Source: an uncultured Oxalicibacterium sp. (lineage in GTDB: Bacteria; Pseudomonadota; Gammaproteobacteria; Burkholderiales; Burkholderiaceae_D). Taken from it: DNA of 61,479 nucleotides. Under the pieces are notes generated by a model, which saw only the letters and a program-made list of their open reading frames with translations, was not told the DNA's origin and did no database searches. Each line of letters starts with the position of its first letter. The stretch's first letter is position 1. Positions 1 to 61,479 of the stretch are shown piece by piece. A program made the translations under genes and the position numbers. Location: contig NZ_CAJYMD010000040.1 of the NCBI RefSeq assembly GCF_913776015.1, positions 1 through 61,479 on the forward strand. The letters are read 5' to 3'.

Positions 1-25
1 AGGACTTGCCAATGCGCTCTTTCAA

Positions 26-490
26 TCAAAGAACGCCAATGATCTTCACTTCAAACTGTACATTCTGTCCAGCCAGCGGATGATTGAAATCGAACAGTGC
101 CGATTCTTCATCGATCTCGCACAGCATGCCGGCAAATCGGCCGCCACCGGGCGCGGCAAATTCCACCAGATCGCCGATCGCATATTGTTCATGCGGCGTA
201 GAATTCTGCGCCAGCGTCTCGCGCGACAGACGGCGCAACAATTCCGGATTACGCGCACCAAAAGCCTGCTCGGGCGTCAGATGAAACACTGTATGCGCCC
301 CCTCAGCCAGACCCAGCAAACAGTCTTCGAGAAACGGTGCCAGTTGGCCCGCTCCCAGCTGCAGGGTTGCCGGATTATCGGCAAAGGTGCTGACGATATC
401 CTCACCCTGCTCCGACGCCAGACGGTAATGCAGCGTCAGATACGCGCCCTGCCCGATAACGGCCTGCGTGGCCTGTGATACATTCGTCAT
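26..490 (-). CDS. fkpB: FKBP-type peptidyl-prolyl cis-trans isomerase (FkpB/SlpA-like)
   Basis: A 154-residue cytoplasmic prolyl isomerase of the SlyD/FkpB branch, which speeds cis-trans isomerisation of peptidyl-proline bonds during folding. The sequence shows the split FKBP fold with an inserted flap: an N-terminal strand (YLTLHYRL), the QLGAGQLAPFLEDCLLGL core, the AFGARNPEL segment and the family hallmark DFNHPLAGQ near the C terminus. I chose the ATG at 490 because the reading frame upstream of it (to 634) has no family similarity and would run into the radC promoter region. The gene is divergent from radC, about 137 bp away. In related genomes an ispH gene usually follows; here the window ends. 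The family call is secure; substrates are unknown. Confidence 0.93.
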   Translation of the reverse strand: MTNVSQATQAVIGQGAYLTLHYRLASEQGEDIVSTFADNPATLQLGAGQLAPFLEDCLLGLAEGAHTVFHLTPEQAFGARNPELLRRLSRETLAQNSTPHEQYAIGDLVEFAAPGGGRFAGMLCEIDEESALFDFNHPLAGQNVQFEVKIIGVL

Positions 491-627
491 GCGATTCCCG
501 GTTAGCCAGACTGGCACTATTTTAAGCCAGCTTGAGGGGCACTGCCTCTCGCAACCGTCTGAGAAAACAAAGAAGCGTGATTTGAAAGCGCTCACCTCCG
601 CCGCTTTCCTTGCAAGACAGGAAACCC

Positions 628-1302
628 ATGGCAATCACCGACTGGCCCGAAGACCAGCGTCCACGCGAACGCCTGATCCGTCACGGCGCCACCGCCCTTT
701 CCAATGCCGAATTGCTGGCCGTGTTTCTGCGGGTTGGCGTAACCGGCAAAAGCGCCGTCGATCTCGGGCGCGACATGATCACGCATTTCGGCTCGCTAAA
801 CCGCATGTTCTCTGCCTCGCTGCAGGATTTCTCAAAATTGAACGGCTTGGGTGCAGCCAAATACGCGCAACTGCAAGCCGTCATCGAACTGGCGCGCCGT
901 GCGCTGGCAGAAGAAATGCAACAAGGATCGATGCTGAATTCGCCGCAAACCGTCACCCAGTATTTACAACTCATGCTGGCCAATCAGCCGCACGAATCTT
1001 TTGTCGTACTGTTTCTCGACGTGAAGAATCGCCTGATCGCGTGCGAAGAACTGTTTCGCGGCACTCTGACCAGCGCCAGCGTCTATCCACGCGAAGTCGT
1101 CAAAGCGGCGCTCGCCCACAATGCAGCCAGCGTCATCCTTGCCCATAACCATCCGTCCGGCAGTGCCGAACCGAGCGCCGCCGATCATGCAGTCACGCAA
1201 ACGCTCAAGCAGGCGCTGGCGCTGGTCGATATCCGCGTACTCGATCACATCATCGTGGCGACATCGCAGATTCACTCGTTTGCCGAGCATGGACAAATAT
1301 AA
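628..1302 (+). CDS. radC: RadC family JAB/MPN domain protein
   Basis: A 224-residue RadC-family protein. The N-terminal part carries a helix-hairpin-helix-like segment ([24 protein letters not shown]), and the C-terminal part is a JAB1/MPN metalloprotease-like domain with the zinc motif HNHPSG followed by an Asp ten residues later. The family was named for DNA repair, but that role is disputed and the molecular function is unsettled. The ATG at 628 has an AGGA Shine-Dalgarno just upstream; an in-frame TTG at 610 lies before that site and is less likely. It is transcribed toward rpmB, but about 190 bp and a promoter separate them. Confidence 0.93.
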
Positions 1303-1422
1303 GACGCAAATAAGATACGACCTGAATAAGCGACGAAAAACAGCGAATCGACTTGTTACTTTAGCTCCCCTAATTGTTAAATTATTTAAATACAACAAGA
1401 CACAATTGTTTTACGCAAGTCA

Positions 1423-1451
1423 TTGAATAATCGTATTTTTTTCGATATACT
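1423..1451 (+). promoter_or_regulatory. Sigma-70 promoter for rpmB-rpmG
   Basis: A -35 box TTGAAT (1423-1428) and a -10 box TATACT (1446-1451) are separated by exactly 17 bp, inside an AT-rich stretch. Transcription would start near 1458, giving an untranslated leader of about 35 nt before rpmB, whose Shine-Dalgarno is GGGAG. The match is strong by eye and fits a highly expressed ribosomal-protein operon. Confidence 0.75.
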
Positions 1452-1492
1452 CTCGTTTTTTCCAAATCTGGAATCTTTTAGGGAGTACCACC

Positions 1493-1729
1493 ATGGCACG
1501 TGTATGCCAAGTCACCGGGAAAGGGCCGATGGTCGGCAACAACGTTTCCCACGCCAACAACAAAACGAAACGTCGTTTCCTGCCTAACCTGCAGAACCGT
1601 CGCATCTTCGTTGAATCCGAAAATCGCTGGGTTTCGCTGCGCGTTTCCAACGCCGGTCTGCGCGTGATCGACAAGATCGGCATCGATGCCGTTCTGGCTG
1701 ACATGCGCGCTCGTGGCGAAAAAGTCTAA
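1493..1729 (+). CDS. rpmB: 50S ribosomal protein L28
   Basis: A 78-residue basic ribosomal protein of the large subunit. It starts [23 protein letters not shown], as is typical of bacterial L28, and ends with the [19 protein letters not shown] helix. A strong Shine-Dalgarno (GGGAG) precedes the ATG. The usual partner rpmG follows after 24 bp, so the two form an operon read from the promoter at 1423. No zinc-binding Cys pairs are seen, so this is the C-minus form. Confidence 0.98.
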
Positions 1730-1753
1730 CTAGCAGAATAAAGAGGAACCATC

Positions 1754-1921
1754 ATGGCGAAATCTGGCCGCGACAAAATCAAGCTGGAGTCGACCGCAGG
1801 TACGGGTCACTTCTACACCACCACGAAAAACAAGCGCACCATGCCTGAAAAAATGGCGATCATCAAATTTGATCCCAAGGCACGCAAGCACGTGGAATAC
1901 AAGGAAACCAAGATCAAGTAA
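1754..1921 (+). CDS. rpmG: 50S ribosomal protein L33
   Basis: A 55-residue protein found by reading the frame after rpmB. It begins [20 protein letters not shown] and continues with [14 protein letters not shown], the L33 signature, ending ETKIK. AGAGGA lies a few bases upstream of the ATG. The protein lacks the Cys pairs of zinc-binding L33 forms. It is the last gene of the rpmB operon, and a strong hairpin terminator follows within 20 bp. Confidence 0.98.
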
Positions 1922-1940
1922 TTGGTCTGGTTCGATGGAA

Positions 1941-1968
1941 AAAACCGCTCATTCGAGCGGTTTTTTTT
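1941..1968 (+). terminator. Rho-independent terminator of rpmB-rpmG
   Basis: A perfect 10-bp stem (AAAACCGCTC / GAGCGGTTTT) with a 4-nt loop is followed by a run of eight T, directly after rpmG. Confidence 0.92.
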
Positions 1969-2100
1969 CGCCCGCACCAGAAACATCTGAAAAAAGTCGG
2001 GGCAAAATCGTCCAGCGAAGACCTTGCAACGTTACCAAAACCTGAAATCAAGCCTGACGCATTTGCAACACTTGGCTCATTTGGTGAAAATCCGCAGGCC

Positions 2101-2133
2101 AAAATGAAAACGCCGCCCAAACAGCAGGCGGCG
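2101..2133 (-). terminator. Terminator of orn
   Basis: Inverted repeat CGCCGCC (2111-2117) / GGCGGCG (2127-2133). On the minus strand the hairpin is followed by TTTTCATTTT. It lies about 30 bp past the orn stop codon. Confidence 0.75.
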
Positions 2134-2166
2134 CAACATGGCATTCACTCAACGATCGGGCCGTCA

Positions 2167-2748
2167 TCACTCCTTGATGAAGTGTTCCCGGTAGTAGCGT
2201 AGTTCTTCGATCGATTCGATGATATCGGCCAGCGCCGTGTGTTTCTGATGCTTTTTGAAACCGGATGCCAGTTCCGGTTTCCAGCGTTTGCACAGTTCCT
2301 TGAGCGTCGATACATCCAGATTGCGGTAGTGGAAGAAAGCTTCGAGCTTGGGCATACCACGCGCCATGAAGCGGCGATCCTGGCAAATCGTATTGCCGCA
2401 CATCGGCGATTTACCCGCTGGCACGTACTTTTTCAGGAATTCGATCAAGGCCACTTCGGCGTCGGCTTCGGTCGTGGTCGATGCCTTGACGCGCTCGATC
2501 AAACCCGAACGGCCGTGCGTGCCCTTGTTCCAGGCATCCATGCCATCCATGATTTCGTCCGACTGGTGAATCGCAAAAACCGGGCCTTCGCCAATGATGT
2601 TCAACTCGGAATCGGTGACCACTACGGCAACTTCGATGATGCGGTCCTTGTCGGGATCGAGTCCGGTCATTTCCATATCGACCCAGACCAGATTGAATTC
2701 GTTGGGACGCAAAGGCGTGATGGAGGCCGATTCATTCGCTTGTGACAT
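2167..2748 (-). CDS. orn: Oligoribonuclease (3'-5' exoribonuclease)
   Basis: A 193-residue DEDDh exonuclease that degrades 2-5 nt RNA to mononucleotides, including the pGpG product of c-di-GMP breakdown. The ExoI motif is [11 protein letters not shown] with catalytic D24 and E26. Further motifs are [13 protein letters not shown], and HTALADI, which contains the last catalytic His-Asp. Length and sequence match E. coli Orn closely. It is divergent from the Ste24-like protease gene, and a hairpin terminator follows. Confidence 0.97.
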
Positions 2749-2814
2749 AATTGATTTCCTTGAATTCCATTAAGCAGTAGTAGTCATAAGCCGCCATTTT
2801 CTCACAGGAAAAGA

Positions 2815-4077
2815 ATGACATCATTTGCCTTTACCGTTTTGTTCGTCGGCTTTCTGCTCCTCAGCATCGTCGTACGCTTCTGGCTGGCATCGCGCCACAT
2901 TCGCCACATTCAGGCAAACCGCGCCGCTGTACCGCCTCAATTCGCCGGCCGCATTCCGCTTGAAGCGCACCAGCGCGCCGCCGACTATACGGTCGCCAAA
3001 ACCAAGTTTGCCCTCTTCGTCATTCTGCTCAACAGTGCCGTTCTGATCGGCTTCACGCTGATGGGCGGCCTGCAATGGCTGGCAGAAACCTCGCTAGGCA
3101 TTTTCGGCCCCGGCATTCGCTACCAACTGGCGCTGGTACTGGCCTTCGCGCTGATTTCGGGACTGATCGAACTGCCATTCGACTACTTCCGCCAGTTCCG
3201 GCTGGAAGCAGCCTTCGGCTTCAACCGCATGACGCCCGCCCTCTTCTTTACCGATTTGGTCAAGAGCACCATGATTTCGCTGGCGATCGGTTTGGGCCTG
3301 GTGTGGATCGTTCTGTTGCTGATGGAAAAATCCGGCGACCTCTGGTGGCTCTATGCATGGTTCGTCTGGTGCGGCTTCCAGTTACTGATGCTGGTGCTGG
3401 TGCCGCTGTTCATCGCACCGCTGTTCAACAAATTCAAGCCACTGGAAGATGAAAGCCTGAAATCGCGTATCGAAAATCTCATGAAACGTACTGGCTTCGC
3501 CGCCAGCGGTTTGTTCGTGATGGATGGTTCGCGCCGCAGCGCGCACGGCAATGCCTACTTTTCAGGCTTTGGTGCAGCCAAGCGCATCGTTTTCTTCGAT
3601 ACGCTACTCGAACGTCTCGCACCGCATGAAATCGAAGCCGTACTGGCGCATGAACTAGGCCATTTCAAGCTCAAGCACATCGTCAAGCGCATTGCGATGA
3701 TGTTTGGCGCTTCACTGGTTTTTCTTGCGCTACTCGGCTATCTGAAAACGCAAACCTGGTTCTACACGGGGCTGGGCGTCGATCCCATGCTCAATGCCAG
3801 CAACGATGCGATGGCGCTGTTGCTGTTCGCCCTGATCCTGCCGGTGTTCGCCTTCCTGCTGTCACCGTTGACTTCGCTGGGCTCGCGCAAGCACGAGTTC
3901 GAGGCGGATGCATTTGCGGCGAAATATACGAATGCGCAAGATCTCGTCTCGGCACTCGTCAAACTGTATGAAGACAATGCCTCGACGCTGACGCCCGATC
4001 CACTGCATTCCGCGTTTTACGACTCGCATCCACCGGCCAGCGTACGCATCAATCGCCTGCTCGACCAACCTGCATGA
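2815..4077 (+). CDS. M48 family metallopeptidase, Ste24/CAAX-protease type
   Basis: A 420-residue integral membrane zinc protease resembling eukaryotic Ste24p more than bacterial HtpX. Several hydrophobic segments lie in the N-terminal 220 residues. The zinc site HELGH is at residues 279-283, with a downstream Glu in RKHEFEADAFA as third ligand. The C terminus has the family's DSHPPASVRI motif. Bacteria do not make prenylated CAAX proteins, so its natural substrates are unknown; membrane protein quality control is likely. Its stop codon overlaps the phhB start (ATGA), which suggests coupled translation with phhB and rsgA. Confidence 0.92.
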   Translation: MTSFAFTVLFVGFLLLSIVVRFWLASRHIRHIQANRAAVPPQFAGRIPLEAHQRAADYTVAKTKFALFVILLNSAVLIGFTLMGGLQWLAETSLGIFGPGIRYQLALVLAFALISGLIELPFDYFRQFRLEAAFGFNRMTPALFFTDLVKSTMISLAIGLGLVWIVLLLMEKSGDLWWLYAWFVWCGFQLLMLVLVPLFIAPLFNKFKPLEDESLKSRIENLMKRTGFAASGLFVMDGSRRSAHGNAYFSGFGAAKRIVFFDTLLERLAPHEIEAVLAHELGHFKLKHIVKRIAMMFGASLVFLALLGYLKTQTWFYTGLGVDPMLNASNDAMALLLFALILPVFAFLLSPLTSLGSRKHEFEADAFAAKYTNAQDLVSALVKLYEDNASTLTPDPLHSAFYDSHPPASVRINRLLDQPA

Positions 4078-4427
4078 CCACGCTGGCAGACCTGCGCACC
4101 AGGCAATGCGTGCCGCAACGGCAAGCCTTGCCTGAGGCGCAAGTCAATGCACTGCTCGCCTTGCTGGATGATTGGCAACGCGAAGGAAAAACCATTGTGC
4201 GGACTCTCTCCTTTGCCGATTTCCACGCCACGATGGATTTCGTCGATCGTATCGCGGCGATCATCCATGCGCAGGACCATCATCCCGAGCTGACTGTCAG
4301 CTACAACCGTTGCGTGGTCCGCTATCACACGCATTCGGTCAATGACAATCAGGGTGGTCTCTCGGAAAACGATTTCATCTGTGCGGCGCGTATCGATGCG
4401 CTGTACGCCCCCAATCACGCCCAATAA
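4074..4427 (+). CDS. phhB: Pterin-4a-carbinolamine dehydratase
   Basis: A 117-residue PCD/DCoH-family enzyme that dehydrates 4a-hydroxytetrahydrobiopterin, recycling the cofactor of phenylalanine hydroxylase. The active-site motif [13 protein letters not shown] and the C-terminal segment TEN-like [13 protein letters not shown] are present. The start overlaps the previous stop by 4 bp. No phhA is nearby, so a housekeeping pterin or molybdopterin role is also possible. The N terminus is slightly longer than in the smallest family members. Confidence 0.93.
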
Positions 4428-4441
4428 GAATTACTCACAAC

Positions 4442-5323
4442 ATGCAGGGAACCGTCATTGCGGCGCATGGCCGTCACTACCTCGTGCAAACCGACACCGT
4501 ACGATTGCAATGCGTTACACGCGGCAAGAAAAGCGATGTGGCCGTTGGCGATCACGTCGAGATCAAGCAGACTTCCGACAATCAGGGCGTGATCGAATCA
4601 ATTGCCGAGCGCGAGACGTTTCTGTATCGCTCGGACCAGTATCGTTCCAAGCTGCTGGCCGCCAATGTCGATCAGCTATTTATCGTGGTGGCAACCGAAC
4701 CGAGTTTCACCGATGACCTGGTATCGCGCGCGCTGGTCGCTGCCGAAGCTGCCGGTGTGAAGGCGCAACTGATCCTGAACAAGATCGACGTGACCGACAA
4801 TCTGGCACGGGCGCGCGAGCGCGTCGCGGTCTATGCGGGCATCGGCTATACCGTCCATGAAGTCTCGGCACAAGCAAAACCCGACGCCACACGCGACCTG
4901 TTGATGCCGTTGCTACAAGGGCATCGAACCATCCTGATCGGCCAATCCGGCATGGGCAAATCGTCGCTGATCAACCTGATCGTGCCCAATGCCGACATCG
5001 CCGTGCGCGAGATTTCGGCGGCGCTCGATACCGGCAAGCACACGACGACCTTCACGCGCCAGTACGCGATCGACGACAACACGACCATTCTCGATTCGCC
5101 CGGCTTTCAGGAATTCGGTCTTTACCACCTGACAGAAGGCATGCTGGAACGCGCCTTCCCTGAATTTCGTCCGTATCTGGGTGGGTGCAAGTTTTATAAC
5201 TGTCACCATGTCAGCGAACCGGATTGCGCGGTTCGACAGGCTGTGGAGAGCGGAGAAATCCCCGCCATGCGACATGCCCTCTACCTGCAACTGCTGCACG
5301 AATCCTCGCAAAAGCTTTATTGA
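4442..5323 (+). CDS. rsgA: Small ribosomal subunit biogenesis GTPase RsgA
   Basis: A 293-residue circularly permuted GTPase that helps mature the 30S subunit. An N-terminal OB-fold comes first, then G4 (NKID), G1 P-loop (GQSGMGKSS, near residue 167) and G3 (DSPGFQEFG). The C-terminal zinc domain has Cys and His ligands in [10 protein letters not shown] and EPDC. The permuted order G4-G1-G3 is diagnostic. It lies 14 bp after phhB, so the Ste24-like gene, phhB and rsgA form one transcription unit. Confidence 0.96.
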
Positions 5324-5382
5324 GGCGTGGAGGTCATTACGCGAAATGTCGGTATTTGGCTGGCTTTCAAGACAAAATCCCT

Positions 5383-5438
5383 TATAATTTAAGCAGTTAT
5401 CACAACCGGCGGCAGGCGCCAACCTAGCCGCCGTTTTT
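5383..5438 (+). promoter_or_regulatory. argF promoter and terminator-like leader hairpin
   Basis: A perfect -10 box TATAAT is at 5383-5388 with a weak -35 (CTGGCT) 17 bp upstream. The short leader then contains a GC-only 7-bp stem CGGCGGC (5407-5413) / GCCGCCG (5427-5433) with a 13-nt loop and TTTTT (5434-5438), ending 4 nt before the argF ATG. No clear Shine-Dalgarno remains between hairpin and start codon. The hairpin could act as an intrinsic terminator or as a translation-control element; which one cannot be told from sequence. Confidence 0.55.
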
Positions 5439-5442
5439 AATT

Positions 5443-7742
<2,300 letters not shown>

Positions 7743-7769
7743 TTTTTCCCATTTCACTACGCTAAAACC

Positions 7770-8084
7770 ATGACCACTCAATTCGATAACGTTTCCGTCG
7801 TCAAGAAGGCCAACATCTACTTCGACGGCAAATGCGTCTCGCACTCGGTAGTGTTCGCCGACGGCACCAAGAAAACCATCGGCGTCATCTTTCCTTCGTC
7901 ATTGAAATTCAATACCGGCGCTGCCGAAATCATGGAACTGAATGCCGGCAAATGCCGCATTCGCCTCGCCGGTGAAAGCGAATGGCAAGCCTATGAAGGT
8001 GGCCAGCAATTCAATGTGCCAGCCAATTCGAGCTTCGATATCGAAACCATCGAAACGCTGGATTACGTTTGCCACTTCGTCTGA
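7770..8084 (+). CDS. ppnP: Pyrimidine/purine nucleoside phosphorylase (YaiE/PpnP family)
   Basis: A 104-residue single-domain cupin of the DUF1255 family. Members cleave nucleosides with phosphate to a base and ribose-1-phosphate. Recognisable parts are [21 protein letters not shown], the [22 protein letters not shown] block and the PANSSFDIE segment. It sits 27 bp after argG and may be co-transcribed, although no functional link to arginine synthesis is evident. A strong terminator follows. Confidence 0.93.
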
Positions 8085-8105
8085 TCGCATTCGTCATACC
8101 CATTC

Positions 8106-8130
8106 AAAAGCCCGGTTCAGCCGGGCTTTT
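8106..8130 (+). terminator. Terminator after argG-ppnP
   Basis: A perfect 10-bp stem AAAAGCCCGG / CCGGGCTTTT with a 5-nt loop. It separates the arg unit from the trpS leader. Confidence 0.88.
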
Positions 8131-8163
8131 GTTTGCATAAATGACGATGCTGACATGCGCGAA

Positions 8164-8172
8164 TGCTATACT
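8164..8172 (+). promoter_or_regulatory. Extended -10 promoter of the trpS leader
   Basis: TGCTATACT is an extended -10 element (TG-N-TATACT, with TATACT at 8167-8172). No convincing -35 box is seen. Initiation about 7 nt downstream would fall at 8178-8180, essentially on the leader-peptide ATG at 8180, implying a leaderless or nearly leaderless mRNA. Confidence 0.55.
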
Positions 8173-8179
8173 GCACGCC

Positions 8180-8227
8180 ATGAAAAACGGAAACCAAGAC
8201 CTCGTTTGCCATTGGTGGCGCGCCTGA
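8180..8227 (+). CDS. Tryptophan leader peptide of trpS (attenuator peptide)
   Basis: A 15-codon frame encoding MKNGNQDLVCHWWRA, with two adjacent tryptophan codons at positions 12-13 followed by a stop. Ribosome stalling at Trp-Trp when charged tRNA-Trp is scarce is the classical sensing step of transcription attenuation. The peptide lies 109 bp upstream of trpS and just ahead of an antiterminator/terminator pair. No Shine-Dalgarno is visible, and the mapped -10 element puts transcription start at or next to the ATG, so leaderless translation is likely. No alternative function is apparent. Confidence 0.82.
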   Translation: MKNGNQDLVCHWWRA

Positions 8228-8230
8228 ACC

Positions 8231-8294
8231 GGCGGCCCGTTTTCATTCATTTATCCAAAACGTGATGCCGCCCGTCCTGGCGGCATTGTTTTTT
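8231..8294 (+). promoter_or_regulatory. Transcription attenuator upstream of trpS
   Basis: The terminator is an 8-bp stem ATGCCGCC (8265-8272) / GGCGGCAT (8279-8286) followed by a T tract (8289-8294). GGCGGC at 8231-8236, right after the leader-peptide stop, is perfectly complementary to GCCGCC at 8267-8272 and can form the antiterminator. CGCC at 8221-8224, within the region a stalled ribosome would cover, can pair with GGCG at 8231-8234 and would release the terminator when translation is unimpeded. These are the three mutually exclusive pairings expected of trp-type attenuation. Confidence 0.82.
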
Positions 8295-8336
8295 GGCACA
8301 GCAGGATTGGCGGCAAACTGAACAACCGGAGCACCC

Positions 8337-9365
8337 ATGTCCCTGAATGCATCGTCGAGCAATACCCCTCCCATCGTTCTGACCGGCGATCGTCCGACCG
8401 GCCCATTGCACCTCGGCCACTACATCGGCTCGCTGAAGTCGCGCGTCGAATTGCAGCACACGACGCAGCAATTCATCCTGCTGGCCGATACGCAAGCGAT
8501 GACGGACAATGTCGGCCGCCACCAGCGCGTGACCGAGAACGTGATGGAAGTCGCACTCGATTATCTGGCCGTCGGTATCGACCCGGAGAAATCAACGATC
8601 TTCATTCAGTCGCAAGTGCGCGAACTCTACGAGTTGTCGATGGTGTTGCTGAATCTGGTGACGGTATCGCGACTCGAACGTAACCCCACCATCAAGGAAG
8701 AAATCCGCTTGCGCGGTTTCGAGCGCGACATTCCGGCTGGTTTCCTGACCTATCCGGTTAGCCAGGCTGCCGACATCACAGCCTTCAAGGCGACGCTGGT
8801 GCCGGTTGGTAACGACCAGTTGCCGATGATCGAGCAAACCAACGAACTCGTGCGCCGCTTCAACAATGTGGTCGGCAAGGAAATTCTGGTCGAGTGCAAG
8901 GAAATGCTGTCGGCCACTAGCCGCCTGCCCGGCATCGATGGCAAGGCCAAGATGAGCAAATCGCTCGGCAATGCAATCCAGTTGGGTTCGACACCTGCCG
9001 AGATCAAGAAAGCCGTCAACAATATGTACACGGACCCGAATCACCTGCGCGTCGAAGATCCGGGCCAGGTCGAAGGCAACGTCGTGTTCTCTTTCCTCGA
9101 TGCCTTCGATCCGAACAAGGACGAACTCGAAGAACTGAAAGCGCACTATCGTCGCGGTGGCCTGGGTGACAGTGTGGTCAAGCGTCGTCTGGAAGCGCAA
9201 CTACAGGCAATGATCGAGCCGATCCGCACTCGTCGCGAGGAATTTGCCAAGGACAAGGGCGAAGTGCTGGCGATGCTCAAACGCGGTACCGAACGTGCGC
9301 GCACAGTTGCCGCGAAAACGCTGGATGAAGTGAATGCGTCGATGGGCCTCAACTACTTCGACTGA
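8337..9365 (+). CDS. trpS: Tryptophanyl-tRNA synthetase
   Basis: A 342-residue class Ic aminoacyl-tRNA synthetase that charges tRNA-Trp. The HIGH-type motif is [13 protein letters not shown] in the first 35 residues, and KMSKS lies near residues 204-208. The ATG at 8337 is preceded by a CGGAG Shine-Dalgarno. The leader upstream contains a Trp-codon peptide and an attenuator, so low charged tRNA-Trp should raise expression. A perfect hairpin terminator follows. Confidence 0.97.
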
Positions 9366-9391
9366 GCAAGACGAAGCATAAGAAAAATAAG

Positions 9392-9420
9392 AAAAGGCGA
9401 TGGCATCCATCGCCTTTTTT
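9392..9420. terminator. Bidirectional terminator between trpS and the CSD-DUF1294 gene
   Basis: A 12-bp stem AAAAGGCGATGG / CCATCGCCTTTT with a 3-nt loop, flanked by T on the plus strand and by A-rich sequence that reads as T on the minus strand. It can serve both convergent genes. Confidence 0.88.
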
Positions 9421-9450
9421 ATTACGTCGACAACCTGCAGCCGCGTTCGT

Positions 9451-10071
9451 CTACCCGGCAAACATGGCCGCGCGCAATGCCGTGCCATATGAAGAAAAAA
9501 GCCAGCAGACCGCCGCCAGGTGCAACAACACCGTGATCTTGTACATCGTCTGGAATGACGATTTGCCCGTTTTGTGGTGCAAGCGCGTCTGCGCCAACAA
9601 GCCGGCAGGCCAGCCCCCCATCAGGTCGAACAGGTGCAAACGTATTTCCGGTGTACGCCATGTCGCGTTGCGCGCCGCTTTCTTGTCGAGGGCATAAGCG
9701 ACATAGGTGAGCAGATTGATGGTTGCCAGATAACCCAAGGCTTTCCACGATACGCCACCGAGAATGACGGCGATGCAGACGATCGTCAGATAAAACGCTC
9801 CCAGCCAACCCCATATGCTGCCCTGGCCTGCGCGAAGGGAAAGTCGTGGTGCCCCATGCGCTATCGCATCAGCAAATTGGGCTTGCTGCGCACATTCACG
9901 ACCATTTTCAAAACCCGGCACATAGGTAACGACATCGCCCAGCGCGGGACGCCGCGCACGACGCGCGAATGCACTGATATGCAGGAACACACGCTTGCCA
10001 CTGCCATTTTGCGTGATGAAGCCGAAACCCTGTTCGTCACGCCATTCCGTGATCTTGCCCTGATAGCGCAT
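9451..10071 (-). CDS. Cold-shock domain plus DUF1294 membrane protein
   Basis: A 206-residue fusion. Residues 1-70 are a cold-shock/OB domain (GKITEWRDEQGFGFITQNGSGKRVFLHISAF, containing the RNP-1-like GFGFI and RNP-2-like VFLHIS). The rest is a DUF1294 membrane domain with about three to four hydrophobic segments and the motif YALDKKAARNATWRTPE. The role is unknown; the layout suggests a membrane-anchored nucleic-acid binder. Its start is only 2 bp after the murB stop, so it is co-transcribed downstream of murB. Confidence 0.88.
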   Translation of the reverse strand: MRYQGKITEWRDEQGFGFITQNGSGKRVFLHISAFARRARRPALGDVVTYVPGFENGRECAQQAQFADAIAHGAPRLSLRAGQGSIWGWLGAFYLTIVCIAVILGGVSWKALGYLATINLLTYVAYALDKKAARNATWRTPEIRLHLFDLMGGWPAGLLAQTRLHHKTGKSSFQTMYKITVLLHLAAVCWLFSSYGTALRAAMFAG

Positions 10072-10073
10072 GG

Positions 10074-11105
10074 TCAGAGAAACACCGGCTCGGGTTCCAG
10101 CGTCACGCCGAAACGGTCATGCACGTCCGACTGAATTGCCTGCGACAGCGCGACGACATCGGCACCGGAAGCACCGCCACGATTGACCAGTACAAGCGCC
10201 TGATTCTCGTGCACACCAGCAGCACCGGCAATACGCCCTTTCCAGCCGCAGCGATCAATCAGCCAGCCGGCAGCCAGCTTGAACGTACCATCGGCTTGCG
10301 GATAGTGCACGAGATCGGGATGCGCCTGCAGCAAGGCTTCGCATTCGAGCGGTGTCACCACGGGATTCTTGAAGAAGCTGCCGGCATTACCGATCTTGCG
10401 TGGATCAGGCAATTTGCGTGAACGAATCGCGATGACCGCATCGGCAACCTGCCGTGGCGAAGCGGACGTCGCGGGCCCACCTGTTTCGCGCTCCAGCATA
10501 TCGTGCAATTCCTTGTACCCTACTACGGGTTGCCACTCTGCAGGATGCGGGCAAAGGAACGTCACCGACAAAACCAGCCAATGCCCGGGATGATGTTTGA
10601 AAATGCTGTCACGATAGGCAAAGCGACAATCGCTGGCCGCCAATTGCAGAATCTCGCCACTCTGCCAATCCAGCACTTCAACCGATGCGATACGCTCCAT
10701 GACTTCCAGACCATAGGCGCCGATATTCTGGATGGGCGATGCGCCAACGGTACCCGGAATCAGGGCCAGATTTTCGAGGCCCGGCACCTGCTGATCAATC
10801 AGATGCATGACGAACGCATGCCAGTTCTCGCCAGCGGCGGCCGTAACACGAATGCCGGCCGCATGCGTACGATCGATAGCCACACCACGCAAATCGACCT
10901 GAATGGTTAAGCCTGGCAAATCGCGCGTCAGCAGGATATTGCTGCCACCGCCCAGAAAGAATGCACCGCCTTCGGCGCGGCAATGCGCCATCAGATCGTC
11001 AAGCTGGGAACGTTGCTGCAGTACGGCAAACCGCTCTGCCTTGGCGTTGATGCCAAACGTGTTCAACGCACCCAGCGATTTCGCGGTTTCTATCGAAAGT
11101 TTCAT
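10074..11105 (-). CDS. murB: UDP-N-acetylenolpyruvoylglucosamine reductase
   Basis: A 343-residue FAD enzyme that reduces UDP-GlcNAc-enolpyruvate to UDP-MurNAc with NADPH, an early cytoplasmic step of peptidoglycan synthesis. FAD-binding segments GGGSNILL and IPGTVGASPIQNIGAYG are present, as is the catalytic-serine region GNAGSFFKNP. The extended C-terminal domain makes it type I, like E. coli MurB. It is divergent from yajQ and is followed directly by the CSD-DUF1294 gene. Confidence 0.96.
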   Translation of the reverse strand: MKLSIETAKSLGALNTFGINAKAERFAVLQQRSQLDDLMAHCRAEGGAFFLGGGSNILLTRDLPGLTIQVDLRGVAIDRTHAAGIRVTAAAGENWHAFVMHLIDQQVPGLENLALIPGTVGASPIQNIGAYGLEVMERIASVEVLDWQSGEILQLAASDCRFAYRDSIFKHHPGHWLVLSVTFLCPHPAEWQPVVGYKELHDMLERETGGPATSASPRQVADAVIAIRSRKLPDPRKIGNAGSFFKNPVVTPLECEALLQAHPDLVHYPQADGTFKLAAGWLIDRCGWKGRIAGAAGVHENQALVLVNRGGASGADVVALSQAIQSDVHDRFGVTLEPEPVFL

Positions 11106-11273
11106 AGCCCGTGATTATAGGCGCGTCCAGGCAAGCTGGCTTGACCCGAGCTGGTCCACACCATTCCACGCCATACGCGATGAATCGCAAGGATTTTGCA
11201 GACTGCAACGAACAAACGACGCAGTCGGCACGCTACAATGCGCGCTGCACAAGCAAGCTACAGGAGAAACACC

Positions 11274-11759
11274 ATGCCCTCATTTGACACCGTATCCGAA
11301 GCCAACATGGTCGAAGTCCGCAACGCGGTCGATCAGGCAGGAAAAGAAATTTCGACGCGTTTCGACTTCAAGGGCAGCGATGCCCGCATCGAACAAAAGG
11401 ATCGCGACCTGACCGTGTTTGCCGACTCCGAATTCCAGTTGAATCAAGTCCTCGATGTGTTGACCGGCAAACTGGTCAAGCGCAACGTGGACGTGCGTTT
11501 TCTAGATCGCGGCAAGATCGAGAAAATCGGTGGCGACAAGGTCAAGCAAGTCATCAAGATCAAGAACGGCATCGAAACCGAAGCGGCCAAGAAGATCGTC
11601 CGTATCATCAAGGACAGCAAGATGAAGGTTCAGGCCAGCATTCAGGGGGATGCTGTACGCGTGACTGGTGCCAAACGCGACGACCTGCAAGCAACGATGG
11701 CGATGCTGCGCAAGGAAGTCAGCGATCTGCCACTGGAATTCAACAACTTCCGCGACTGA
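11274..11759 (+). CDS. yajQ: YajQ family nucleotide-binding protein
   Basis: A 161-residue YajQ-family protein with two ferredoxin-like domains; Xanthomonas and Pseudomonas members bind c-di-GMP. It starts [21 protein letters not shown] and contains [20 protein letters not shown] and [10 protein letters not shown], all hallmarks. The ATG at 11274 is chosen for the AGGAG (11262-11266) ahead of it and its family match; frame upstream (from 11196) does not resemble the family. Divergent from murB. Confidence 0.95.
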
Positions 11760-11825
11760 TCTCGCTTCATCCCTCACAGCGAAAGCGGCACAGCCGCTCA
11801 TCCCGACCACACCGAGGTAATGCGC

Positions 11826-12458
11826 ATGAAATTGCCGCTTTCGTTTCTCCTTCTCTCTCTGAGCCTTTCTGCTGCACAGGCAGCCGATATCAGCGTCGTC
11901 GGCCTGTTCCCGGGCAAGGCAGTGCTGGTGATCGATGGCAAGGCACCGAAAACCTATTCGGTCGGTGCCAAAGTCGCCCCAGAAGTAAAACTGGTCGATG
12001 TCGATCAAACCACCGCAACTTTCGAGACAGGCGGCAAGCGCCAGCGCTTCGACCTCGGCGCACACGTCAATCGCATGAGTGCCGCCACCAACAGCAGCGT
12101 GACGCTGAAGGCGGACGTTCAAGGTCATTTCGTGGTGCAGGGGCAAATCAATGGCGGTAGCATGCGCATGCTGGTCGATACAGGCGCGTCGATGGTGGCC
12201 ATGCCGGCCAGCGATGCACGTCGTCTTGGCATTGACTATCGCAAAGGCAAACCCGTCTACATCAATACCGCAAACGGCGTGACAACCGCCTATCAAGTCA
12301 TGCTGGACAGCGTGAAGGTCGGCGATATCACACTCAATCAGGTAGACGGTGTGGTGCAGGAAAGCGGTTTGCCGTTTGTGCTGCTAGGCATGTCTTTCCT
12401 CAAGCGAATGGAAATGCGGCGCGATGGCGATGAAATGGTGCTGACAAAGCGCTACTGA
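11826..12458 (+). CDS. Exported clan AA (retropepsin-like) aspartic protease
   Basis: A 210-residue protein with a cleavable signal peptide (MKLPLSFLLLSLSLSAAQAA) and a C-terminal retroviral-protease-like domain. The active-site motif LVDTGAS is near residue 118, with flap-region AMPASDARRLGI and a second hydrophobic-hydrophobic-Gly motif VLLGMSFL. Single-domain members act as homodimers. The start at 11826 is preferred over 11820 because GAGG at 11814 is 8 nt away. The substrate, presumably periplasmic or membrane-bound, is unknown. A terminator shared with the convergent desaturase follows. Confidence 0.88.
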   Translation: MKLPLSFLLLSLSLSAAQAADISVVGLFPGKAVLVIDGKAPKTYSVGAKVAPEVKLVDVDQTTATFETGGKRQRFDLGAHVNRMSAATNSSVTLKADVQGHFVVQGQINGGSMRMLVDTGASMVAMPASDARRLGIDYRKGKPVYINTANGVTTAYQVMLDSVKVGDITLNQVDGVVQESGLPFVLLGMSFLKRMEMRRDGDEMVLTKRY

Positions 12459-12532
12459 AATTTGTCCCGCAAGCACGCACCTCATGCGAAGACTTACCTG
12501 CAATACGCTTCGCTCAATTCTCAGTACAAATG

Positions 12533-12559
12533 AAAAAGGCCGGCAATGCCGGCCTTTTT
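12533..12559. terminator. Bidirectional terminator between aspartic protease and desaturase
   Basis: A perfect 12-bp stem AAAAAGGCCGGC / GCCGGCCTTTTT with a 3-nt loop. A and T tracts at the two ends let it work on both strands. Confidence 0.92.
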
Positions 12560-12576
12560 CGTGATCACTTATCGGA

Positions 12577-13767
12577 TCAGGCGTAGCTGCGCAAACGCAG
12601 CGAGAAATCGCGCAAGGCAACAATGCCCGACGATTCGGCGCGTGCGCACCAGTCTTGGAGTTGCTGCAGCAACTGGTCACGGCTGGCGTGCGAACGCTCC
12701 CACAGCCCGCCCAGTTCGACACGCATTTCATGCATGGTCTTGAGCTGGTTGCTGTGCTGGAACAGCGTCGTCAGTTGCTGCTTGTGCGGCTCTTGCAACT
12801 GGCTCGGCTCACGGCTCAACAACTTTCGCGAGGAACGCAGGAAACGCGATTCCAGCTTGGCTTTTTCCTTCAGATGTTCGACTTCCTCCGCCCAGATACG
12901 ACGCAGCGATTTGGCATAGGTTGCCGTCACATCGTAGCGATTGGCGATCACCGACTGCAGGGTGTCGAAATCCAATTGTAACTTGCTGCGATCGAACTTC
13001 GGTTCCGGTACGACTTTCTTGACCTTGGCCAAACCCACGGCAGACAGCATGCGGATATACATCCAGCCGATGTCGATCTCGTACCATTTGCACGAAAACT
13101 TTGCCGAGGTGCCATAGGTATGGTGATTGTTGTGCAGTTCTTCACCGCCGATGATGATACCGATCGGGAACACATTGGTTGCCGCATCATTGCACTCGTA
13201 GTTGCGATAGCCCCAGTAGTGGCCGATACCATTGACCACGCCCGCGGCCCAGAATGGAATCCACGCCATCTGCACGGCCCAGACTGCCAAACCGACAGCG
13301 CCGAACATCAGCACATCCAGAATCAGCATGATGGACACGCCGAGCGCGCTGTGTTTGGTGTACAGGTTGCGCTCGATCCAGTCGTCCGGCGTGCCGTAAC
13401 CGTACTTCTGCATCGTTTCTCTATTCTTGGCTTCCTGGCGATAGAGTTCTGCACCTTCGAAGAAGACCTTCTTGATGCCCTTGACGACCGGGCTGTGCGG
13501 ATCCTCTTCAGTTTCGCATTTGGCGTGATGCTTGCGGTGGATGGCAACCCATTCCTTGGTCACCATGCCGGTGGTCATCCACAACCAGAAACGGAAGAAA
13601 TGGGCCGCAATTGGATGCAGGTCAAGGCCGCGGTGCGTGGCACTGCGGTGCAGGTAAATGGTGACGCCACAGATCGTGATATGCGTCACGATCAGCGTGA
13701 AAAAGAAAATTTCCCAACCGGTAGCGCGGGTCAGGCCATTAGCAAGAAAATCGAGTACTGCGTCCAA
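12577..13767 (-). CDS. Acyl-CoA delta-9 desaturase with C-terminal extension
   Basis: A 396-residue membrane di-iron desaturase that makes unsaturated fatty acyl chains. The three histidine boxes are HRSATHR (40-46), HRKHH (77-81) and HNNHH (212-216), with hydrophobic helices between. Residues from about 270 onward form an extra, charged helical tail ending WCARAESSGIVALRDFSLRLRSYA. This tail is not part of the desaturase fold and resembles the C-terminal part of ISL3-type transposases. I chose the TTG at 13767 because GGAGAG lies 8 nt upstream; the in-frame ATG at 13803 has no Shine-Dalgarno and adds 12 residues. Confidence 0.9.
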   Translation of the reverse strand: MDAVLDFLANGLTRATGWEIFFFTLIVTHITICGVTIYLHRSATHRGLDLHPIAAHFFRFWLWMTTGMVTKEWVAIHRKHHAKCETEEDPHSPVVKGIKKVFFEGAELYRQEAKNRETMQKYGYGTPDDWIERNLYTKHSALGVSIMLILDVLMFGAVGLAVWAVQMAWIPFWAAGVVNGIGHYWGYRNYECNDAATNVFPIGIIIGGEELHNNHHTYGTSAKFSCKWYEIDIGWMYIRMLSAVGLAKVKKVVPEPKFDRSKLQLDFDTLQSVIANRYDVTATYAKSLRRIWAEEVEHLKEKAKLESRFLRSSRKLLSREPSQLQEPHKQQLTTLFQHSNQLKTMHEMRVELGGLWERSHASRDQLLQQLQDWCARAESSGIVALRDFSLRLRSYA

Positions 13768-13878
13768 GATGATATCTCTCCGAGCGACTGCCAAAATTGG
13801 CATGGTCCATATCTGGTGCCAGGATCGCGAATTACGAGAGGCACAAGTGTAAAAGTTACAGAGGGGATTGTAACCGTT

Positions 13879-15249
13879 TTAAGGCTGCAAGTCCTTGTTT
13901 GGAAAGGATTGTTGCGCATTTAGATGATCGCGGAAGCCAATGTATTGCTCTTCCGCCAACCTGATTTCACGCCGGGCAGCCGGCACCTGAATGCCATTCG
14001 CCTGAAAGGCTTGCCAGATGGCACGATTGACTTCCGACAATGCACCGCCGCGATGGTCGGGCGAATTGACGAAAAAACCCAGTTGCAGCTCGATGCCGTC
14101 TGGCATGAATGACAGCATGGTCGCGCCCGGCAGGCGATCCGGCCCTTTGCGCACGCGCTCCACGCTACGCGCCGCGTCTTCCATCAGGCGCAAGGCCAGC
14201 TCGGCATCCGAACGATAATCGATGACGATGCGCGTGGTCGCCTGCACTACGTGGTCAGTCAGTGTCATGTTCTGCACGGCAGCAGACACCAGCATGTCAT
14301 TCGGCAGCACGGTATCTGTACCATCGCCGCCGCGCAACACCGTATAACGCGTGTTGATCTGTGCGACCTTGCCGCTGAATTTATCCACCGTCACCGCATC
14401 GCCAATCGACAGGCTGCGTTCAAGCAAGATCACAAAACCCGACACATAGCTGCTCGCCAGCTTTTGCAAACCCAGGCCCAAACCAACGCCCAATGCGCCG
14501 CTGAAGACCGACAACACGGTCAGATCGATGCCGACCATCGACAGGCTGAACAGCAAGGCCAGCAAGATCAGCAAACCCTTGCCCATGCGCGACAGCACGG
14601 CGCGCATCGACGAATGCATGCTGTCGAGCTTCATCAGACGCTCTTCCAGTAATGCCGAAGCCCACAAGGCCAGCAACATCGTCACGCTGACCGAGACGAT
14701 GGCCTGCAATACCGTCAACAGCGAGACGCGGTTACGCCCCAGCGGGACATAGCTCGCTTCCAGCACATGCACGAGCTCCGGCAACAGGCCGGTGATATGC
14801 AAGGCGACAACGCACCACACCAGCGTTGCAAAACTGCGTTCGAACAGTACGACCATGCCGCCGACTCGCCCGCCACGCGCGAACACGCGATGCAACAGGT
14901 GAAAAGCCATGCGGATCAACGCGAAGGAACCAAACAATGGTGCCGCCAGGCGCAACAAATCGACGCTGTACCAGCGCTGCAAAATACCGCTGGAGACAAT
15001 CAGCAACAACAATGTCAGCAAGGGCCACAGGATGCGACCGGCCGTTTCCGCAGCCAGATGCAAACGCGTGGTGCCACCACTGTTTCTGCTCTCTTCTGCC
15101 CGCGCAGCAAGCGCATTGCGCACCAGACGCGCCAGCAACCAGCCAAGGCCGACGCTGACAATCAGGGCTGCCAGTTGCCAGCGCAATCCCGGATTACCCA
15201 AATCAGTGGAAAGGTCCTGCCAGAGCGAAGAAAGCAGATTGTTGTTCAT
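13879..15249 (-). CDS. Small-conductance mechanosensitive channel, MscS family
   Basis: A 456-residue inner-membrane channel that releases solutes on hypo-osmotic shock. Several N-terminal transmembrane helices precede the pore helix with glycine/alanine packing (SGALGVGLGLGLQKLASSYVSG) and the beta domain (FVILLERSLSIGDAVTVDKFSGKV). The C-terminal alpha/beta domain includes TVLPNDMLVSAAVQN. It is longer than E. coli MscS because of extra N-terminal helices. The ATG at 15249 leaves 28 bp to the upstream methyltransferase gene; earlier in-frame starts would overlap it. Confidence 0.9.
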   Translation of the reverse strand: MNNNLLSSLWQDLSTDLGNPGLRWQLAALIVSVGLGWLLARLVRNALAARAEESRNSGGTTRLHLAAETAGRILWPLLTLLLLIVSSGILQRWYSVDLLRLAAPLFGSFALIRMAFHLLHRVFARGGRVGGMVVLFERSFATLVWCVVALHITGLLPELVHVLEASYVPLGRNRVSLLTVLQAIVSVSVTMLLALWASALLEERLMKLDSMHSSMRAVLSRMGKGLLILLALLFSLSMVGIDLTVLSVFSGALGVGLGLGLQKLASSYVSGFVILLERSLSIGDAVTVDKFSGKVAQINTRYTVLRGGDGTDTVLPNDMLVSAAVQNMTLTDHVVQATTRIVIDYRSDAELALRLMEDAARSVERVRKGPDRLPGATMLSFMPDGIELQLGFFVNSPDHRGGALSEVNRAIWQAFQANGIQVPAARREIRLAEEQYIGFRDHLNAQQSFPNKDLQP

Positions 15250-15277
15250 TGCCTGTAGAGAAATTACTTCTTGAAAA

Positions 15278-16534
15278 TCACTTCTTGCGTTCGAGAACCG
15301 CAGCGAAGAAACCATCGGTCTGGTGCTTGTGCGGCAACAGTTTCAGATAGTCGCTCATTTCAAGATCGATCTTTTGCTCGGCAAGAACCTCGTGCATGGG
15401 TCGCAAGCTAAAGTCTTCACGTGCTGCCAGGAATTGCGCAACGATGCCTTCGTTTTCTTCATCGAGAATACTGCAGGTCGCATAGACCAGACGACCGCCC
15501 GGCTTCACGAGGCGCGCTGCCGCATTCAGGATGGACAATTGCTTCTCGTTGAGTTCCGCAACAGCCTGCGGCGTCTGGCGCCATTTGACGTCAGGATTAC
15601 GGCGCAAGGTACCCAAACCGCTGCAAGGCGCATCGACCAATACGCGGTCGATCTTGCCGGCCAGGCGCTTCACCTTGGCATCGTTTTCATGCGCAATCGC
15701 GACCGGGTGCACATTCGACAAACCGCTGCGTGCCAGACGCGGCTTCAACTTGGCCAAGCGCTTGTCCGACACATCGAAAGCATAGAGACGACCGGTATTG
15801 CGCATCGCCGCGCCCAGCGACAAAGTCTTGCCGCCAGCACCGGCGCAAAAATCGACGATCATCTCGCCGCGCTTGGCACCGACGATCTGCGACAGCACCT
15901 GACTGCCTTCATCCTGCACTTCGATCGAACCGTTCTTGAACAAGGGCAGGTTCTGCAAGGCCGGTTTCTTGATGATACGAATGCCGAGCGGTGCGTAAGG
16001 CATCGCTTCGCACAGGATCGGCGCTTCTGCCAGTTCCGCAACCACGGCAGCGCGGTCCGCCTTGATGGCATTGACGCGCAAGTCGAGCGGTGCAGGACGA
16101 TTCATCGCTTGTGCCAGTTCCAGCGTGGCGGCTTCGCCATCGCGCTCGACCAGTTTGGCAAACAGCCATTCCGGCAGATTGGCACGCAACGCGGCAGGCA
16201 AGGTCGTGCGATCGATCTGCATCACGCGTTCCAGCCAGACGCGTTCCTCTTCCGACAAGCCTGCCAGCGCATCGACACCGGCCGCATCTGCCAGACCCAG
16301 CAAGGTCATGCGTCGCATCATCGGGCCGACGCCGGATTCGACAAAATTGGTATAGACGGATTTGTTGCGCAACAAACCGTAGACCGCTTCGGCGATTACG
16401 CCGCGCTCGCGACCACCAAGACGCGGATGCTCGCGAAAATAGCGTGACAGGGTGCTGTCGGCAGGGCCAGTGAAACGCAAGACTTCTCGCAGGACTTCTT
16501 CGGTACTGGCAATGATTGCGGGAGGCAATCTCAT
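15278..16534 (-). CDS. RsmB/NOP-type rRNA (cytosine-C5) methyltransferase
   Basis: A 418-residue SAM-dependent RNA m5C methyltransferase. An N-terminal NusB-like helical region is followed by the Rossmann domain: DFCAGAGGKTLSLG (SAM loop), DAPCSGLGTLRRNPD (motif IV with the release Cys) and YATCSI (motif VI with the catalytic Cys). I leave the symbol empty because betaproteobacteria also carry a canonical rsmB next to fmt, and this purN-adjacent copy may be a paralogue with a different target. It lies between purN and mscS on one strand. Confidence 0.9.
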   Translation of the reverse strand: MRLPPAIIASTEEVLREVLRFTGPADSTLSRYFREHPRLGGRERGVIAEAVYGLLRNKSVYTNFVESGVGPMMRRMTLLGLADAAGVDALAGLSEEERVWLERVMQIDRTTLPAALRANLPEWLFAKLVERDGEAATLELAQAMNRPAPLDLRVNAIKADRAAVVAELAEAPILCEAMPYAPLGIRIIKKPALQNLPLFKNGSIEVQDEGSQVLSQIVGAKRGEMIVDFCAGAGGKTLSLGAAMRNTGRLYAFDVSDKRLAKLKPRLARSGLSNVHPVAIAHENDAKVKRLAGKIDRVLVDAPCSGLGTLRRNPDVKWRQTPQAVAELNEKQLSILNAAARLVKPGGRLVYATCSILDEENEGIVAQFLAAREDFSLRPMHEVLAEQKIDLEMSDYLKLLPHKHQTDGFFAAVLERKK

Positions 16535-16583
16535 AGTAAATCCTTCAACTGATAAAGAGTGATCGTACCCGGAGCAACGATGC

Positions 16584-17237
16584 TCAAGGTGAAAAAAGGG
16601 CTTGCGGCGGCACCGCGTCTACAGGCAATTGAATACGCACCTGCCCGTCGACAATCGTCAAACGCTCTTCGATGAACCAGCGCACGGCCTGCGGATACAA
16701 ACGATGTTCGCTATCGAGCACGCGCGCAGCCAGACTCTGTTCGCTATCATCGGGCAGTACCGGCACGGCAACTTGCGAAACGATCGGCCCGTGATCGAGC
16801 TTTGGCGTCACGAAATGCACGGTGGCACCATGCACACGCACGCCAGCCTGCAAGGCTTGCCGATGCGTCGCCATGCCGACAAAGCTGGGCAACAACGAAG
16901 GGTGAATGTTCAGCATGCGCCCCTGATAATGCAGTACGAACGCGTCGGTCAGGATGCGCATGAACCCGGCCAGCACGACCAGATCCGGTGCGAAATCGTC
17001 AATCGCCTGCTGAAGCGCGGCATCGAAGGAAGCGCGGTCCGGATAATCGGCGCTGGGCACGACCCGCGTCGGCACACCCATTTCAGCGGCAATCACCAAA
17101 CCTGGTGCATCGGCACTGTTACTGATGACGGCGGCAAACTCGGCAGGCCATTGTTCATCGGCGGCAGCGCGAAGAATCGCCTGCATGTTGCTGCCGCGCC
17201 CCGAAATCAGCATGACGATTCTTTTCATGGCGCGCAT
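16584..17237 (-). CDS. purN: Phosphoribosylglycinamide formyltransferase
   Basis: A 217-residue enzyme that transfers the formyl group of 10-formyl-THF to GAR in purine synthesis. The substrate loop ISGRGSNMQAI, the catalytic region NIHPSLLPSF and HFVTPKLDHGPIVSQ (with the conserved Asp) are present. The ATG at 17237 is preceded by GAGGGG about 11 nt away; an alternative ATG at 17228 would start MKRIVMLISGRGSN, as in many homologues. Confidence 0.95.
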   Translation of the reverse strand: MRAMKRIVMLISGRGSNMQAILRAAADEQWPAEFAAVISNSADAPGLVIAAEMGVPTRVVPSADYPDRASFDAALQQAIDDFAPDLVVLAGFMRILTDAFVLHYQGRMLNIHPSLLPSFVGMATHRQALQAGVRVHGATVHFVTPKLDHGPIVSQVAVPVLPDDSEQSLAARVLDSEHRLYPQAVRWFIEERLTIVDGQVRIQLPVDAVPPQALFSP

Positions 17238-17325
17238 TGTACCGCAGGCCCCTCATCAGCCGGAATACAAGCGAGCGCAACGCTGCCCTGCCGACATCCA
17301 TAACGCTGCAACCGCATAAATGACA

Positions 17326-17346
17326 ACGGCTGCACCGGGCAGCCGT
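17326..17346 (-). terminator. Possible hairpin terminator after the RNase/barstar pair
   Basis: An 8-bp inverted repeat ACGGCTGC / GCAGCCGT with a 5-nt loop lies about 40 bp past the barstar stop. The following T tract on the minus strand is weak, so it may only be a pause or RNA-stabilising hairpin. Confidence 0.4.
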
Positions 17347-17384
17347 GAAAGAGTCTGACGCCGGGACGGCAATCGTCGCGGAAA

Positions 17385-17783
17385 TTACTGGAAAGAATAA
17401 AAGACGCGGAACGCCACCTTCTTGTCAGCCCAGAAATCCGCCGCGTCGCGGAACACATCCAGCAGGGTTTCGCGCGCTTCCTTGTCGAACTTTGGCGTAT
17501 TCGGCAATTGTTCCAGCACAACGAGGAAACCGGGCTGCGGCCCCGCCTTGTGCGCCAGGCTGGTCAGGCAGTCCGACAAGGCATCGAAGTTCTTGCCGAA
17601 ATGACGCGGGAAATGAAATGCCTCGGCAATCGCGGCCAATACCTGCTGCTTGGTTGTGGCGTGTGCGCAGTGCGCGTAGAGAAAGTGCTGTCCGAGCGCC
17701 GCAGCTTCGGCCTGCAAGTCCGTCGCGCGGAAGGCACGGATCGACTGCACGACATTCGGCGGGACGGTTTTGAACAAACTCAT
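17385..17783 (-). CDS. Barstar-family ribonuclease inhibitor
   Basis: A 132-residue cytoplasmic protein whose core matches barstar: the ATTKQQVLAAIAEAFHFPRHFGKNFDALSDCLTSL stretch contains the helix and loop with the acidic residues that plug the RNase active site, and the end is ADKKVAFRVFY. It should neutralise the exported RNase encoded immediately upstream before that RNase leaves the cell. The start is the ATG at 17783 with GGAG about 10 nt upstream; the in-frame GTG at 17792 is too close to that site. Confidence 0.9.
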   Translation of the reverse strand: MSLFKTVPPNVVQSIRAFRATDLQAEAAALGQHFLYAHCAHATTKQQVLAAIAEAFHFPRHFGKNFDALSDCLTSLAHKAGPQPGFLVVLEQLPNTPKFDKEARETLLDVFRDAADFWADKKVAFRVFYSFQ

Positions 17784-17820
17784 GTATTCCACTCTCCAGC
17801 AAAAGATCCTACCGCCATCC

Positions 17821-18195
17821 TCATTCGATCACCCGGCGGAAGGTACGGTAATGATCGGCCGTGTAATAGATTTCCGCCGTCGTGCGCGGTTCGCCGCCCG
17901 TGATCAGGCGTCTGGCGCCACGATTGCGGGCACGTGGGGTTTTCACGGTGAATTCGCGATAATACCCGCGCTTGCGTTGTGGTAAAACCTTTTCGTAGTT
18001 GCCGAACACCGATCCATCCTTTTCATAAGGATAGGGGCCACCCTGTCGGATCATTTGCAAAGTAGCAATTGCTTCCGGTGGCAACTCACGATATGTCACC
18101 GTGCCGGAAACACCGCTTTCAAACGAAAAAGCGTTAAAAGAAAGTAATAATGTAGCGAAAAACAGCCAAAACCGTGGCATTAATTTATTGCGCAT
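17821..18195 (-). CDS. Exported guanyl-specific ribonuclease (barnase/RNase Sa family)
   Basis: A 124-residue protein with an N-terminal signal peptide (hydrophobic core FWLFFATLLLSFNAF) and a microbial RNase N1/T1 domain. The catalytic set is visible: Glu in YREFTVKTP, Arg in GARRLI and His in TADHYRTFR, as in barnase Glu73/Arg87/His102. The product would be secreted or periplasmic and cleave RNA after G. Its likely antidote, a barstar homologue, is the next gene 37 bp downstream. I chose the ATG at 18195 (MRNKLMPRF) because it gives a normal signal peptide. Confidence 0.9.
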   Translation of the reverse strand: MRNKLMPRFWLFFATLLLSFNAFSFESGVSGTVTYRELPPEAIATLQMIRQGGPYPYEKDGSVFGNYEKVLPQRKRGYYREFTVKTPRARNRGARRLITGGEPRTTAEIYYTADHYRTFRRVIE

Positions 18196-18247
18196 CGTAT
18201 TCTCTGTTACTTTCAATATCATTCAACTGCGTTCAGGTTGGTAAGCC

Positions 18248-19489
18248 TTATGCCCCTTTGGCTGCCGGGTTTTCGCCTTCCACCCAGCGCATCGCCGCCT
18301 CATTTTCCGGCGGACAGTCAAAAAATGCCAGAATTTCATTCTTGTGCGCCAAGGCATCCTTGCGTCCCAGTGCCATCAACTCTGTCGTGTAGCTGCGTTC
18401 AAACAGCAGATAGGAAGCCAGCGCCGCGCCGCGAATCTCCGTAGCACCAATGGCGCTCAACAGCATGCGCACCGGGCGCGGCAGACTACCGACATGCTGG
18501 CTGGCGATGGTATCGAGCCGTTCGGACGGCGCGATCGTCAGCATTTCCACCGGCCGCAATGTGGTCAGCGCGCGCTGTTCGGGCGTCAGGACAGACAAGG
18601 TCTGGTTGACGCGATTGAGGCGTTCGATATCGGCAGAAATGCTATCGAGAAAAATACTCGACATCGCATGCCCGGCGATTTGCGCCAGACTCGGATATTG
18701 CGCATGGATCGCCGGATCGACGGCCGGTTCCAGCAGGCGGCCGGCACCGATCACCAGAATCTTGTCTGCTCCGAGATGAATCGCTGGCGAAATCGGCGCC
18801 ACCTGCCGCATCGAACCATCGCCGAAATACTCGCGGCGTCCTTCGCAGAACAAGGGCGTCGCCGGAAAAATCAGGGGAATCGCGGAAGACGCCAGCAAAT
18901 GATCGACACCAATCTGTGCCGGCACCGCAAAACGCTGCGTACGCACCCAAGGCTTGATGTCCGCTTCGGTTTGATAAAACGTGATGTGCCGACCCGCCGT
19001 ATACGATGAAGCCGTACTTGCCAGCGCATGCAATTTGCCATCGGCGAGTGCCGCATCGAGCCGCGGCAGATTGAGCATGCGATTGAGCAGGCTGACGAGC
19101 GGTGTATTGTCGAGCAGCGAAACCGGCGGATTGGCTTTCCACGAGCGCAGCAACCAACCGAAAGACAGGAGCGACAGCCAGCGCGCCCCGCTACGCAACA
19201 CGCCTAGCGAATCGGCGCGATAAACCTGCTCGGCCGTGATGTGTTCCCATGCACCGACGATGCGCTGCATGCCCTTGCCGAAATCGTCAGCATGACAGGC
19301 CAGGGCCGTCGCATTGATGGCACCGGCGGAGGTGCCGCAGATAATGTCATAAGGATTGCGCTCCGGTTGCCAGCCAGCCTCCAGCAACATACCCGTGATG
19401 GCGTGCAACACGCCGACCTGATAAGCCGCCCGCGCCCCGCCTCCCGTCAAGACCAAACCGATTTTCTTAGCGTCTCCCATGCGCCCCAT
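18248..19489 (-). CDS. Patatin-like phospholipase
   Basis: A 413-residue patatin-domain hydrolase. The oxyanion-hole motif GGGARAAYQ is at about residues 16-24, the nucleophile elbow GTSAG at 52-56 (Ser54), and the dyad aspartate occurs in YFGDGSMRQVAPISPAI. No signal peptide or beta-barrel domain is seen, so it is probably a cytoplasmic or membrane-associated lipid hydrolase rather than a PlpD-type secreted one. It lies between ggt and the RNase gene on the same strand. Confidence 0.9.
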   Translation of the reverse strand: MGRMGDAKKIGLVLTGGGARAAYQVGVLHAITGMLLEAGWQPERNPYDIICGTSAGAINATALACHADDFGKGMQRIVGAWEHITAEQVYRADSLGVLRSGARWLSLLSFGWLLRSWKANPPVSLLDNTPLVSLLNRMLNLPRLDAALADGKLHALASTASSYTAGRHITFYQTEADIKPWVRTQRFAVPAQIGVDHLLASSAIPLIFPATPLFCEGRREYFGDGSMRQVAPISPAIHLGADKILVIGAGRLLEPAVDPAIHAQYPSLAQIAGHAMSSIFLDSISADIERLNRVNQTLSVLTPEQRALTTLRPVEMLTIAPSERLDTIASQHVGSLPRPVRMLLSAIGATEIRGAALASYLLFERSYTTELMALGRKDALAHKNEILAFFDCPPENEAAMRWVEGENPAAKGA

Positions 19490-19526
19490 TATTCAAGCGT
19501 TTGCCATTTGCGGCAAGCTTCGCGAC

Positions 19527-21347
19527 TCACTCGCCCATTGCGATGCCTTCACGCCGCGGATCGGCACCGCCGAACCAGAACGATTCGCCATGCACGCTCA
19601 TACGCATGATGCCGTGCAAGCCCGAGGTCTGTTCTTCGACTTCGATCTCGTGCCCCTGTGCCTGCAACGCGGCAATCAGCGAGGGTGATACCCGATCGCG
19701 CTCGAGTTCGGTCGGACCATTGCGGCTACCGACGTTCGGCAGACTGATTGCCTGCTGCACGTTGAGCCCCCAATCCATCGTACCGATCAGCGTTTTGCTG
19801 ACGTAGTTGATGATGGCAGAACCGCCGGGCGAACCGATCGCCATCACCAGCTTGCCGCTGTCTTTTTCGAAAACCAGTGTGGGCGACATCGAGCTGCGCG
19901 GCCGTTTGCCGGCCTCGACGCGATTGGCAACCGGGCCATGTTCGTCTACCGGCACCGACGAAAAATCGGTCAACTGGTTATTCAACAGAAAGCCGCGCAC
20001 CATCTGGCGCGAACCGAAGCCGTTTTCAATCGTTGTGGTCATGGCGAGAACATTGCCGTAGCCATCGGCAATCGACATATGCGAGGTGGAAGGCAATTCT
20101 GCTGCACGATCTCGCCCCCATGCCAGTTTCCGCATGCCCGGCGGCGTACCGGCTTCTGCCGTTCCCATCGAACGGCTAGTGATCAAGGTTGCACGTTGCG
20201 CCAAGTAAGCAGGATCGATCAGCGCTTTGCCACCATCCGGCAACGGTACAAAATCGGGGTCGGCGAGATAACGATTACGATCGGCATAAGCCAAGCGGCC
20301 CGCTTCACTGAACAGATGCACGGCTTGCGGCTGCCATGCGCCATCCACCGGCTGTAACTGCTGCAGATCGGTATGCGCAAGAATACCCAGCATCTGTGCA
20401 ATCGTGATCGCGCCAGACGAAGGCGGCGGCATGCCGCACAAACGCCACAGTCGATATTCATGGCAGAAAGGTTCGCGCAGTTTGGCGCGATAGCCTTGCA
20501 GGTCGGCCAGCGTCATGTAGCCCGGATTGCTCGGATGTGCGTGCACCTTGGCGACAATATCCTGCGCAATCGCGCCTTGATAGAACGCATCGGCACCGCC
20601 CTTGGCAATAGTACGCAAGGTGGCGGCAAGTTCCGGATTCTTGAGCAGATAACCGACCGGAAGCGATTTGCCGGCGGAATCGTAAAAATAGGCAGCGGCA
20701 ACCGGATCCTTGCGCAAGGCTTGCTCCTTGCTCAACAAGGTCGCCAGACGCGGACTCACCTGAAACCCTTTGTTGGCAAGCCGAATGGCAGGTTCGAACA
20801 ACGTTGCCCACGGCAGGCGGCCATGCGCCCGATGCGCATCTTCCAGCATGCGCAGCACACCTGGCACGCCCACCGAGCGACCTCCGATTACGGCTTCGTA
20901 AAACGTCATCGGCGTGCCATCGCTCTTGAGGAACAATGTGGGATCGACCGCCGCCGGTGCCGTTTCGCGTCCGTCATAGGCTTGTACAACACGGCCATCG
21001 TAATGCATGAGGAAGGCGCCGCCACCAATGCCCGACGATTGCGGCTCCACCAGCGTCAACACCAGCTGCACGGCAATCGCCGCATCGACGGCGGAACCAC
21101 CCTGCCGCAACATCCGTTCGCCCGCGGCCACCGCCAGCGGATTGGCTGCCACGACCATGTCCTTCTTCGTCAGCCAGCCCTGCTTTTCTTCATAGCCACT
21201 CGCACCTTCCGGGGCCAAGGTGATTGGATCGTGTTTCGCTTTCTTGGCGACTGGCTCACCAACTTGCCGAGCGGGTTGCTGCGCGCAGGCCGATAGCAGC
21301 CCGGCACACAGCATGGAAAGAAACGCGAGACGGAATCGATACGACAT
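19527..21347 (-). CDS. ggt: Gamma-glutamyltransferase (lipoprotein form)
   Basis: A 606-residue N-terminal nucleophile hydrolase that hydrolyses or transfers the gamma-glutamyl group of glutathione. The signal sequence ends in a lipobox (LLSAC), implying outer-membrane or periplasmic anchoring. The autocatalytic cleavage site is at the Thr in LPSTSHMSIADGYGNV, splitting large and small subunits. Further motifs are PSSGAITIAQML and GSPGGSAIINYV. Patatin follows 37 bp downstream on the same strand. Confidence 0.95.
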   Translation of the reverse strand: MSYRFRLAFLSMLCAGLLSACAQQPARQVGEPVAKKAKHDPITLAPEGASGYEEKQGWLTKKDMVVAANPLAVAAGERMLRQGGSAVDAAIAVQLVLTLVEPQSSGIGGGAFLMHYDGRVVQAYDGRETAPAAVDPTLFLKSDGTPMTFYEAVIGGRSVGVPGVLRMLEDAHRAHGRLPWATLFEPAIRLANKGFQVSPRLATLLSKEQALRKDPVAAAYFYDSAGKSLPVGYLLKNPELAATLRTIAKGGADAFYQGAIAQDIVAKVHAHPSNPGYMTLADLQGYRAKLREPFCHEYRLWRLCGMPPPSSGAITIAQMLGILAHTDLQQLQPVDGAWQPQAVHLFSEAGRLAYADRNRYLADPDFVPLPDGGKALIDPAYLAQRATLITSRSMGTAEAGTPPGMRKLAWGRDRAAELPSTSHMSIADGYGNVLAMTTTIENGFGSRQMVRGFLLNNQLTDFSSVPVDEHGPVANRVEAGKRPRSSMSPTLVFEKDSGKLVMAIGSPGGSAIINYVSKTLIGTMDWGLNVQQAISLPNVGSRNGPTELERDRVSPSLIAALQAQGHEIEVEEQTSGLHGIMRMSVHGESFWFGGADPRREGIAMGE

Positions 21348-21428
21348 GGCGGCTCCTGCAGAATCACAAACCTGTGCAGTGTAACGGTTGCCAGAAAGGC
21401 AAAGGGGAACAGCAGCAGGACGGACATG

Positions 21429-21454
21429 AAAAAAGCGGACACCAGGTCCGCTTT
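21429..21454 (-). terminator. Terminator of adk
   Basis: A 9-bp inverted repeat AAAGCGGAC / GTCCGCTTT with a 5-nt loop. On the minus strand it is followed by a T run (plus-strand GAAAAAA). Confidence 0.85.
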
Positions 21455-21506
21455 CTTATCGATGCGTTGCAATCAAACGCGATGTCGATTGCGACTATCG
21501 CTCCGA

Positions 21507-22172
<666 letters not shown>

Positions 22173-22358
22173 CTAAATGAGTTTGAATCGATGACCGCAG
22201 GACCGTCGCAGCCCCGGGGAAGTCTGAATCATGAATTGGCTTGTCAGCAGATGCCGGAATTTACCATAAAAAGGGGACCAAAGCCGTATTTCATAGCAAA
22301 GCGACAATACCAATCTTGCAGCAAACTTACTATGTATCTTCCGGCAGGTACAACCAAT

Positions 22359-23108
22359 TCAGGCGTAATGACGACGCACGCGCGCCAGATCGTCCGGCGT
22401 ATCCACGCCAGCGGCGGGTGCATCATCGGTGACGTGCACGGCAATCGGTACGCCATGCCATAACACGCGCAATTGCTCGAGCGCCTCGATCTGCTCAAGC
22501 GGCGACTGTTCGAGCGTCGGATACGCCTGCAGGAAATCATTGCGATACGCATAAAGGCCGATGTGCCGCAATGGCGCATAACCGGCAGGCAAGACTTGCT
22601 GTGTCTGCGCAAAACCATCGCGGTGCCAGGGAATTGTGGCGCGCGAAAAATACAGCGCACGTCCGTCTCGATCAAGGACGACCTTGACGACATTCGGATT
22701 GAAGGTTTCGGCCACATCGTGAATCGGATGTGCTGCCGTCGCCATCGGCACTGCCGTACCAATCAGTTTCGCTGTCGCGGCAATCAGTGCCGGATCAATC
22801 AACGGCTCGTCGCCCTGCACATTCACAACCACGGCATCCTGCGACAAACCGATTGCCGCCGCCACTTCTGCGATGCGGTCGGTACCGGAAGGATGATCAC
22901 TGCGCGTCATGCAGGCTTGCACGCCATGCTGCGCGCAAGCCGCCAGAATATCGGCGTGATCAGTTGCAACGATGATGCGCGCTGCCCCCGATTGCGCGGC
23001 ACGCTCGGCCACGCGCACGATCATCGGCTTGCCGCCGAGATCGGCGAGCGGCTTGTTCGGCAAACGGGTGGAAGCGAGACGAGCGGGAATGATGACGGTG
23101 AAAGACAT
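22359..23108 (-). CDS. kdsB: 3-deoxy-manno-octulosonate cytidylyltransferase
   Basis: A 249-residue nucleotidyltransferase that activates Kdo as CMP-Kdo for lipopolysaccharide core assembly. It starts [21 protein letters not shown], the CTP-binding motif of the family, and contains [10 protein letters not shown] (metal-binding Asp). The ATG at 23108 is used because the family begins there and GGAAG precedes it. Co-directional with lpxK and the Trm112-like gene in an outer-membrane biogenesis operon. Confidence 0.97.
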
Positions 23109-23146
23109 GCAAACTTCCGAAAAACGGGAAACGAAGTGCCTCGGAG

Positions 23147-23329
23147 TTAGTCGGCAGCAGGCGTCAGTTGCAGATCGCGCGCCTGATCTGCCCACATGAT
23201 CGGGATGCCGTCACGAATCGGATACGCGAGGCGATCGGCCTTGCAGATCAGTTCCTTCGCTTTCTTGTCGTGTTCGAGCGGACCTTTGCAGATCGGGCAA
23301 ACCAGGATGTCAAGCAATCGAGTGTCCAC
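23147..23329 (-). CDS. Trm112-like/UPF0434 small zinc-ribbon protein
   Basis: A 60-residue protein of the YcaR/Trm112 type: [20 protein letters not shown] with a CxxC pair, a second Cys in [13 protein letters not shown], and RDGIPIM. Eukaryotic Trm112 is a partner of methyltransferases; the bacterial role is not established. The start overlaps the end of lpxK by 20 bp, and kdsB follows, an arrangement conserved in many proteobacteria. Confidence 0.93.
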
Positions 23330-24338
23330 GGAGTTTCTCCACTATGCGTTCGGCGAAGGCGCCTTCGATTTGCGCCGTCACGGGAACGACCCAGATACGC
23401 GGGTCGTTTTTCAATGTTTCATGTTGGCGACATTTTACTGCATCCTTCTCGGTGATCAGGATGACTTCCGTCTGTGAATCGGCAAACGGATTCGTCGCAA
23501 AATCGTGATGATCCGGCAAAGGCAGGCGTTCGAATTGCAAGCCGGAGGCCTGCAACATATCGAAGAACCGCGCCGGATTGCCGATGCCCGCTGCCGCCAG
23601 CAACGATGGTATCGCAGCAAATGCAGCAAGCGGCTGTCGCTGTTGCGAATCGCTCAGGCGCTCTGCAAATGCACCATGCAATTGCATCGTGATTGCATGG
23701 TCCGGCACACCGGGTGCCGGCAAACCGCCATTGATCACGGTGAAATCGCGCGGGCGCGAAGCCGGTTCACGCAGCGGGCCGGCTGGCAACAGCCAGCCAT
23801 TGCCCACACCGCGGCGATCAAACAGGATGATTTCGATATCACGTGCCAGACGGTAATGCTGCAACCCGTCATCGGAGATGATGACATCGACGAAAGGATG
23901 CGCCGCCAGCAAAGCCCGTGCCGCCGCCACGCGATCGCGCCCGACCACCACCGGACAGGCGGCGCGCTGCGCGATCAGTAAAGGCTCATCCCCGACTTTG
24001 GATGGCAAGGCATCCGGTGCCACCGTTTTGATGACGGTATTGTCGGCACCGTAACCGCGCGAAATCACTCCCGGATGAAAACCCGCATCGCGCAAGGCTT
24101 GCACCAGCCAGATCGTCAAAGGCGTCTTGCCAGTGCCACCCACGAAGATATTGCCGACCACGACGACCGGCACTGGCAACTTGCCGCTTTCCGCGCTTTC
24201 TGCCAAGTCACGCTGGCGACGCGATGCGGCAATGCGACCGAACAGGCAAGCCAGTGGCAGCATCGCATGGGCGAAGACACCACGCCGCATCCAGTTGCGC
24301 GTGAGGAAAGCTTCGAGTCGGGAATGTATGTGTGCCAC
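23310..24338 (-). CDS. lpxK: Tetraacyldisaccharide 4'-kinase
   Basis: A 342-residue inner-membrane-associated kinase that phosphorylates the lipid A disaccharide at the 4' position. The P-loop is in [20 protein letters not shown], and [17 protein letters not shown] carries the family's conserved DDGxQ motif. The N terminus has a hydrophobic membrane-associating helix ([13 protein letters not shown]). It sits between exbD and the Trm112-like gene. Confidence 0.96.
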
Positions 24339-24430
24339 GAGCCTATCCTTGCATTACTGCCAGCGAGCATGCCGGCCGCGCTGGTGGATCGCAAAAGAGC
24401 GTATCGAACAACACCAGCGGAAGCCCACGA

Positions 24431-24865
24431 CTACTTCTTGCCGCGGGTCTGTGCAACGAAGGTCACCTTGGCGTAGCCCGCAATGCGTGCGGCATCCAGC
24501 ACGTTGACGACCGTCTGGTGCGTTGCCGTGGCATCGGCAGCAATCGCAATCACGGGATCGGCATTTTTACGATTGGAAGCATTGACTGCGGCCGTCAATT
24601 CAGCCGCCAAACCCTCGGCATTCTGCACCGCCACGCGTTGGTTGTTGATGGTGTAGCGATTTTGCGCATCGATGCCGACATTGATTTGCAGCGGCTGCTC
24701 TTGCGCTTTTTCGGCATCGGCCGTCGGCAGCGTGATCTGCAATGCGGTGAACTTGCTGAAAGTGGTCGTCACCATCAGGAAGATCAAAATCACGAGCAGC
24801 ACATCAATGAACGGAATCAGGTTGATTTCCGGATCTTCGCGGCCGTGGCGTTTGCGGAAGTTCAT
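24431..24865 (-). CDS. exbD: ExbD/TolR family energy-transduction protein
   Basis: A 144-residue single-span inner-membrane protein. The transmembrane helix INLIPFIDVLLVILIFLMVTT carries the proton-responsive Asp (FIDVLL). With ExbB it uses the proton motive force to drive TonB or a Tol-like partner. No tonB gene is adjacent. It starts 18 bp after exbB and continues into lpxK, so the proteins may serve outer-membrane energisation alongside lipid A synthesis. Confidence 0.93.
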   Translation of the reverse strand: MNFRKRHGREDPEINLIPFIDVLLVILIFLMVTTTFSKFTALQITLPTADAEKAQEQPLQINVGIDAQNRYTINNQRVAVQNAEGLAAELTAAVNASNRKNADPVIAIAADATATHQTVVNVLDAARIAGYAKVTFVAQTRGKK

Positions 24866-24883
24866 GCGGGTATCCGTTGCGCC

Positions 24884-25495
24884 TTACTTGCGGTTGCCAT
24901 GCACGATATCGACAAACTTCACCGCCTGCTGCTCCATCTCGACCACGAAGGTATCCACCAGCGCGCGGAAGTGACGATAGAACACCAGCGCGGGCATGGC
25001 GATGGCGATACCGAAGCCCGTGTTGTAGAGCGCAATCGAAATACCATGCGCCAGTTGGCCGGGATTGGAGCCGGTGCCCGAAGCATTTTGCGAACCGAAA
25101 ATCTCGATCATGCCCACGATCGTGCCGAACAAACCCATCAGCGGCGCCAGCGAAGCGATCGTACCCAGCGTGGTGAGGAAGCGTTCGAGCTCATGCGCAG
25201 TGGCCTGCCCTGCTTCTTCGATCGACTCCTTCATCACTTCCCGTGGCGAATCGACGTTGCGCAGGCCCGCTGCCAATACACGGCCCAGCGGGGAATTCTG
25301 TTCGAGCGTGGCGACCACGTTCGCGTCGATCTTGCCATTGTGATAGACACGAATGACTTCTTGCAGCAGGGTCGGCGGCAAGATGCGATTGCGGCGCAGG
25401 TACAGCAGGCGTTCAACGATGAGCGTCAGTGCGATGACCGAAGCCAGCAGCAGAAAGTAGATCGGCCAGCCTGCCGCTTGGATGATGGCGAGCAA
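24884..25495 (-). CDS. exbB: ExbB/TolQ/MotA family proton channel protein
   Basis: A 203-residue polytopic inner-membrane protein with three hydrophobic segments: near residues 10-30, and the pair around TIASLAPLMGLFGTIVGMIEIF and GISIALYNTGFGIAIAMPALVFY, which form the conserved channel helices. First gene of the exbB-exbD-lpxK-(Trm112-like)-kdsB series. In betaproteobacteria known to me xseA lies directly upstream; here about 21 kb of other genes intervene. Confidence 0.93.
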   Translation of the reverse strand: MLAIIQAAGWPIYFLLLASVIALTLIVERLLYLRRNRILPPTLLQEVIRVYHNGKIDANVVATLEQNSPLGRVLAAGLRNVDSPREVMKESIEEAGQATAHELERFLTTLGTIASLAPLMGLFGTIVGMIEIFGSQNASGTGSNPGQLAHGISIALYNTGFGIAIAMPALVFYRHFRALVDTFVVEMEQQAVKFVDIVHGNRK

Positions 25496-25858
25496 AATGA
25501 GCTCCTTCGTTGAATCGGGTAGGAATAGTTACGGATGGAGAATGTAACGTTTTGGCACAGGCGAAGCAAGGTTTCGACAAGGCAAACAAGTCAAATGCAA
25601 TACACGCGCCCTTAAAGCAACAGTCTAGCAAGGCATGCGCAGGACTTATCCCTGCCTTAAAAGTTATACACGGTTATGCAGTTTTTCTGTGGACAAGATT
25701 GTGAGCAACCAGTGTGAACACATGACAATACATTGATTACAAAGGATATTTTTTGACTGCTTCAGAAAAAAGCAGTTCCGACTTTTCCACAGCGTGAAAA
25801 TTGGCAGCATTACCATGCTGCCGACCTGATCAAACAATACGTTTAGGGGTAACGAATG
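25496..25858. other. Intergenic region upstream of exbB with DnaA-box-like 9-mers
   Basis: No credible gene lies here; the open frame at 25664-25915 (minus) has no protein-like features. Three 9-mers resemble DnaA boxes: TTATACACG (25664-25672), TGTGGACAA (25689-25697, reverse of TTGTCCACA) and TTTTCCACA (25783-25791). The exbB promoter must also lie here on the minus strand. Confidence 0.35.
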
Positions 25859-25888
25859 ACAAAAAGCGGCCATGAAGCCCGCTTTTTT
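25859..25888 (-). terminator. Terminator of the first chemoreceptor gene
   Basis: Stem AAAAAGCGG (25861-25869) / CCGCTTTTT (25879-25887), loop 9 nt, with an A run on the plus strand that reads as a U tract for the minus-strand gene. Confidence 0.8.
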
Positions 25889-25977
25889 ATTTTCATACCG
25901 TGCCGTCAATCTCAACGAACGACATGCGGCTCATCAATCACGTCCGCTGCGGGAACCAATCCATTCAAACACAACGA

Positions 25978-27696
25978 TCAAAAGGTTTCCCAATCATCGT
26001 CCTTGCCTGCAGCTTGAGGCGCATGCGCAATCGCTGGCGATGCCTTACGTACTGGCAGGGCTGGTTTCTGTGTGACATGGGAAACCGCCGTCTTGGCCGG
26101 TTGGGCGATTGCCGCCAGCGAGGAAGCGCCTTGCGCCGTTCCCAACTGGAATACGCTAACCAGTTCGACCAGACGCGAACCCTGCTGGTTGAGGCTTTCA
26201 GCCGCTGCTGCCGACTCTTCCACCAAGGCTGCATTTTGCTGCGTCACCTGATCCAGCTGGCTGACGGCATCGCTAACTTGCGATACGCCCTGCGTTTGTT
26301 CATGCGTTGCACTACCGATCTCACCGATCAGGTCAGCCACACGGCGCACTTGGTTGACGATCTCATCCATCGTGGCACCCGCCTCTTCCACTAATTGCGA
26401 ACCGGACTCGACCTTGGAAACACTTTCCTCGATCAGGCTCTTGATCTCCTTCGCAGCTTGGGCAGAACGTTGTGCCAGCGTACGTACTTCCGATGCAACG
26501 ACGGCAAAACCGCGCCCCTGCTCGCCTGCGCGTGCGGCTTCAACCGCGGCATTCAACGCCAGGATATTCGTCTGGAAAGCGATCGAATCAATCACGCCGA
26601 TGATCTCGCTAATCTTGCGTGAACTGGTCGTGATGTCATCCATCGTGCGCACCACATTGCCAACCACTTCGCCGCCACGGCTAGCCGTTTCGCTTGCAGA
26701 AGTAGCGAGTTGCGTCGCGGTCTTGACGGTTTCCGCATTGTTCTTGATCGTGGAGCTCATCTCTTCCATGGAAGCCGCCGTTTCTTCTAGGTTCGACGCT
26801 TGCTCTTCAGTACGCTGACTGAGATCGGCATTTCCGACGGCAATCTGGCCTGCTCCAGTCGCAATCGATTCACTGCTCTTGCGAACTTCACTCACGATCT
26901 GCGCCAGGTTGCTACGCATTGCCCCCATTGCTGCCAACACGCTGCTGGTATCGCCACGGCGCAGTTCAACGTCGACAGCAAGATTGCCCTTGGCAACCTG
27001 CTGTGCCACTTCGGTAGCATAGGAAGGTTCCCCGCCGATTTGAGCTTTGACGGTACGAGTAATGATCCTCGCAACAAAAGCGCCCAACACCGCAGAAGCC
27101 ACTGCAAGGATCAACATGATGCGACCGGCACCAGCAATGCTTGTTTCTGCCTGATTGCCCGCCGCCGCGGTTTGATTGATCTGAAATTTACTCAATGCTT
27201 CGATGGCGTTGAAGTAGGCATTTTGCTGCTGCCGCATCTCGCCCATGAGCAAATCACGCGCTTCCTCCATTTTGTTAGCGAGCCCAAGCGTGACGACTCG
27301 CGGAACAGATTGCTTGTAATACGCCAAACTCGTATCCATCACCGTTTTCAGTAATGCACGCCCCTCCTCCGAATTAATCGCTTTCTGCAAATCGACAATT
27401 GTTTTCTCGTTCAATGCCAATACTTCGTCGATACGGGCTTTTTCCTTCAACATGGAAGCCTCGTCTTCCAACAAAGCCAGATTGCGTGTCGCCCGTGCGA
27501 CAAGATTGGCGTTGTCCTGCAACTCCTTCAGTCTCAACACGTTTGGCAGACGGTTTTCCGTAATGTCATTGACGTTCTCGCCAATTCCGCTCAATTGCAC
27601 ACGTCCAAAAATCGCAACCATGAAACCGATAGCGATGATCAGGAAAAATCCCGAACCCAGCATCGTTCCCAATTTCATGTTTTTGAGGATATTCAT
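25978..27696 (-). CDS. Methyl-accepting chemotaxis protein with C-terminal WETF tether
   Basis: A 572-residue transmembrane chemoreceptor. A first membrane helix (about 10-30), a periplasmic helical-bundle sensor domain, a second membrane helix (about 195-215), HAMP and then the long cytoplasmic signalling coil follow in order. The hairpin tip [33 protein letters not shown], which contacts CheA/CheW, is intact. The protein ends DDDWETF, matching the xWETF pentapeptide that tethers CheR/CheB in enterobacterial receptors. The ligand cannot be deduced. It is transcribed alone and ends at a hairpin. Confidence 0.95.
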
Positions 27697-27966
27697 ATTT
27701 TTTTCCCTATGTTTTTATTAGCACGACGTCATTAGCTTTAGCCAACAACATATTTCCACAAGGAAACAAATCAAGAATAACGCTTTCACGAATGAATAAA
27801 CGGCTATTTGAAGTAGAACCAGATTAAAAAATATTAAATCTTGTTAATTCACGAAATAGGTAACGATTTCAAGGTTTTTTAGACCGACCGGCCAATGATC
27901 GCCACCATAAATATGGTATTTATCTAAACCCGTTTGCATAACTTCCTATTCCAAATGCAAAGGACA
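27697..27966. other. AT-rich intergenic region before the first chemoreceptor
   Basis: No gene is seen. The stretch is AT-rich and contains a short palindrome ACCATA-AA-TATGGT (27904-27917) whose role is unknown. Promoter elements for the minus-strand chemoreceptor are expected here but I could not assign them with confidence. Confidence 0.4.
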
Positions 27967-27996
27967 TAAAAAAAGCCATGTCACAGACATGGCTTT
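27967..27996 (-). terminator. Terminator of the AAA+ ATPase gene
   Basis: An 11-bp stem AAAGCCATGTC (27972-27982) / GACATGGCTTT (27986-27996) with a 3-nt loop; the plus-strand A run (27968-27974) gives a U tract on the minus strand. Confidence 0.88.
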
Positions 27997-28019
27997 AGAT
28001 AAATCGTTGATGCGTCGAA

Positions 28020-29648
28020 TTAATCGCGAATTCCTCTGAATACGGCACATTGTCGAAATGCCTCTTCGGATAGCGGAATGTCCTTGCTCTTGCAATACTT
28101 GGATGTCAGCTTCAACAGTTCCTTGATATCGCGACCGCTGCACTTGGCGTAAACATCGCTCAGGCGGTCGATCAACGCGTCCGACAGATCGGCATGGAAT
28201 TGCGTCGACAGCGATTTCCACAAGCGCATCGCATCAGCCTTGGGCGGCACTTCATACTGGATCGTGGCAATGCAGCGCGATAGAATTGCATCGTCAACAT
28301 CGCCAATGCGGTTGGTGGTCATGAACAGCAAACCCTTGAAGTATTCAAGCGTGCGCAGGAATTCGGCAACGATGGCGTTATGCTGCAGATCATTGTCGCG
28401 ACAACGAATGTAGACATCTGCTTCGTCCAGCAGCAAGATGGAATCCCAACGCGCAGCACGACGCAGGATAGCGGAGAGGTTGCGCTCGACAGATTCAGCC
28501 GTAATGCCCAACTGCCCCGAATGTACGCGGTACAAAGGCTTGCGTACGATTTCCGAATACACCTCGGCCGTCAGCGTCTTGCCCAAGCCGGGCGCACCCT
28601 GGCAAAGAATCGTCGTCCCCCCCGATTTGCCTTCGACGAAGTCTTCCATTGTCACATTCATGCCGGCCGTCAGGATGTCGATCAGATCGCGATGTGCTGC
28701 TGGCAGTACAAGCTTTTCACGCAATTCCGGCTTGTATTCGTAAAGGCTGACGTTTTGCACGTGCACCCAGATGTTCTGGTGCAGTTCCAGATGGAACAGA
28801 TTGAGGTAGCAATGCATCGGAATGCGTTCGAAGCCTTCCGCGTATTCCGCATCGCGCCAGAACTCGGCATCCGTCATCATCTCGAAGCGGCGATCGAGAA
28901 TTTCCTCATCATTGACGCATTTGGCCGACATGCCTTCCTTCAGCGTCATCATCGAGACTTTTTCCTTGTCGTCGATGGTGAACGCGGCATTACGCGCAAC
29001 GAACTGCTGGCCGAAGCGGCGCTGGTAATCGAGGAAGCGCTTGGCATGCAGTTCGTATTCCTGCTTGAATTCAGGGCACTCCTTGAAGTAACCCATCTCA
29101 CCCAGCAGTTCTGGAATCGTGCGATTGACGATGTCGTGACGGTTGATGACGATGGCGTTCGTCATGCCGGTACGACGCAAACGCATATCGCTGACCTCTT
29201 CCTTCGCCGCTGCCTGCATGGTGTTGGCCAGCAGATCGACCACGACATACGGCGCGCCCTGATCCGGCACCATGTAGCGCAGACGATGAATCAGCCACGG
29301 TAGCAGCACGCCATCCTTGTTGCGCTTGTAGATCCAGCCATCGATCACATCACGCGCCAGATAAGCGGCCAAGCCCGGCACGACCTGTTCCAGATCAGGA
29401 ATCTTTCGCGCCTGTGGCGCGTTGCGGATATTGTCCAGCGCCAGCATCTGGAACATCAGCGAACGTTGCTGATTCGACTTGGCCAGGTTGTATAGCGTAT
29501 TGAGAGATTTGCCATCGAATAGACGGCTGGCCACGATCATGTGACCATGACACACGCCATGCTCGGCCAGACGCTTGGCCAGCGGCGATTGCGGCTCGAT
29601 CATGCCGAGCAAGACATTGACCAGTGATTCGGGTATTTCAAAATCCAT
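28020..29648 (-). CDS. Stand-alone AAA+ ATPase with unrecognised N-terminal region
   Basis: A 542-residue protein. The C-terminal third is a classical AAA+ module: Walker A GAPGLGKT (351-358), Walker B LLLDEAD (405-411), sensor-1 Asn in TTNR (444-447), a likely arginine finger in DDAILSRC, and a helical lid. The first ~330 residues match no family I recognise; they are soluble, mixed alpha/beta, without membrane helices. Such a layout suits a remodelling ATPase with its own substrate-recognition domain. The ATG at 29648 has AGGAG five nt upstream. It is monocistronic with its own terminator, and the neighbours (chemoreceptor, RarD permease) give no clue. Confidence 0.85.
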   Translation of the reverse strand: MDFEIPESLVNVLLGMIEPQSPLAKRLAEHGVCHGHMIVASRLFDGKSLNTLYNLAKSNQQRSLMFQMLALDNIRNAPQARKIPDLEQVVPGLAAYLARDVIDGWIYKRNKDGVLLPWLIHRLRYMVPDQGAPYVVVDLLANTMQAAAKEEVSDMRLRRTGMTNAIVINRHDIVNRTIPELLGEMGYFKECPEFKQEYELHAKRFLDYQRRFGQQFVARNAAFTIDDKEKVSMMTLKEGMSAKCVNDEEILDRRFEMMTDAEFWRDAEYAEGFERIPMHCYLNLFHLELHQNIWVHVQNVSLYEYKPELREKLVLPAAHRDLIDILTAGMNVTMEDFVEGKSGGTTILCQGAPGLGKTLTAEVYSEIVRKPLYRVHSGQLGITAESVERNLSAILRRAARWDSILLLDEADVYIRCRDNDLQHNAIVAEFLRTLEYFKGLLFMTTNRIGDVDDAILSRCIATIQYEVPPKADAMRLWKSLSTQFHADLSDALIDRLSDVYAKCSGRDIKELLKLTSKYCKSKDIPLSEEAFRQCAVFRGIRD

Positions 29649-30018
29649 CACAGCTCCTGCGATTGGCGCGCTCATGCACGCTTCGAATGATTCCGCTACA
29701 CGGTAACCATGCAACGAACGTGGGGCTCAGCGAGGAAGATTTGCCGATCCGGCAAGGCATCGCTGGAAAAACAAACGGCCTCCATCGCTGGAAGCCGCAA
29801 CCTGACAAGGGCGGCGGGGATGACTCCCTCTGCTGAAGGGCTGCGCTCTCGTCAACAACATGGCGATCATAAAGCAATCCAGGATCACTGTGAAGCCACG
29901 CGCCCAAGTGCCCGACATGATACCGCGTCACCTGCAAAACGATGCTCACGCAGACGACCACGCCTCCATCGAACGGCTTATACTGACGGCCTTTCCCCTG
30001 CCCCGATATCGAACACCT
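29649..30018. other. Divergent intergenic region, AAA+ ATPase / RarD
   Basis: About 370 bp with no credible gene. An 11-bp direct repeat CATCGCTGGAA occurs at 29758-29768 and 29783-29793, and TTGCCGATCCGGCAA (29741-29755) can form a small hairpin. The open frame continues upstream of rarD to 29860 but lacks family similarity there. I could not match the sequence to any known riboswitch. Confidence 0.4.
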
Positions 30019-30909
30019 GTGAGCAAAGGCATCCTGTTTTCCGTCATCGGCTCGACGCTGTTTGCCGTCCTCTATTACTACGCCACCCTGTTGACGCCTC
30101 TCGATGGCGAACAGATTTTCGGCTGGCGCACCTTGCTGACCGTTCCTTTCCTCACCGCTTTCATCTGGTGGCGCGGGCAAGAGAACATGGTATGGACACT
30201 GGCCCGGCGCATGACAACCCAACCGCTGCTGATCGGCGGTGCCTTGCTCACTTCAGCCCTGCTCGGCATCCAACTCTGGCTATTCATGTGGGCGCCGCTT
30301 CATGGCCGCGCCCTGAATGTCTCGCTCGGCTACTTCTTGCTGCCACTGACGATGCTACTGACGGGCCGGCTGCTGTATCGCGAACGTCTGACACGCTGGC
30401 AAAATCTGGCCGCAGTGGCAGCCGCCATTGGCGTGACAAACGAGTTTTATCACGTGGGTGTGCTGTCTTGGGAAACCATGCTGGTCGCACTCGGCTATCC
30501 GGTCTACTTCGTGCTGCGCCGCAAGATGGACGCTGCCAATCTTGGCGGTCTGTGGTTCGACATGGCCTTGCTGCTACCTGCCGGACTCTGGCTCATCATG
30601 ACGGGTGCTGTCGGCTTCGACATGATCAGCGCTCATCAAGCGTTGTATGGGCTGATTCCCCTGCTCGGCATTCTGAGCTCGATGGCCCTCGTGTTTTACA
30701 TGCTGGCAAGCCAGATGCTGCCAATGAGCCTATTCGGCCTTCTCGGCTATGTCGAGCCTGTGCTGCTGGTACTGGTTGCCTTGCTGTTGGGCGAAACCAT
30801 CAGCGGTGCGCAGTGGATGACCTATATTCCTGTGTGGTGCGCTGTAACACTACTTGTGATCGAAGGTATTCTGAACCTCAACCGCAGACAAATTAGAAAG
30901 CGCAAATAA
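30019..30909 (+). CDS. rarD: EamA/RarD-type drug-metabolite transporter
   Basis: A 296-residue inner-membrane protein with about ten hydrophobic helices, of the RarD branch of the DMT superfamily. Hallmarks are ATLLTPLDGEQIFGWRTLL near the N terminus, NVSLGYFLLPL and the second-repeat LLGYVEPVLLVLVALLLGE. The substrate of RarD proteins is unknown. I use the GTG at 30019 because homologues begin at this position (SKGILFSVIGSTLFA); in-frame ATGs at 29860 and 29917 would add non-conserved residues. Confidence 0.88.
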   Translation: MSKGILFSVIGSTLFAVLYYYATLLTPLDGEQIFGWRTLLTVPFLTAFIWWRGQENMVWTLARRMTTQPLLIGGALLTSALLGIQLWLFMWAPLHGRALNVSLGYFLLPLTMLLTGRLLYRERLTRWQNLAAVAAAIGVTNEFYHVGVLSWETMLVALGYPVYFVLRRKMDAANLGGLWFDMALLLPAGLWLIMTGAVGFDMISAHQALYGLIPLLGILSSMALVFYMLASQMLPMSLFGLLGYVEPVLLVLVALLLGETISGAQWMTYIPVWCAVTLLVIEGILNLNRRQIRKRK

Positions 30910-30934
30910 AAACCGCAGCACACGGCTGCGGTTT
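30905..30934 (-). terminator. Terminator between rarD and the IalB-like gene
   Basis: A 9-bp stem AAACCGCAG (30910-30918) / CTGCGGTTT (30926-30934). The A-rich left flank gives a U tract for the minus-strand IalB/TpsA transcript, so it most likely ends that operon. Confidence 0.75.
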
Positions 30935-30954
30935 CAAGAGAAAGATTCAACGCT

Positions 30955-31509
30955 TTACAAAGCCGCCAATGCCTTGCCCAAGCCATCCAGCTTGACGTCC
31001 AGAACCATCACCTTTTCCGAACCCAAGGGACGGAAACCAACTTTCATCTGCTTGCCGCCAGTGAGCTGCTTTTTGACTGGATCCGTCAGCGCCATGCTTA
31101 CCAGGCAACCAGCCGGAATGCAGGTCAGGAAAGGCAGCGTCGTTTCCGCACCGCCATCCACCTGATAAACGATACCCGGACGCAGATCGATACCGAATGG
31201 CAATTCGAAACTAAACACCATGCCTTCCGGCCCCTTCTGCGCGACCAAACGCAAGACACGCTGACCAGCAGCCTGCGGGTCTTTCTCATTCTTGGTTTCC
31301 AGAAGTTGGATCGCCTGGCACGTGTCCTTCTCGCCCACTTTGGCGCAAATGACTTCCCAGTTACCGTGCTTGGCCTTCTGTTTCCAGGCTGGTGCAGCCG
31401 ATGCGTTTGCCGACGCTGCTGGCGTCTGGGCATAAGCAGTAGCTGCCATACCCAGAACTGCTGCAAACGTCAGTAAAGAGAATGCAGCCGCCATAGGGCT
31501 ACGTACCAT
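30955..31509 (-). CDS. Invasion-associated locus B (IalB)-like exported protein
   Basis: A 184-residue protein with a signal peptide (AAAFSLLTFAAVLGMAATAYAQ) and an IalB domain: WKQKAKHGNWEVICAKVGEKDTCQAIQ, the FELPFGIDLRPGIVYQVDGG block and LTCIPAGCLVSMAL, with paired cysteines likely forming disulfides in the periplasm. IalB proteins are best known from alphaproteobacteria; their biochemical role is not settled. The ATG at 31509 overlaps the TpsA stop (TGATG), with GAGGAGG a few bases before it, so translation is coupled to the adhesin. Confidence 0.87.
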   Translation of the reverse strand: MVRSPMAAAFSLLTFAAVLGMAATAYAQTPAASANASAAPAWKQKAKHGNWEVICAKVGEKDTCQAIQLLETKNEKDPQAAGQRVLRLVAQKGPEGMVFSFELPFGIDLRPGIVYQVDGGAETTLPFLTCIPAGCLVSMALTDPVKKQLTGGKQMKVGFRPLGSEKVMVLDVKLDGLGKALAAL

Positions 31510-34500
31510 CACTTCACCTCCTCGGTTGCACCTTCTGCCAAACGAACACCGCCTTGGACTGTCACGATGTAAGTCAGCGAACGTGAACTTTCATCATTGG
31601 CGATTTGCCCGACAGCCTGATTGACAGCAGATTCGCTGACATTCTGGGTTCCAGCAGTACCACCTTGTTCTGCTGCGGAAGGCGTGAGGTTCACGAATTG
31701 CAGATTACCAAGGCCCAACTGACGCGACGAGGTCTTATCAGCAAGCGCCACAGACACCGGTTGCTGCACTTCAGCCGGCTTGATCAGTGGCATGGCGTTC
31801 TGATTCGCTACCGCAAACAAGGTCGGCAGATAGTTCTTGATGTTATCCACCGGACGACCGTACTGAATACGACCGCCAGCCGTGACATCGAGGAATGATT
31901 TGCCAACACGCGCATCGCCGTAGAACAAGGCATCGACGCCAACATTCACCTTGGTTGGGCCATATACACGCACAGGTTCTTCAAAAATCAGCGAACCGGT
32001 CAACGCGATCGATGGGCCCATGATGTTGATCGACCCAGCCCCCGTGCCACCGTACAGATTTTTCAGCGGCGCATTGCTACCGATTGCACCGCCGAAGGTC
32101 GTGACACCCGGCGTTCTGACCGTCACGTTATGTGGACCATCCAGCTTATCGTTAAACGTGATGGGACCGTTGGATGTGAAGACGGCATTGGCGCCAACCG
32201 TTACACCATCGTTAAAGGTTTGTGCACCGCTCGTACGAACCAGACCACCATTGATCACGACTTCGCCATCAGCATCCGTCGTAATACTTGCCAGTGCAGA
32301 ACTGCCTCCAACAGCACCATTGAATGTTGTTGTACCAGCTGTAGCAACCGTCAATGAATGTGCTCCATTAACAGTACTGTTGAAAGTCACATCACCGTGA
32401 TTACCTGTGCTCGTCAAGACGGTATTGGCGCCGAGAGCCACCGCATTGTCATAGGTTTGATCACCGGCAGTCTTCACACTTCCGCCATTGATCTGCACAG
32501 TACCTGCGCCCATGGTCGTCAGGCTAGCCAATTCGGTTGTCTCACCGACTGCTTGCGTGAAGCGTGTCGTACCATCGGTTTTGATCGTCAGATCATGATT
32601 GCCATCGACTGTCCCGGCAAATACGATATTGCCGCCGTTGGTCGACTCGAGAACCGTATCATCACCCAATGTGACCGGTGCGCCATAAGTCTGCGCCCCA
32701 ACCGTCGTAACTTCACCACCATTCAGCAGAACGGTACCGTCCTTGCTCAGGCTGGTATCGAGGCTGGCCAAACGCTGGTTGTTATCACCGACCGGGCCGT
32801 GGAACTCAATGTCACCCGAGGTATCGATGACCAAAGATTGCACGCCATCGTCTTTGGCACGCACTGGGCCACCGAACACGATATCGCCTTGGCTATAGCT
32901 AGTCAGTTTGGTGTTCGCGCCAAGAATGACGGTTTCACCATAGCGTTGATCGCCATGTGTAATCACTGTGCCTTGTTCGAACGTCACAGTATTCGTCGCG
33001 CTTGGCAAGCCATCCGTCGTGATGCTCCACAACGGACGGTAAGTGCCAATAGCACCGCCGAATTCCGTTGCGCCTTGCGTATTTACCGTCAGTGATGCAA
33101 CGGTACAAATCGCGGCATCGATATCGCCATCGAATCGGACCAAGCCTGCATTCGTGCTTTGCAAAATCGTGTCACGACCAAGGACGACCTTGTCACTGTT
33201 GTAGAGCTGCGCACCGGAGGTGGTCACGCTGCCGCCATTCATCAACAGCGTGCTTGTCGCATTTGCGACAGTCAGACTTGCCAATTGCGAGCTGGAGCCA
33301 ATCGCACCCTCAAAGGTGGTATGACCATCTGTTGCGACCGTCAGCGCGCGGGGACCATCAATCGCACCATTGAATGTAATGCCGCCTGCACCGGTATTGT
33401 TGCGCGTCAGTACAGCATCCGCACCCAACGTCATACGACCGTTATAGGTTTGATCGCCGGTCGTCGTCGTTCCATTACCGACTGTGGTGACACCGCCACC
33501 ATTCATTTCGATCGTGGTTGCCGTCGCAACCAAGCTCGTCAATGCGTCAGTGCCGCCAACCATTCCGCCAAATCGGAGTGTATTGTTTGCATTGGCGGTA
33601 AGGTCATGCGCACCATTGATCGTGCTACCGAACAGCAAGTTATTGCCGCTGTTCAGCGTTGCATTACCCGTCAGGGTAACGGCATCGCCATAGCTTTGAT
33701 TACCAACAGTCGTAATGGCAGCACCATCCTGAATGATCGTGTGACCACCAGCATCTGTCGTCAACGACTGCGCCTTCACCAGAACCGGCAGGGTTACATC
33801 CTGACTGGTATTAATCGTCAAATTACCCAGTTCTGCAGTTTCACCAACATTGCCACCGAACGAAATGACACCATCACCTGCTGTCAGTGTTGTGCTACCG
33901 CTGTGAGCAGAAGACGCATTGTTCAGCGAGCCACCAAAGGTGATATTGCCGTTACCTGCTGCACCAGTACTCAGCGCGACCGAACCACTGACTGTAACTG
34001 CATTGGCAAAGCCAATGTTGGTGCCTGTCGTGGTGATATTGCCAGCCAGCTGCGCCGTACCGGCCCCATTTTGTACAAATCCGCCAGCCGCAGTGATATT
34101 GCTACCTGAACCCGTCGAGAACAATCCGGCGTTCGTGATCGTGGCCGAATTGGCAGTCAGCGTTCCATTGATAGCAAGCTCATTGCCGGTGAAAGCAAAC
34201 GCGCCGCCAATGAATGTGTTTGTACCGCCCAGTGTCGTTTTGCCCGCGCCAGCTTGCTGTGTGAACGAAGTAGCTTTCATGCCCGATGTCGTGACATCCT
34301 TGGCAGAAACGATCGTCACATCACCCAGTGCATACGTATTACCGACCAGGCCACCGAACGCGACGTTGCCATCGGTACCAGCACGTACAGTCAAATTGCG
34401 CGTCGTGCTGTCCGAATCCAGGGTGCTGGAGAACGAAACCAAACCGCCCGCGGCTGCCGTGCCGCCATTGGTCGTATCGATCGTTACATTGGATGCCAAG

Positions 34501-37500
34501 GTCGTTGCTGAACGGAAGTAGATACCATTACCTGCGGTCGTCAGCGAACCATTGATCGTGATGCCATCCGTTGCTGTCAGATCGATATTTCCGGATGAGA
34601 CAAATGCAGACGTATTCGTCAGCGTCAACGCATCCTTGGTCGCAAGCTTGATGTTGCCACCCCCCGTTGTGGTGTACGTCGCACTTGAAACCAGAGTCTT
34701 GCTGTTGATATTGATACCGTTAGTGCCACTCGTGCTGACGTTGCCGTTCAGCGTCGTCGTACCTTCGACGTTAGCGATTGTCAGGTTACCTGCATTGATC
34801 GCACCAACCGTCACATTGTTGACTGGATTCAGATTCACCGAACCACTTGCGTTGATCGCACCGGTGGATACGTTATTCACGGAAGACACGCTCAAGCCAC
34901 CGATATTGCTGACCGTACCAACCTGGCCAAGCGTCACATTGCCGTATACCGTCGTATTGTTGGCGGTTCTTCTACTCGAATTAATCGACAAGCTATTGCT
35001 GCCATCGCCGTTGATCGCACCCAACGTCACGTTAGCGCCACCTGCGTTGATGGTCGCGGTTTTTGCACCACCGGACAAAGCGGACAACAGGACTGGATCG
35101 TTGATCGTGAGAGTACCGCCAGCACCGTTTGATCCGGTTGTGCCTGCACCATAACCGCCAAGCAGATTGATCGTCGTACCATCCAGCGTGACCGTACCAC
35201 CACCTGCAGTCGCATCGACAAGCAATGTACCTGCAGCACCACCAGTAGAACCATCGGTCGAGTTATTTGAACCATTGGTGCTAATTGTCGCAGCACCTAG
35301 CTCGACATTTTGGCCGCGCAAGGCAATCGCACCACCTTGCCTTGAAACTGTACCGGATGAAGAGTAGCCATTGGAAATGACATTACCACCGACTGTCAGC
35401 GTGCCGCCCGACGATGTCAGATTGATCGCAGCACCATTTGTTTCAGCTCCAAGCGTATTGCTTGTTGCGTTGATTTCAGCAGTGGTCACCAGATTGCCGC
35501 TGCTGGTTACATTGATTGCACCACCTCTGCTGGTAATGCCATTGACTGTCGTCGCGCCCGTATTATTAACCGTCACCGCACCAACGCCATCAGCTTTGAC
35601 AGCAAGCACACCGTCATTGACAACATCAACCGTTGAACCAGCGCTGATCACAGCCGTTGCAGCACCGGTATTGTCGACGCTGACAGCACCCGTTGACGTT
35701 GCGTTCAAGCCCAGCACGCCGTCATTCACAACCGCGATATTGCCACCAGAATTGCCTGTGAAATCAAGATCGCCTGCATTGACAAGACTGATACCGTTAC
35801 GCGTTGTCGCGGTGAAGGTACCGATGTTGTTACTTGCATTCTCCAAGGTGGCGCTACCACCACCATTGGTGACAGAACCAAGTTTGATATCAAGCGTATC
35901 GACCTTGAGTGCGCCTGTCTGCGTTACCGATCCAGTCCAGCTATTCACGGACAACGAGGTGATAGGTCCATTGCCTTGTGTGAAATCAACGCTATCCAGA
36001 CGAATATTGCCGCTGGTCGCATCGACTGATGAATTACGACCAATCACAAGATTCTTCGCTTGAATCTGAAGCAACTCGGTAGCGTTCAACGACAGAGTAT
36101 TTGCTGCATCAGCACCACCGACGGTAATGTTGCGTCCTGCACTTGCAGTGCTCACTTCTACCGTGCCAGTACCATTTTTCGACGACAAGGTACTACCAGA
36201 ATTAAGGATGAGGTCATCCACGCGAACTTTGACGTCTCCTGCCGTACTCGTAATAGTGCTGTTATTCCCCATCGTCAGCGAGCCGGTCCCATTGGAACGG
36301 ACGCTGGCCTCACCACTTGTCGTCAATGTGGCATTGTCACCAAAAATGATATTACCGGCTGCGCGGATATTGCCACTGCCACCTTTGATATCAACACCAT
36401 TATTGATGTTCACGTTACCGCTGGTTGCATTTACAGAGAACGCACCAGCAGTCAGATCGGAGTCTGCATCAACGGTAATGGAGTTACTACCGGTGAAGCT
36501 GAAAGCTGCGTTAGCAGTTGAATTGGCCGAAACAACGTAACCACTACCCGTACCGATTGCGGAGTACCTCAAACCGTCTTGATTATTTTCACCCTCAACG
36601 AGATACAACAGATTTGCACCACCGGAGGTCGATGATATCGACAGAGACCTCAAATTAATCAGCGCACTACCTGCCTCGTTGAACGCTCTGACATTGATCA
36701 CGCCTGCCGAACTCACAGAGAACTTGTTTGCGCCTTGGGTCTGAATCGCTTGCCCTGCCGTACCAACTGCAGAGCCATTGAACGTGAACGAACCTTCGCT
36801 ACTGACACCATTGATGGTCAACGATTGCGAACCATTCGACGTAATCGTGCCACCACTTTGCAGCGTCACATCGTCAGCATGATTAAAAATGGTATTGCCA
36901 GTAATCGTGGTGTTACCGCTCGTTGCCAGCGTCAATTGCGACGAGGCATGAATCTGATCGAGCAATGTATTTTGAATGGACAGACCACCCGTCGTATTGC
37001 CACCAAGCTCAATGGCACGTGCAGACGTAACTGTCCAATTATTGTTACCAGTTCCGCTTCCATCAGCCTTGCCGGTCAACCAGACGTGTCCACCACGAAC
37101 CGTATTCGATCCGATAATGTTCATGGCGTCCGCTGCAATCGCGACGTTACCGCCAGACATTTGGATCGAGTCGGAAACCGTCAACGAACCGATGTCGTAC
37201 AGACCCAATGTGCCAGAGCCGGTAATACCTGCACGCCCATTGACCGTACCAACGGTTAGAGATGGGCTACCGCCATTATCAAAGTAGAGGCCGGTCGTTA
37301 CATTGGCTGCCAGCGTCCCGACATTGTTCTGTTTCGTCAGTACAGCCTCACCAGCCTGAGTCGACACGACCTCCAGACCTGAGGTCGTAATCACGCCTGA
37401 GCCCTGCTGGTCAATCGAACGCGCATTGGTTCCACTACCTGACTTACCTGTCAGAGCAACCGTACCAGTCGTATTAGTGATGCGTCCCGTACCAGTAAAT

Positions 37501-40500
37501 GCCACACCATCGCTGTTAGCACCGCCGATGCTGTTATTGCTGCCGCCGGTACCATTAATTGCAATGCTTCCACTCGTACCTGTGACAGCACCAGAAATCA
37601 ATACCCCTTCGTTGTCTCCGTTACCACTACCGCCGGTGCCCGTCACCGAGATCGAACCACTCGTAGCCGACACCGTGCCAGCAATCACGACACCATCATG
37701 ATCCCCGGCATTTTGACTCGAAGTACCACCTTGTCCGGTGATCTCAATTGAACCGGTACCCGACGCTGAAACTGTTCCGCCAATACTGACACCGTATTGA
37801 TTCGCCTGATCCGCATTGAAATTACCGCCATTCGTACCGCTACCACCACGGCCATTCAGAACAATACTGCCGTCACCAGTCTGGATATTGTTCTGGACAT
37901 TTACACCCGTGAAATTACCTGAACTGCCGGTCGACTTCAGCGAGATCGCGCCGGTTGTCCCCGTAATCGCTTGTGAAACAGTAATACCGTACGCTGTCTC
38001 CAGCGCAAAGTTGGCAGCCCCGATATTGCTGGTCGCATTGACAATGATCGGCGCATTACCGACAAAGCGGAAATCCAGTGCATCCGTATTGGTCAGACTA
38101 ATGTTATAGCTGCCTTTAACAGTTGGCGTCGTACCTTGATACCAGCTTGGGGCAGAACCGCTGCTGAGATTCAAGGTTGCCGAAGAAGTCACCGCATAAC
38201 GGTAGTTGGCACCGTATGAAGTCGATGTAATGTACAGCTTGTCGAGGTTAGCCGCGCCATTGCTTGTGTTACGCGCTGCAACATTGATGTCGCTGGCAGA
38301 TGCCAGCGTCAGGCTGGAAGCACCAACCGTTGTCAACGCCTGACCATTGGTACCGATACCGGTATTGGCATCGGCACCGCTAGCGGTGCTGGTCAGCGTC
38401 AGTACGCCATTATCAATACCGTTGAAACCGAGCTTGCCATTTGCACTGCCAAGGATGCCTTTGCTTGCCGTAATCGACATGGCATCTACATTGGCAAGGA
38501 AATCGCCCGTACTGGTCACGCTGCCGTTATTAGCCGTCAGAGTCAGTGCATCCGCCTTGATATGTTTTGCTTCGCTATCGGTGAGCGATAGCTTGCTGGC
38601 GTTCTCTGTGCCCAAGTCCACATCACCAGTGGCTGTGATCACAACATTTGTTGCGTTGATGTCAGCACCAATATCCATCTTGCCGATGTTATTGAAGTTA
38701 ACATTGCCACCAGCAGTAATGGCCTGTTCGAGTTTGATATCTGTCACACCATTGAAGGTGACCGCGCCACTTGCACTGATACCATTTGTCGATTCAACGG
38801 CACCGACTGTCAACGTGCCGGTATTACCAGCATTGTTTAGCGTGAAGCTGCCATTGGTAACATCGGCAGCAACCTTCTTGACGTTGTTGCTGCTGCTGTT
38901 GAGCGCAACATTACCGTCACTGATCACTTCCAGAGCATCCGTCGTGATCCTGCCCGTATTCTGGGTAACCGAAGCTGCTTTCAGATGAACCGAGGCACCT
39001 TGCAATGTGCCGCTCAGGGCCAATGCATTATTACCGTTGTTGAATGTGATTGAATCGACTGCGGTTGCCGTTAACGAACCAGCACGGTTGTTGATGCCTT
39101 CCAACGTAATATCGCCGCCGCTGTTCAGATTGACTGAATTAACGTCAAAGCTGTTTGTCTGCGTAATGTTGCCTTTTGCGGTCACGGCCAGCGAGCCAGC
39201 GGCAACGCTTTCATCCAGGCTGACGTCACCACCATACACGGTCACCGCACCAGTGTTCAGCGCCAATGCCTTGTCGATCGCGACATCGGCTTCGTTACCA
39301 TTCTTGCCAATCGTCAGGCTGCTCACAGCGTTCAGTCCGCCGTTACCTGCATTAAAGGCAAAATCATCGGCAAAATCGGAAAGGCTGAATGCATTATCGA
39401 AACTGGTACCAGCCGAACGCACGGTCAGGTTACCGGTACTGCGTACATTGATCGCAGCGCCGCCCGAACCCCCTTCGGCTTGCAGGTTGTCGCCATTCAA
39501 TGTCAGGTTGCCGGTGCCAGTGCCGATGTAACCGCCCGACAAATCGCTGGCGTAAGCCAAAGCACCATTGCTGGTGTGCGTCGTGATCGTCACGTCACGG
39601 TCGCCAGTCGTGGCACCGATCTGTCCGCCGTTATTGAATGCCAGCGCAAAATTGCCATCGCCCGCACCCGCACCGCCCGTCGCATTGATGGTGATCGCAC
39701 CACCATCTGAAGTAATCATGCCGCTATCAGGCGCGCCATTCCCCTGGATGACAATACCCTGATTGCCATCACCTGCATTGTTACCACCCGTGCCAGTCAC
39801 ACTGACGGTACCCGAGCCACCTGCTGCAACAACCGCGTTAGAAATCTGCACACCGAACTGATCACCACGATCAGCGTTACCGCCACGGCCGCTGATCGTG
39901 ATATTTCCACCTTGCGTGGTGACATCGGCGTTGCGCACGATAACACCGACAAAGTCACCCGACTGCTGGCCTTGATCCGCATTCAGCGTAATGCTGCCCG
40001 TCTCGGTCGTAACATCAGAATTGATATTCAGATTGCGTGCTGTCAGAGAAACCGTACCAGCACCACCAGTCGATACACCGCTCACGCCACCGATATCCGT
40101 GACGGTCAATGCAGCAGTATTTAAATTACGGAACGCAATATTGCCGGAATCGGAACTTGCAGCAATCGTTTCAACGGCATTGCTGCCATTAGTAAGCGTA
40201 ACGTTACCGGTTTCTGTTTCGAGCTTTAGTCCACCGCCAACGATCTGGCTACCATTCGACTGGCTGATATTGCCGGTTGTGGTCGTCAGATTGATCTGGC
40301 CGTTAGCGCCTGCAGTGCCCGTACTTGCACCACCCGTTGCCAACAGATCTCCGTTATTGAGCGTAATGCCGGTTGTACCGCTGATCGTGATGGAACCTGC
40401 AGCACCACCGGCAGCAGTGCTGCCTGTGGCCGCGGCGGAGCCACTTGTATTGATGACCGCTTGATTGCCGAGAATGACGCTGCCGTCAGCAGCATTCAGA

Positions 40501-42284
40501 TTGACATTGCCGCCCACACGACCAGCACCACTGGTGGATGTGCCGCCGTTGGCATTGATCGTTGCATTGAGTTCGATATTGCCGGTCGCGGCCGTAGCTG
40601 TAAAGTTACCGCCTTTGGTGTTGTTTGCACCAACCGAATTGATATCGGCATTGATGTAGATACTACCGGTTGCATCAAGCGTCAGCCCTTTGCCGCTGCT
40701 CCATGTAATCGCATCCTTGACAGTAATCGTACCTTCGCATGCGGCTGCCGCACAAGCTGACTGAACAGTAATGTCTGTCGTTGCCAATGCAGCTTCCAGG
40801 ATATCTGTACGCAGGAACGAGAAATCATGTGCCGGATTTGGATTTGTGCCTGACGTGAAGTCGGCAAACGTACCGCCGTTTTGCGTGATCCAGCCAGACG
40901 TATTGACTTTGCCAATCGTCAGATTGGTCGGATCCAGCAACAGCGTACCTGTTTTGCCTTTGGCTGCTGTTGTATCGACCGTCCCCTGGAAGTCAAGGAA
41001 TTGCTCGCCTGATACTTCGACCAAACCACCGTTACCACCTTCTGCTCCACCCTTGGCTTCGATCGTGCCGCTAAATGCCGTACGATCATCGGACCAGACG
41101 ATGACCTTACCGCCATCGCCCGACTGCGTCGCGTTCGCGCGCACCGTCGCACCTTCGCTGACGAAGGTCATTTGTGCATTGTTGACCGCTGCATTCTTGC
41201 CTTGATAATCACCTCCCAGCAGTACCGTACCGCCGCCGGTCGCACCAGAAGCATCAATCACGGCGCCATCAAGAATACCAACGCGTTTGCCGGTGACTTC
41301 GATATGACCGCCCTTGCCTTCCGCTGAACTTGCGTTCAACGTACCGCTGTTGGTGACCGTGCCGCCATCAGCCAGCAGACGAATCGTGCCGCCGTCGCCA
41401 CGTCCCAGACTGGTCGCTTCGATGATGCCTTCGTTATTGATAGCCTGAGTAGCAAGTTCACCCGCCGTTTTGACCGTCATCAAAACGCTACCACCATCGA
41501 CTTTAATCAAACCACCGTTGCGAATGTAGGCATCGACCGCTGCTTCATCCACCTCAATTTTTGCGGGGCCGCCCAGGTCCAAGCGTATCTTTCGACCAAA
41601 TCCCATCAGCACTTCGCCGCCACGCACGCGAATGTCGCCAACGTTTTCTATTTTCGCGGCTATCAGCGCGACGAAACCACCGTCGGCCGCCTTGATGCTA
41701 CCTTGGTTGATGACCGCTTTGGTAGAGTCGCCTTCAAGACGCATATTGCCGGCCATGAAATCTTCATTGCTCATGTTGAGCGTGGAAGCCAGCAAGGACG
41801 CCACTTCCACTTTGGAAGTTGGTCCAAACAAAATGCCATTAGGATTCAACAAAACGACGCGGCCATTGGCGCTGATCGTCCCACGAATGATCGAAGGATC
41901 GCCACCTAACACACGATTCAGCGCAATCGCATCTGCCGATGGTTGGATGTATTGGACGCTGTTGCCACTGCCAATGCTGTAGCTGGTCCAGTCAATCACC
42001 ATCTTGTTGCTGTTCTGGTTGATCACCATGTGACCATCGGATGGCGTATTGATCTGGCCGCTACCAGCCGTAACTTGTCCACCAGTCGGCAATTCCGCTA
42101 ACGCCCCGGCATGACAAATCACCAGAATACTGCCAGCGGCAAGATGCGCAAGGCCGCGTGAACTACCACGCGTCGATTTGGTTTTACCCTTGCCACGCGT
42201 ATGTTCCGAAGCAACCTGCCATTCGCGCAGTACCGCATTCCAGACAACACGGAAAATACGATTGAGTGAGCCGTGACCGTTCAT
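31509..42284 (-). CDS. Two-partner secretion adhesin (TpsA, filamentous haemagglutinin-like)
   Basis: A 3591-residue predicted surface adhesin. Residues 1-64 form an extended signal peptide of the ESPR type (NRIFRVVWNAVLREWQVASE, then a hydrophobic core ending AGALA). The TPS secretion domain follows, with NPNGILFG at 147-154, the motif recognised by TpsB POTRA domains. The remainder is Gly/Thr/Asn/Ser-rich beta-helix-forming sequence with several repeat families, including a C-terminal set of about 78-residue units. The C terminus (SLTYIVTVQGGVRL) has no toxin, VENN or CDI-like domain, so adhesion or biofilm formation is more likely than contact-dependent inhibition. The start has AAAGG 8 nt upstream. 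tpsB lies 72 bp upstream and the IalB-like gene overlaps its end. Confidence 0.94.
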   Translation of the reverse strand: MNGHGSLNRIFRVVWNAVLREWQVASEHTRGKGKTKSTRGSSRGLAHLAAGSILVICHAGALAELPTGGQVTAGSGQINTPSDGHMVINQNSNKMVIDWTSYSIGSGNSVQYIQPSADAIALNRVLGGDPSIIRGTISANGRVVLLNPNGILFGPTSKVEVASLLASTLNMSNEDFMAGNMRLEGDSTKAVINQGSIKAADGGFVALIAAKIENVGDIRVRGGEVLMGFGRKIRLDLGGPAKIEVDEAAVDAYIRNGGLIKVDGGSVLMTVKTAGELATQAINNEGIIEATSLGRGDGGTIRLLADGGTVTNSGTLNASSAEGKGGHIEVTGKRVGILDGAVIDASGATGGGTVLLGGDYQGKNAAVNNAQMTFVSEGATVRANATQSGDGGKVIVWSDDRTAFSGTIEAKGGAEGGNGGLVEVSGEQFLDFQGTVDTTAAKGKTGTLLLDPTNLTIGKVNTSGWITQNGGTFADFTSGTNPNPAHDFSFLRTDILEAALATTDITVQSACAAAACEGTITVKDAITWSSGKGLTLDATGSIYINADINSVGANNTKGGNFTATAATGNIELNATINANGGTSTSGAGRVGGNVNLNAADGSVILGNQAVINTSGSAAATGSTAAGGAAGSITISGTTGITLNNGDLLATGGASTGTAGANGQINLTTTTGNISQSNGSQIVGGGLKLETETGNVTLTNGSNAVETIAASSDSGNIAFRNLNTAALTVTDIGGVSGVSTGGAGTVSLTARNLNINSDVTTETGSITLNADQGQQSGDFVGVIVRNADVTTQGGNITISGRGGNADRGDQFGVQISNAVVAAGGSGTVSVTGTGGNNAGDGNQGIVIQGNGAPDSGMITSDGGAITINATGGAGAGDGNFALAFNNGGQIGATTGDRDVTITTHTSNGALAYASDLSGGYIGTGTGNLTLNGDNLQAEGGSGGAAINVRSTGNLTVRSAGTSFDNAFSLSDFADDFAFNAGNGGLNAVSSLTIGKNGNEADVAIDKALALNTGAVTVYGGDVSLDESVAAGSLAVTAKGNITQTNSFDVNSVNLNSGGDITLEGINNRAGSLTATAVDSITFNNGNNALALSGTLQGASVHLKAASVTQNTGRITTDALEVISDGNVALNSSSNNVKKVAADVTNGSFTLNNAGNTGTLTVGAVESTNGISASGAVTFNGVTDIKLEQAITAGGNVNFNNIGKMDIGADINATNVVITATGDVDLGTENASKLSLTDSEAKHIKADALTLTANNGSVTSTGDFLANVDAMSITASKGILGSANGKLGFNGIDNGVLTLTSTASGADANTGIGTNGQALTTVGASSLTLASASDINVAARNTSNGAANLDKLYITSTSYGANYRYAVTSSATLNLSSGSAPSWYQGTTPTVKGSYNISLTNTDALDFRFVGNAPIIVNATSNIGAANFALETAYGITVSQAITGTTGAISLKSTGSSGNFTGVNVQNNIQTGDGSIVLNGRGGSGTNGGNFNADQANQYGVSIGGTVSASGTGSIEITGQGGTSSQNAGDHDGVVIAGTVSATSGSISVTGTGGSGNGDNEGVLISGAVTGTSGSIAINGTGGSNNSIGGANSDGVAFTGTGRITNTTGTVALTGKSGSGTNARSIDQQGSGVITTSGLEVVSTQAGEAVLTKQNNVGTLAANVTTGLYFDNGGSPSLTVGTVNGRAGITGSGTLGLYDIGSLTVSDSIQMSGGNVAIAADAMNIIGSNTVRGGHVWLTGKADGSGTGNNNWTVTSARAIELGGNTTGGLSIQNTLLDQIHASSQLTLATSGNTTITGNTIFNHADDVTLQSGGTITSNGSQSLTINGVSSEGSFTFNGSAVGTAGQAIQTQGANKFSVSSAGVINVRAFNEAGSALINLRSLSISSTSGGANLLYLVEGENNQDGLRYSAIGTGSGYVVSANSTANAAFSFTGSNSITVDADSDLTAGAFSVNATSGNVNINNGVDIKGGSGNIRAAGNIIFGDNATLTTSGEASVRSNGTGSLTMGNNSTITSTAGDVKVRVDDLILNSGSTLSSKNGTGTVEVSTASAGRNITVGGADAANTLSLNATELLQIQAKNLVIGRNSSVDATSGNIRLDSVDFTQGNGPITSLSVNSWTGSVTQTGALKVDTLDIKLGSVTNGGGSATLENASNNIGTFTATTRNGISLVNAGDLDFTGNSGGNIAVVNDGVLGLNATSTGAVSVDNTGAATAVISAGSTVDVVNDGVLAVKADGVGAVTVNNTGATTVNGITSRGGAINVTSSGNLVTTAEINATSNTLGAETNGAAINLTSSGGTLTVGGNVISNGYSSSGTVSRQGGAIALRGQNVELGAATISTNGSNNSTDGSTGGAAGTLLVDATAGGGTVTLDGTTINLLGGYGAGTTGSNGAGGTLTINDPVLLSALSGGAKTATINAGGANVTLGAINGDGSNSLSINSSRRTANNTTVYGNVTLGQVGTVSNIGGLSVSSVNNVSTGAINASGSVNLNPVNNVTVGAINAGNLTIANVEGTTTLNGNVSTSGTNGININSKTLVSSATYTTTGGGNIKLATKDALTLTNTSAFVSSGNIDLTATDGITINGSLTTAGNGIYFRSATTLASNVTIDTTNGGTAAAGGLVSFSSTLDSDSTTRNLTVRAGTDGNVAFGGLVGNTYALGDVTIVSAKDVTTSGMKATSFTQQAGAGKTTLGGTNTFIGGAFAFTGNELAINGTLTANSATITNAGLFSTGSGSNITAAGGFVQNGAGTAQLAGNITTTGTNIGFANAVTVSGSVALSTGAAGNGNITFGGSLNNASSAHSGSTTLTAGDGVISFGGNVGETAELGNLTINTSQDVTLPVLVKAQSLTTDAGGHTIIQDGAAITTVGNQSYGDAVTLTGNATLNSGNNLLFGSTINGAHDLTANANNTLRFGGMVGGTDALTSLVATATTIEMNGGGVTTVGNGTTTTGDQTYNGRMTLGADAVLTRNNTGAGGITFNGAIDGPRALTVATDGHTTFEGAIGSSSQLASLTVANATSTLLMNGGSVTTSGAQLYNSDKVVLGRDTILQSTNAGLVRFDGDIDAAICTVASLTVNTQGATEFGGAIGTYRPLWSITTDGLPSATNTVTFEQGTVITHGDQRYGETVILGANTKLTSYSQGDIVFGGPVRAKDDGVQSLVIDTSGDIEFHGPVGDNNQRLASLDTSLSKDGTVLLNGGEVTTVGAQTYGAPVTLGDDTVLESTNGGNIVFAGTVDGNHDLTIKTDGTTRFTQAVGETTELASLTTMGAGTVQINGGSVKTAGDQTYDNAVALGANTVLTSTGNHGDVTFNSTVNGAHSLTVATAGTTTFNGAVGGSSALASITTDADGEVVINGGLVRTSGAQTFNDGVTVGANAVFTSNGPITFNDKLDGPHNVTVRTPGVTTFGGAIGSNAPLKNLYGGTGAGSINIMGPSIALTGSLIFEEPVRVYGPTKVNVGVDALFYGDARVGKSFLDVTAGGRIQYGRPVDNIKNYLPTLFAVANQNAMPLIKPAEVQQPVSVALADKTSSRQLGLGNLQFVNLTPSAAEQGGTAGTQNVSESAVNQAVGQIANDESSRSLTYIVTVQGGVRLAEGATEEVK
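32090..33720 (-). repeat. Seven ~78-residue repeats in the C-terminal part of TpsA
   Basis: Seven degenerate units of about 233 bp each share the pattern NGG-V-T-GxQTYxxxVxLGxxTVLxS-N-G-I-F-G-VDGxHxLTVxTxGxTxFxGAVGxxxxLASL. Signature segments are QSYGDAVTL, QTYNGRMTLG, QLYNSDKVVLG, QRYGETVILG, QTYGAPVTLG, QTYDNAVALG and QTFNDGVTVG. The units are divergent at DNA level, so this is an old protein-level repeat and not a recent tandem array. Confidence 0.8.
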
Positions 42285-42356
42285 GTTTTGTACCTTTTAG
42301 GTGAATTCTGTATTTCTGTATATGGTTCTATTGATTCGTGTGTAAGCAGAGAAAGA

Positions 42357-43985
42357 TCAGAAGCGCTTGATGATGGAAGCCCAGATACGCGCCCCGCGTT
42401 CGTTCGGCTCAACCTGCGATGGCGAACCCGATTCTGCCCAAGATGCGGTCACGTCCACAGTCCAGCCAAGGTTGTTGTAACGCGCGCCTACGCCGTAACC
42501 GGACAAAGTGCGCTTGAGTGTGGTCGTCAGGTTCGAGGCATGGCCCTTGTCGTAGAAGACATAAGGCGAGACGTTGTATTGCGTTAGGTTGTAAGCGAGT
42601 TCGGTCTGCGCGGACCAACCACGATGACCGCTGAACTCACCCACGGGGAAAGCGCGTACCGCACTCGGACCTGAAATCGGCAGGAATTCGGTCGCGTCAA
42701 TATTGTCGTTAGTATATTGGCCGGATGCCTTAATGCTGGCCTGCAAGCGATCCGTCACGCGTTGAATACGTGCGATATCCAGATTCGTCTTGCGGAAACT
42801 GTCGTCACGGCTGGCCGTCGGCAGATTGTCGCTACCGACGCGTGCCGCCGTGTATGTCAGCGCACCAAACGTCACAGCACCACCATTGAACCGATCGCGC
42901 ACATCGAAGTTGAGTGCCAGCGGCAAGGTGTTGATGTTGTAACGCTCGCGTGCCCCGATCTCATTGGTGTAACGCTTGTTCTGCACACCACCACTGAATA
43001 TGAGATTGGCATTTTGCGAACGCACCAGCGGATAGCTAACCAACGCGCCCAGAATATTTGCCTGGCCCTTGAAGCCAGCACCCGTCATCCAGTCACCGCT
43101 CAATCGGTACGAGCTGTGGACAGCCGACAGATCCAGACGCAAACCGTTTGGCATCAATGGCATGCTGTAACCTAACGCCACAAGACCAGTGTTGCCATCG
43201 GTCAGCAAACCTGTCACACGTAGGTCATCGCCGAGCATCAGATTATGCGCACGCGCCACATCGGCACGCGCACGATACAGACCAGTGTAACGGCTGCCGT
43301 GGTTGTCTAAACCAAGCGACGCACGAGTACGCTGACTTTCCACCAGACGTACCTCCAAATCGCCGCTTCCTACTTCCGCGCCCGGACGTACAATCGGGAC
43401 CGCGGTATAGCCGGGCAAGTCGTTCATGATCAGTGCAATACGCTCGATTTCCGCAGCACTGATGACTTCACCCTTTTTGAGCGGCGTTAGATAAGCCTGC
43501 GCTTCGCGATCAGGCGCTTGCACGCCATTTTTTTCGAGGGTCGCTGCAACTTCGCCATAACGACCTTCGACGATATTCATGGTGATCACACCATTCGCCA
43601 CATCCTGACGCGGCAAATATGCGCGTGCAAACGGGTACCCAGATGCACGGTAATAGGTGCTGACACGATTGGCGATTTCCTGCAATCCAGCCAGATCCGC
43701 CGATTGCCCCAGATACGGCTTCACAAACTCAGCTAATTGCGCATCGCTAAGTTTGGTATTTCCCTGAAAACGAATCGCTTTCAAAACGAATGTCTCACCA
43801 CCGGATGTTGCTGTACGCGGCAAGGGCGAACCATCGAGATTGAATGAGGGTGATGCCTCAGGCGGCGCTAGACGCGGCTTGGTCTCCGGGTACAACACAC
43901 TTGCATCAGGTAACTGTTGTGCGTTTGATTGAACAAAGGGCACCAACAGCATTAAGGCCAGAGAGATTTTTAAGCGTGGAAGCAT
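42357..43985 (-). CDS. Two-partner secretion outer-membrane transporter (TpsB, ShlB/FhaC family)
   Basis: A 542-residue Omp85-superfamily pore that exports the adhesin encoded next to it. A signal peptide (LPRLKISLALMLLVPFVQSNAQ) and a short proline-rich linker are followed by two POTRA domains (first: FVLKAIRFQGNTKLSDAQL; second near AAEIERIALIMNDLPGY) and a 16-strand barrel. The protein ends ...IWASIIKRF, with the terminal Phe typical of outer-membrane proteins. I chose the ATG at 43985 for its signal peptide; no good Shine-Dalgarno is visible, and an in-frame TTG lies at 44012. tpsB precedes tpsA, so one transcript probably covers tpsB, tpsA and the IalB-like gene. Confidence 0.94.
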   Translation of the reverse strand: MLPRLKISLALMLLVPFVQSNAQQLPDASVLYPETKPRLAPPEASPSFNLDGSPLPRTATSGGETFVLKAIRFQGNTKLSDAQLAEFVKPYLGQSADLAGLQEIANRVSTYYRASGYPFARAYLPRQDVANGVITMNIVEGRYGEVAATLEKNGVQAPDREAQAYLTPLKKGEVISAAEIERIALIMNDLPGYTAVPIVRPGAEVGSGDLEVRLVESQRTRASLGLDNHGSRYTGLYRARADVARAHNLMLGDDLRVTGLLTDGNTGLVALGYSMPLMPNGLRLDLSAVHSSYRLSGDWMTGAGFKGQANILGALVSYPLVRSQNANLIFSGGVQNKRYTNEIGARERYNINTLPLALNFDVRDRFNGGAVTFGALTYTAARVGSDNLPTASRDDSFRKTNLDIARIQRVTDRLQASIKASGQYTNDNIDATEFLPISGPSAVRAFPVGEFSGHRGWSAQTELAYNLTQYNVSPYVFYDKGHASNLTTTLKRTLSGYGVGARYNNLGWTVDVTASWAESGSPSQVEPNERGARIWASIIKRF

Positions 43986-44818
43986 GAAAGGAGATCCGAG
44001 ATAGCAAGACAAAAATGAAGGGAACGGCTAGCGGTGAACGTTGAAAAGCGGCTTTATGAAACTCTCAAACCACCAGGATTTATTCGCGGCAAGATTAACG
44101 CAAGGCAACCAGTCGAGAGGGAGAATTTGAAGATTCAGTTGGATAAATCCGACAAAAATGTTAAAAATTGTAGAAACTAACAACAAAGATTTTCAGAGTG
44201 ACATCGTTATTAATATTTAACAAATATCGGTAAATTTTATGGTTTGGGAAGAATGTTTCGCCGCAAAGAAATGGAGGATCTGAAACAAAAGATGCTCAGT
44301 TCCCACGTTCCAAGAAAAAGGTGTTAGCCCATGCTCGAATACGGTGATGCATCGCTCACATACAGGTCCGAATATGCGATCACATCACACTTTCCACTTA
44401 ACTCACCGCCGAATCTATCAATGCACAATCTTCACTGAATGAAGGAGATTTGGTTCGCACTGAAGCACCTCGGGCACGCGAAAACATCTGATTCATTCCT
44501 GCATCTAATGTAAAAACGCTAGATTAGGGCCTAGCGAATATTGCTTTAAGGGAATATAGCGAAGGGATAGAGGGCGAAACTAAGCAAACCTAAGCAAACC
44601 TTTGTCATTACGACATGATTGCGAGAGCAGATGCAAAAGCATCGACATGGGAATGCCCAGGGAGAGCAAGAGTGAGAGAAGCTAATGGTTGGGATTGGTT
44701 ACCGCATCGAAGAACCATCTGCGCCGCGACTGCTATGCATAGGAATCACGCATCACGGTAATAACGTGCCTTTCGGTCCACGTGTCGGATTCTTTTCGGT
44801 GTGCAGACTAAAGAGCCA
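43986..44818. other. 833-bp AT-rich region upstream of tpsB
   Basis: No convincing gene; the 62-codon frame at 44685-44873 lacks protein-like features and overlaps the chemoreceptor end. The part nearest tpsB (about 44090-44260) is markedly AT-rich, as is common for nucleoid-silenced surface genes. A perfect tandem decamer TAAGCAAACC sits at 44581-44590 and 44591-44600. The tpsB promoter must lie here. No known riboswitch was recognised. Confidence 0.45.
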
Positions 44819-46456
44819 TCAAGAAGTCAGCAGCGCAGGCATCTGGTTGGATAATGTCCTCGCATCACGCTGAGTAGTCGGCGAAACATTAACGACGCCG
44901 TTTGCCGAATCACTGTCCAGCTTGAACGTCGCAACCAAGTGAACCAGATGGTTGGCCTGCCCCTGTAAAGCTTCTGCAGCCGCAGCAGCTTCTTCAACCA
45001 AGGCCGCATTCTGCTGCGTCACCTGATCCATTTGCATGACAGCCTGATTAATCTGCTCGATGCCATCGGTCTGCTCATGGCTGGCCATGCTGATTTCTCC
45101 CATGATGTCGGTCACGCGGCGTACGCCGTCCACCACTTCCTGCATGGTCGAGCCTGCCTCATCGACCAGGCGCGAACCGGCAGCAATACGTTCGACCGAA
45201 TCACCAATCAAGGTCTTGATTTCCTTGGCGGCATTGGCAGAACGCTGCGCCAGGGTACGCACTTCGGCGGCCACCACCGCAAAGCCCTTACCTTGCTCAC
45301 CCGCACGCGCCGCTTCGACTGCCGCGTTGAGCGCAAGAATGTTGGTTTGAAAGGCGATGCCATCAATCACACCGATGATGTCCACAATCTTGTTTGCCGA
45401 TCCATTGATGGCGCCCATCGTATCGACTACTTCCGCGACGACCTTGCCGCCGCGCATGGCCACTTCTGATGCATTGACTGCCAGTTGATTGGCCTGCCGC
45501 GCATTGTCTGCATTCTGGCGAACTGTGGATGTCAGCTCTTCCATTGACGAAGCCGTTTCTTCAAGAGAGCTCGCTTGCTGTTCCGTGCGCGATGACAGAT
45601 CCATGTTGCCGGTCGCAATTTCGTTTGAAGCCAGCGCAATGGCCTGCGTGCTGGTGCGCACATCGCCCACCAGATTGACCAGGCCTTCGTTCATGGATTT
45701 CAACGCCGCCAGCAGCTGCGCCGTTTCGTCCTTGCCCTTTACGTCGATATCGCTGGTGAGATCGCCACTCGCCACTTTTTCAGCGACGAAGACGGCTTTC
45801 GTCATCGGTCCGACGACCGACCTCGTCATGAAGAAGGCACACACCATACTGATCAGCAAGGTGCCCATTCCCAATCCGATCATCCAGTTTTGTGCCGATG
45901 CAATGAGCTGCTTCGACGTTTCACTGCTGTCGAGTACGAATTGATTCTGCAAGGCCTTCATGTCGACGATAATCTGCTGCACCGCATCCAACGCCGGCAA
46001 GGTCTCGGCTTGCATCAGTACGCGCGCCTGCTCTTTCTGCTGTTCGCGAATCAATTTGCCGACCTGGCCGAACGACGTCACGTATTTTCCGCGCGCCTCC
46101 TTGAAGTGCGCCAGCAGCGCCAGGCCTTTTTCGCTGACGATCAGCTTGTCCAGCGTTGCCACAGCATCGTCGATCGTTTTCTTGTTTTTGGCGATTGCCT
46201 CAAATAGCTGCGCCGTCTTGGCAGGATCGCTTTCGATGAAAAACTCCAGATTGCGGCGCGCATTTGCACGCATGGTGCTTTCGATCACGGCAACCGCTTC
46301 GGCCTTGACCCAGTCTTCATCAACCATGCGATGGTTGATATTGCCTACCTGGTCAAAGCGATAAAGCGCCACCGCAATCAGCACAACCATGAGCAAGGAC
46401 ACAAAACCAAAACCCAGCCCCAAGCGCGTGCCAATTTTCATATTCGACATATTCAT
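44819..46456 (-). CDS. Methyl-accepting chemotaxis protein, four-helix-bundle sensor
   Basis: A 545-residue chemoreceptor. The first membrane helix ([19 protein letters not shown]), a 4HB_MCP-type periplasmic domain rich in helix-forming residues, a second helix ([19 protein letters not shown]), HAMP and the signalling domain follow in order. The tip [33 protein letters not shown] is intact. Unlike the receptor at 25978-27696 it ends NQMPALLTS and lacks the WETF tether. It lies between the tpsB upstream region and xseA. Confidence 0.95.
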
Positions 46457-46628
46457 TTTTTACTCCCTTCAACTTTCTTGCCAAATTCTTATTCAATGCG
46501 CTTGCTGATAAAGCATCGAGAATCCCGTACCATGCCCGCTTGCACATTCACGACACAAAGATGCATTTTGAATGCACATTCAAAGTGCGATTTAATCCAA
46601 ATCAAATTTCACCTCGATTCCCCACGTG

Positions 46629-47966
46629 ATGAACGCCCCCTCTCCAACAGTCATCAGCATCTCGGCCTTGAATCAATCCGTGGCGCGCATGCTGGAGCGC
46701 AGCTTTCCGCTCGCATGGATCTCGGGTGAAGTTTCCAACTTCACACGTGCTGCATCCGGTCACTGGTACTTCACGCTGAAAGACGATGCTGCCCAGGTGC
46801 GTGCCGTGATGTTTCGCGGACGCTCTCAATATGCAGATTTCATGCCACGCGAAGGCGATAAAGTCGAAGTACGCGCACTCGTAACGCTGTATGCGCCACG
46901 AGGCGACTATCAATTGAATGTCGAGGCGATTCGGCGGTCGGGCGTTGGTAATCTGTATGAGGCTTTCCTCCAACTGAAAGAAAAGCTGAATGCCGAAGGG
47001 CTGTTCGATCCTGCACGCAAACGCCAGTTGCCCGCATTCGTGCGGACCCTCGGCATCGTCACCAGCCCACAAGCCGCAGCCCTGCGTGATGTACTGACAA
47101 CCTTGGCACGCCGTGCGCCGCATGTGAACGTGATTCTTTATCCAACGCCGGTACAGGGCGAAGGTGCTGCCATGAAGATTGCGCAAGCGATTGCGACTGC
47201 CTCTGCGCGTGCCGAATGCGACGTGCTGCTTGTCTGCCGGGGTGGCGGTAGCATCGAGGATTTGTGGGCGTTCAATCATGAAATCGTGGCGCGCACGATT
47301 GCGGGATCCGATTTGCCGGTCATCGCCGGCATCGGCCACGAAACGGATTTCACCATTGCCGACTTTGCCGCAGACATGCGTGCACCGACCCCAACGGCTG
47401 CGGCAGAGCTGGCGACCCTGCCGCGTGCCGACTGGCTCGCACGCCTCGAATCGCATGCCGATGATCTGCGCTTCGCCATGAAGCGCCACATCGGCGATAC
47501 AGCGCAAACACTGGACTGGATGTCACGTCGCTTGATCAGCCCATCCGCCTACATTGGACAGGAACGCGCGCGACTGGGCGCCTTGCAGAATCAAATGCAG
47601 CATGCGACACGCATTCCGATCGATCGTGCACGTCTTTCACTGACACGCCTGACACATCGCTGGCAAAACCAGAAGCCAGACACGCGCGCCACTCGCCTCA
47701 ACATCACGCGTGACGCGCGCAGCCTGCTAAGCGGCATGCAAGTCCAGATCAGGCAACGCCAGCAGCATCTGCGCGCCCTATCGGCGCAACTGGAAATGCT
47801 GAATCCGCAACGTACGCTGGAGCGTGGTTACGCAATCGTCAGTAATGAAAAGGGAGAAATTCTGCGCTCGCCTCAATCCCTGCAACCACGCAGTAATGTG
47901 ATGGTGCGATTGGCGGAAGGGACGGCACAGGTGGGAATTGCAAGCGTACAGCAGCAGATTGAATAA
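46629..47966 (+). CDS. xseA: Exodeoxyribonuclease VII large subunit
   Basis: A 445-residue nuclease subunit that degrades single-stranded DNA with XseB. An N-terminal OB-fold ([29 protein letters not shown]) is followed by the catalytic domain with [30 protein letters not shown] and [17 protein letters not shown], then a long helical C-terminal region. The ATG at 46629 directly follows an in-frame GTG; no clear Shine-Dalgarno is visible for either. xseA and sodB are also neighbours in other betaproteobacteria. Confidence 0.96.
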
Positions 47967-48440
47967 AAAAATGAAATGGCAGGTGGCCTCATACAAGCAG
48001 CATCATGCGCATGCACGTTCCCGCATGTCTCCCCAATAGACACCGTTTTACCGATGCAGCAAACCACCGGCATGCACTGTTCCGCAATCCAATGAAGAGA
48101 ACACGCTCAATCACGCTGGCGACCTAAATGCCCGCCATTGCAAGCGACGTGCGATAACCATCGATAACCAACAAGCCCACTGGCATTGTTTACATCATCA
48201 GCATGCGACTTGATGAAGCGCTACAGATTTTGCTGATCACAGACGCAGAAAATAATGAGAATTATTCTCATAAAATGAATTAACCATCTTCGTGAAAAGC
48301 CGCATCAATCCTCGCTCTCCGGGCCATGAGTCATTCTTGTGAAATTGACCTGCGTCGTGTGCAAGCAATCGATAACCGTTTTACAATGAGCGCCTTTGCA
48401 ACACGATGTTTTACTATTTTTAATCTCACAAAGGACGACC
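47967..48440. other. Intergenic region xseA-sodB
   Basis: About 470 bp with no credible gene. It contains the Fur-box-like palindrome at 48256-48270 and a tandem CGATAACCA repeat (48152-48160 and 48162-48170). The sodB promoter lies in the last ~170 bp but I could not assign it firmly. A short Fur-controlled RNA is possible, though no terminator that would define one was found. Confidence 0.4.
48256..48270. promoter_or_regulatory. Fur-box-like palindrome upstream of sodB
   Basis: TGAGAATTATTCTCA is a perfect 7-1-7 palindrome that matches the Fur consensus TGATAATNATTATCA at 12 of 14 defined positions and lies in an AT-rich context (AATAA before, TAAAA after). It is about 170 bp before the sodB ATG, further than a simple promoter operator, so it could control a distal promoter or a small RNA. 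Confidence 0.65.
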
Positions 48441-49019
48441 ATGGAACATACCCTGCCGGCACTGCCCTATGCGTTGGATGCACTTGCTCCACATATCTCG
48501 CAAGAGACGCTTGAATTCCACTATGGCAAGCATCATCAAACCTATGTGACGAATCTGAACAACCTGATCAAAGGTACCGAATTCGAAAACCTGTCCCTAG
48601 AAGAAATCATCAAGAAATCGTCCGGCGGCATTTTCAACAACTCCGCACAAGTCTGGAACCACACCTTCTTCTGGAACAGCCTGACGCCAAACGGCAAAGG
48701 TGCACCAGAAGGCGCGCTGGCTGATGCCATCAACGCAAAATGGGGTTCGTTCGACGCATTCAAGGAAGCCTTCACGAAATCGGCAGTTGGCAACTTCGGT
48801 TCGAGCTGGACCTGGCTGGTGAAAAAAGCCGACGGTTCGCTGGACATCGTCAACACCTCGAACGCTGCAACGCCACTGACCACCACCGACAAGGCACTGA
48901 TCACCATCGATCTGTGGGAACACGCTTACTACATCGACTACCGCAACGCACGTCCGAAGTTCGTCGAGACTTTCTTCAAGCTCGCCAACTGGGACTTCGC
49001 TGCCAAGAACTTTGCCTGA
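48441..49019 (+). CDS. sodB: Superoxide dismutase (Fe)
   Basis: A 192-residue cytoplasmic Fe/Mn superoxide dismutase. Metal ligands are the His in YGKHHQTYV, the His in QVWNHTFFW, and Asp and His in [13 protein letters not shown]. The Gln in [12 protein letters not shown] at the position typical of Fe enzymes favours iron. It starts [15 protein letters not shown] after an AAAGGA site; the earlier in-frame ATG at 48396 is not family-like. Possible Fur control from the palindrome upstream. A strong terminator follows. Confidence 0.97.
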
Positions 49020-49037
49020 TCGATTTCGATCTCGCAC

Positions 49038-49066
49038 AAAAAAGCCCCTGCTTCAGGGGCTTTTTT
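49038..49066 (+). terminator. Terminator of sodB
   Basis: A 13-bp stem AAAAAAGCCCCTG / CAGGGGCTTTTTT with a 3-nt loop; the A run on the left also makes it usable for the convergent oxidoreductase gene. Confidence 0.92.
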
Positions 49067-49122
49067 ATTTCTCTCTCGTCTGGTTGCAAGACATGAGACT
49101 ACGCATGTGAACAATAACTGCA

Positions 49123-50211
49123 TCAGTACCGTTCAAGCCAATGCGCGTAGGGCGCCGGCAAGGTCCACGACGCACGATCAATCTTCAATTCTTTCGCCGC
49201 AAAATAAGCCCAGTGTGGATTGGCAAGATGCGCGCGACCGACCATGACAACGTCGAGTTGCTGATCACTGACCACGCGTTCGGCGATTTCCGGCGTTCCA
49301 AAACCCCATGCCGATGAAACCGGCACATTTGCCTCGCGACGCACGCGCTCCGCAATCGGTCCGAGAAACGCCGGTCCCCATGGAATAGACGTATCAGGAA
49401 TCGTGAACCCGATGCTCACGCTGATCATGTCCATGCCCGAAGCCTTGAACTCCCGCACCAGGCCAATCGACTCAAGCAGAGTCTGCTCGTCGCGCCCATC
49501 GTATTCAATCACGCCAAACCGGACGGTCAACGGCAGATTCTCCGGCCAGACTTCCCGCACGGCGCGTAGCGTTTCCAGAAGAAAGCGCGCACGGTTCTCG
49601 ACGCTGCCGCCATAGATATCATCACGTTGATTGGCGTGCGCCGAAAAGAAACTCTGCGCCAGATAGCCATGCGCAAAATGCAATTCCAGCCATTCGAAAC
49701 CGACATCGCGTGCGCGTTTTGCCGCATCCACGAAGTTCTGACGTACACGGGCGATGTCTTCTTGCGTCATTGCACGTGGCTGCCGTGGCAAACCTTTACC
49801 GAAGGCGATTGCCGATGGCGCAATCGTTTCCCAACCGCGCGGATCGTTTTCGGCAAGGTGATCGTCGCCTTCCCATGGCCGATTCGCGCTCGCCTTTCTG
49901 CCCGCATGGGCAATCTGGATACCAGGCACTGCACCTGCTTCCTTGATGGCATGCACGATCGGTGCGAATGCCTGCGCCAGATCGTCATTCCAGATCCCGG
50001 TACAACCGGGCGTAATACGACCCTCTGCCGACACTGCCGTCGCTTCGACGATCACAAGCCCGGCACCACCACGTGCCATGCTGGCGTAATGCGAGAGATG
50101 CCAATCATTGACGCGTCCATCGACGGCAAGATACTGGCACATGGGTGGAATGGCGATGCGGTTGCGCAGCGTGACATCTTTAAGCGTAAAGGGTTGAAAC
50201 AAAGCAGACAT
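49123..50211 (-). CDS. Old yellow enzyme-family NADH:flavin oxidoreductase (YqjM-like)
   Basis: A 362-residue FMN-dependent ene-reductase with a TIM-barrel fold. The flavin-proximal motif PPMCQYL carries the Cys typical of the YqjM (class II) branch, and QIAHAGRKAS and LHFAHGYLAQSFFS are also present. Such enzymes reduce activated C=C bonds or nitro groups, often of electrophilic toxicants. The ATG at 50211 (MSALFQPFTLKDVTLRNRI) is chosen; frame upstream runs through the divergent promoter and lacks similarity. It is divergent from an ArsR-type regulator that probably controls it. Confidence 0.93.
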   Translation of the reverse strand: MSALFQPFTLKDVTLRNRIAIPPMCQYLAVDGRVNDWHLSHYASMARGGAGLVIVEATAVSAEGRITPGCTGIWNDDLAQAFAPIVHAIKEAGAVPGIQIAHAGRKASANRPWEGDDHLAENDPRGWETIAPSAIAFGKGLPRQPRAMTQEDIARVRQNFVDAAKRARDVGFEWLELHFAHGYLAQSFFSAHANQRDDIYGGSVENRARFLLETLRAVREVWPENLPLTVRFGVIEYDGRDEQTLLESIGLVREFKASGMDMISVSIGFTIPDTSIPWGPAFLGPIAERVRREANVPVSSAWGFGTPEIAERVVSDQQLDVVMVGRAHLANPHWAYFAAKELKIDRASWTLPAPYAHWLERY

Positions 50212-50248
50212 GGAATGGCCTTTGCAAAATGAATGAAAGTTCTCATTA

Positions 50249-50272
50249 TTCGTTATTTCGAATATATACGAA
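50249..50272. promoter_or_regulatory. Candidate operator between the OYE and ArsR-type genes
   Basis: A 24-bp imperfect inverted repeat with arms TTCGT and ACGAA and a TCGA centre lies midway between the divergent starts. It is a plausible binding site for the adjacent ArsR-family protein, inferred from position and symmetry only. Confidence 0.4.
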
Positions 50273-50299
50273 CAATGGAATGAGTATAGTCCAAAGTGT

Positions 50300-50617
50300 A
50301 TGATGTTGCTCATGCGCCCCTTCAAACACCCTGCTGCCAGCGAACTTTCCCTCGAACGCGTGCTATATGCGTTGAGCGACTCCATTCGTCTGGACATTGT
50401 TCGCCATCTCGCTCGCGTCGAATGCGCTTCCTGTGGCGAACTTGATGGCGGCAGGCCGAAGTCCACGGTGTCGCATCATTTCAAGGTGCTACGCGAAGCA
50501 GGACTGGTGCATACGGAAAACACCGGCACCACGCACATGAATACCCTGCGCCGTACCGAGATCGAAAGCCGATTTCCGGGATTGCTGGATGCCATTCTGT
50601 CGCAGAAAAATACCTGA
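50300..50617 (+). CDS. ArsR-family transcriptional regulator
   Basis: A 105-residue winged-helix DNA-binding protein. The recognition region STVSHHFKVLREAGLVHTENTGT is typical of ArsR/SmtB repressors. Two cysteines (VECASCGEL) could sense metal or thiol-reactive compounds, but the canonical CxC metal motif is absent. It is divergent from the old yellow enzyme gene, a common pairing in which electrophiles relieve repression. Start choice is uncertain (ATG at 50300, 50303 or 50312). Confidence 0.88.
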   Translation: MMLLMRPFKHPAASELSLERVLYALSDSIRLDIVRHLARVECASCGELDGGRPKSTVSHHFKVLREAGLVHTENTGTTHMNTLRRTEIESRFPGLLDAILSQKNT

Positions 50618-50678
50618 GCTTCAAGTGACAAGCACGAGAGCCTGCCTGATCTTGGCAAGCTTTTTATTTTTGCAGCAG

Positions 50679-51458
50679 TCAAATTGCGTCTGGCGCGAAC
50701 CACTCCTCGATCTGCCAGACCGATGATGCACCATCCCAATCCAGCACCGCCCGCTCGCCATCACGGCGCAGATTGACGGCAATCTGTTTTCCTTCCAGCC
50801 ACGGCAAGGTGGCATGTTGCACGGTCCAGCCTGTATCGGTACGAAGACCAAACGCAATCTCGAAATCCAGCAAGGCACGCAACTGTTCGTCATCGAAGCT
50901 GGACAAATCCGTATCCAATGGCAGATCGGAAGGAAATGCCTTACGGCGGGCGCGTGCGTGCATGACGTAAGGCCCGGCAACCAACAGTAGTCGTAGCGCA
51001 CTTCCTTCCTCGCGTCGCAGAACCAACGCGCCTTGCTCAGATGTGGCTTGATGCACCCAATGTTCCAGGTAATCGGCACAGACACCCTGTTCGATCAACA
51101 GGCCTGCGGAGAAACGCATGGCCCCCACGTCGGGTAGCGACGCCGGTGGCTGATAATCGATCAGGCGATGCCAGCGACAAATGTCGTCCTGTCCATTTGC
51201 ATCGATCTGTGTGATGCCGGCAAAACCCTGCTGGCATGCGAGCGATTCAAGCTGGGCACGATCACATTCGGCCAGGGACGACACGCCCGAGAAATCACCG
51301 CGCCTTGCAGGAATGCGAATATCGGCATGCCAGCGTGCAGTCTGTAACCAGAAGACGACAGTCGAGACATCTTCCATCGCAGCCGTCTTCAGCAAGGTAC
51401 GTCGCCAGACACCACGATAACGCGCGGGAACCGGCGGCAACGAGAGAAGCGCCGTCAT
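50679..51458 (-). CDS. Uncharacterised protein, possibly HRI1-like
   Basis: A 259-residue soluble protein without signal peptide or membrane segments. The stretch YRGVWRRTLL...VVFWLQTARWHADIRIPARR and the C-terminal DTGWTVQHATLPWLEGKQI suggest a beta-rich, lipocalin-like fold and recall the HRI1 family, named after a yeast protein of unknown function. This assignment is tentative. The ATG at 51458 overlaps the stop of the metallo-beta-lactamase gene (ATGA). It is the last gene of the riboswitch-controlled operon. Confidence 0.75.
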   Translation of the reverse strand: MTALLSLPPVPARYRGVWRRTLLKTAAMEDVSTVVFWLQTARWHADIRIPARRGDFSGVSSLAECDRAQLESLACQQGFAGITQIDANGQDDICRWHRLIDYQPPASLPDVGAMRFSAGLLIEQGVCADYLEHWVHQATSEQGALVLRREEGSALRLLLVAGPYVMHARARRKAFPSDLPLDTDLSSFDDEQLRALLDFEIAFGLRTDTGWTVQHATLPWLEGKQIAVNLRRDGERAVLDWDGASSVWQIEEWFAPDAI

Positions 51459-52249
51459 TCGTGCCACGCAGGAAAAACTTGCAGCGTTCGGTAAAACGCA
51501 AAATCATGATTGGGCGAGATGACGGCGTTGTCCTGCCTGGCCAGTTGCTTGAGTTTGCGAATACTATCGACGGCAAGATCGTGACGATCGCACCAGCAGG
51601 CACCGGGCGCGATCTCATCCTCGATGTTCTCACGCAAATCGGCCGCATCGCCGGCGAGCAAAACCGGCGGACCTTTCGGTAGCTCGATCCACATTGACAT
51701 ATGGCCTGCCGTATGGCCGGGTGTCGCAATTGCCTGCACACCATCGGTCAATGCATACTCGCCGTCGGTCACATGCAGCGTGCCATGCGCAGTGAAATCG
51801 TCGGCAAATACCGCCACGTCGTTTCCCGCACGTGCCGCATCGAGCTCGTCTTTCTGCACATGGATCTCGGCACCGCAGCCGCAGGCCTTGAGTTCGCCCA
51901 GACCACCGACATGATCGAAATGCAGATGCCCGACGAAGATCACATCCACATCAGCGGCAGTCAGGCCAAGCCGTGCCAGATGCGAAGGAATGCGCTGTTC
52001 CTCAGTCATTTCAGGCGCACCGAAAACAAAGGTCGCCGGATCGTAATAGCGTGCACGCAGTTGCGGATCGTGAATCTTGCTGTAATCGCAGCCGACGTCG
52101 TACAGAATGCGACCATTCGCGGTTTCGATCAGATAGGCAAGAATCGGCGCATCAATCATTTGCCCCGCTCCGCGACCATGCGTGGAAATCGACTTGTCGT
52201 AGCGATGCGTAGCCGTCAGCAAAGGCCATAATTTTCTGACACTGGTCAT
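51455..52249 (-). CDS. Metallo-beta-lactamase-fold hydrolase, AHL-lactonase-like
   Basis: A 264-residue zinc hydrolase. The signature HLHFDH (108-113) matches HxHxDH of N-acyl-homoserine lactonases (AiiA/AttM type). Further ligands occur in TPGHTAGHMSMW, LLAGDAADL and the final SPNHDF. Family members open lactone rings or cleave thioesters; no signal peptide is seen, so it is cytoplasmic. Located 17 bp after the cysteine hydrolase and overlapping the HRI1-like gene, in an operon preceded by a guanidine-type riboswitch, which argues for a catabolic substrate and not quorum quenching. The start at 52249 lacks a strong Shine-Dalgarno. Confidence 0.87.
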   Translation of the reverse strand: MTSVRKLWPLLTATHRYDKSISTHGRGAGQMIDAPILAYLIETANGRILYDVGCDYSKIHDPQLRARYYDPATFVFGAPEMTEEQRIPSHLARLGLTAADVDVIFVGHLHFDHVGGLGELKACGCGAEIHVQKDELDAARAGNDVAVFADDFTAHGTLHVTDGEYALTDGVQAIATPGHTAGHMSMWIELPKGPPVLLAGDAADLRENIEDEIAPGACWCDRHDLAVDSIRKLKQLARQDNAVISPNHDFAFYRTLQVFPAWHE

Positions 52250-52266
52250 GGCAGTAAGACTTCGGC

Positions 52267-52917
52267 CTATGTGCGAATGCCGCGTACGATCTCCGCCGTC
52301 GATGCCACACGGCCGAAGATACCGCCTTCCACCGCGATCATGGCCAGTGCAGCTTCCTGCAAGGCAGGATTGCTGGCAGCACAACCATCACGCACAGTTA
52401 CACAGGCAAAACCGCGATCGATGGCTTCTCGCAACGTCGAGTGAACACATACTTCCGTCGTCACGCCGCAGATGATCAGGGTTTCGATACGCTGCGCCAG
52501 AATCGATTCGAGAGATGTGCGATGAAAGGCACCGTAGCCGGGCTTGTCGATCACATCTTCATGTTCAAGCGGCTTTAATGCATCAATGATGTCGTGCCCG
52601 TATTCGCCACGCACCAATAGCCGGCCAAGCGGACCACGACTACCGATTTCGGCACCCGCCTGTCGACTGCGCAACAGCTTCTTCGGCGGGCAATCCGAGA
52701 GATCCGGCAGATGCCCCTCACGCGTATGGACCACACGCATGCCGGACGAACGTGCTGCCTGCAACAGGATGGCAATCCTGTCGATGACCGATGACAGGTT
52801 GCCGACATCGAGACCGGCTTGTGCCGCATAACCTCCGGCATCACAGAAATCACGCTGCATGTCGATGACGAGCAATGCCGTGGTTTCCGGATCAAAAATC
52901 AAAGGCGTTGTATTCAT
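52267..52917 (-). CDS. Isochorismatase-like cysteine hydrolase, biuret/guanylurea hydrolase type
   Basis: A 216-residue cysteine hydrolase with the triad Asp19, Lys125, Cys157 (LVIDMQRDF, VIDKPGYGAF, GVTTEVCVHSTLREA). The segments DMQRDFCDAGGY, VVHTREGHLPDLSDCPPKK and AGAEIGSRGPLGRLLVRGE closely follow biuret amidohydrolase (BiuH) as I remember it. Related enzymes cleave triuret or guanylurea. Biuret would give allophanate and ammonia; guanylurea would give guanidine, which links to the riboswitch upstream and the carboxylase locus nearby. The specific substrate cannot be fixed from sequence. The ATG overlaps the preceding small gene's stop by 4 bp. Confidence 0.87.
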   Translation of the reverse strand: MNTTPLIFDPETTALLVIDMQRDFCDAGGYAAQAGLDVGNLSSVIDRIAILLQAARSSGMRVVHTREGHLPDLSDCPPKKLLRSRQAGAEIGSRGPLGRLLVRGEYGHDIIDALKPLEHEDVIDKPGYGAFHRTSLESILAQRIETLIICGVTTEVCVHSTLREAIDRGFACVTVRDGCAASNPALQEAALAMIAVEGGIFGRVASTAEIVRGIRT

Positions 52918-53162
52918 GTGGTTTGTCCCATCTGCTCCATGTCTTCTCCATTATTCGCTTCCACGAGGGTGGCTGCGGTGACCAATACACCACCGCCCGA
53001 AGCCTTCAGGCCCATCACTTCACCACCGGTCAAAACGGCAGAGACCATGGCTACCAGCAACACAAGCACCTGCAAAAGGTCGGGCAGCAGCCGCGAAGTA
53101 CTGAAGCGCGTATCTGACGTTGCTATCGCAAGCATTCCTATCTGCTTGGCCTGCGGCCTCAA
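52914..53162 (-). CDS. Small single-span membrane protein in the riboswitch operon
   Basis: An 82-codon frame from a TTG that overlaps the desaturase stop to a TGA that overlaps the hydrolase ATG by 4 bp; an internal ATG at 53135 would give 73 residues. It has one hydrophobic helix (LLQVLVLLVAMVSAVLTGGEV) and a short acidic C-terminal tail. I recognise no family. It fills an otherwise empty 240-bp gap in a tightly packed operon, and its two boundary overlaps are the main evidence that it is real. Shine-Dalgarno sites are poor for both starts. Confidence 0.5.
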   Translation of the reverse strand: MRPQAKQIGMLAIATSDTRFSTSRLLPDLLQVLVLLVAMVSAVLTGGEVMGLKASGGGVLVTAATLVEANNGEDMEQMGQTT

Positions 53163-54190
53163 ACCGCCGTCAGAAAGGACACACCCACTGCTCCGAGAAA
53201 ACCATCTGCACGTCCCTGCTGCCCCGGTGAAAGGACCTCGCCATAATCCTGCGCCATGACGCGTCTGACACGATGGCGGTGAAAGCTCAGCAGCAACTCA
53301 CGCACTGGAATGACTTGCGGACAACGATCGCCGAGCTGCTTGCGATGAAAAGCCGGTAGCTGGTGCCACGGCATGGCCGGCCGCTCGTGATGTGCATTGT
53401 GGAAGCCAAAATTCAGCCACAGCATGTTGAGGATGCGGCTCTCGATCCCGACGACATTGCTATAGGTATTGCATTGTTCGTAGGCACGGTCACGTATCTT
53501 GTCGCTAGGAATCGGTGTGTCATCGGCAATCGGATACGCATCGTAGGTGTGCTGAAAGCAATCTGCAAAGCGCAAGATCGTGATGAACACCAGATACGCT
53601 ACACAGTAAAGCAACCAGCCGAACGGGGCATACCAGGCAAAAACAGCGAATGCCGTGACACGGACGGTGACAATAGCGATCATGCGCCAGCGTTTTGCTG
53701 CTGGCGCACCGCGACGAAATGGCAAGACCATTACGACCACATGCATCAACAATTCGACAGCCGGAATGTAGAGCCATTCCAGGGCAAGCACGAGCTTCAG
53801 CAACACGGGATGCGCACGTAGAAAGCCCTGTACATCGAAAGTGATCACGTCCGCGCGTTCGACGTGGTGACGCATGTGCTTGCGGCGCAAGTCCTCAAAA
53901 CGCGCATAACAACTGCCGTTGATCCATGACATCAGCGTACCCCAGCGGGTATTGGCCTTGGCCGATTTGAAGATGGCGTGATGTGCAAACTCGTGAATGA
54001 AGTAGGCGGACCACGTCAACGTCAGTACGACCAAAGGGAAGCCGATAACATACGCAAACCACGATGGCACCATCAAGAGCGCGACACCGATTGGATAACC
54101 GAGCAGCACGACACCCAATGCAAGTACATTGGGCATCACACCGTCCTTGTAACGAAAATAGCCGGCAATCATGATCACATCGGTCGGCAT
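53159..54190 (-). CDS. Membrane di-iron fatty-acid-desaturase/hydroxylase-family enzyme
   Basis: A 343-residue integral membrane oxidoreductase. Three histidine clusters, HEFAHH (66-71), HMRHH (105-109) and HNAHH (264-268), are the ligands of the membrane di-iron family, which includes desaturases and AlkB-type hydroxylases. At least five hydrophobic stretches are seen. It differs from the housekeeping desaturase at 12577-13767 in box spacing and lacks that gene's C-terminal tail. Being the second gene of a riboswitch-controlled operon with a hydrolase suggests oxidation of a small substrate and not fatty-acid metabolism, but this is inference. The start is the ATG at 54190; an ATG at 54172 is possible. 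Confidence 0.88.
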   Translation of the reverse strand: MPTDVIMIAGYFRYKDGVMPNVLALGVVLLGYPIGVALLMVPSWFAYVIGFPLVVLTLTWSAYFIHEFAHHAIFKSAKANTRWGTLMSWINGSCYARFEDLRRKHMRHHVERADVITFDVQGFLRAHPVLLKLVLALEWLYIPAVELLMHVVVMVLPFRRGAPAAKRWRMIAIVTVRVTAFAVFAWYAPFGWLLYCVAYLVFITILRFADCFQHTYDAYPIADDTPIPSDKIRDRAYEQCNTYSNVVGIESRILNMLWLNFGFHNAHHERPAMPWHQLPAFHRKQLGDRCPQVIPVRELLLSFHRHRVRRVMAQDYGEVLSPGQQGRADGFLGAVGVSFLTAV

Positions 54191-54211
54191 CCAACACCGA
54201 CCGTCCTTTCC

Positions 54212-55246
54212 TTATTTACCTGCCTGAATGGCTTTGATGAACTGCGGTGCGATGGTGTCGGTCGTGGATGGAATCTGACTGATCTGTCCCTTGTTCTTCA
54301 GAATGGTCGCGATGATCTCGCCACTCGTGTAATACGACGTCGTCTTGGTACCTGGCTCGAATGCCTGCATCATTTCCGCAAGCGGGATGTTGTAGACGCC
54401 AGCCAGTTGTTCTTTGACTTCTGCTGCTGAAATACCCATGAACTTGCCAATGATCTTGGCCGATTCATCGGGATGCGACTTCATGTAAGCCAAGCCATCG
54501 AGATAGGCACGAATCACACCTTCGATTTGCTTGGGGTTCGACGCGATGTATTTGTCATTGAAGACCAGCACATCGGCGATCAATCCCGGTGCTTGCCTGG
54601 ACGAATAAAGAACGTGGAATTTCTTGCCGCCACCTTGACCGAGGATTTGCGACACACTGGGTTCATAAGTCACACCCGCCAGCAGACCAGATGCCATCGC
54701 AGCCGGCACGGCTTCCGGTGTCACGCTAACTGCTTGAATATCGTTTGCTGTCAGTCCATTCGATTTCAATGCATACGACAGCAGAAATTCACATGGCGAT
54801 AAAGGGTTGAAACCTACTTTCTTGCCTTTCAGATCCGCCACGCGCGTGATGCTGTTGGCAGCCATGATGGCATCGCCCCCATTCGAATAATCGATCGGCA
54901 TCACCACCTTTTGCGAGATTCCCTTGGCGACCTGCCCGATGACCTGATCGTAGGTTTCCATTGCCCCCTGAATCGAGCCGCCTGCCAAGGCAGGTGGAAT
55001 CAAGGCCGGATCGGCGAATACATTGAGCTTCACGCTCAGATCGTATTTTTTGAAAAAGTCTTTACTCTCTGCAACATAGAACGGGCCATAACCAATCCAG
55101 ACAACGGTGCCGATATTGAGCTTGGTTGCTGCCTGCGACATCCCATGCGAAAGCAGCAATGCCACTGCAAGCACGCAAAGCCGCAGCAGTGGCATGGCAC
55201 GTGAGCGGACAAGGAAGGAAGACGGCGTGAAATACGGGAATGACAT
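54212..55246 (-). CDS. ABC transporter substrate-binding protein, NitT/TauT (NMT1/THI5-like) family
   Basis: A 344-residue periplasmic binding protein with a signal peptide (LLRLCVLAVALLLSHGMSQAA). Family features are VWIGYGPFYVAESKDFFKKYDL near the mature N terminus, ALAGGSIQGAMETYDQVIG, LKGKKVGFNPLSPCEFLL and VLVFNDKYIASNPKQIEGV. Relatives bind nitrate, taurine, pyrimidine precursors or similar small compounds, and guanidine-I riboswitches often precede such transporters. No permease or ATPase gene is in the window. It is the first gene of the operon; AGGAG lies 7 nt before the ATG at 55246. Confidence 0.92.
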   Translation of the reverse strand: MSFPYFTPSSFLVRSRAMPLLRLCVLAVALLLSHGMSQAATKLNIGTVVWIGYGPFYVAESKDFFKKYDLSVKLNVFADPALIPPALAGGSIQGAMETYDQVIGQVAKGISQKVVMPIDYSNGGDAIMAANSITRVADLKGKKVGFNPLSPCEFLLSYALKSNGLTANDIQAVSVTPEAVPAAMASGLLAGVTYEPSVSQILGQGGGKKFHVLYSSRQAPGLIADVLVFNDKYIASNPKQIEGVIRAYLDGLAYMKSHPDESAKIIGKFMGISAAEVKEQLAGVYNIPLAEMMQAFEPGTKTTSYYTSGEIIATILKNKGQISQIPSTTDTIAPQFIKAIQAGK

Positions 55247-55275
55247 GGCGTGGCTCCTGGTCGATGAAATGCGCA

Positions 55276-55410
55276 GGGAGAACGTTTGCGATCGTTCTCC
55301 CGGGCTTTTATCCCTCCGTGGAGCCCCGCATCAGCGAGGCCGGAACACTCTCGGACCAGACATTCGCTGCACTTATGCAACGAATCGGAACCCTAGTCTT
55401 CCTGATAATG
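55276..55410 (-). ncRNA. Guanidine-I (ykkC class) riboswitch
   Basis: Read on the minus strand, the leader contains the three conserved blocks of the ykkC aptamer in order: CTAGGGTTCCG (55396-55386), CTGGTCCGAGAG (55359-55348), and GGAGGGATAAAAGCCCGGG (within 55319-55296). Downstream GGGAGAACG (55301-55293) can pair with CGTTCTCCC (55284-55276) in a 9-bp hairpin that competes with the aptamer's 3' strand. That gives a plausible ON switch, although no good U tract follows, so translation control or weak termination are alternatives. The ykkC class includes guanidine, ppGpp, PRPP and nucleotide subtypes; the nearby guanidine carboxylase-type genes and the binding-protein gene it precedes favour guanidine-I. 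Confidence 0.9.
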
Positions 55411-55458
55411 AGATGGTTGCCACGAACATCGCAACCGTTCTCCTGCATGCGTTTAACT

Positions 55459-55474
55459 AGCAATTACGATGCCA
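55459..55474 (-). promoter_or_regulatory. Sigma-54 (-24/-12) promoter upstream of the riboswitch
   Basis: On the minus strand TGGCATCGTAATTGCT fits the sigma-54 consensus TGGCAC-N5-TTGCW in every position but one, with the required GG-N10-GC spacing. Transcription would begin about 12 nt after the -12 GC, near 55448, roughly 40-50 nt before the aptamer. A short inverted repeat ATGCC-AGCC-GGCAT at 55525-55538, upstream, might bind an enhancer protein. Sigma-54 control would tie the operon to nitrogen limitation. Confidence 0.65.
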
Positions 55475-55576
55475 ATGCAGATCGCTATTTTTTCTGAGAA
55501 TTTTCACGTGTTTGAGGCAATGGAATGCCAGCCGGCATCTTCCGGCACTACTTTCGTGAATGTCATGCACTAGCGT

Positions 55577-55607
55577 GCGACGTGCGCCCATTGAAGGCGC
55601 ACGTCGC
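55577..55607 (-). terminator. Strong hairpin after the TorF-like porin gene
   Basis: A perfect 12-bp GC-rich stem (GCGACGTGCGCC / GGCGCACGTCGC) with a 7-nt loop begins 5 bp past the porin stop. There is no T tract on the minus side, so it may be a factor-assisted terminator or an RNA-stabilising hairpin. Confidence 0.5.
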
Positions 55608-55612
55608 CATCA

Positions 55613-56509
55613 TCAGAAGCCGTAACTCAAACCGGCAACGATGCGGTTGCTCTGGCTGATACCGAAACGGTTTTCACCACCGATGATGCCGGTCAGGCTC
55701 CACGTAATACCGGTATTGGCAATCGGCTGCGAGAGGCCGACGATCAAATGCCGGAAGCCACCGCTGGTCGGTGCATTGCCTGCCACGCAACCTGAAACGG
55801 CAAAGCTTTCGCCGGCAGCACATGCTGTTCCCAGATACGTATCGTAGGTCCCCAGATACTTGCCTTCCTTGTTGTAGGTGTAGTAACCGAGCGATGCCGT
55901 GAACATCAGCGAATTGACCAAAGGCTTGCTGTAATTAAGCGTCCAGTAGGTGTCCCCTTTGTTACCCCATACCGTATCGTTGAGCAAGGTCTGTGCACTC
56001 AGTTCGAAATCCGAATAGCTGACAGCCAGCTTGCTTTCCACGCCATTGGCGTTCTTGCCGTTGTAGTAGGCATAACCGATCAGGCCGGCGTTGTAACCGA
56101 AATCACCAACCTTGCCCTTGTATCCGGCATAGAAATCGTTTTCGATGGATTTATCCTGCTGAAAATCCAGCGTGCCGCTGCGATCCGAATAGGAACGCCC
56201 AAGCTGCTTGTACGAATAATTGATCGTCGAAGCCCAGTAACCCGCGTAAAACCCGGATGGATGGGTGTAATCGAGCCCCCATTGCAAGGCCGCACGATTG
56301 GACTCTGGCGCATCGGCACCTTCATTACCCAAACCCGGCTTGCTCGGACCATAGGTGGTGGTGATACCGCGCAACACATACTTGCTTACGACATCTACGT
56401 GACCTGTCCAACTGGGAGCGTCGCTCCCTTCCTGCGCATGAGCACCGGCCCCTGCTGCAAACATCCCCACACTTGCGAGCGCCAGAACGATGGAACGATA
56501 GCGTGACAT
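55613..56509 (-). CDS. TorF-family putative porin
   Basis: A 298-residue outer-membrane beta-barrel protein. A signal peptide (IVLALASVGMFAAGAGAHAQ) is followed by alternating amphipathic strands such as WTGHVDVVSKYVLRGIT, FYAGYWASTINYSY, ELDFYAGYKGK-type turns, and a terminal strand NRIVAGLSYGF ending in Phe. The opening WxGxVDVVSKYVLRGxT is characteristic of this conserved family of unknown substrate. AAGGGAG precedes the ATG. It lies 57 bp after the carboxylase gene and is probably co-transcribed, which suggests a role in substrate entry. Confidence 0.88.
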   Translation of the reverse strand: MSRYRSIVLALASVGMFAAGAGAHAQEGSDAPSWTGHVDVVSKYVLRGITTTYGPSKPGLGNEGADAPESNRAALQWGLDYTHPSGFYAGYWASTINYSYKQLGRSYSDRSGTLDFQQDKSIENDFYAGYKGKVGDFGYNAGLIGYAYYNGKNANGVESKLAVSYSDFELSAQTLLNDTVWGNKGDTYWTLNYSKPLVNSLMFTASLGYYTYNKEGKYLGTYDTYLGTACAAGESFAVSGCVAGNAPTSGGFRHLIVGLSQPIANTGITWSLTGIIGGENRFGISQSNRIVAGLSYGF

Positions 56510-56566
56510 AACAAACTCCCTTTAGAAAAAGAACACAACCACGAATGAATGCAGGACCGCCCTGCC

Positions 56567-59500
56567 TTACTGCACACTTTCCTGAAGCACCGCCAGATGC
56601 TGCCCACCCGCAACGGGCGTCCCTTCGCCAACCAGCCATTCGGTCAATACGCCGCCCTCGTGCGCAACCAGCGGAATTTCCATCTTCATGGATTCGAGAA
56701 TGGCGATCGTTTCACCCTCGGCGACGGTTTCGCCGACCTGCTTGACGATCTTCCAGACACTGCCGGGCACTACGGCAGACAGATACCGACTGCCCGGCGG
56801 CAGATCGACAGGTGCTGCGTTGCTACTGGCCGCTTCTTCACCGACGAACTCGGCCTGACCACTGACACGCCAGCGTTCACGCTCCGCCTCGAATGCAGCT
56901 TGCTGCTTTTGCTTGAAGGTAGAGATCGACGACTGTTCGTCGGACAGGAAACGGTTGTAATCGGCCAGCGAAAACGTGGTCTCTTCGATGCGAACATCGA
57001 AACGCCCCAGCGGAAAATCGCGACGATGTTCGAGCAGTGTTTCTTCATCCACTTCATAGAAACGAATCTGATCGAAGAAGCGCAGCAACCAGGGCTTGCC
57101 ATCACGGAAGCTGGCAGTCTGCCGATAGCGATTCCACATCTGGATCGTGCGTCCGACGAACTGATAGCCGCCCGGACCTTCCATACCGTAGACGCAGAGA
57201 TAGGCTCCGCCGATACCAACCGCGTTTTCTGGTGTCCACGTACGTGCCGGGTTGTACTTCGTGGTGACGAGGCGATGCCGCGGATCGACAGGTGTGGCAA
57301 CCGGCGCACCGAGATAGACATCGCCCAGGCCCAGCACCATGTAGCTGGCATTGAACAGCACGTTGTAGACATCGTCGATGCTGTCGAGACCGTTGATGCG
57401 ACGAATGAACTCGATATTGCTTGGGCACCATGGCGCATCCGGACGCACCGTGGTCTGGTACTTCTGAATCGCCAGGCGCGTCTGGGCATCGTTCCATGCC
57501 AGCGGCAGATGCACGATGCGCGACGGCACCACCATCTGATCGACGGCAGGCAATGCCTTTGCCAATGCATCGACTTGCGCAATCAATGCCGCGCCCGAAA
57601 TCTGGCGGTGATCGAAGTGCACCTGCAGCGAACGAATACCCGGCGTGAGATCAACCAGACCGTGCAGGCTGGCCGATTCGATCGCCGTCATCAGGGCATG
57701 CACACGAAAACGCAGGTTGATATCGAGTACGAGTTCACCGAACTCGACAAGCAGGTAATCGTCGCCTGCACGTCGATAGACGATGCGCGTACCGTCATCG
57801 AGGCAGGTTTCATCGATCACCGCCGGCGCATGGTGCCCCGCTTCGCTTTCGGTCGGCACGAATATTGGTGGCGCCAATTCACCCGATGCAACTGCAAAAA
57901 CCTGTTCCATGCGCGCGCGCATCGTTGCCGCCTCATCAGGCAGTACGCGTACGAACCGCACGGTATCGCCCGGCTTTAATTGCCCCATCTTCCACAAATC
58001 GGCGGAGACGATGACGGCTGGACAAACGAAGCCGCCCAGGCTCGGGCCATCCGGACCGAGAATGACCGGCATATCGCCCGTAAAATCGATGGAGCCGATG
58101 GCATAGGCGTTGTCGTGGATGTTCGACGGATGCAGGCCCGCTTCGCCGCCATCGGTACGCGCCCAGCGTGGCTTGGGACCGATCAGGCGCACGCCGGTAC
58201 GACTGGAATTGAAATGCACCTGCCAGTCTGTACTGAAGAACATCTGAATGTCTTCATCGGTAAAGAAGTCGGGCGCGCCGTGCGGGCCATAATGCACGGC
58301 GATTTTCCATTCATGACCGTACTGCGGGATCGAGGATGGTTCCGGCGTGTTGATCCTGGCTTGGGTAGGCTTGAGCTTCAATACATCGCCGGCACGCACG
58401 GCACGACCACCATGCCCGCCGAAATTACCGAGCGTGAAGGTAGCGCGACTGTCCAGATAGGCTGGCGCGTCCAGCCCACCCGCAAACGCCAGATAAGCAC
58501 GTACGCCGGCACCCGTGACGCTACCGCAACGCAACGTTTCGCCGGCCTTGATCTCATGCGCCTGCCAGTTTGGCAGCGTGCGCTTGCCATGTGGCCCGTT
58601 GACCGTGGCACCCATATCGGCGCCTGCCAGGGCGATCGTGCAATCGCAATTGAAGGACAGCGTCGCGCCCTGCAACGTCAGTTCAAGTGCTGCAGCGTCT
58701 TCAGCGTTACCGAGGAGATGATTGGCAAAACGATGTGCATACGAATCCATCGGTCCCGAGGGCGGAATACCGACCGCCCACAATCCCAAACGTCCCGGGT
58801 AATCCTGCACCGTCGTTTGGATACCGCCGTCGATCACATCAACGGTCAGCGGCTGATAGACCATCTCGGCCAGCATTTGCGTGATCTGCTGGCCGGCAAC
58901 GAACGGCGCGTGTGCCAGGATCGTATCGAGATAAGCCAGATTGGTCTGAATGCCATCGATCCGCGTGGTCTGCAATGCAGTACGTAAGGCCGTAATCGAT
59001 TCTTCCCGACTCTGGCTGGCCACGATCAACTTGACCAGCAAAGGATCGTAATACGGGCTGACCGTGACGCCGCGTTCGACCCAGGTATCGACGCGCAGGC
59101 CTTCGGCGAATTCCACTGCCGTCAGTACACCGGATGAAGGTTGAAAATTCTTACCCGGATCTTCGGCGTACACGCGCAGTTGCATCGCATGCCCATGCGA
59201 CTGAAGTGCATCCTGCGCAGGCAGCGTAAAGCCCTCCGTCGCTGCGCGAATCATCCACTCGACAAGATCGACGCCGAATACTTCTTCGGTCACGCCATGT
59301 TCGACCTGCAGACGTGTATTCACTTCGAGGAAATAGAACGCCCCGGTGTCGGCATCCAGCACGTATTCGACCGTACCGGCCGAGAGATAAGACAGGGACG
59401 ATGCAAGACGCACAGCCGTCTCTGCCAGTGCCTGTCGCGTCGCGTCCGACAAGCCGGGGGCTGGCGTTTCCTCAATGACCTTCTGGTTACGACGTTGCAC

Positions 59501-60187
59501 CGAGCAATCGCGCTCGCCGAGCGAGACGACATTGCCGCGCCCATCGCCGAAGATTTGTACTTCAACGTGACGCGCACGCTGCACGAACTTCTCGAGATAG
59601 ATGCCGCCGTTCTTGAAGTTGTTTTCCGACAGATGGCGCACCGATGCAAACGCCGCTTGCAACTCGTCATCGTTGTGGCAAAGGCGCATGCCGATACCGC
59701 CACCGCCTGCCGTACTCTTAAGCATGACCGGATAACCGATGCGCGCGGCTTCGCGTACGGCTTCCGCTTCATCTGCCAGCAATCCCGTGCCCGGCAACAA
59801 GGGCACGTCCGCTTTCAAGGCCAACTCGCGTGCCGTGTGCTTGAGGCCGAAGGCACGCATCTGTTCGGGCGTCGGACCAATGAAAACGATGCCGGCTTGC
59901 GCACAGCTTTCCGCAAAGGCAGCGTTCTCGCTCATGAAACCGTAGCCCGGATGAATGGCCTGCACACCCAATTCGCGCGCGACTTCCAGAATGCGCTCAG
60001 CGCAGAGATAGCTCTCGCTGGCCGGGGCAGGCCCGACACATACCGCTTCATCGGCCAGTCGCACATGCAGGGATTCGATATCCGCTTCCGAATAAATCGC
60101 CACCGTGCGAATGCCCATCGCTCGCGCCGTGCGGATGACACGACAAGCGATCTCACCACGATTGGCGATCAGGATCTTGTTGAACAT
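56567..60187 (-). CDS. Biotin-dependent urea/guanidine carboxylase
   Basis: A 1206-residue multidomain carboxylase. Residues 1-450 are biotin carboxylase (ILIANRGEIACRV, ATP-grasp loop KSTAGGGGIGMR). A KipA/AHS2 domain (VIDGGIQTTVQDYPGRLG, GIPPSGPMDSYAHRFANHLL) and a KipI/AHS1 domain (DLTPGIRSLQVHFD) form the carboxyltransferase. The C terminus is a biotinyl domain with ESMKM, biotin on Lys1168. Family members carboxylate urea to allophanate or guanidine to carboxyguanidine. The two DUF1989 genes directly upstream are the hallmark of guanidine carboxylase operons, so guanidine is the more likely substrate. The usual downstream allophanate hydrolase is missing. Confidence 0.93.
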   Translation of the reverse strand: MFNKILIANRGEIACRVIRTARAMGIRTVAIYSEADIESLHVRLADEAVCVGPAPASESYLCAERILEVARELGVQAIHPGYGFMSENAAFAESCAQAGIVFIGPTPEQMRAFGLKHTARELALKADVPLLPGTGLLADEAEAVREAARIGYPVMLKSTAGGGGIGMRLCHNDDELQAAFASVRHLSENNFKNGGIYLEKFVQRARHVEVQIFGDGRGNVVSLGERDCSVQRRNQKVIEETPAPGLSDATRQALAETAVRLASSLSYLSAGTVEYVLDADTGAFYFLEVNTRLQVEHGVTEEVFGVDLVEWMIRAATEGFTLPAQDALQSHGHAMQLRVYAEDPGKNFQPSSGVLTAVEFAEGLRVDTWVERGVTVSPYYDPLLVKLIVASQSREESITALRTALQTTRIDGIQTNLAYLDTILAHAPFVAGQQITQMLAEMVYQPLTVDVIDGGIQTTVQDYPGRLGLWAVGIPPSGPMDSYAHRFANHLLGNAEDAAALELTLQGATLSFNCDCTIALAGADMGATVNGPHGKRTLPNWQAHEIKAGETLRCGSVTGAGVRAYLAFAGGLDAPAYLDSRATFTLGNFGGHGGRAVRAGDVLKLKPTQARINTPEPSSIPQYGHEWKIAVHYGPHGAPDFFTDEDIQMFFSTDWQVHFNSSRTGVRLIGPKPRWARTDGGEAGLHPSNIHDNAYAIGSIDFTGDMPVILGPDGPSLGGFVCPAVIVSADLWKMGQLKPGDTVRFVRVLPDEAATMRARMEQVFAVASGELAPPIFVPTESEAGHHAPAVIDETCLDDGTRIVYRRAGDDYLLVEFGELVLDINLRFRVHALMTAIESASLHGLVDLTPGIRSLQVHFDHRQISGAALIAQVDALAKALPAVDQMVVPSRIVHLPLAWNDAQTRLAIQKYQTTVRPDAPWCPSNIEFIRRINGLDSIDDVYNVLFNASYMVLGLGDVYLGAPVATPVDPRHRLVTTKYNPARTWTPENAVGIGGAYLCVYGMEGPGGYQFVGRTIQMWNRYRQTASFRDGKPWLLRFFDQIRFYEVDEETLLEHRRDFPLGRFDVRIEETTFSLADYNRFLSDEQSSISTFKQKQQAAFEAERERWRVSGQAEFVGEEAASSNAAPVDLPPGSRYLSAVVPGSVWKIVKQVGETVAEGETIAILESMKMEIPLVAHEGGVLTEWLVGEGTPVAGGQHLAVLQESVQ

Positions 60188-60205
60188 AGGTCTCCAGATT
60201 TCTCG

Positions 60206-60856
60206 TTATTGCACGCTGTCCCAGATCAGGAACTGGACAGGTGTCGGGTTGTAGGCATTGCAGGGATTGTTCAGCTGCGGGCAATTGGAAACGAGGACGA
60301 GGACATCCATCTCGGCCCGCATCTCGACATACTTGCCGGGACCGGACACCCCATCCTCGAACGTGAGTCCGCCTTCGGGCGTGACCGGCACATTCATGAA
60401 GAAATTGATGTTGGGAACCAGATCGCGCTTGCCCATGCCGTTGTCGGCACGCGCCAGCGTCAGCAGATAGTTGTCGCGACAGCTGTGCATGAACTTCTTT
60501 TGCGTCGCATAGCGCACGGTATTGCTTTCGGAAGCACAGGCACCGCCCAGCGTGTCGTGACGGCCACACGTATCGGCAACGATGGTGAGCATGGGATTGC
60601 CACGGTTCGATACCAATACAGAACCGGTGCTCAAGTAGATACCGCCCTGCCGTTGCAGCGTGTCGGTCACGCTGTAGCTTTCTTCGGTATCGTTGGCGTT
60701 ATAGAAAATCGTGTCGACGGCCTGATTGCCTTCGAGATCGACGATGCGCAGCGTTTGTCCGCGCTTGAGCGTGTACAGCCAGCCTTCGCCGGCCGGATGC
60801 AGATAATCGAGAATGGCGTTGGACGCATCCAGCGTGCTTGTTTTCAGCGTTTGCAT
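60206..60856 (-). CDS. DUF1989 protein, carboxyguanidine deiminase subunit (urea carboxylase-associated protein 2)
   Basis: A 216-residue DUF1989 protein. [33 protein letters not shown] and [13 protein letters not shown] are the family motifs, with conserved Cys and acidic residues suited to metal binding. The pair of DUF1989 proteins next to guanidine carboxylases forms carboxyguanidine deiminase (CgdAB), converting carboxyguanidine to allophanate. I do not assign A or B. It lies 9 bp after the other DUF1989 gene and 18 bp before the carboxylase. Confidence 0.9.
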
Positions 60857-60865
60857 GACTGTCTC

Positions 60866-61479
60866 CTAGCGATAAACGAGTTCGGTGTTGTAGTAGCCGC
60901 GGCGGTTTTCCGGGCAGGACAAGCGACAACTATCCGTCGGACCAGCGGTACCGCTTTCCCAGGCGACGAGGCCGACTTTCTTGGGTGTGTACGTAGCCGA
61001 TGGGTCGAGCGGATGCGGCGCCGTGGAGATCAGGAGCAAGGTGTCCATCTCGAAACGCAACTCGACGAAGTCGCCCTTCTTGCTGTGATCGCTGACGAAC
61101 TGAAAGCGCCCCCTTTCATCCACCATCACCTTGGAAAACAGGTTGAGATTCGGCACCAGATCGCGCAGTCCCAGTCCCCATTTCCCCATTTCGATGAGCA
61201 AGCTGTCCTTGCCGTTGCGCGCCATAGCATTGCGATGTTCCTGATAGCGACGTTCGCCATATTTTTTCTGCACGAGCGCCGCATCCGACACACCGCACAA
61301 CGGGTCATGCCAGCCGACCGTGTCGCGCGAGATCGACGCGAGGATGCGGCCCATATCGGAATACAGCACGTTGCCAGCCGTCAGATGCGCGGTGTGCTGG
61401 GCCTTGAGCGAATCAGGCAGGTTCAAACGTTCCGTCCGTTCGTCGGCGCGATACATCAGGACAGACGCGTTGGCACCAC
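60866..61479 (-). CDS. DUF1989 protein, carboxyguanidine deiminase subunit (urea carboxylase-associated protein 1), partial
   Basis: Partner of the preceding DUF1989 gene, cut at its 5' end by the window edge. The frame runs open to the edge: residues GANASVL precede the internal Met at 61456, and ERTERLNLPDSLKAQHTAHLTAGNVLYSDMGRIL is the conserved core. The true start is therefore outside the window. Further motifs are HDPLCGVSDAALV, LRDLVPNLNLFSKV and C-terminal CRLSCPENRRGYYNTELVY. A transporter and another riboswitch would be expected upstream. Confidence 0.9.
   Translation of the reverse strand, partial: GANASVLMYRADERTERLNLPDSLKAQHTAHLTAGNVLYSDMGRILASISRDTVGWHDPLCGVSDAALVQKKYGERRYQEHRNAMARNGKDSLLIEMGKWGLGLRDLVPNLNLFSKVMVDERGRFQFVSDHSKKGDFVELRFEMDTLLLISTAPHPLDPSATYTPKKVGLVAWESGTAGPTDSCRLSCPENRRGYYNTELVYR

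What the first reader, a model, noticed from the sequence alone, without database searches (positions are those of the whole stretch)
50679..55246. Candidate undescribed nitrogen-compound catabolic operon of six genes
Binding protein, di-iron desaturase/hydroxylase, small membrane protein, BiuH/GuuH-like cysteine hydrolase, MBL-fold lactonase and HRI1-like protein run on one strand with 4-bp overlaps at three junctions and gaps of 17-21 bp at the other two. With a guanidine-type riboswitch and a sigma-54 promoter, this looks like a regulated pathway that oxidises and then hydrolyses a guanidine- or urea-derived compound (for example an alkylguanidine, guanylurea or biuret). I know of no described pathway with this gene set.
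Basis: partly seen in the sequence, partly recalled or inferred. Interest (0 to 1): 0.88.

Follow-up and report, generated by a model that had tools for sequence, protein, structure and literature searches.

The report
Riboswitch operon freeing guanidine from derivatives
A set of neighbouring bacterial genes, apparently switched on by guanidine, looks like a pathway that strips guanidine, a nitrogen-rich molecule, out of larger compounds, using an oxygen-handling membrane enzyme that I did not find linked to guanidine before; one of the six reported genes is only a broken remnant.

Summary
A Guanidine-I riboswitch (83.8 bits) and a positionally conserved sigma-54 site precede the genes. Two enzymes can be tied to recent biochemistry. 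The "HRI1-like" protein is 39% identical to MgdL, the N-(hydroxymethyl)guanidine lyase of Vreelandella boliviensis (2025), with the catalytic Asp and Arg aligned. The "BiuH/GuuH-like" hydrolase is 65.5% identical to the tested guanylurea hydrolase of Pseudomonas mendocina MET; two biuret-binding residues of BiuH are replaced (Lys145 to Tyr, Gln215 to Glu), as in that enzyme. Outside this operon type, MgdL-type genes often sit beside a 2-oxoglutarate dioxygenase; here the partner is a membrane di-iron enzyme of the desaturase/AlkB fold. I infer that it hydroxylates N-alkylguanidines and that the lyase then frees guanidine for the guanidine carboxylase genes next door. Relatives, mostly Burkholderiales, carry a longer operon (two SDR dehydrogenases, EamA transporter, creatininase). 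The window's copy is reduced: its "small membrane protein" is the C-terminal remnant of the EamA gene. The hydroxylase substrate and the MBL role remain unproven. My ten searches of a partial open-access library found no description of this gene set.

The parts
55459..55474 (-). sigma-54 type promoter site TGGCATCGTAATTGCT, starting 67 bp upstream of the riboswitch
   Evidence: 10 of 12 consensus positions; same kind of site upstream of the riboswitch in 69 of 71 relatives, 0.9% of shuffled sequences; not significant from the window alone
55295..55407 (-). Guanidine-I riboswitch aptamer; a hairpin that begins with its last bases GGGAG follows it
   Evidence: RF00442, 83.8 bits; hairpin GGGAGAACG/CGTTCTCCC -15.8 kcal/mol, reached by 0 of 100 shuffles
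54212..55246 (-). SBP: periplasmic substrate-binding protein (NMT1/SsuA-like), probably of a guanidine-type ABC importer
   Evidence: Pfam NMT1 E 6.6e-26; in L077 it follows permease and ATPase of the guanidine importer type; in 12 loci that permease follows a riboswitch with no SBP between
53159..54190 (-). DES: membrane di-iron enzyme (fatty acid desaturase / AlkB fold), proposed N-alkylguanidine hydroxylase
52914..53162 (-). C-terminal remnant of an EamA (DMT) transporter gene, not an intact gene
   Evidence: profile of 61 EamA relatives: 33.6 bits, positions 220-287 of 293
52267..52917 (-). ICH: guanylurea hydrolase type cysteine amidohydrolase (isochorismatase fold)
   Evidence: 65.5% identity over 203 aa to the pMET-2 guanylurea hydrolase; triad D19/K125/C157 kept, BiuH Lys145 -> Tyr128 and Gln215 -> Glu197
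51455..52249 (-). MBL-fold hydrolase, AiiA-lactonase-like, substrate unknown
   Evidence: Pfam Lactamase_B E 1.2e-21, AiiA 5eh9 E 2.9e-34; HLHFDH at residue 108
50679..51467 (-). HRI: MgdL-family (HRI1 fold) protein, proposed N-(hydroxyalkyl)guanidine lyase; likely start ATG 51458
56567..60187 (-). neighbouring pathway: urea carboxylase family protein, by linkage guanidine carboxylase (gca)
   Evidence: TIGR02712 1838.9 bits; directly behind the two genes below; another member sits beside an allophanate hydrolase on contig C8
60206..60856 (-). neighbouring pathway: DUF1989 protein, urea_degr_1 type (carboxyguanidine deiminase subunit; enzyme name from the literature, not from the model)
   Evidence: TIGR03424 343.9 bits, PF09347 E 3.9e-72
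60866..61477 (-). neighbouring pathway: DUF1989 protein, urea_degr_2 type (second carboxyguanidine deiminase subunit), cut by the contig end
   Evidence: TIGR03425 291.3 bits, PF09347 E 2.5e-48

Best explanation
The operon feeds a guanidine-degradation pathway with guanidine freed from substituted guanidines. Nitrogen limitation (sigma-54, presumably with NtrC) and free guanidine (riboswitch) together switch it on. The SBP delivers the compound to a guanidine-type ABC importer. The di-iron membrane enzyme DES hydroxylates the carbon next to the guanidine nitrogen of an N-alkylguanidine; the MgdL-type protein HRI splits the resulting hemiaminal into guanidine and an aldehyde. In parallel ICH hydrolyses guanylurea (or another N-acylguanidine) to guanidine. 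[quoted passage not shown] Shown here: riboswitch, conserved promoter-like site and gene order, homology and active-site residues of HRI and ICH, fold of DES. Inferred: every activity in this organism, the DES substrate, the NtrC role, the SBP ligand. Not assigned: MBL. This genome carries a reduced version that has lost most of its EamA gene.
For: Riboswitch, and 0.8-1.7 kb upstream of DES in 69 of 72 relatives with enough upstream sequence (loci chosen by DES similarity alone). Sigma-54 site in 69 of 71. HRI in the MgdL family: 39% identity, E 3e-40, catalytic Asp and Arg aligned (residues from PMC12508155 section 8). Oxygenase partner of HRI: of 12 HRI matches in a phylum sample, 5 lie in DES operons, 5 beside a 2OG-Fe(II) dioxygenase gene (one of these, L164, on the other strand), 2 with neither seen. 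ICH: 65.5% to a tested guanylurea hydrolase; Tyr and Glu at BiuH positions 145 and 215 in 55 of 55 ICH sequences kept. Linkage to cgd/gca genes in many relatives. Importer link.
Against: No activity is shown for any protein here. For DES no solved structure matched by sequence profile, and the one plasmid homologue (Gloeothece, 32.4%) is annotated only as fatty acid desaturase. MgdL was narrow in the published assays: it did not speed decay of hydroxylated dimethylguanidine, so action on larger groups is uncertain. The MBL gene has no role in this scheme. CREAT, SDRs and a whole EamA of the longer operon are missing here, yet the scheme gives the SDRs and CREAT no place either. Of 54 relatives 2 lack HRI and 7 lack ICH. 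Of 72, 3 lack the riboswitch in that place; in the first set L048 and L049 have SBP-DES-EamA-MBL without a Guanidine-I riboswitch.
Confidence: 0.64

Rival explanations
1. The full operon degrades creatinine or a creatinine-like cyclic guanidine: CREAT opens the ring, DES hydroxylates the N-substituent (or the ring, with an SDR oxidising the alcohol), and HRI or ICH frees (methyl)guanidine. The window copy is a truncated branch that handles only open-chain compounds. This overlaps with the best explanation; it names the substrate.
For: CREAT of relatives passes the NCBIfam creatininase equivalog cut-off (359.9 of 235 bits, L041), matches P. putida creatininase with 256 bits and keeps EQHGPH in 61 of 61 sequences kept; present in 47 of 54 relatives, SDR1 in 42, SDR2 in 47.
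Against: Creatininase W174 is Phe or Tyr and D175 is Ala in all 61 (that these positions touch the substrate is recalled). CREAT is absent in the window and in 7 of 54 relatives; the genome's nearest homologue is 28% identical.
Confidence: 0.22
2. DES is a lipid desaturase that adapts the membrane to guanidine stress; the operon is a guanidine tolerance unit (EamA exporter) and the hydrolases act on unrelated by-products.
For: Pfam calls it FA_desaturase; EamA transporter in 46 of 54 relatives.
Against: Stable linkage to an MgdL-type protein and a guanylurea-hydrolase-type enzyme, and the same MgdL-type gene beside 2OG dioxygenases elsewhere; importer-type SBP in 53 of 54.
Confidence: 0.08
3. 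The operon serves guanylurea and biguanide-type compounds only; DES demethylates N-methyl biguanides or N-methylguanylurea before ICH acts.
For: ICH is close to the guanylurea hydrolase of a metformin-degrading strain, whose cluster also has an SBP, a permease and an ATPase of the same type.
Against: 7 of 54 relatives with DES have no ICH; many relatives come from lineages not tied to drug pollution, so a drug origin is unlikely (inference).
Confidence: 0.1
4. In this genome the operon is decaying and no longer works.
For: EamA reduced to a remnant; SDRs and CREAT absent from the operon.
Against: SBP, DES, ICH, MBL and HRI are open frames with conserved active-site residues; L070 and L077 have ICH-MBL-HRI directly after DES, without EamA.
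Confidence: 0.12

Closest known systems
MgdH/MgdL methylguanidine demethylation in Vreelandella boliviensis (Sinn et al. 2025, PMC12508155)
   Same: Guanidine-I riboswitch control, link to guanidine carboxylase genes, oxygenase plus homologous lyase (HRI 39% identical to MgdL)
   Different: MgdH is a 2OG/Fe(II) dioxygenase; here an unrelated membrane di-iron enzyme takes that place, with an added guanylurea-hydrolase-type enzyme, MBL and binding protein and, in relatives, SDRs, EamA and creatininase
Guanylurea hydrolase of Pseudomonas mendocina MET, pMET-2 (PMC9800807)
   Same: 65.5% identity to ICH, same Tyr and Glu at BiuH positions 145 and 215
   Different: Five-gene run with SBP, deaminase, permease, ATPase; no riboswitch in the 18.6 kb fetched; no HRI match in the plasmid collection and no DES match there except Gloeothece
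Biuret hydrolase BiuH and triuret hydrolase TrtA
   Same: Isochorismatase-like fold and Asp/Lys/Cys triad
   Different: Lys145 and Gln215 (BiuH numbering), needed for full activity on biuret, are Tyr and Glu
Alkane monooxygenase AlkB / membrane fatty acid desaturases
   Same: Membrane fold and three His boxes
   Different: Genomic context is guanidine metabolism; a non-lipid substrate is inferred
Yeast Hri1 (YLR301w)
   Different: 12% identity; the PDB title calls it uncharacterized

Membership tests
Guanidine-I riboswitch (RF00442) | covariance model score above gathering | tested here: met
   83.8 vs 63 bits, full length 1-107
Guanidine-I riboswitch (RF00442) | binds guanidine and controls expression | not testable with these tools
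   needs in-line probing or a reporter
MgdL N-(hydroxymethyl)guanidine lyase | sequence homology over most of the length | tested here: met
   39% over 227 columns, E 3e-40; 35% over 239 to a second Vreelandella copy, L172
MgdL N-(hydroxymethyl)guanidine lyase | catalytic Asp49 and Arg51 | tested here: met
   aligned, and invariant in 16 hand-picked homologues
MgdL N-(hydroxymethyl)guanidine lyase | beta-barrel | tested here: met
   model pLDDT 93.4; lipocalin-like barrels among matches
MgdL N-(hydroxymethyl)guanidine lyase | lyase activity | not testable with these tools
   -
MgdH 2OG dioxygenase | 2OG-Fe(II) oxygenase domain in the partner enzyme | tested here: not met
   DES hits only FA_desaturase in Pfam
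Membrane di-iron desaturase/hydroxylase | three His boxes | tested here: met
   invariant in 21 sequences
Membrane di-iron desaturase/hydroxylase | AlkB/desaturase fold | tested here: met
Guanylurea hydrolase (pMET-2 type) | catalytic triad Asp/Lys/Cys | tested here: met
   D19, K125, C157
Guanylurea hydrolase (pMET-2 type) | Tyr and Glu at BiuH positions 145 and 215 (my signature, from one tested enzyme) | tested here: met
Guanylurea hydrolase (pMET-2 type) | activity on guanylurea | not testable with these tools
Biuret hydrolase BiuH (NF050097) | NCBIfam cut-off | tested here: not met
   254 of 370 bits
Biuret hydrolase BiuH (NF050097) | Lys145 and Gln215 | tested here: not met
   Tyr128, Glu197
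AiiA-type lactonase (NF045699) | NCBIfam cut-off | tested here: not met
   142.2 of 375 bits; HxHxDH motif present
EamA transporter | intact protein of about 300 aa | tested here: not met
   82 aa, matching the last quarter only
Fungal HRI1 (PF16815) | Pfam gathering score | tested here: not met
   15 of 27 bits
Creatininase (TIGR04448), for CREAT of relatives only | NCBIfam cut-off | tested here: met
   359.9 of 235 bits for L041; the window has no such gene in the operon

The most novel reading that the evidence does not exclude
A widespread aerobic route, undescribed as far as I could search, in Burkholderiales and some other Pseudomonadota: a membrane di-iron hydroxylase and an MgdL-type lyase release guanidine from N-substituted guanidines, under joint control of nitrogen status and a guanidine riboswitch. 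In its nine-gene form it may turn creatinine, or a still unnamed natural cyclic guanidine, into guanidine. By fold, the uncharacterised yeast protein Hri1 could be a lyase of the same kind.
Probability: 0.4. Interest if true: 0.8.

Novelty: new variant of a known kind. Interest (0 to 1): 0.63.

Why it matters
Where natural guanidine comes from is an open question. This operon points to a second, unrelated kind of oxygenase that would free guanidine from larger compounds, in bacteria of several genera known from water and soil (habitats recalled, not tested). It gives testable activities for three proteins that annotation names desaturase, cysteine hydrolase and hypothetical protein, and a first functional clue for the HRI1 fold.

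Tried and rejected
Biuret as substrate of ICH: rejected on two binding residues. Small membrane protein as a gene: rejected. Sigma-54 site by window statistics alone: not significant; only conservation supports it. DES against PDB by sequence profile: no match. HRI against PDB by sequence: two matches at E 0.54 and 1. HRI of a relative (L133) in plasmids: no match.

Literature: ten searches. Those that bear on a guanidine riboswitch or guanylurea with a desaturase are 6, 33, 44, 50 and 108; 32 asked for creatininase, 49 for isochorismatase, 109 for HRI1. Papers that hold both words: in PMC12186494 and PMC11410670 (passages) 'desaturase' is the arginine desaturase NapI; in PMC2211319 (passages) it is a gene under a cobalamin riboswitch. 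PMC11018352, PMC10535843 and PMC8204229 were seen as listings only. The library lacks bioRxiv and most subscription papers; Nelson 2017, Sinn 2021 and Schneider 2020 were not read and could mention such genes. PMC7266159: passages only.

Weak points of the counts: the 80 loci are the best of 528 DES relatives, include near-duplicates (for example L124/L134 and L118/L128), and some are also genomes of the first set. Gene counts use tblastn at E 1e-8 and break at gaps over 1.5 kb. The sigma-54 control used single-base shuffles, which ignore relatedness. ICH and CREAT residue counts use only longer matches (55 ICH over 500 bases and 50% identity; 61 CREAT over 650 bases); weaker copies, such as two in L133, were left out. 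In the first set 25 loci were scanned with Rfam: 15 have Guanidine-I upstream of SBP-DES; 10 do not (L043 ends there, L048, L049, and L051-L057, whose best complete DES is a 41-47% paralogue). L058 and L059 were not scanned. The HRI/oxygenase count rests on 12 matches; the dioxygenase of L166 is a 268-aa frame behind a PhyH gene. The hairpin after the aptamer was folded in the window and 15 relatives I picked: a hairpin is predicted in all 16, but in L131 35 of 100 shuffles fold as well.

Because CREAT passed the creatininase cut-off I raised that rival from 0.15 to 0.22 and lowered the best explanation from 0.66 to 0.64.


Full report
WHAT IS THERE. A Guanidine-I riboswitch precedes them (55407-55295, 83.8 bits). 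Upstream on the same strand are two DUF1989 genes (TIGR03425 and TIGR03424), a urea carboxylase family gene and a TorF porin. The genome's other Guanidine-I riboswitch (contig C54) precedes an SBP, permease and ATPase close to the contig end. In relatives the same ATPase is followed by the same DUF1989 and carboxylase genes, so C54 and the window's end may be neighbours (inference). An allophanate hydrolase (809 bits) and another urea carboxylase (1926 bits) lie together on C8.

CONSERVATION. DES relatives occur in 23 of 300 genomes sampled in the order (E 1e-20 or better, own genome included) and in 11 of 369 in the class sample (E 1e-30, including the own genome and one of the order). An alignment of 21 DES proteins brought in 80 named loci, chosen by DES similarity only, mostly Burkholderiales by record title: Hydrogenophaga, Polaromonas, Rhodoferax, Aquabacterium, Noviherbaspirillum and others. 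A Guanidine-I model built from 17 sequences finds the riboswitch 0.8-1.7 kb upstream of DES in 69 of 72 loci with at least 1.7 kb upstream. Of the three others, L077 has it further upstream, in front of permease-ATPase-SBP-DES, and L129 and L130 have none.

OPERON CONTENT. In 54 loci with at least 6.5 kb downstream: SBP 53, SDR1 42, SDR2 47, EamA 46, creatininase (CREAT) 47, ICH 47, MBL 36, HRI 52. The commonest forms after DES are SDR1-SDR2-EamA-CREAT-ICH-HRI (16) and the same with MBL before HRI (16). Noviherbaspirillum (L103, L141) and two others (L102, L136) have EamA-ICH-MBL-HRI; L070 and L077 have ICH-MBL-HRI. L129 and L145 lack HRI. The window resembles the EamA-ICH-MBL-HRI form, but its EamA is cut: the 82-aa frame matches only positions 220-287 of a 293-position EamA profile. 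In L041 and L042 a GGDEF/EAL gene stands between MBL and HRI.

REGULATION. Within 160 bp upstream of the riboswitch, 69 of 71 loci have a site with at least 10 of 12 consensus positions, against 0.9% of shuffled sequences; they start 55-90 bp upstream. That NtrC drives it is inference. A hairpin that begins with the aptamer's last GGGAG is predicted in the window (-15.8 kcal/mol, 0 of 100 shuffles as low) and in the 15 relatives folded, less convincingly in L131. The window shows no clear U-run after it, so whether it acts on transcription or translation is open.

ICH IS OF THE GUANYLUREA HYDROLASE TYPE. It scores below the BiuH cut-off (254 of 370 bits). The four best of 351 plasmid records are Nitrosospira NRS527 (65.9%) and the Pseudomonas plasmids of KHPS1, P. 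hydrolytica and P. mendocina MET-2 (65.5%). PMC9800807 (passages read) reports the MET enzyme active on guanylurea (11 umol/min/mg) and nearly inactive on biuret (0.4 nmol/min/mg); it also says that this enzyme is only 44.8% identical to the first GuuH, so sequence alone does not fix the substrate. BiuH variants at Lys145 were inactive and Gln215 variants weakened (PMC5806882, passages); TrtA has both residues (PMC7948467, passages). In the window they are Tyr128 and Glu197. All 55 ICH sequences kept have the Tyr (54 as DKPGY, one as DKPRY) and the Glu. The MET enzyme has both changes. Losing a positive and gaining a negative side chain suits a guanidinium group (inference).

TRANSPORT. In 12 of 13 loci examined the guanidine-importer permease match starts 42-119 bp after a riboswitch, leaving no room for its own SBP (in the 13th, L082, nothing was found before the contig ends); in L077 the SBP follows permease and ATPase and precedes DES. 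So the SBP most likely serves this importer type. Its ligand is unknown; by sequence it weakly resembles sulfonate-binding proteins. In the window's genome the C54 importer has its own SBP.

WHAT IS NOT EXPLAINED. MBL is AiiA-like (E 2.9e-34) and absent in 18 of 54 relatives; I have no role for it. CREAT (relatives only) passes the creatininase cut-off (359.9 of 235 bits) and resembles P. putida creatininase (256 bits). It keeps EQHGPH in 61 of 61, but the residues at creatininase W174 and D175 differ in all 61 (the role of these positions is recalled). SDRs and CREAT suggest that the full operon handles a cyclic guanidine; creatinine is a serious candidate, but the SDRs, ICH and MBL are not needed for a simple creatinine route.

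NOVELTY. The riboswitch, the lyase family and the guanylurea hydrolase are known kinds. The pairing with a membrane di-iron enzyme and the conserved nine-gene operon were not found in ten paper searches, with the limits given under Tried and rejected. I file it as a new variant of a known kind.

Noticed in passing
window 49123-50211 (-) and 50300-50617 (+): Old-yellow-enzyme family oxidoreductase and an ArsR-type regulator, a divergent pair just downstream of the operon, apparently unrelated to it.
   Followed up: partly
window 55613-56509: TorF-family porin between the carboxylase gene and the riboswitch; a TorF homologue also lies between carboxylase and SBP in L068 and L131 and upstream of SBP in L132.
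   Followed up: partly
L163 (about 3600-10700): HRI/MgdL-type gene in a cluster with MBL, creatininase-family, EamA, SBP and glutamine-synthetase-like genes but no DES or dioxygenase seen.
   Followed up: partly
L039, L043, L046, L051-L053, L056: A second, 43-47% identical DES paralogue, in the same stretch as ICH and, in most of these loci, MBL.
   Followed up: no
plasmid records: BiuH/GuuH-like cysteine hydrolase (about 53% identical to ICH) on many Escherichia and some Klebsiella plasmids; role unknown.
   Followed up: no
PDB 3rby (yeast YLR301w/Hri1): The uncharacterised yeast Hri1 shares the fold of the MgdL family; whether the catalytic Asp/Arg pair is kept was not checked.
   Followed up: no
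L173 (pMET-2) 7540-11248: Metformin-strain guanylurea hydrolase sits in a five-gene run with SBP, deaminase, permease and ATPase; permease and ATPase are 57% and 59% identical to the window genome's C54 importer.
   Followed up: partly
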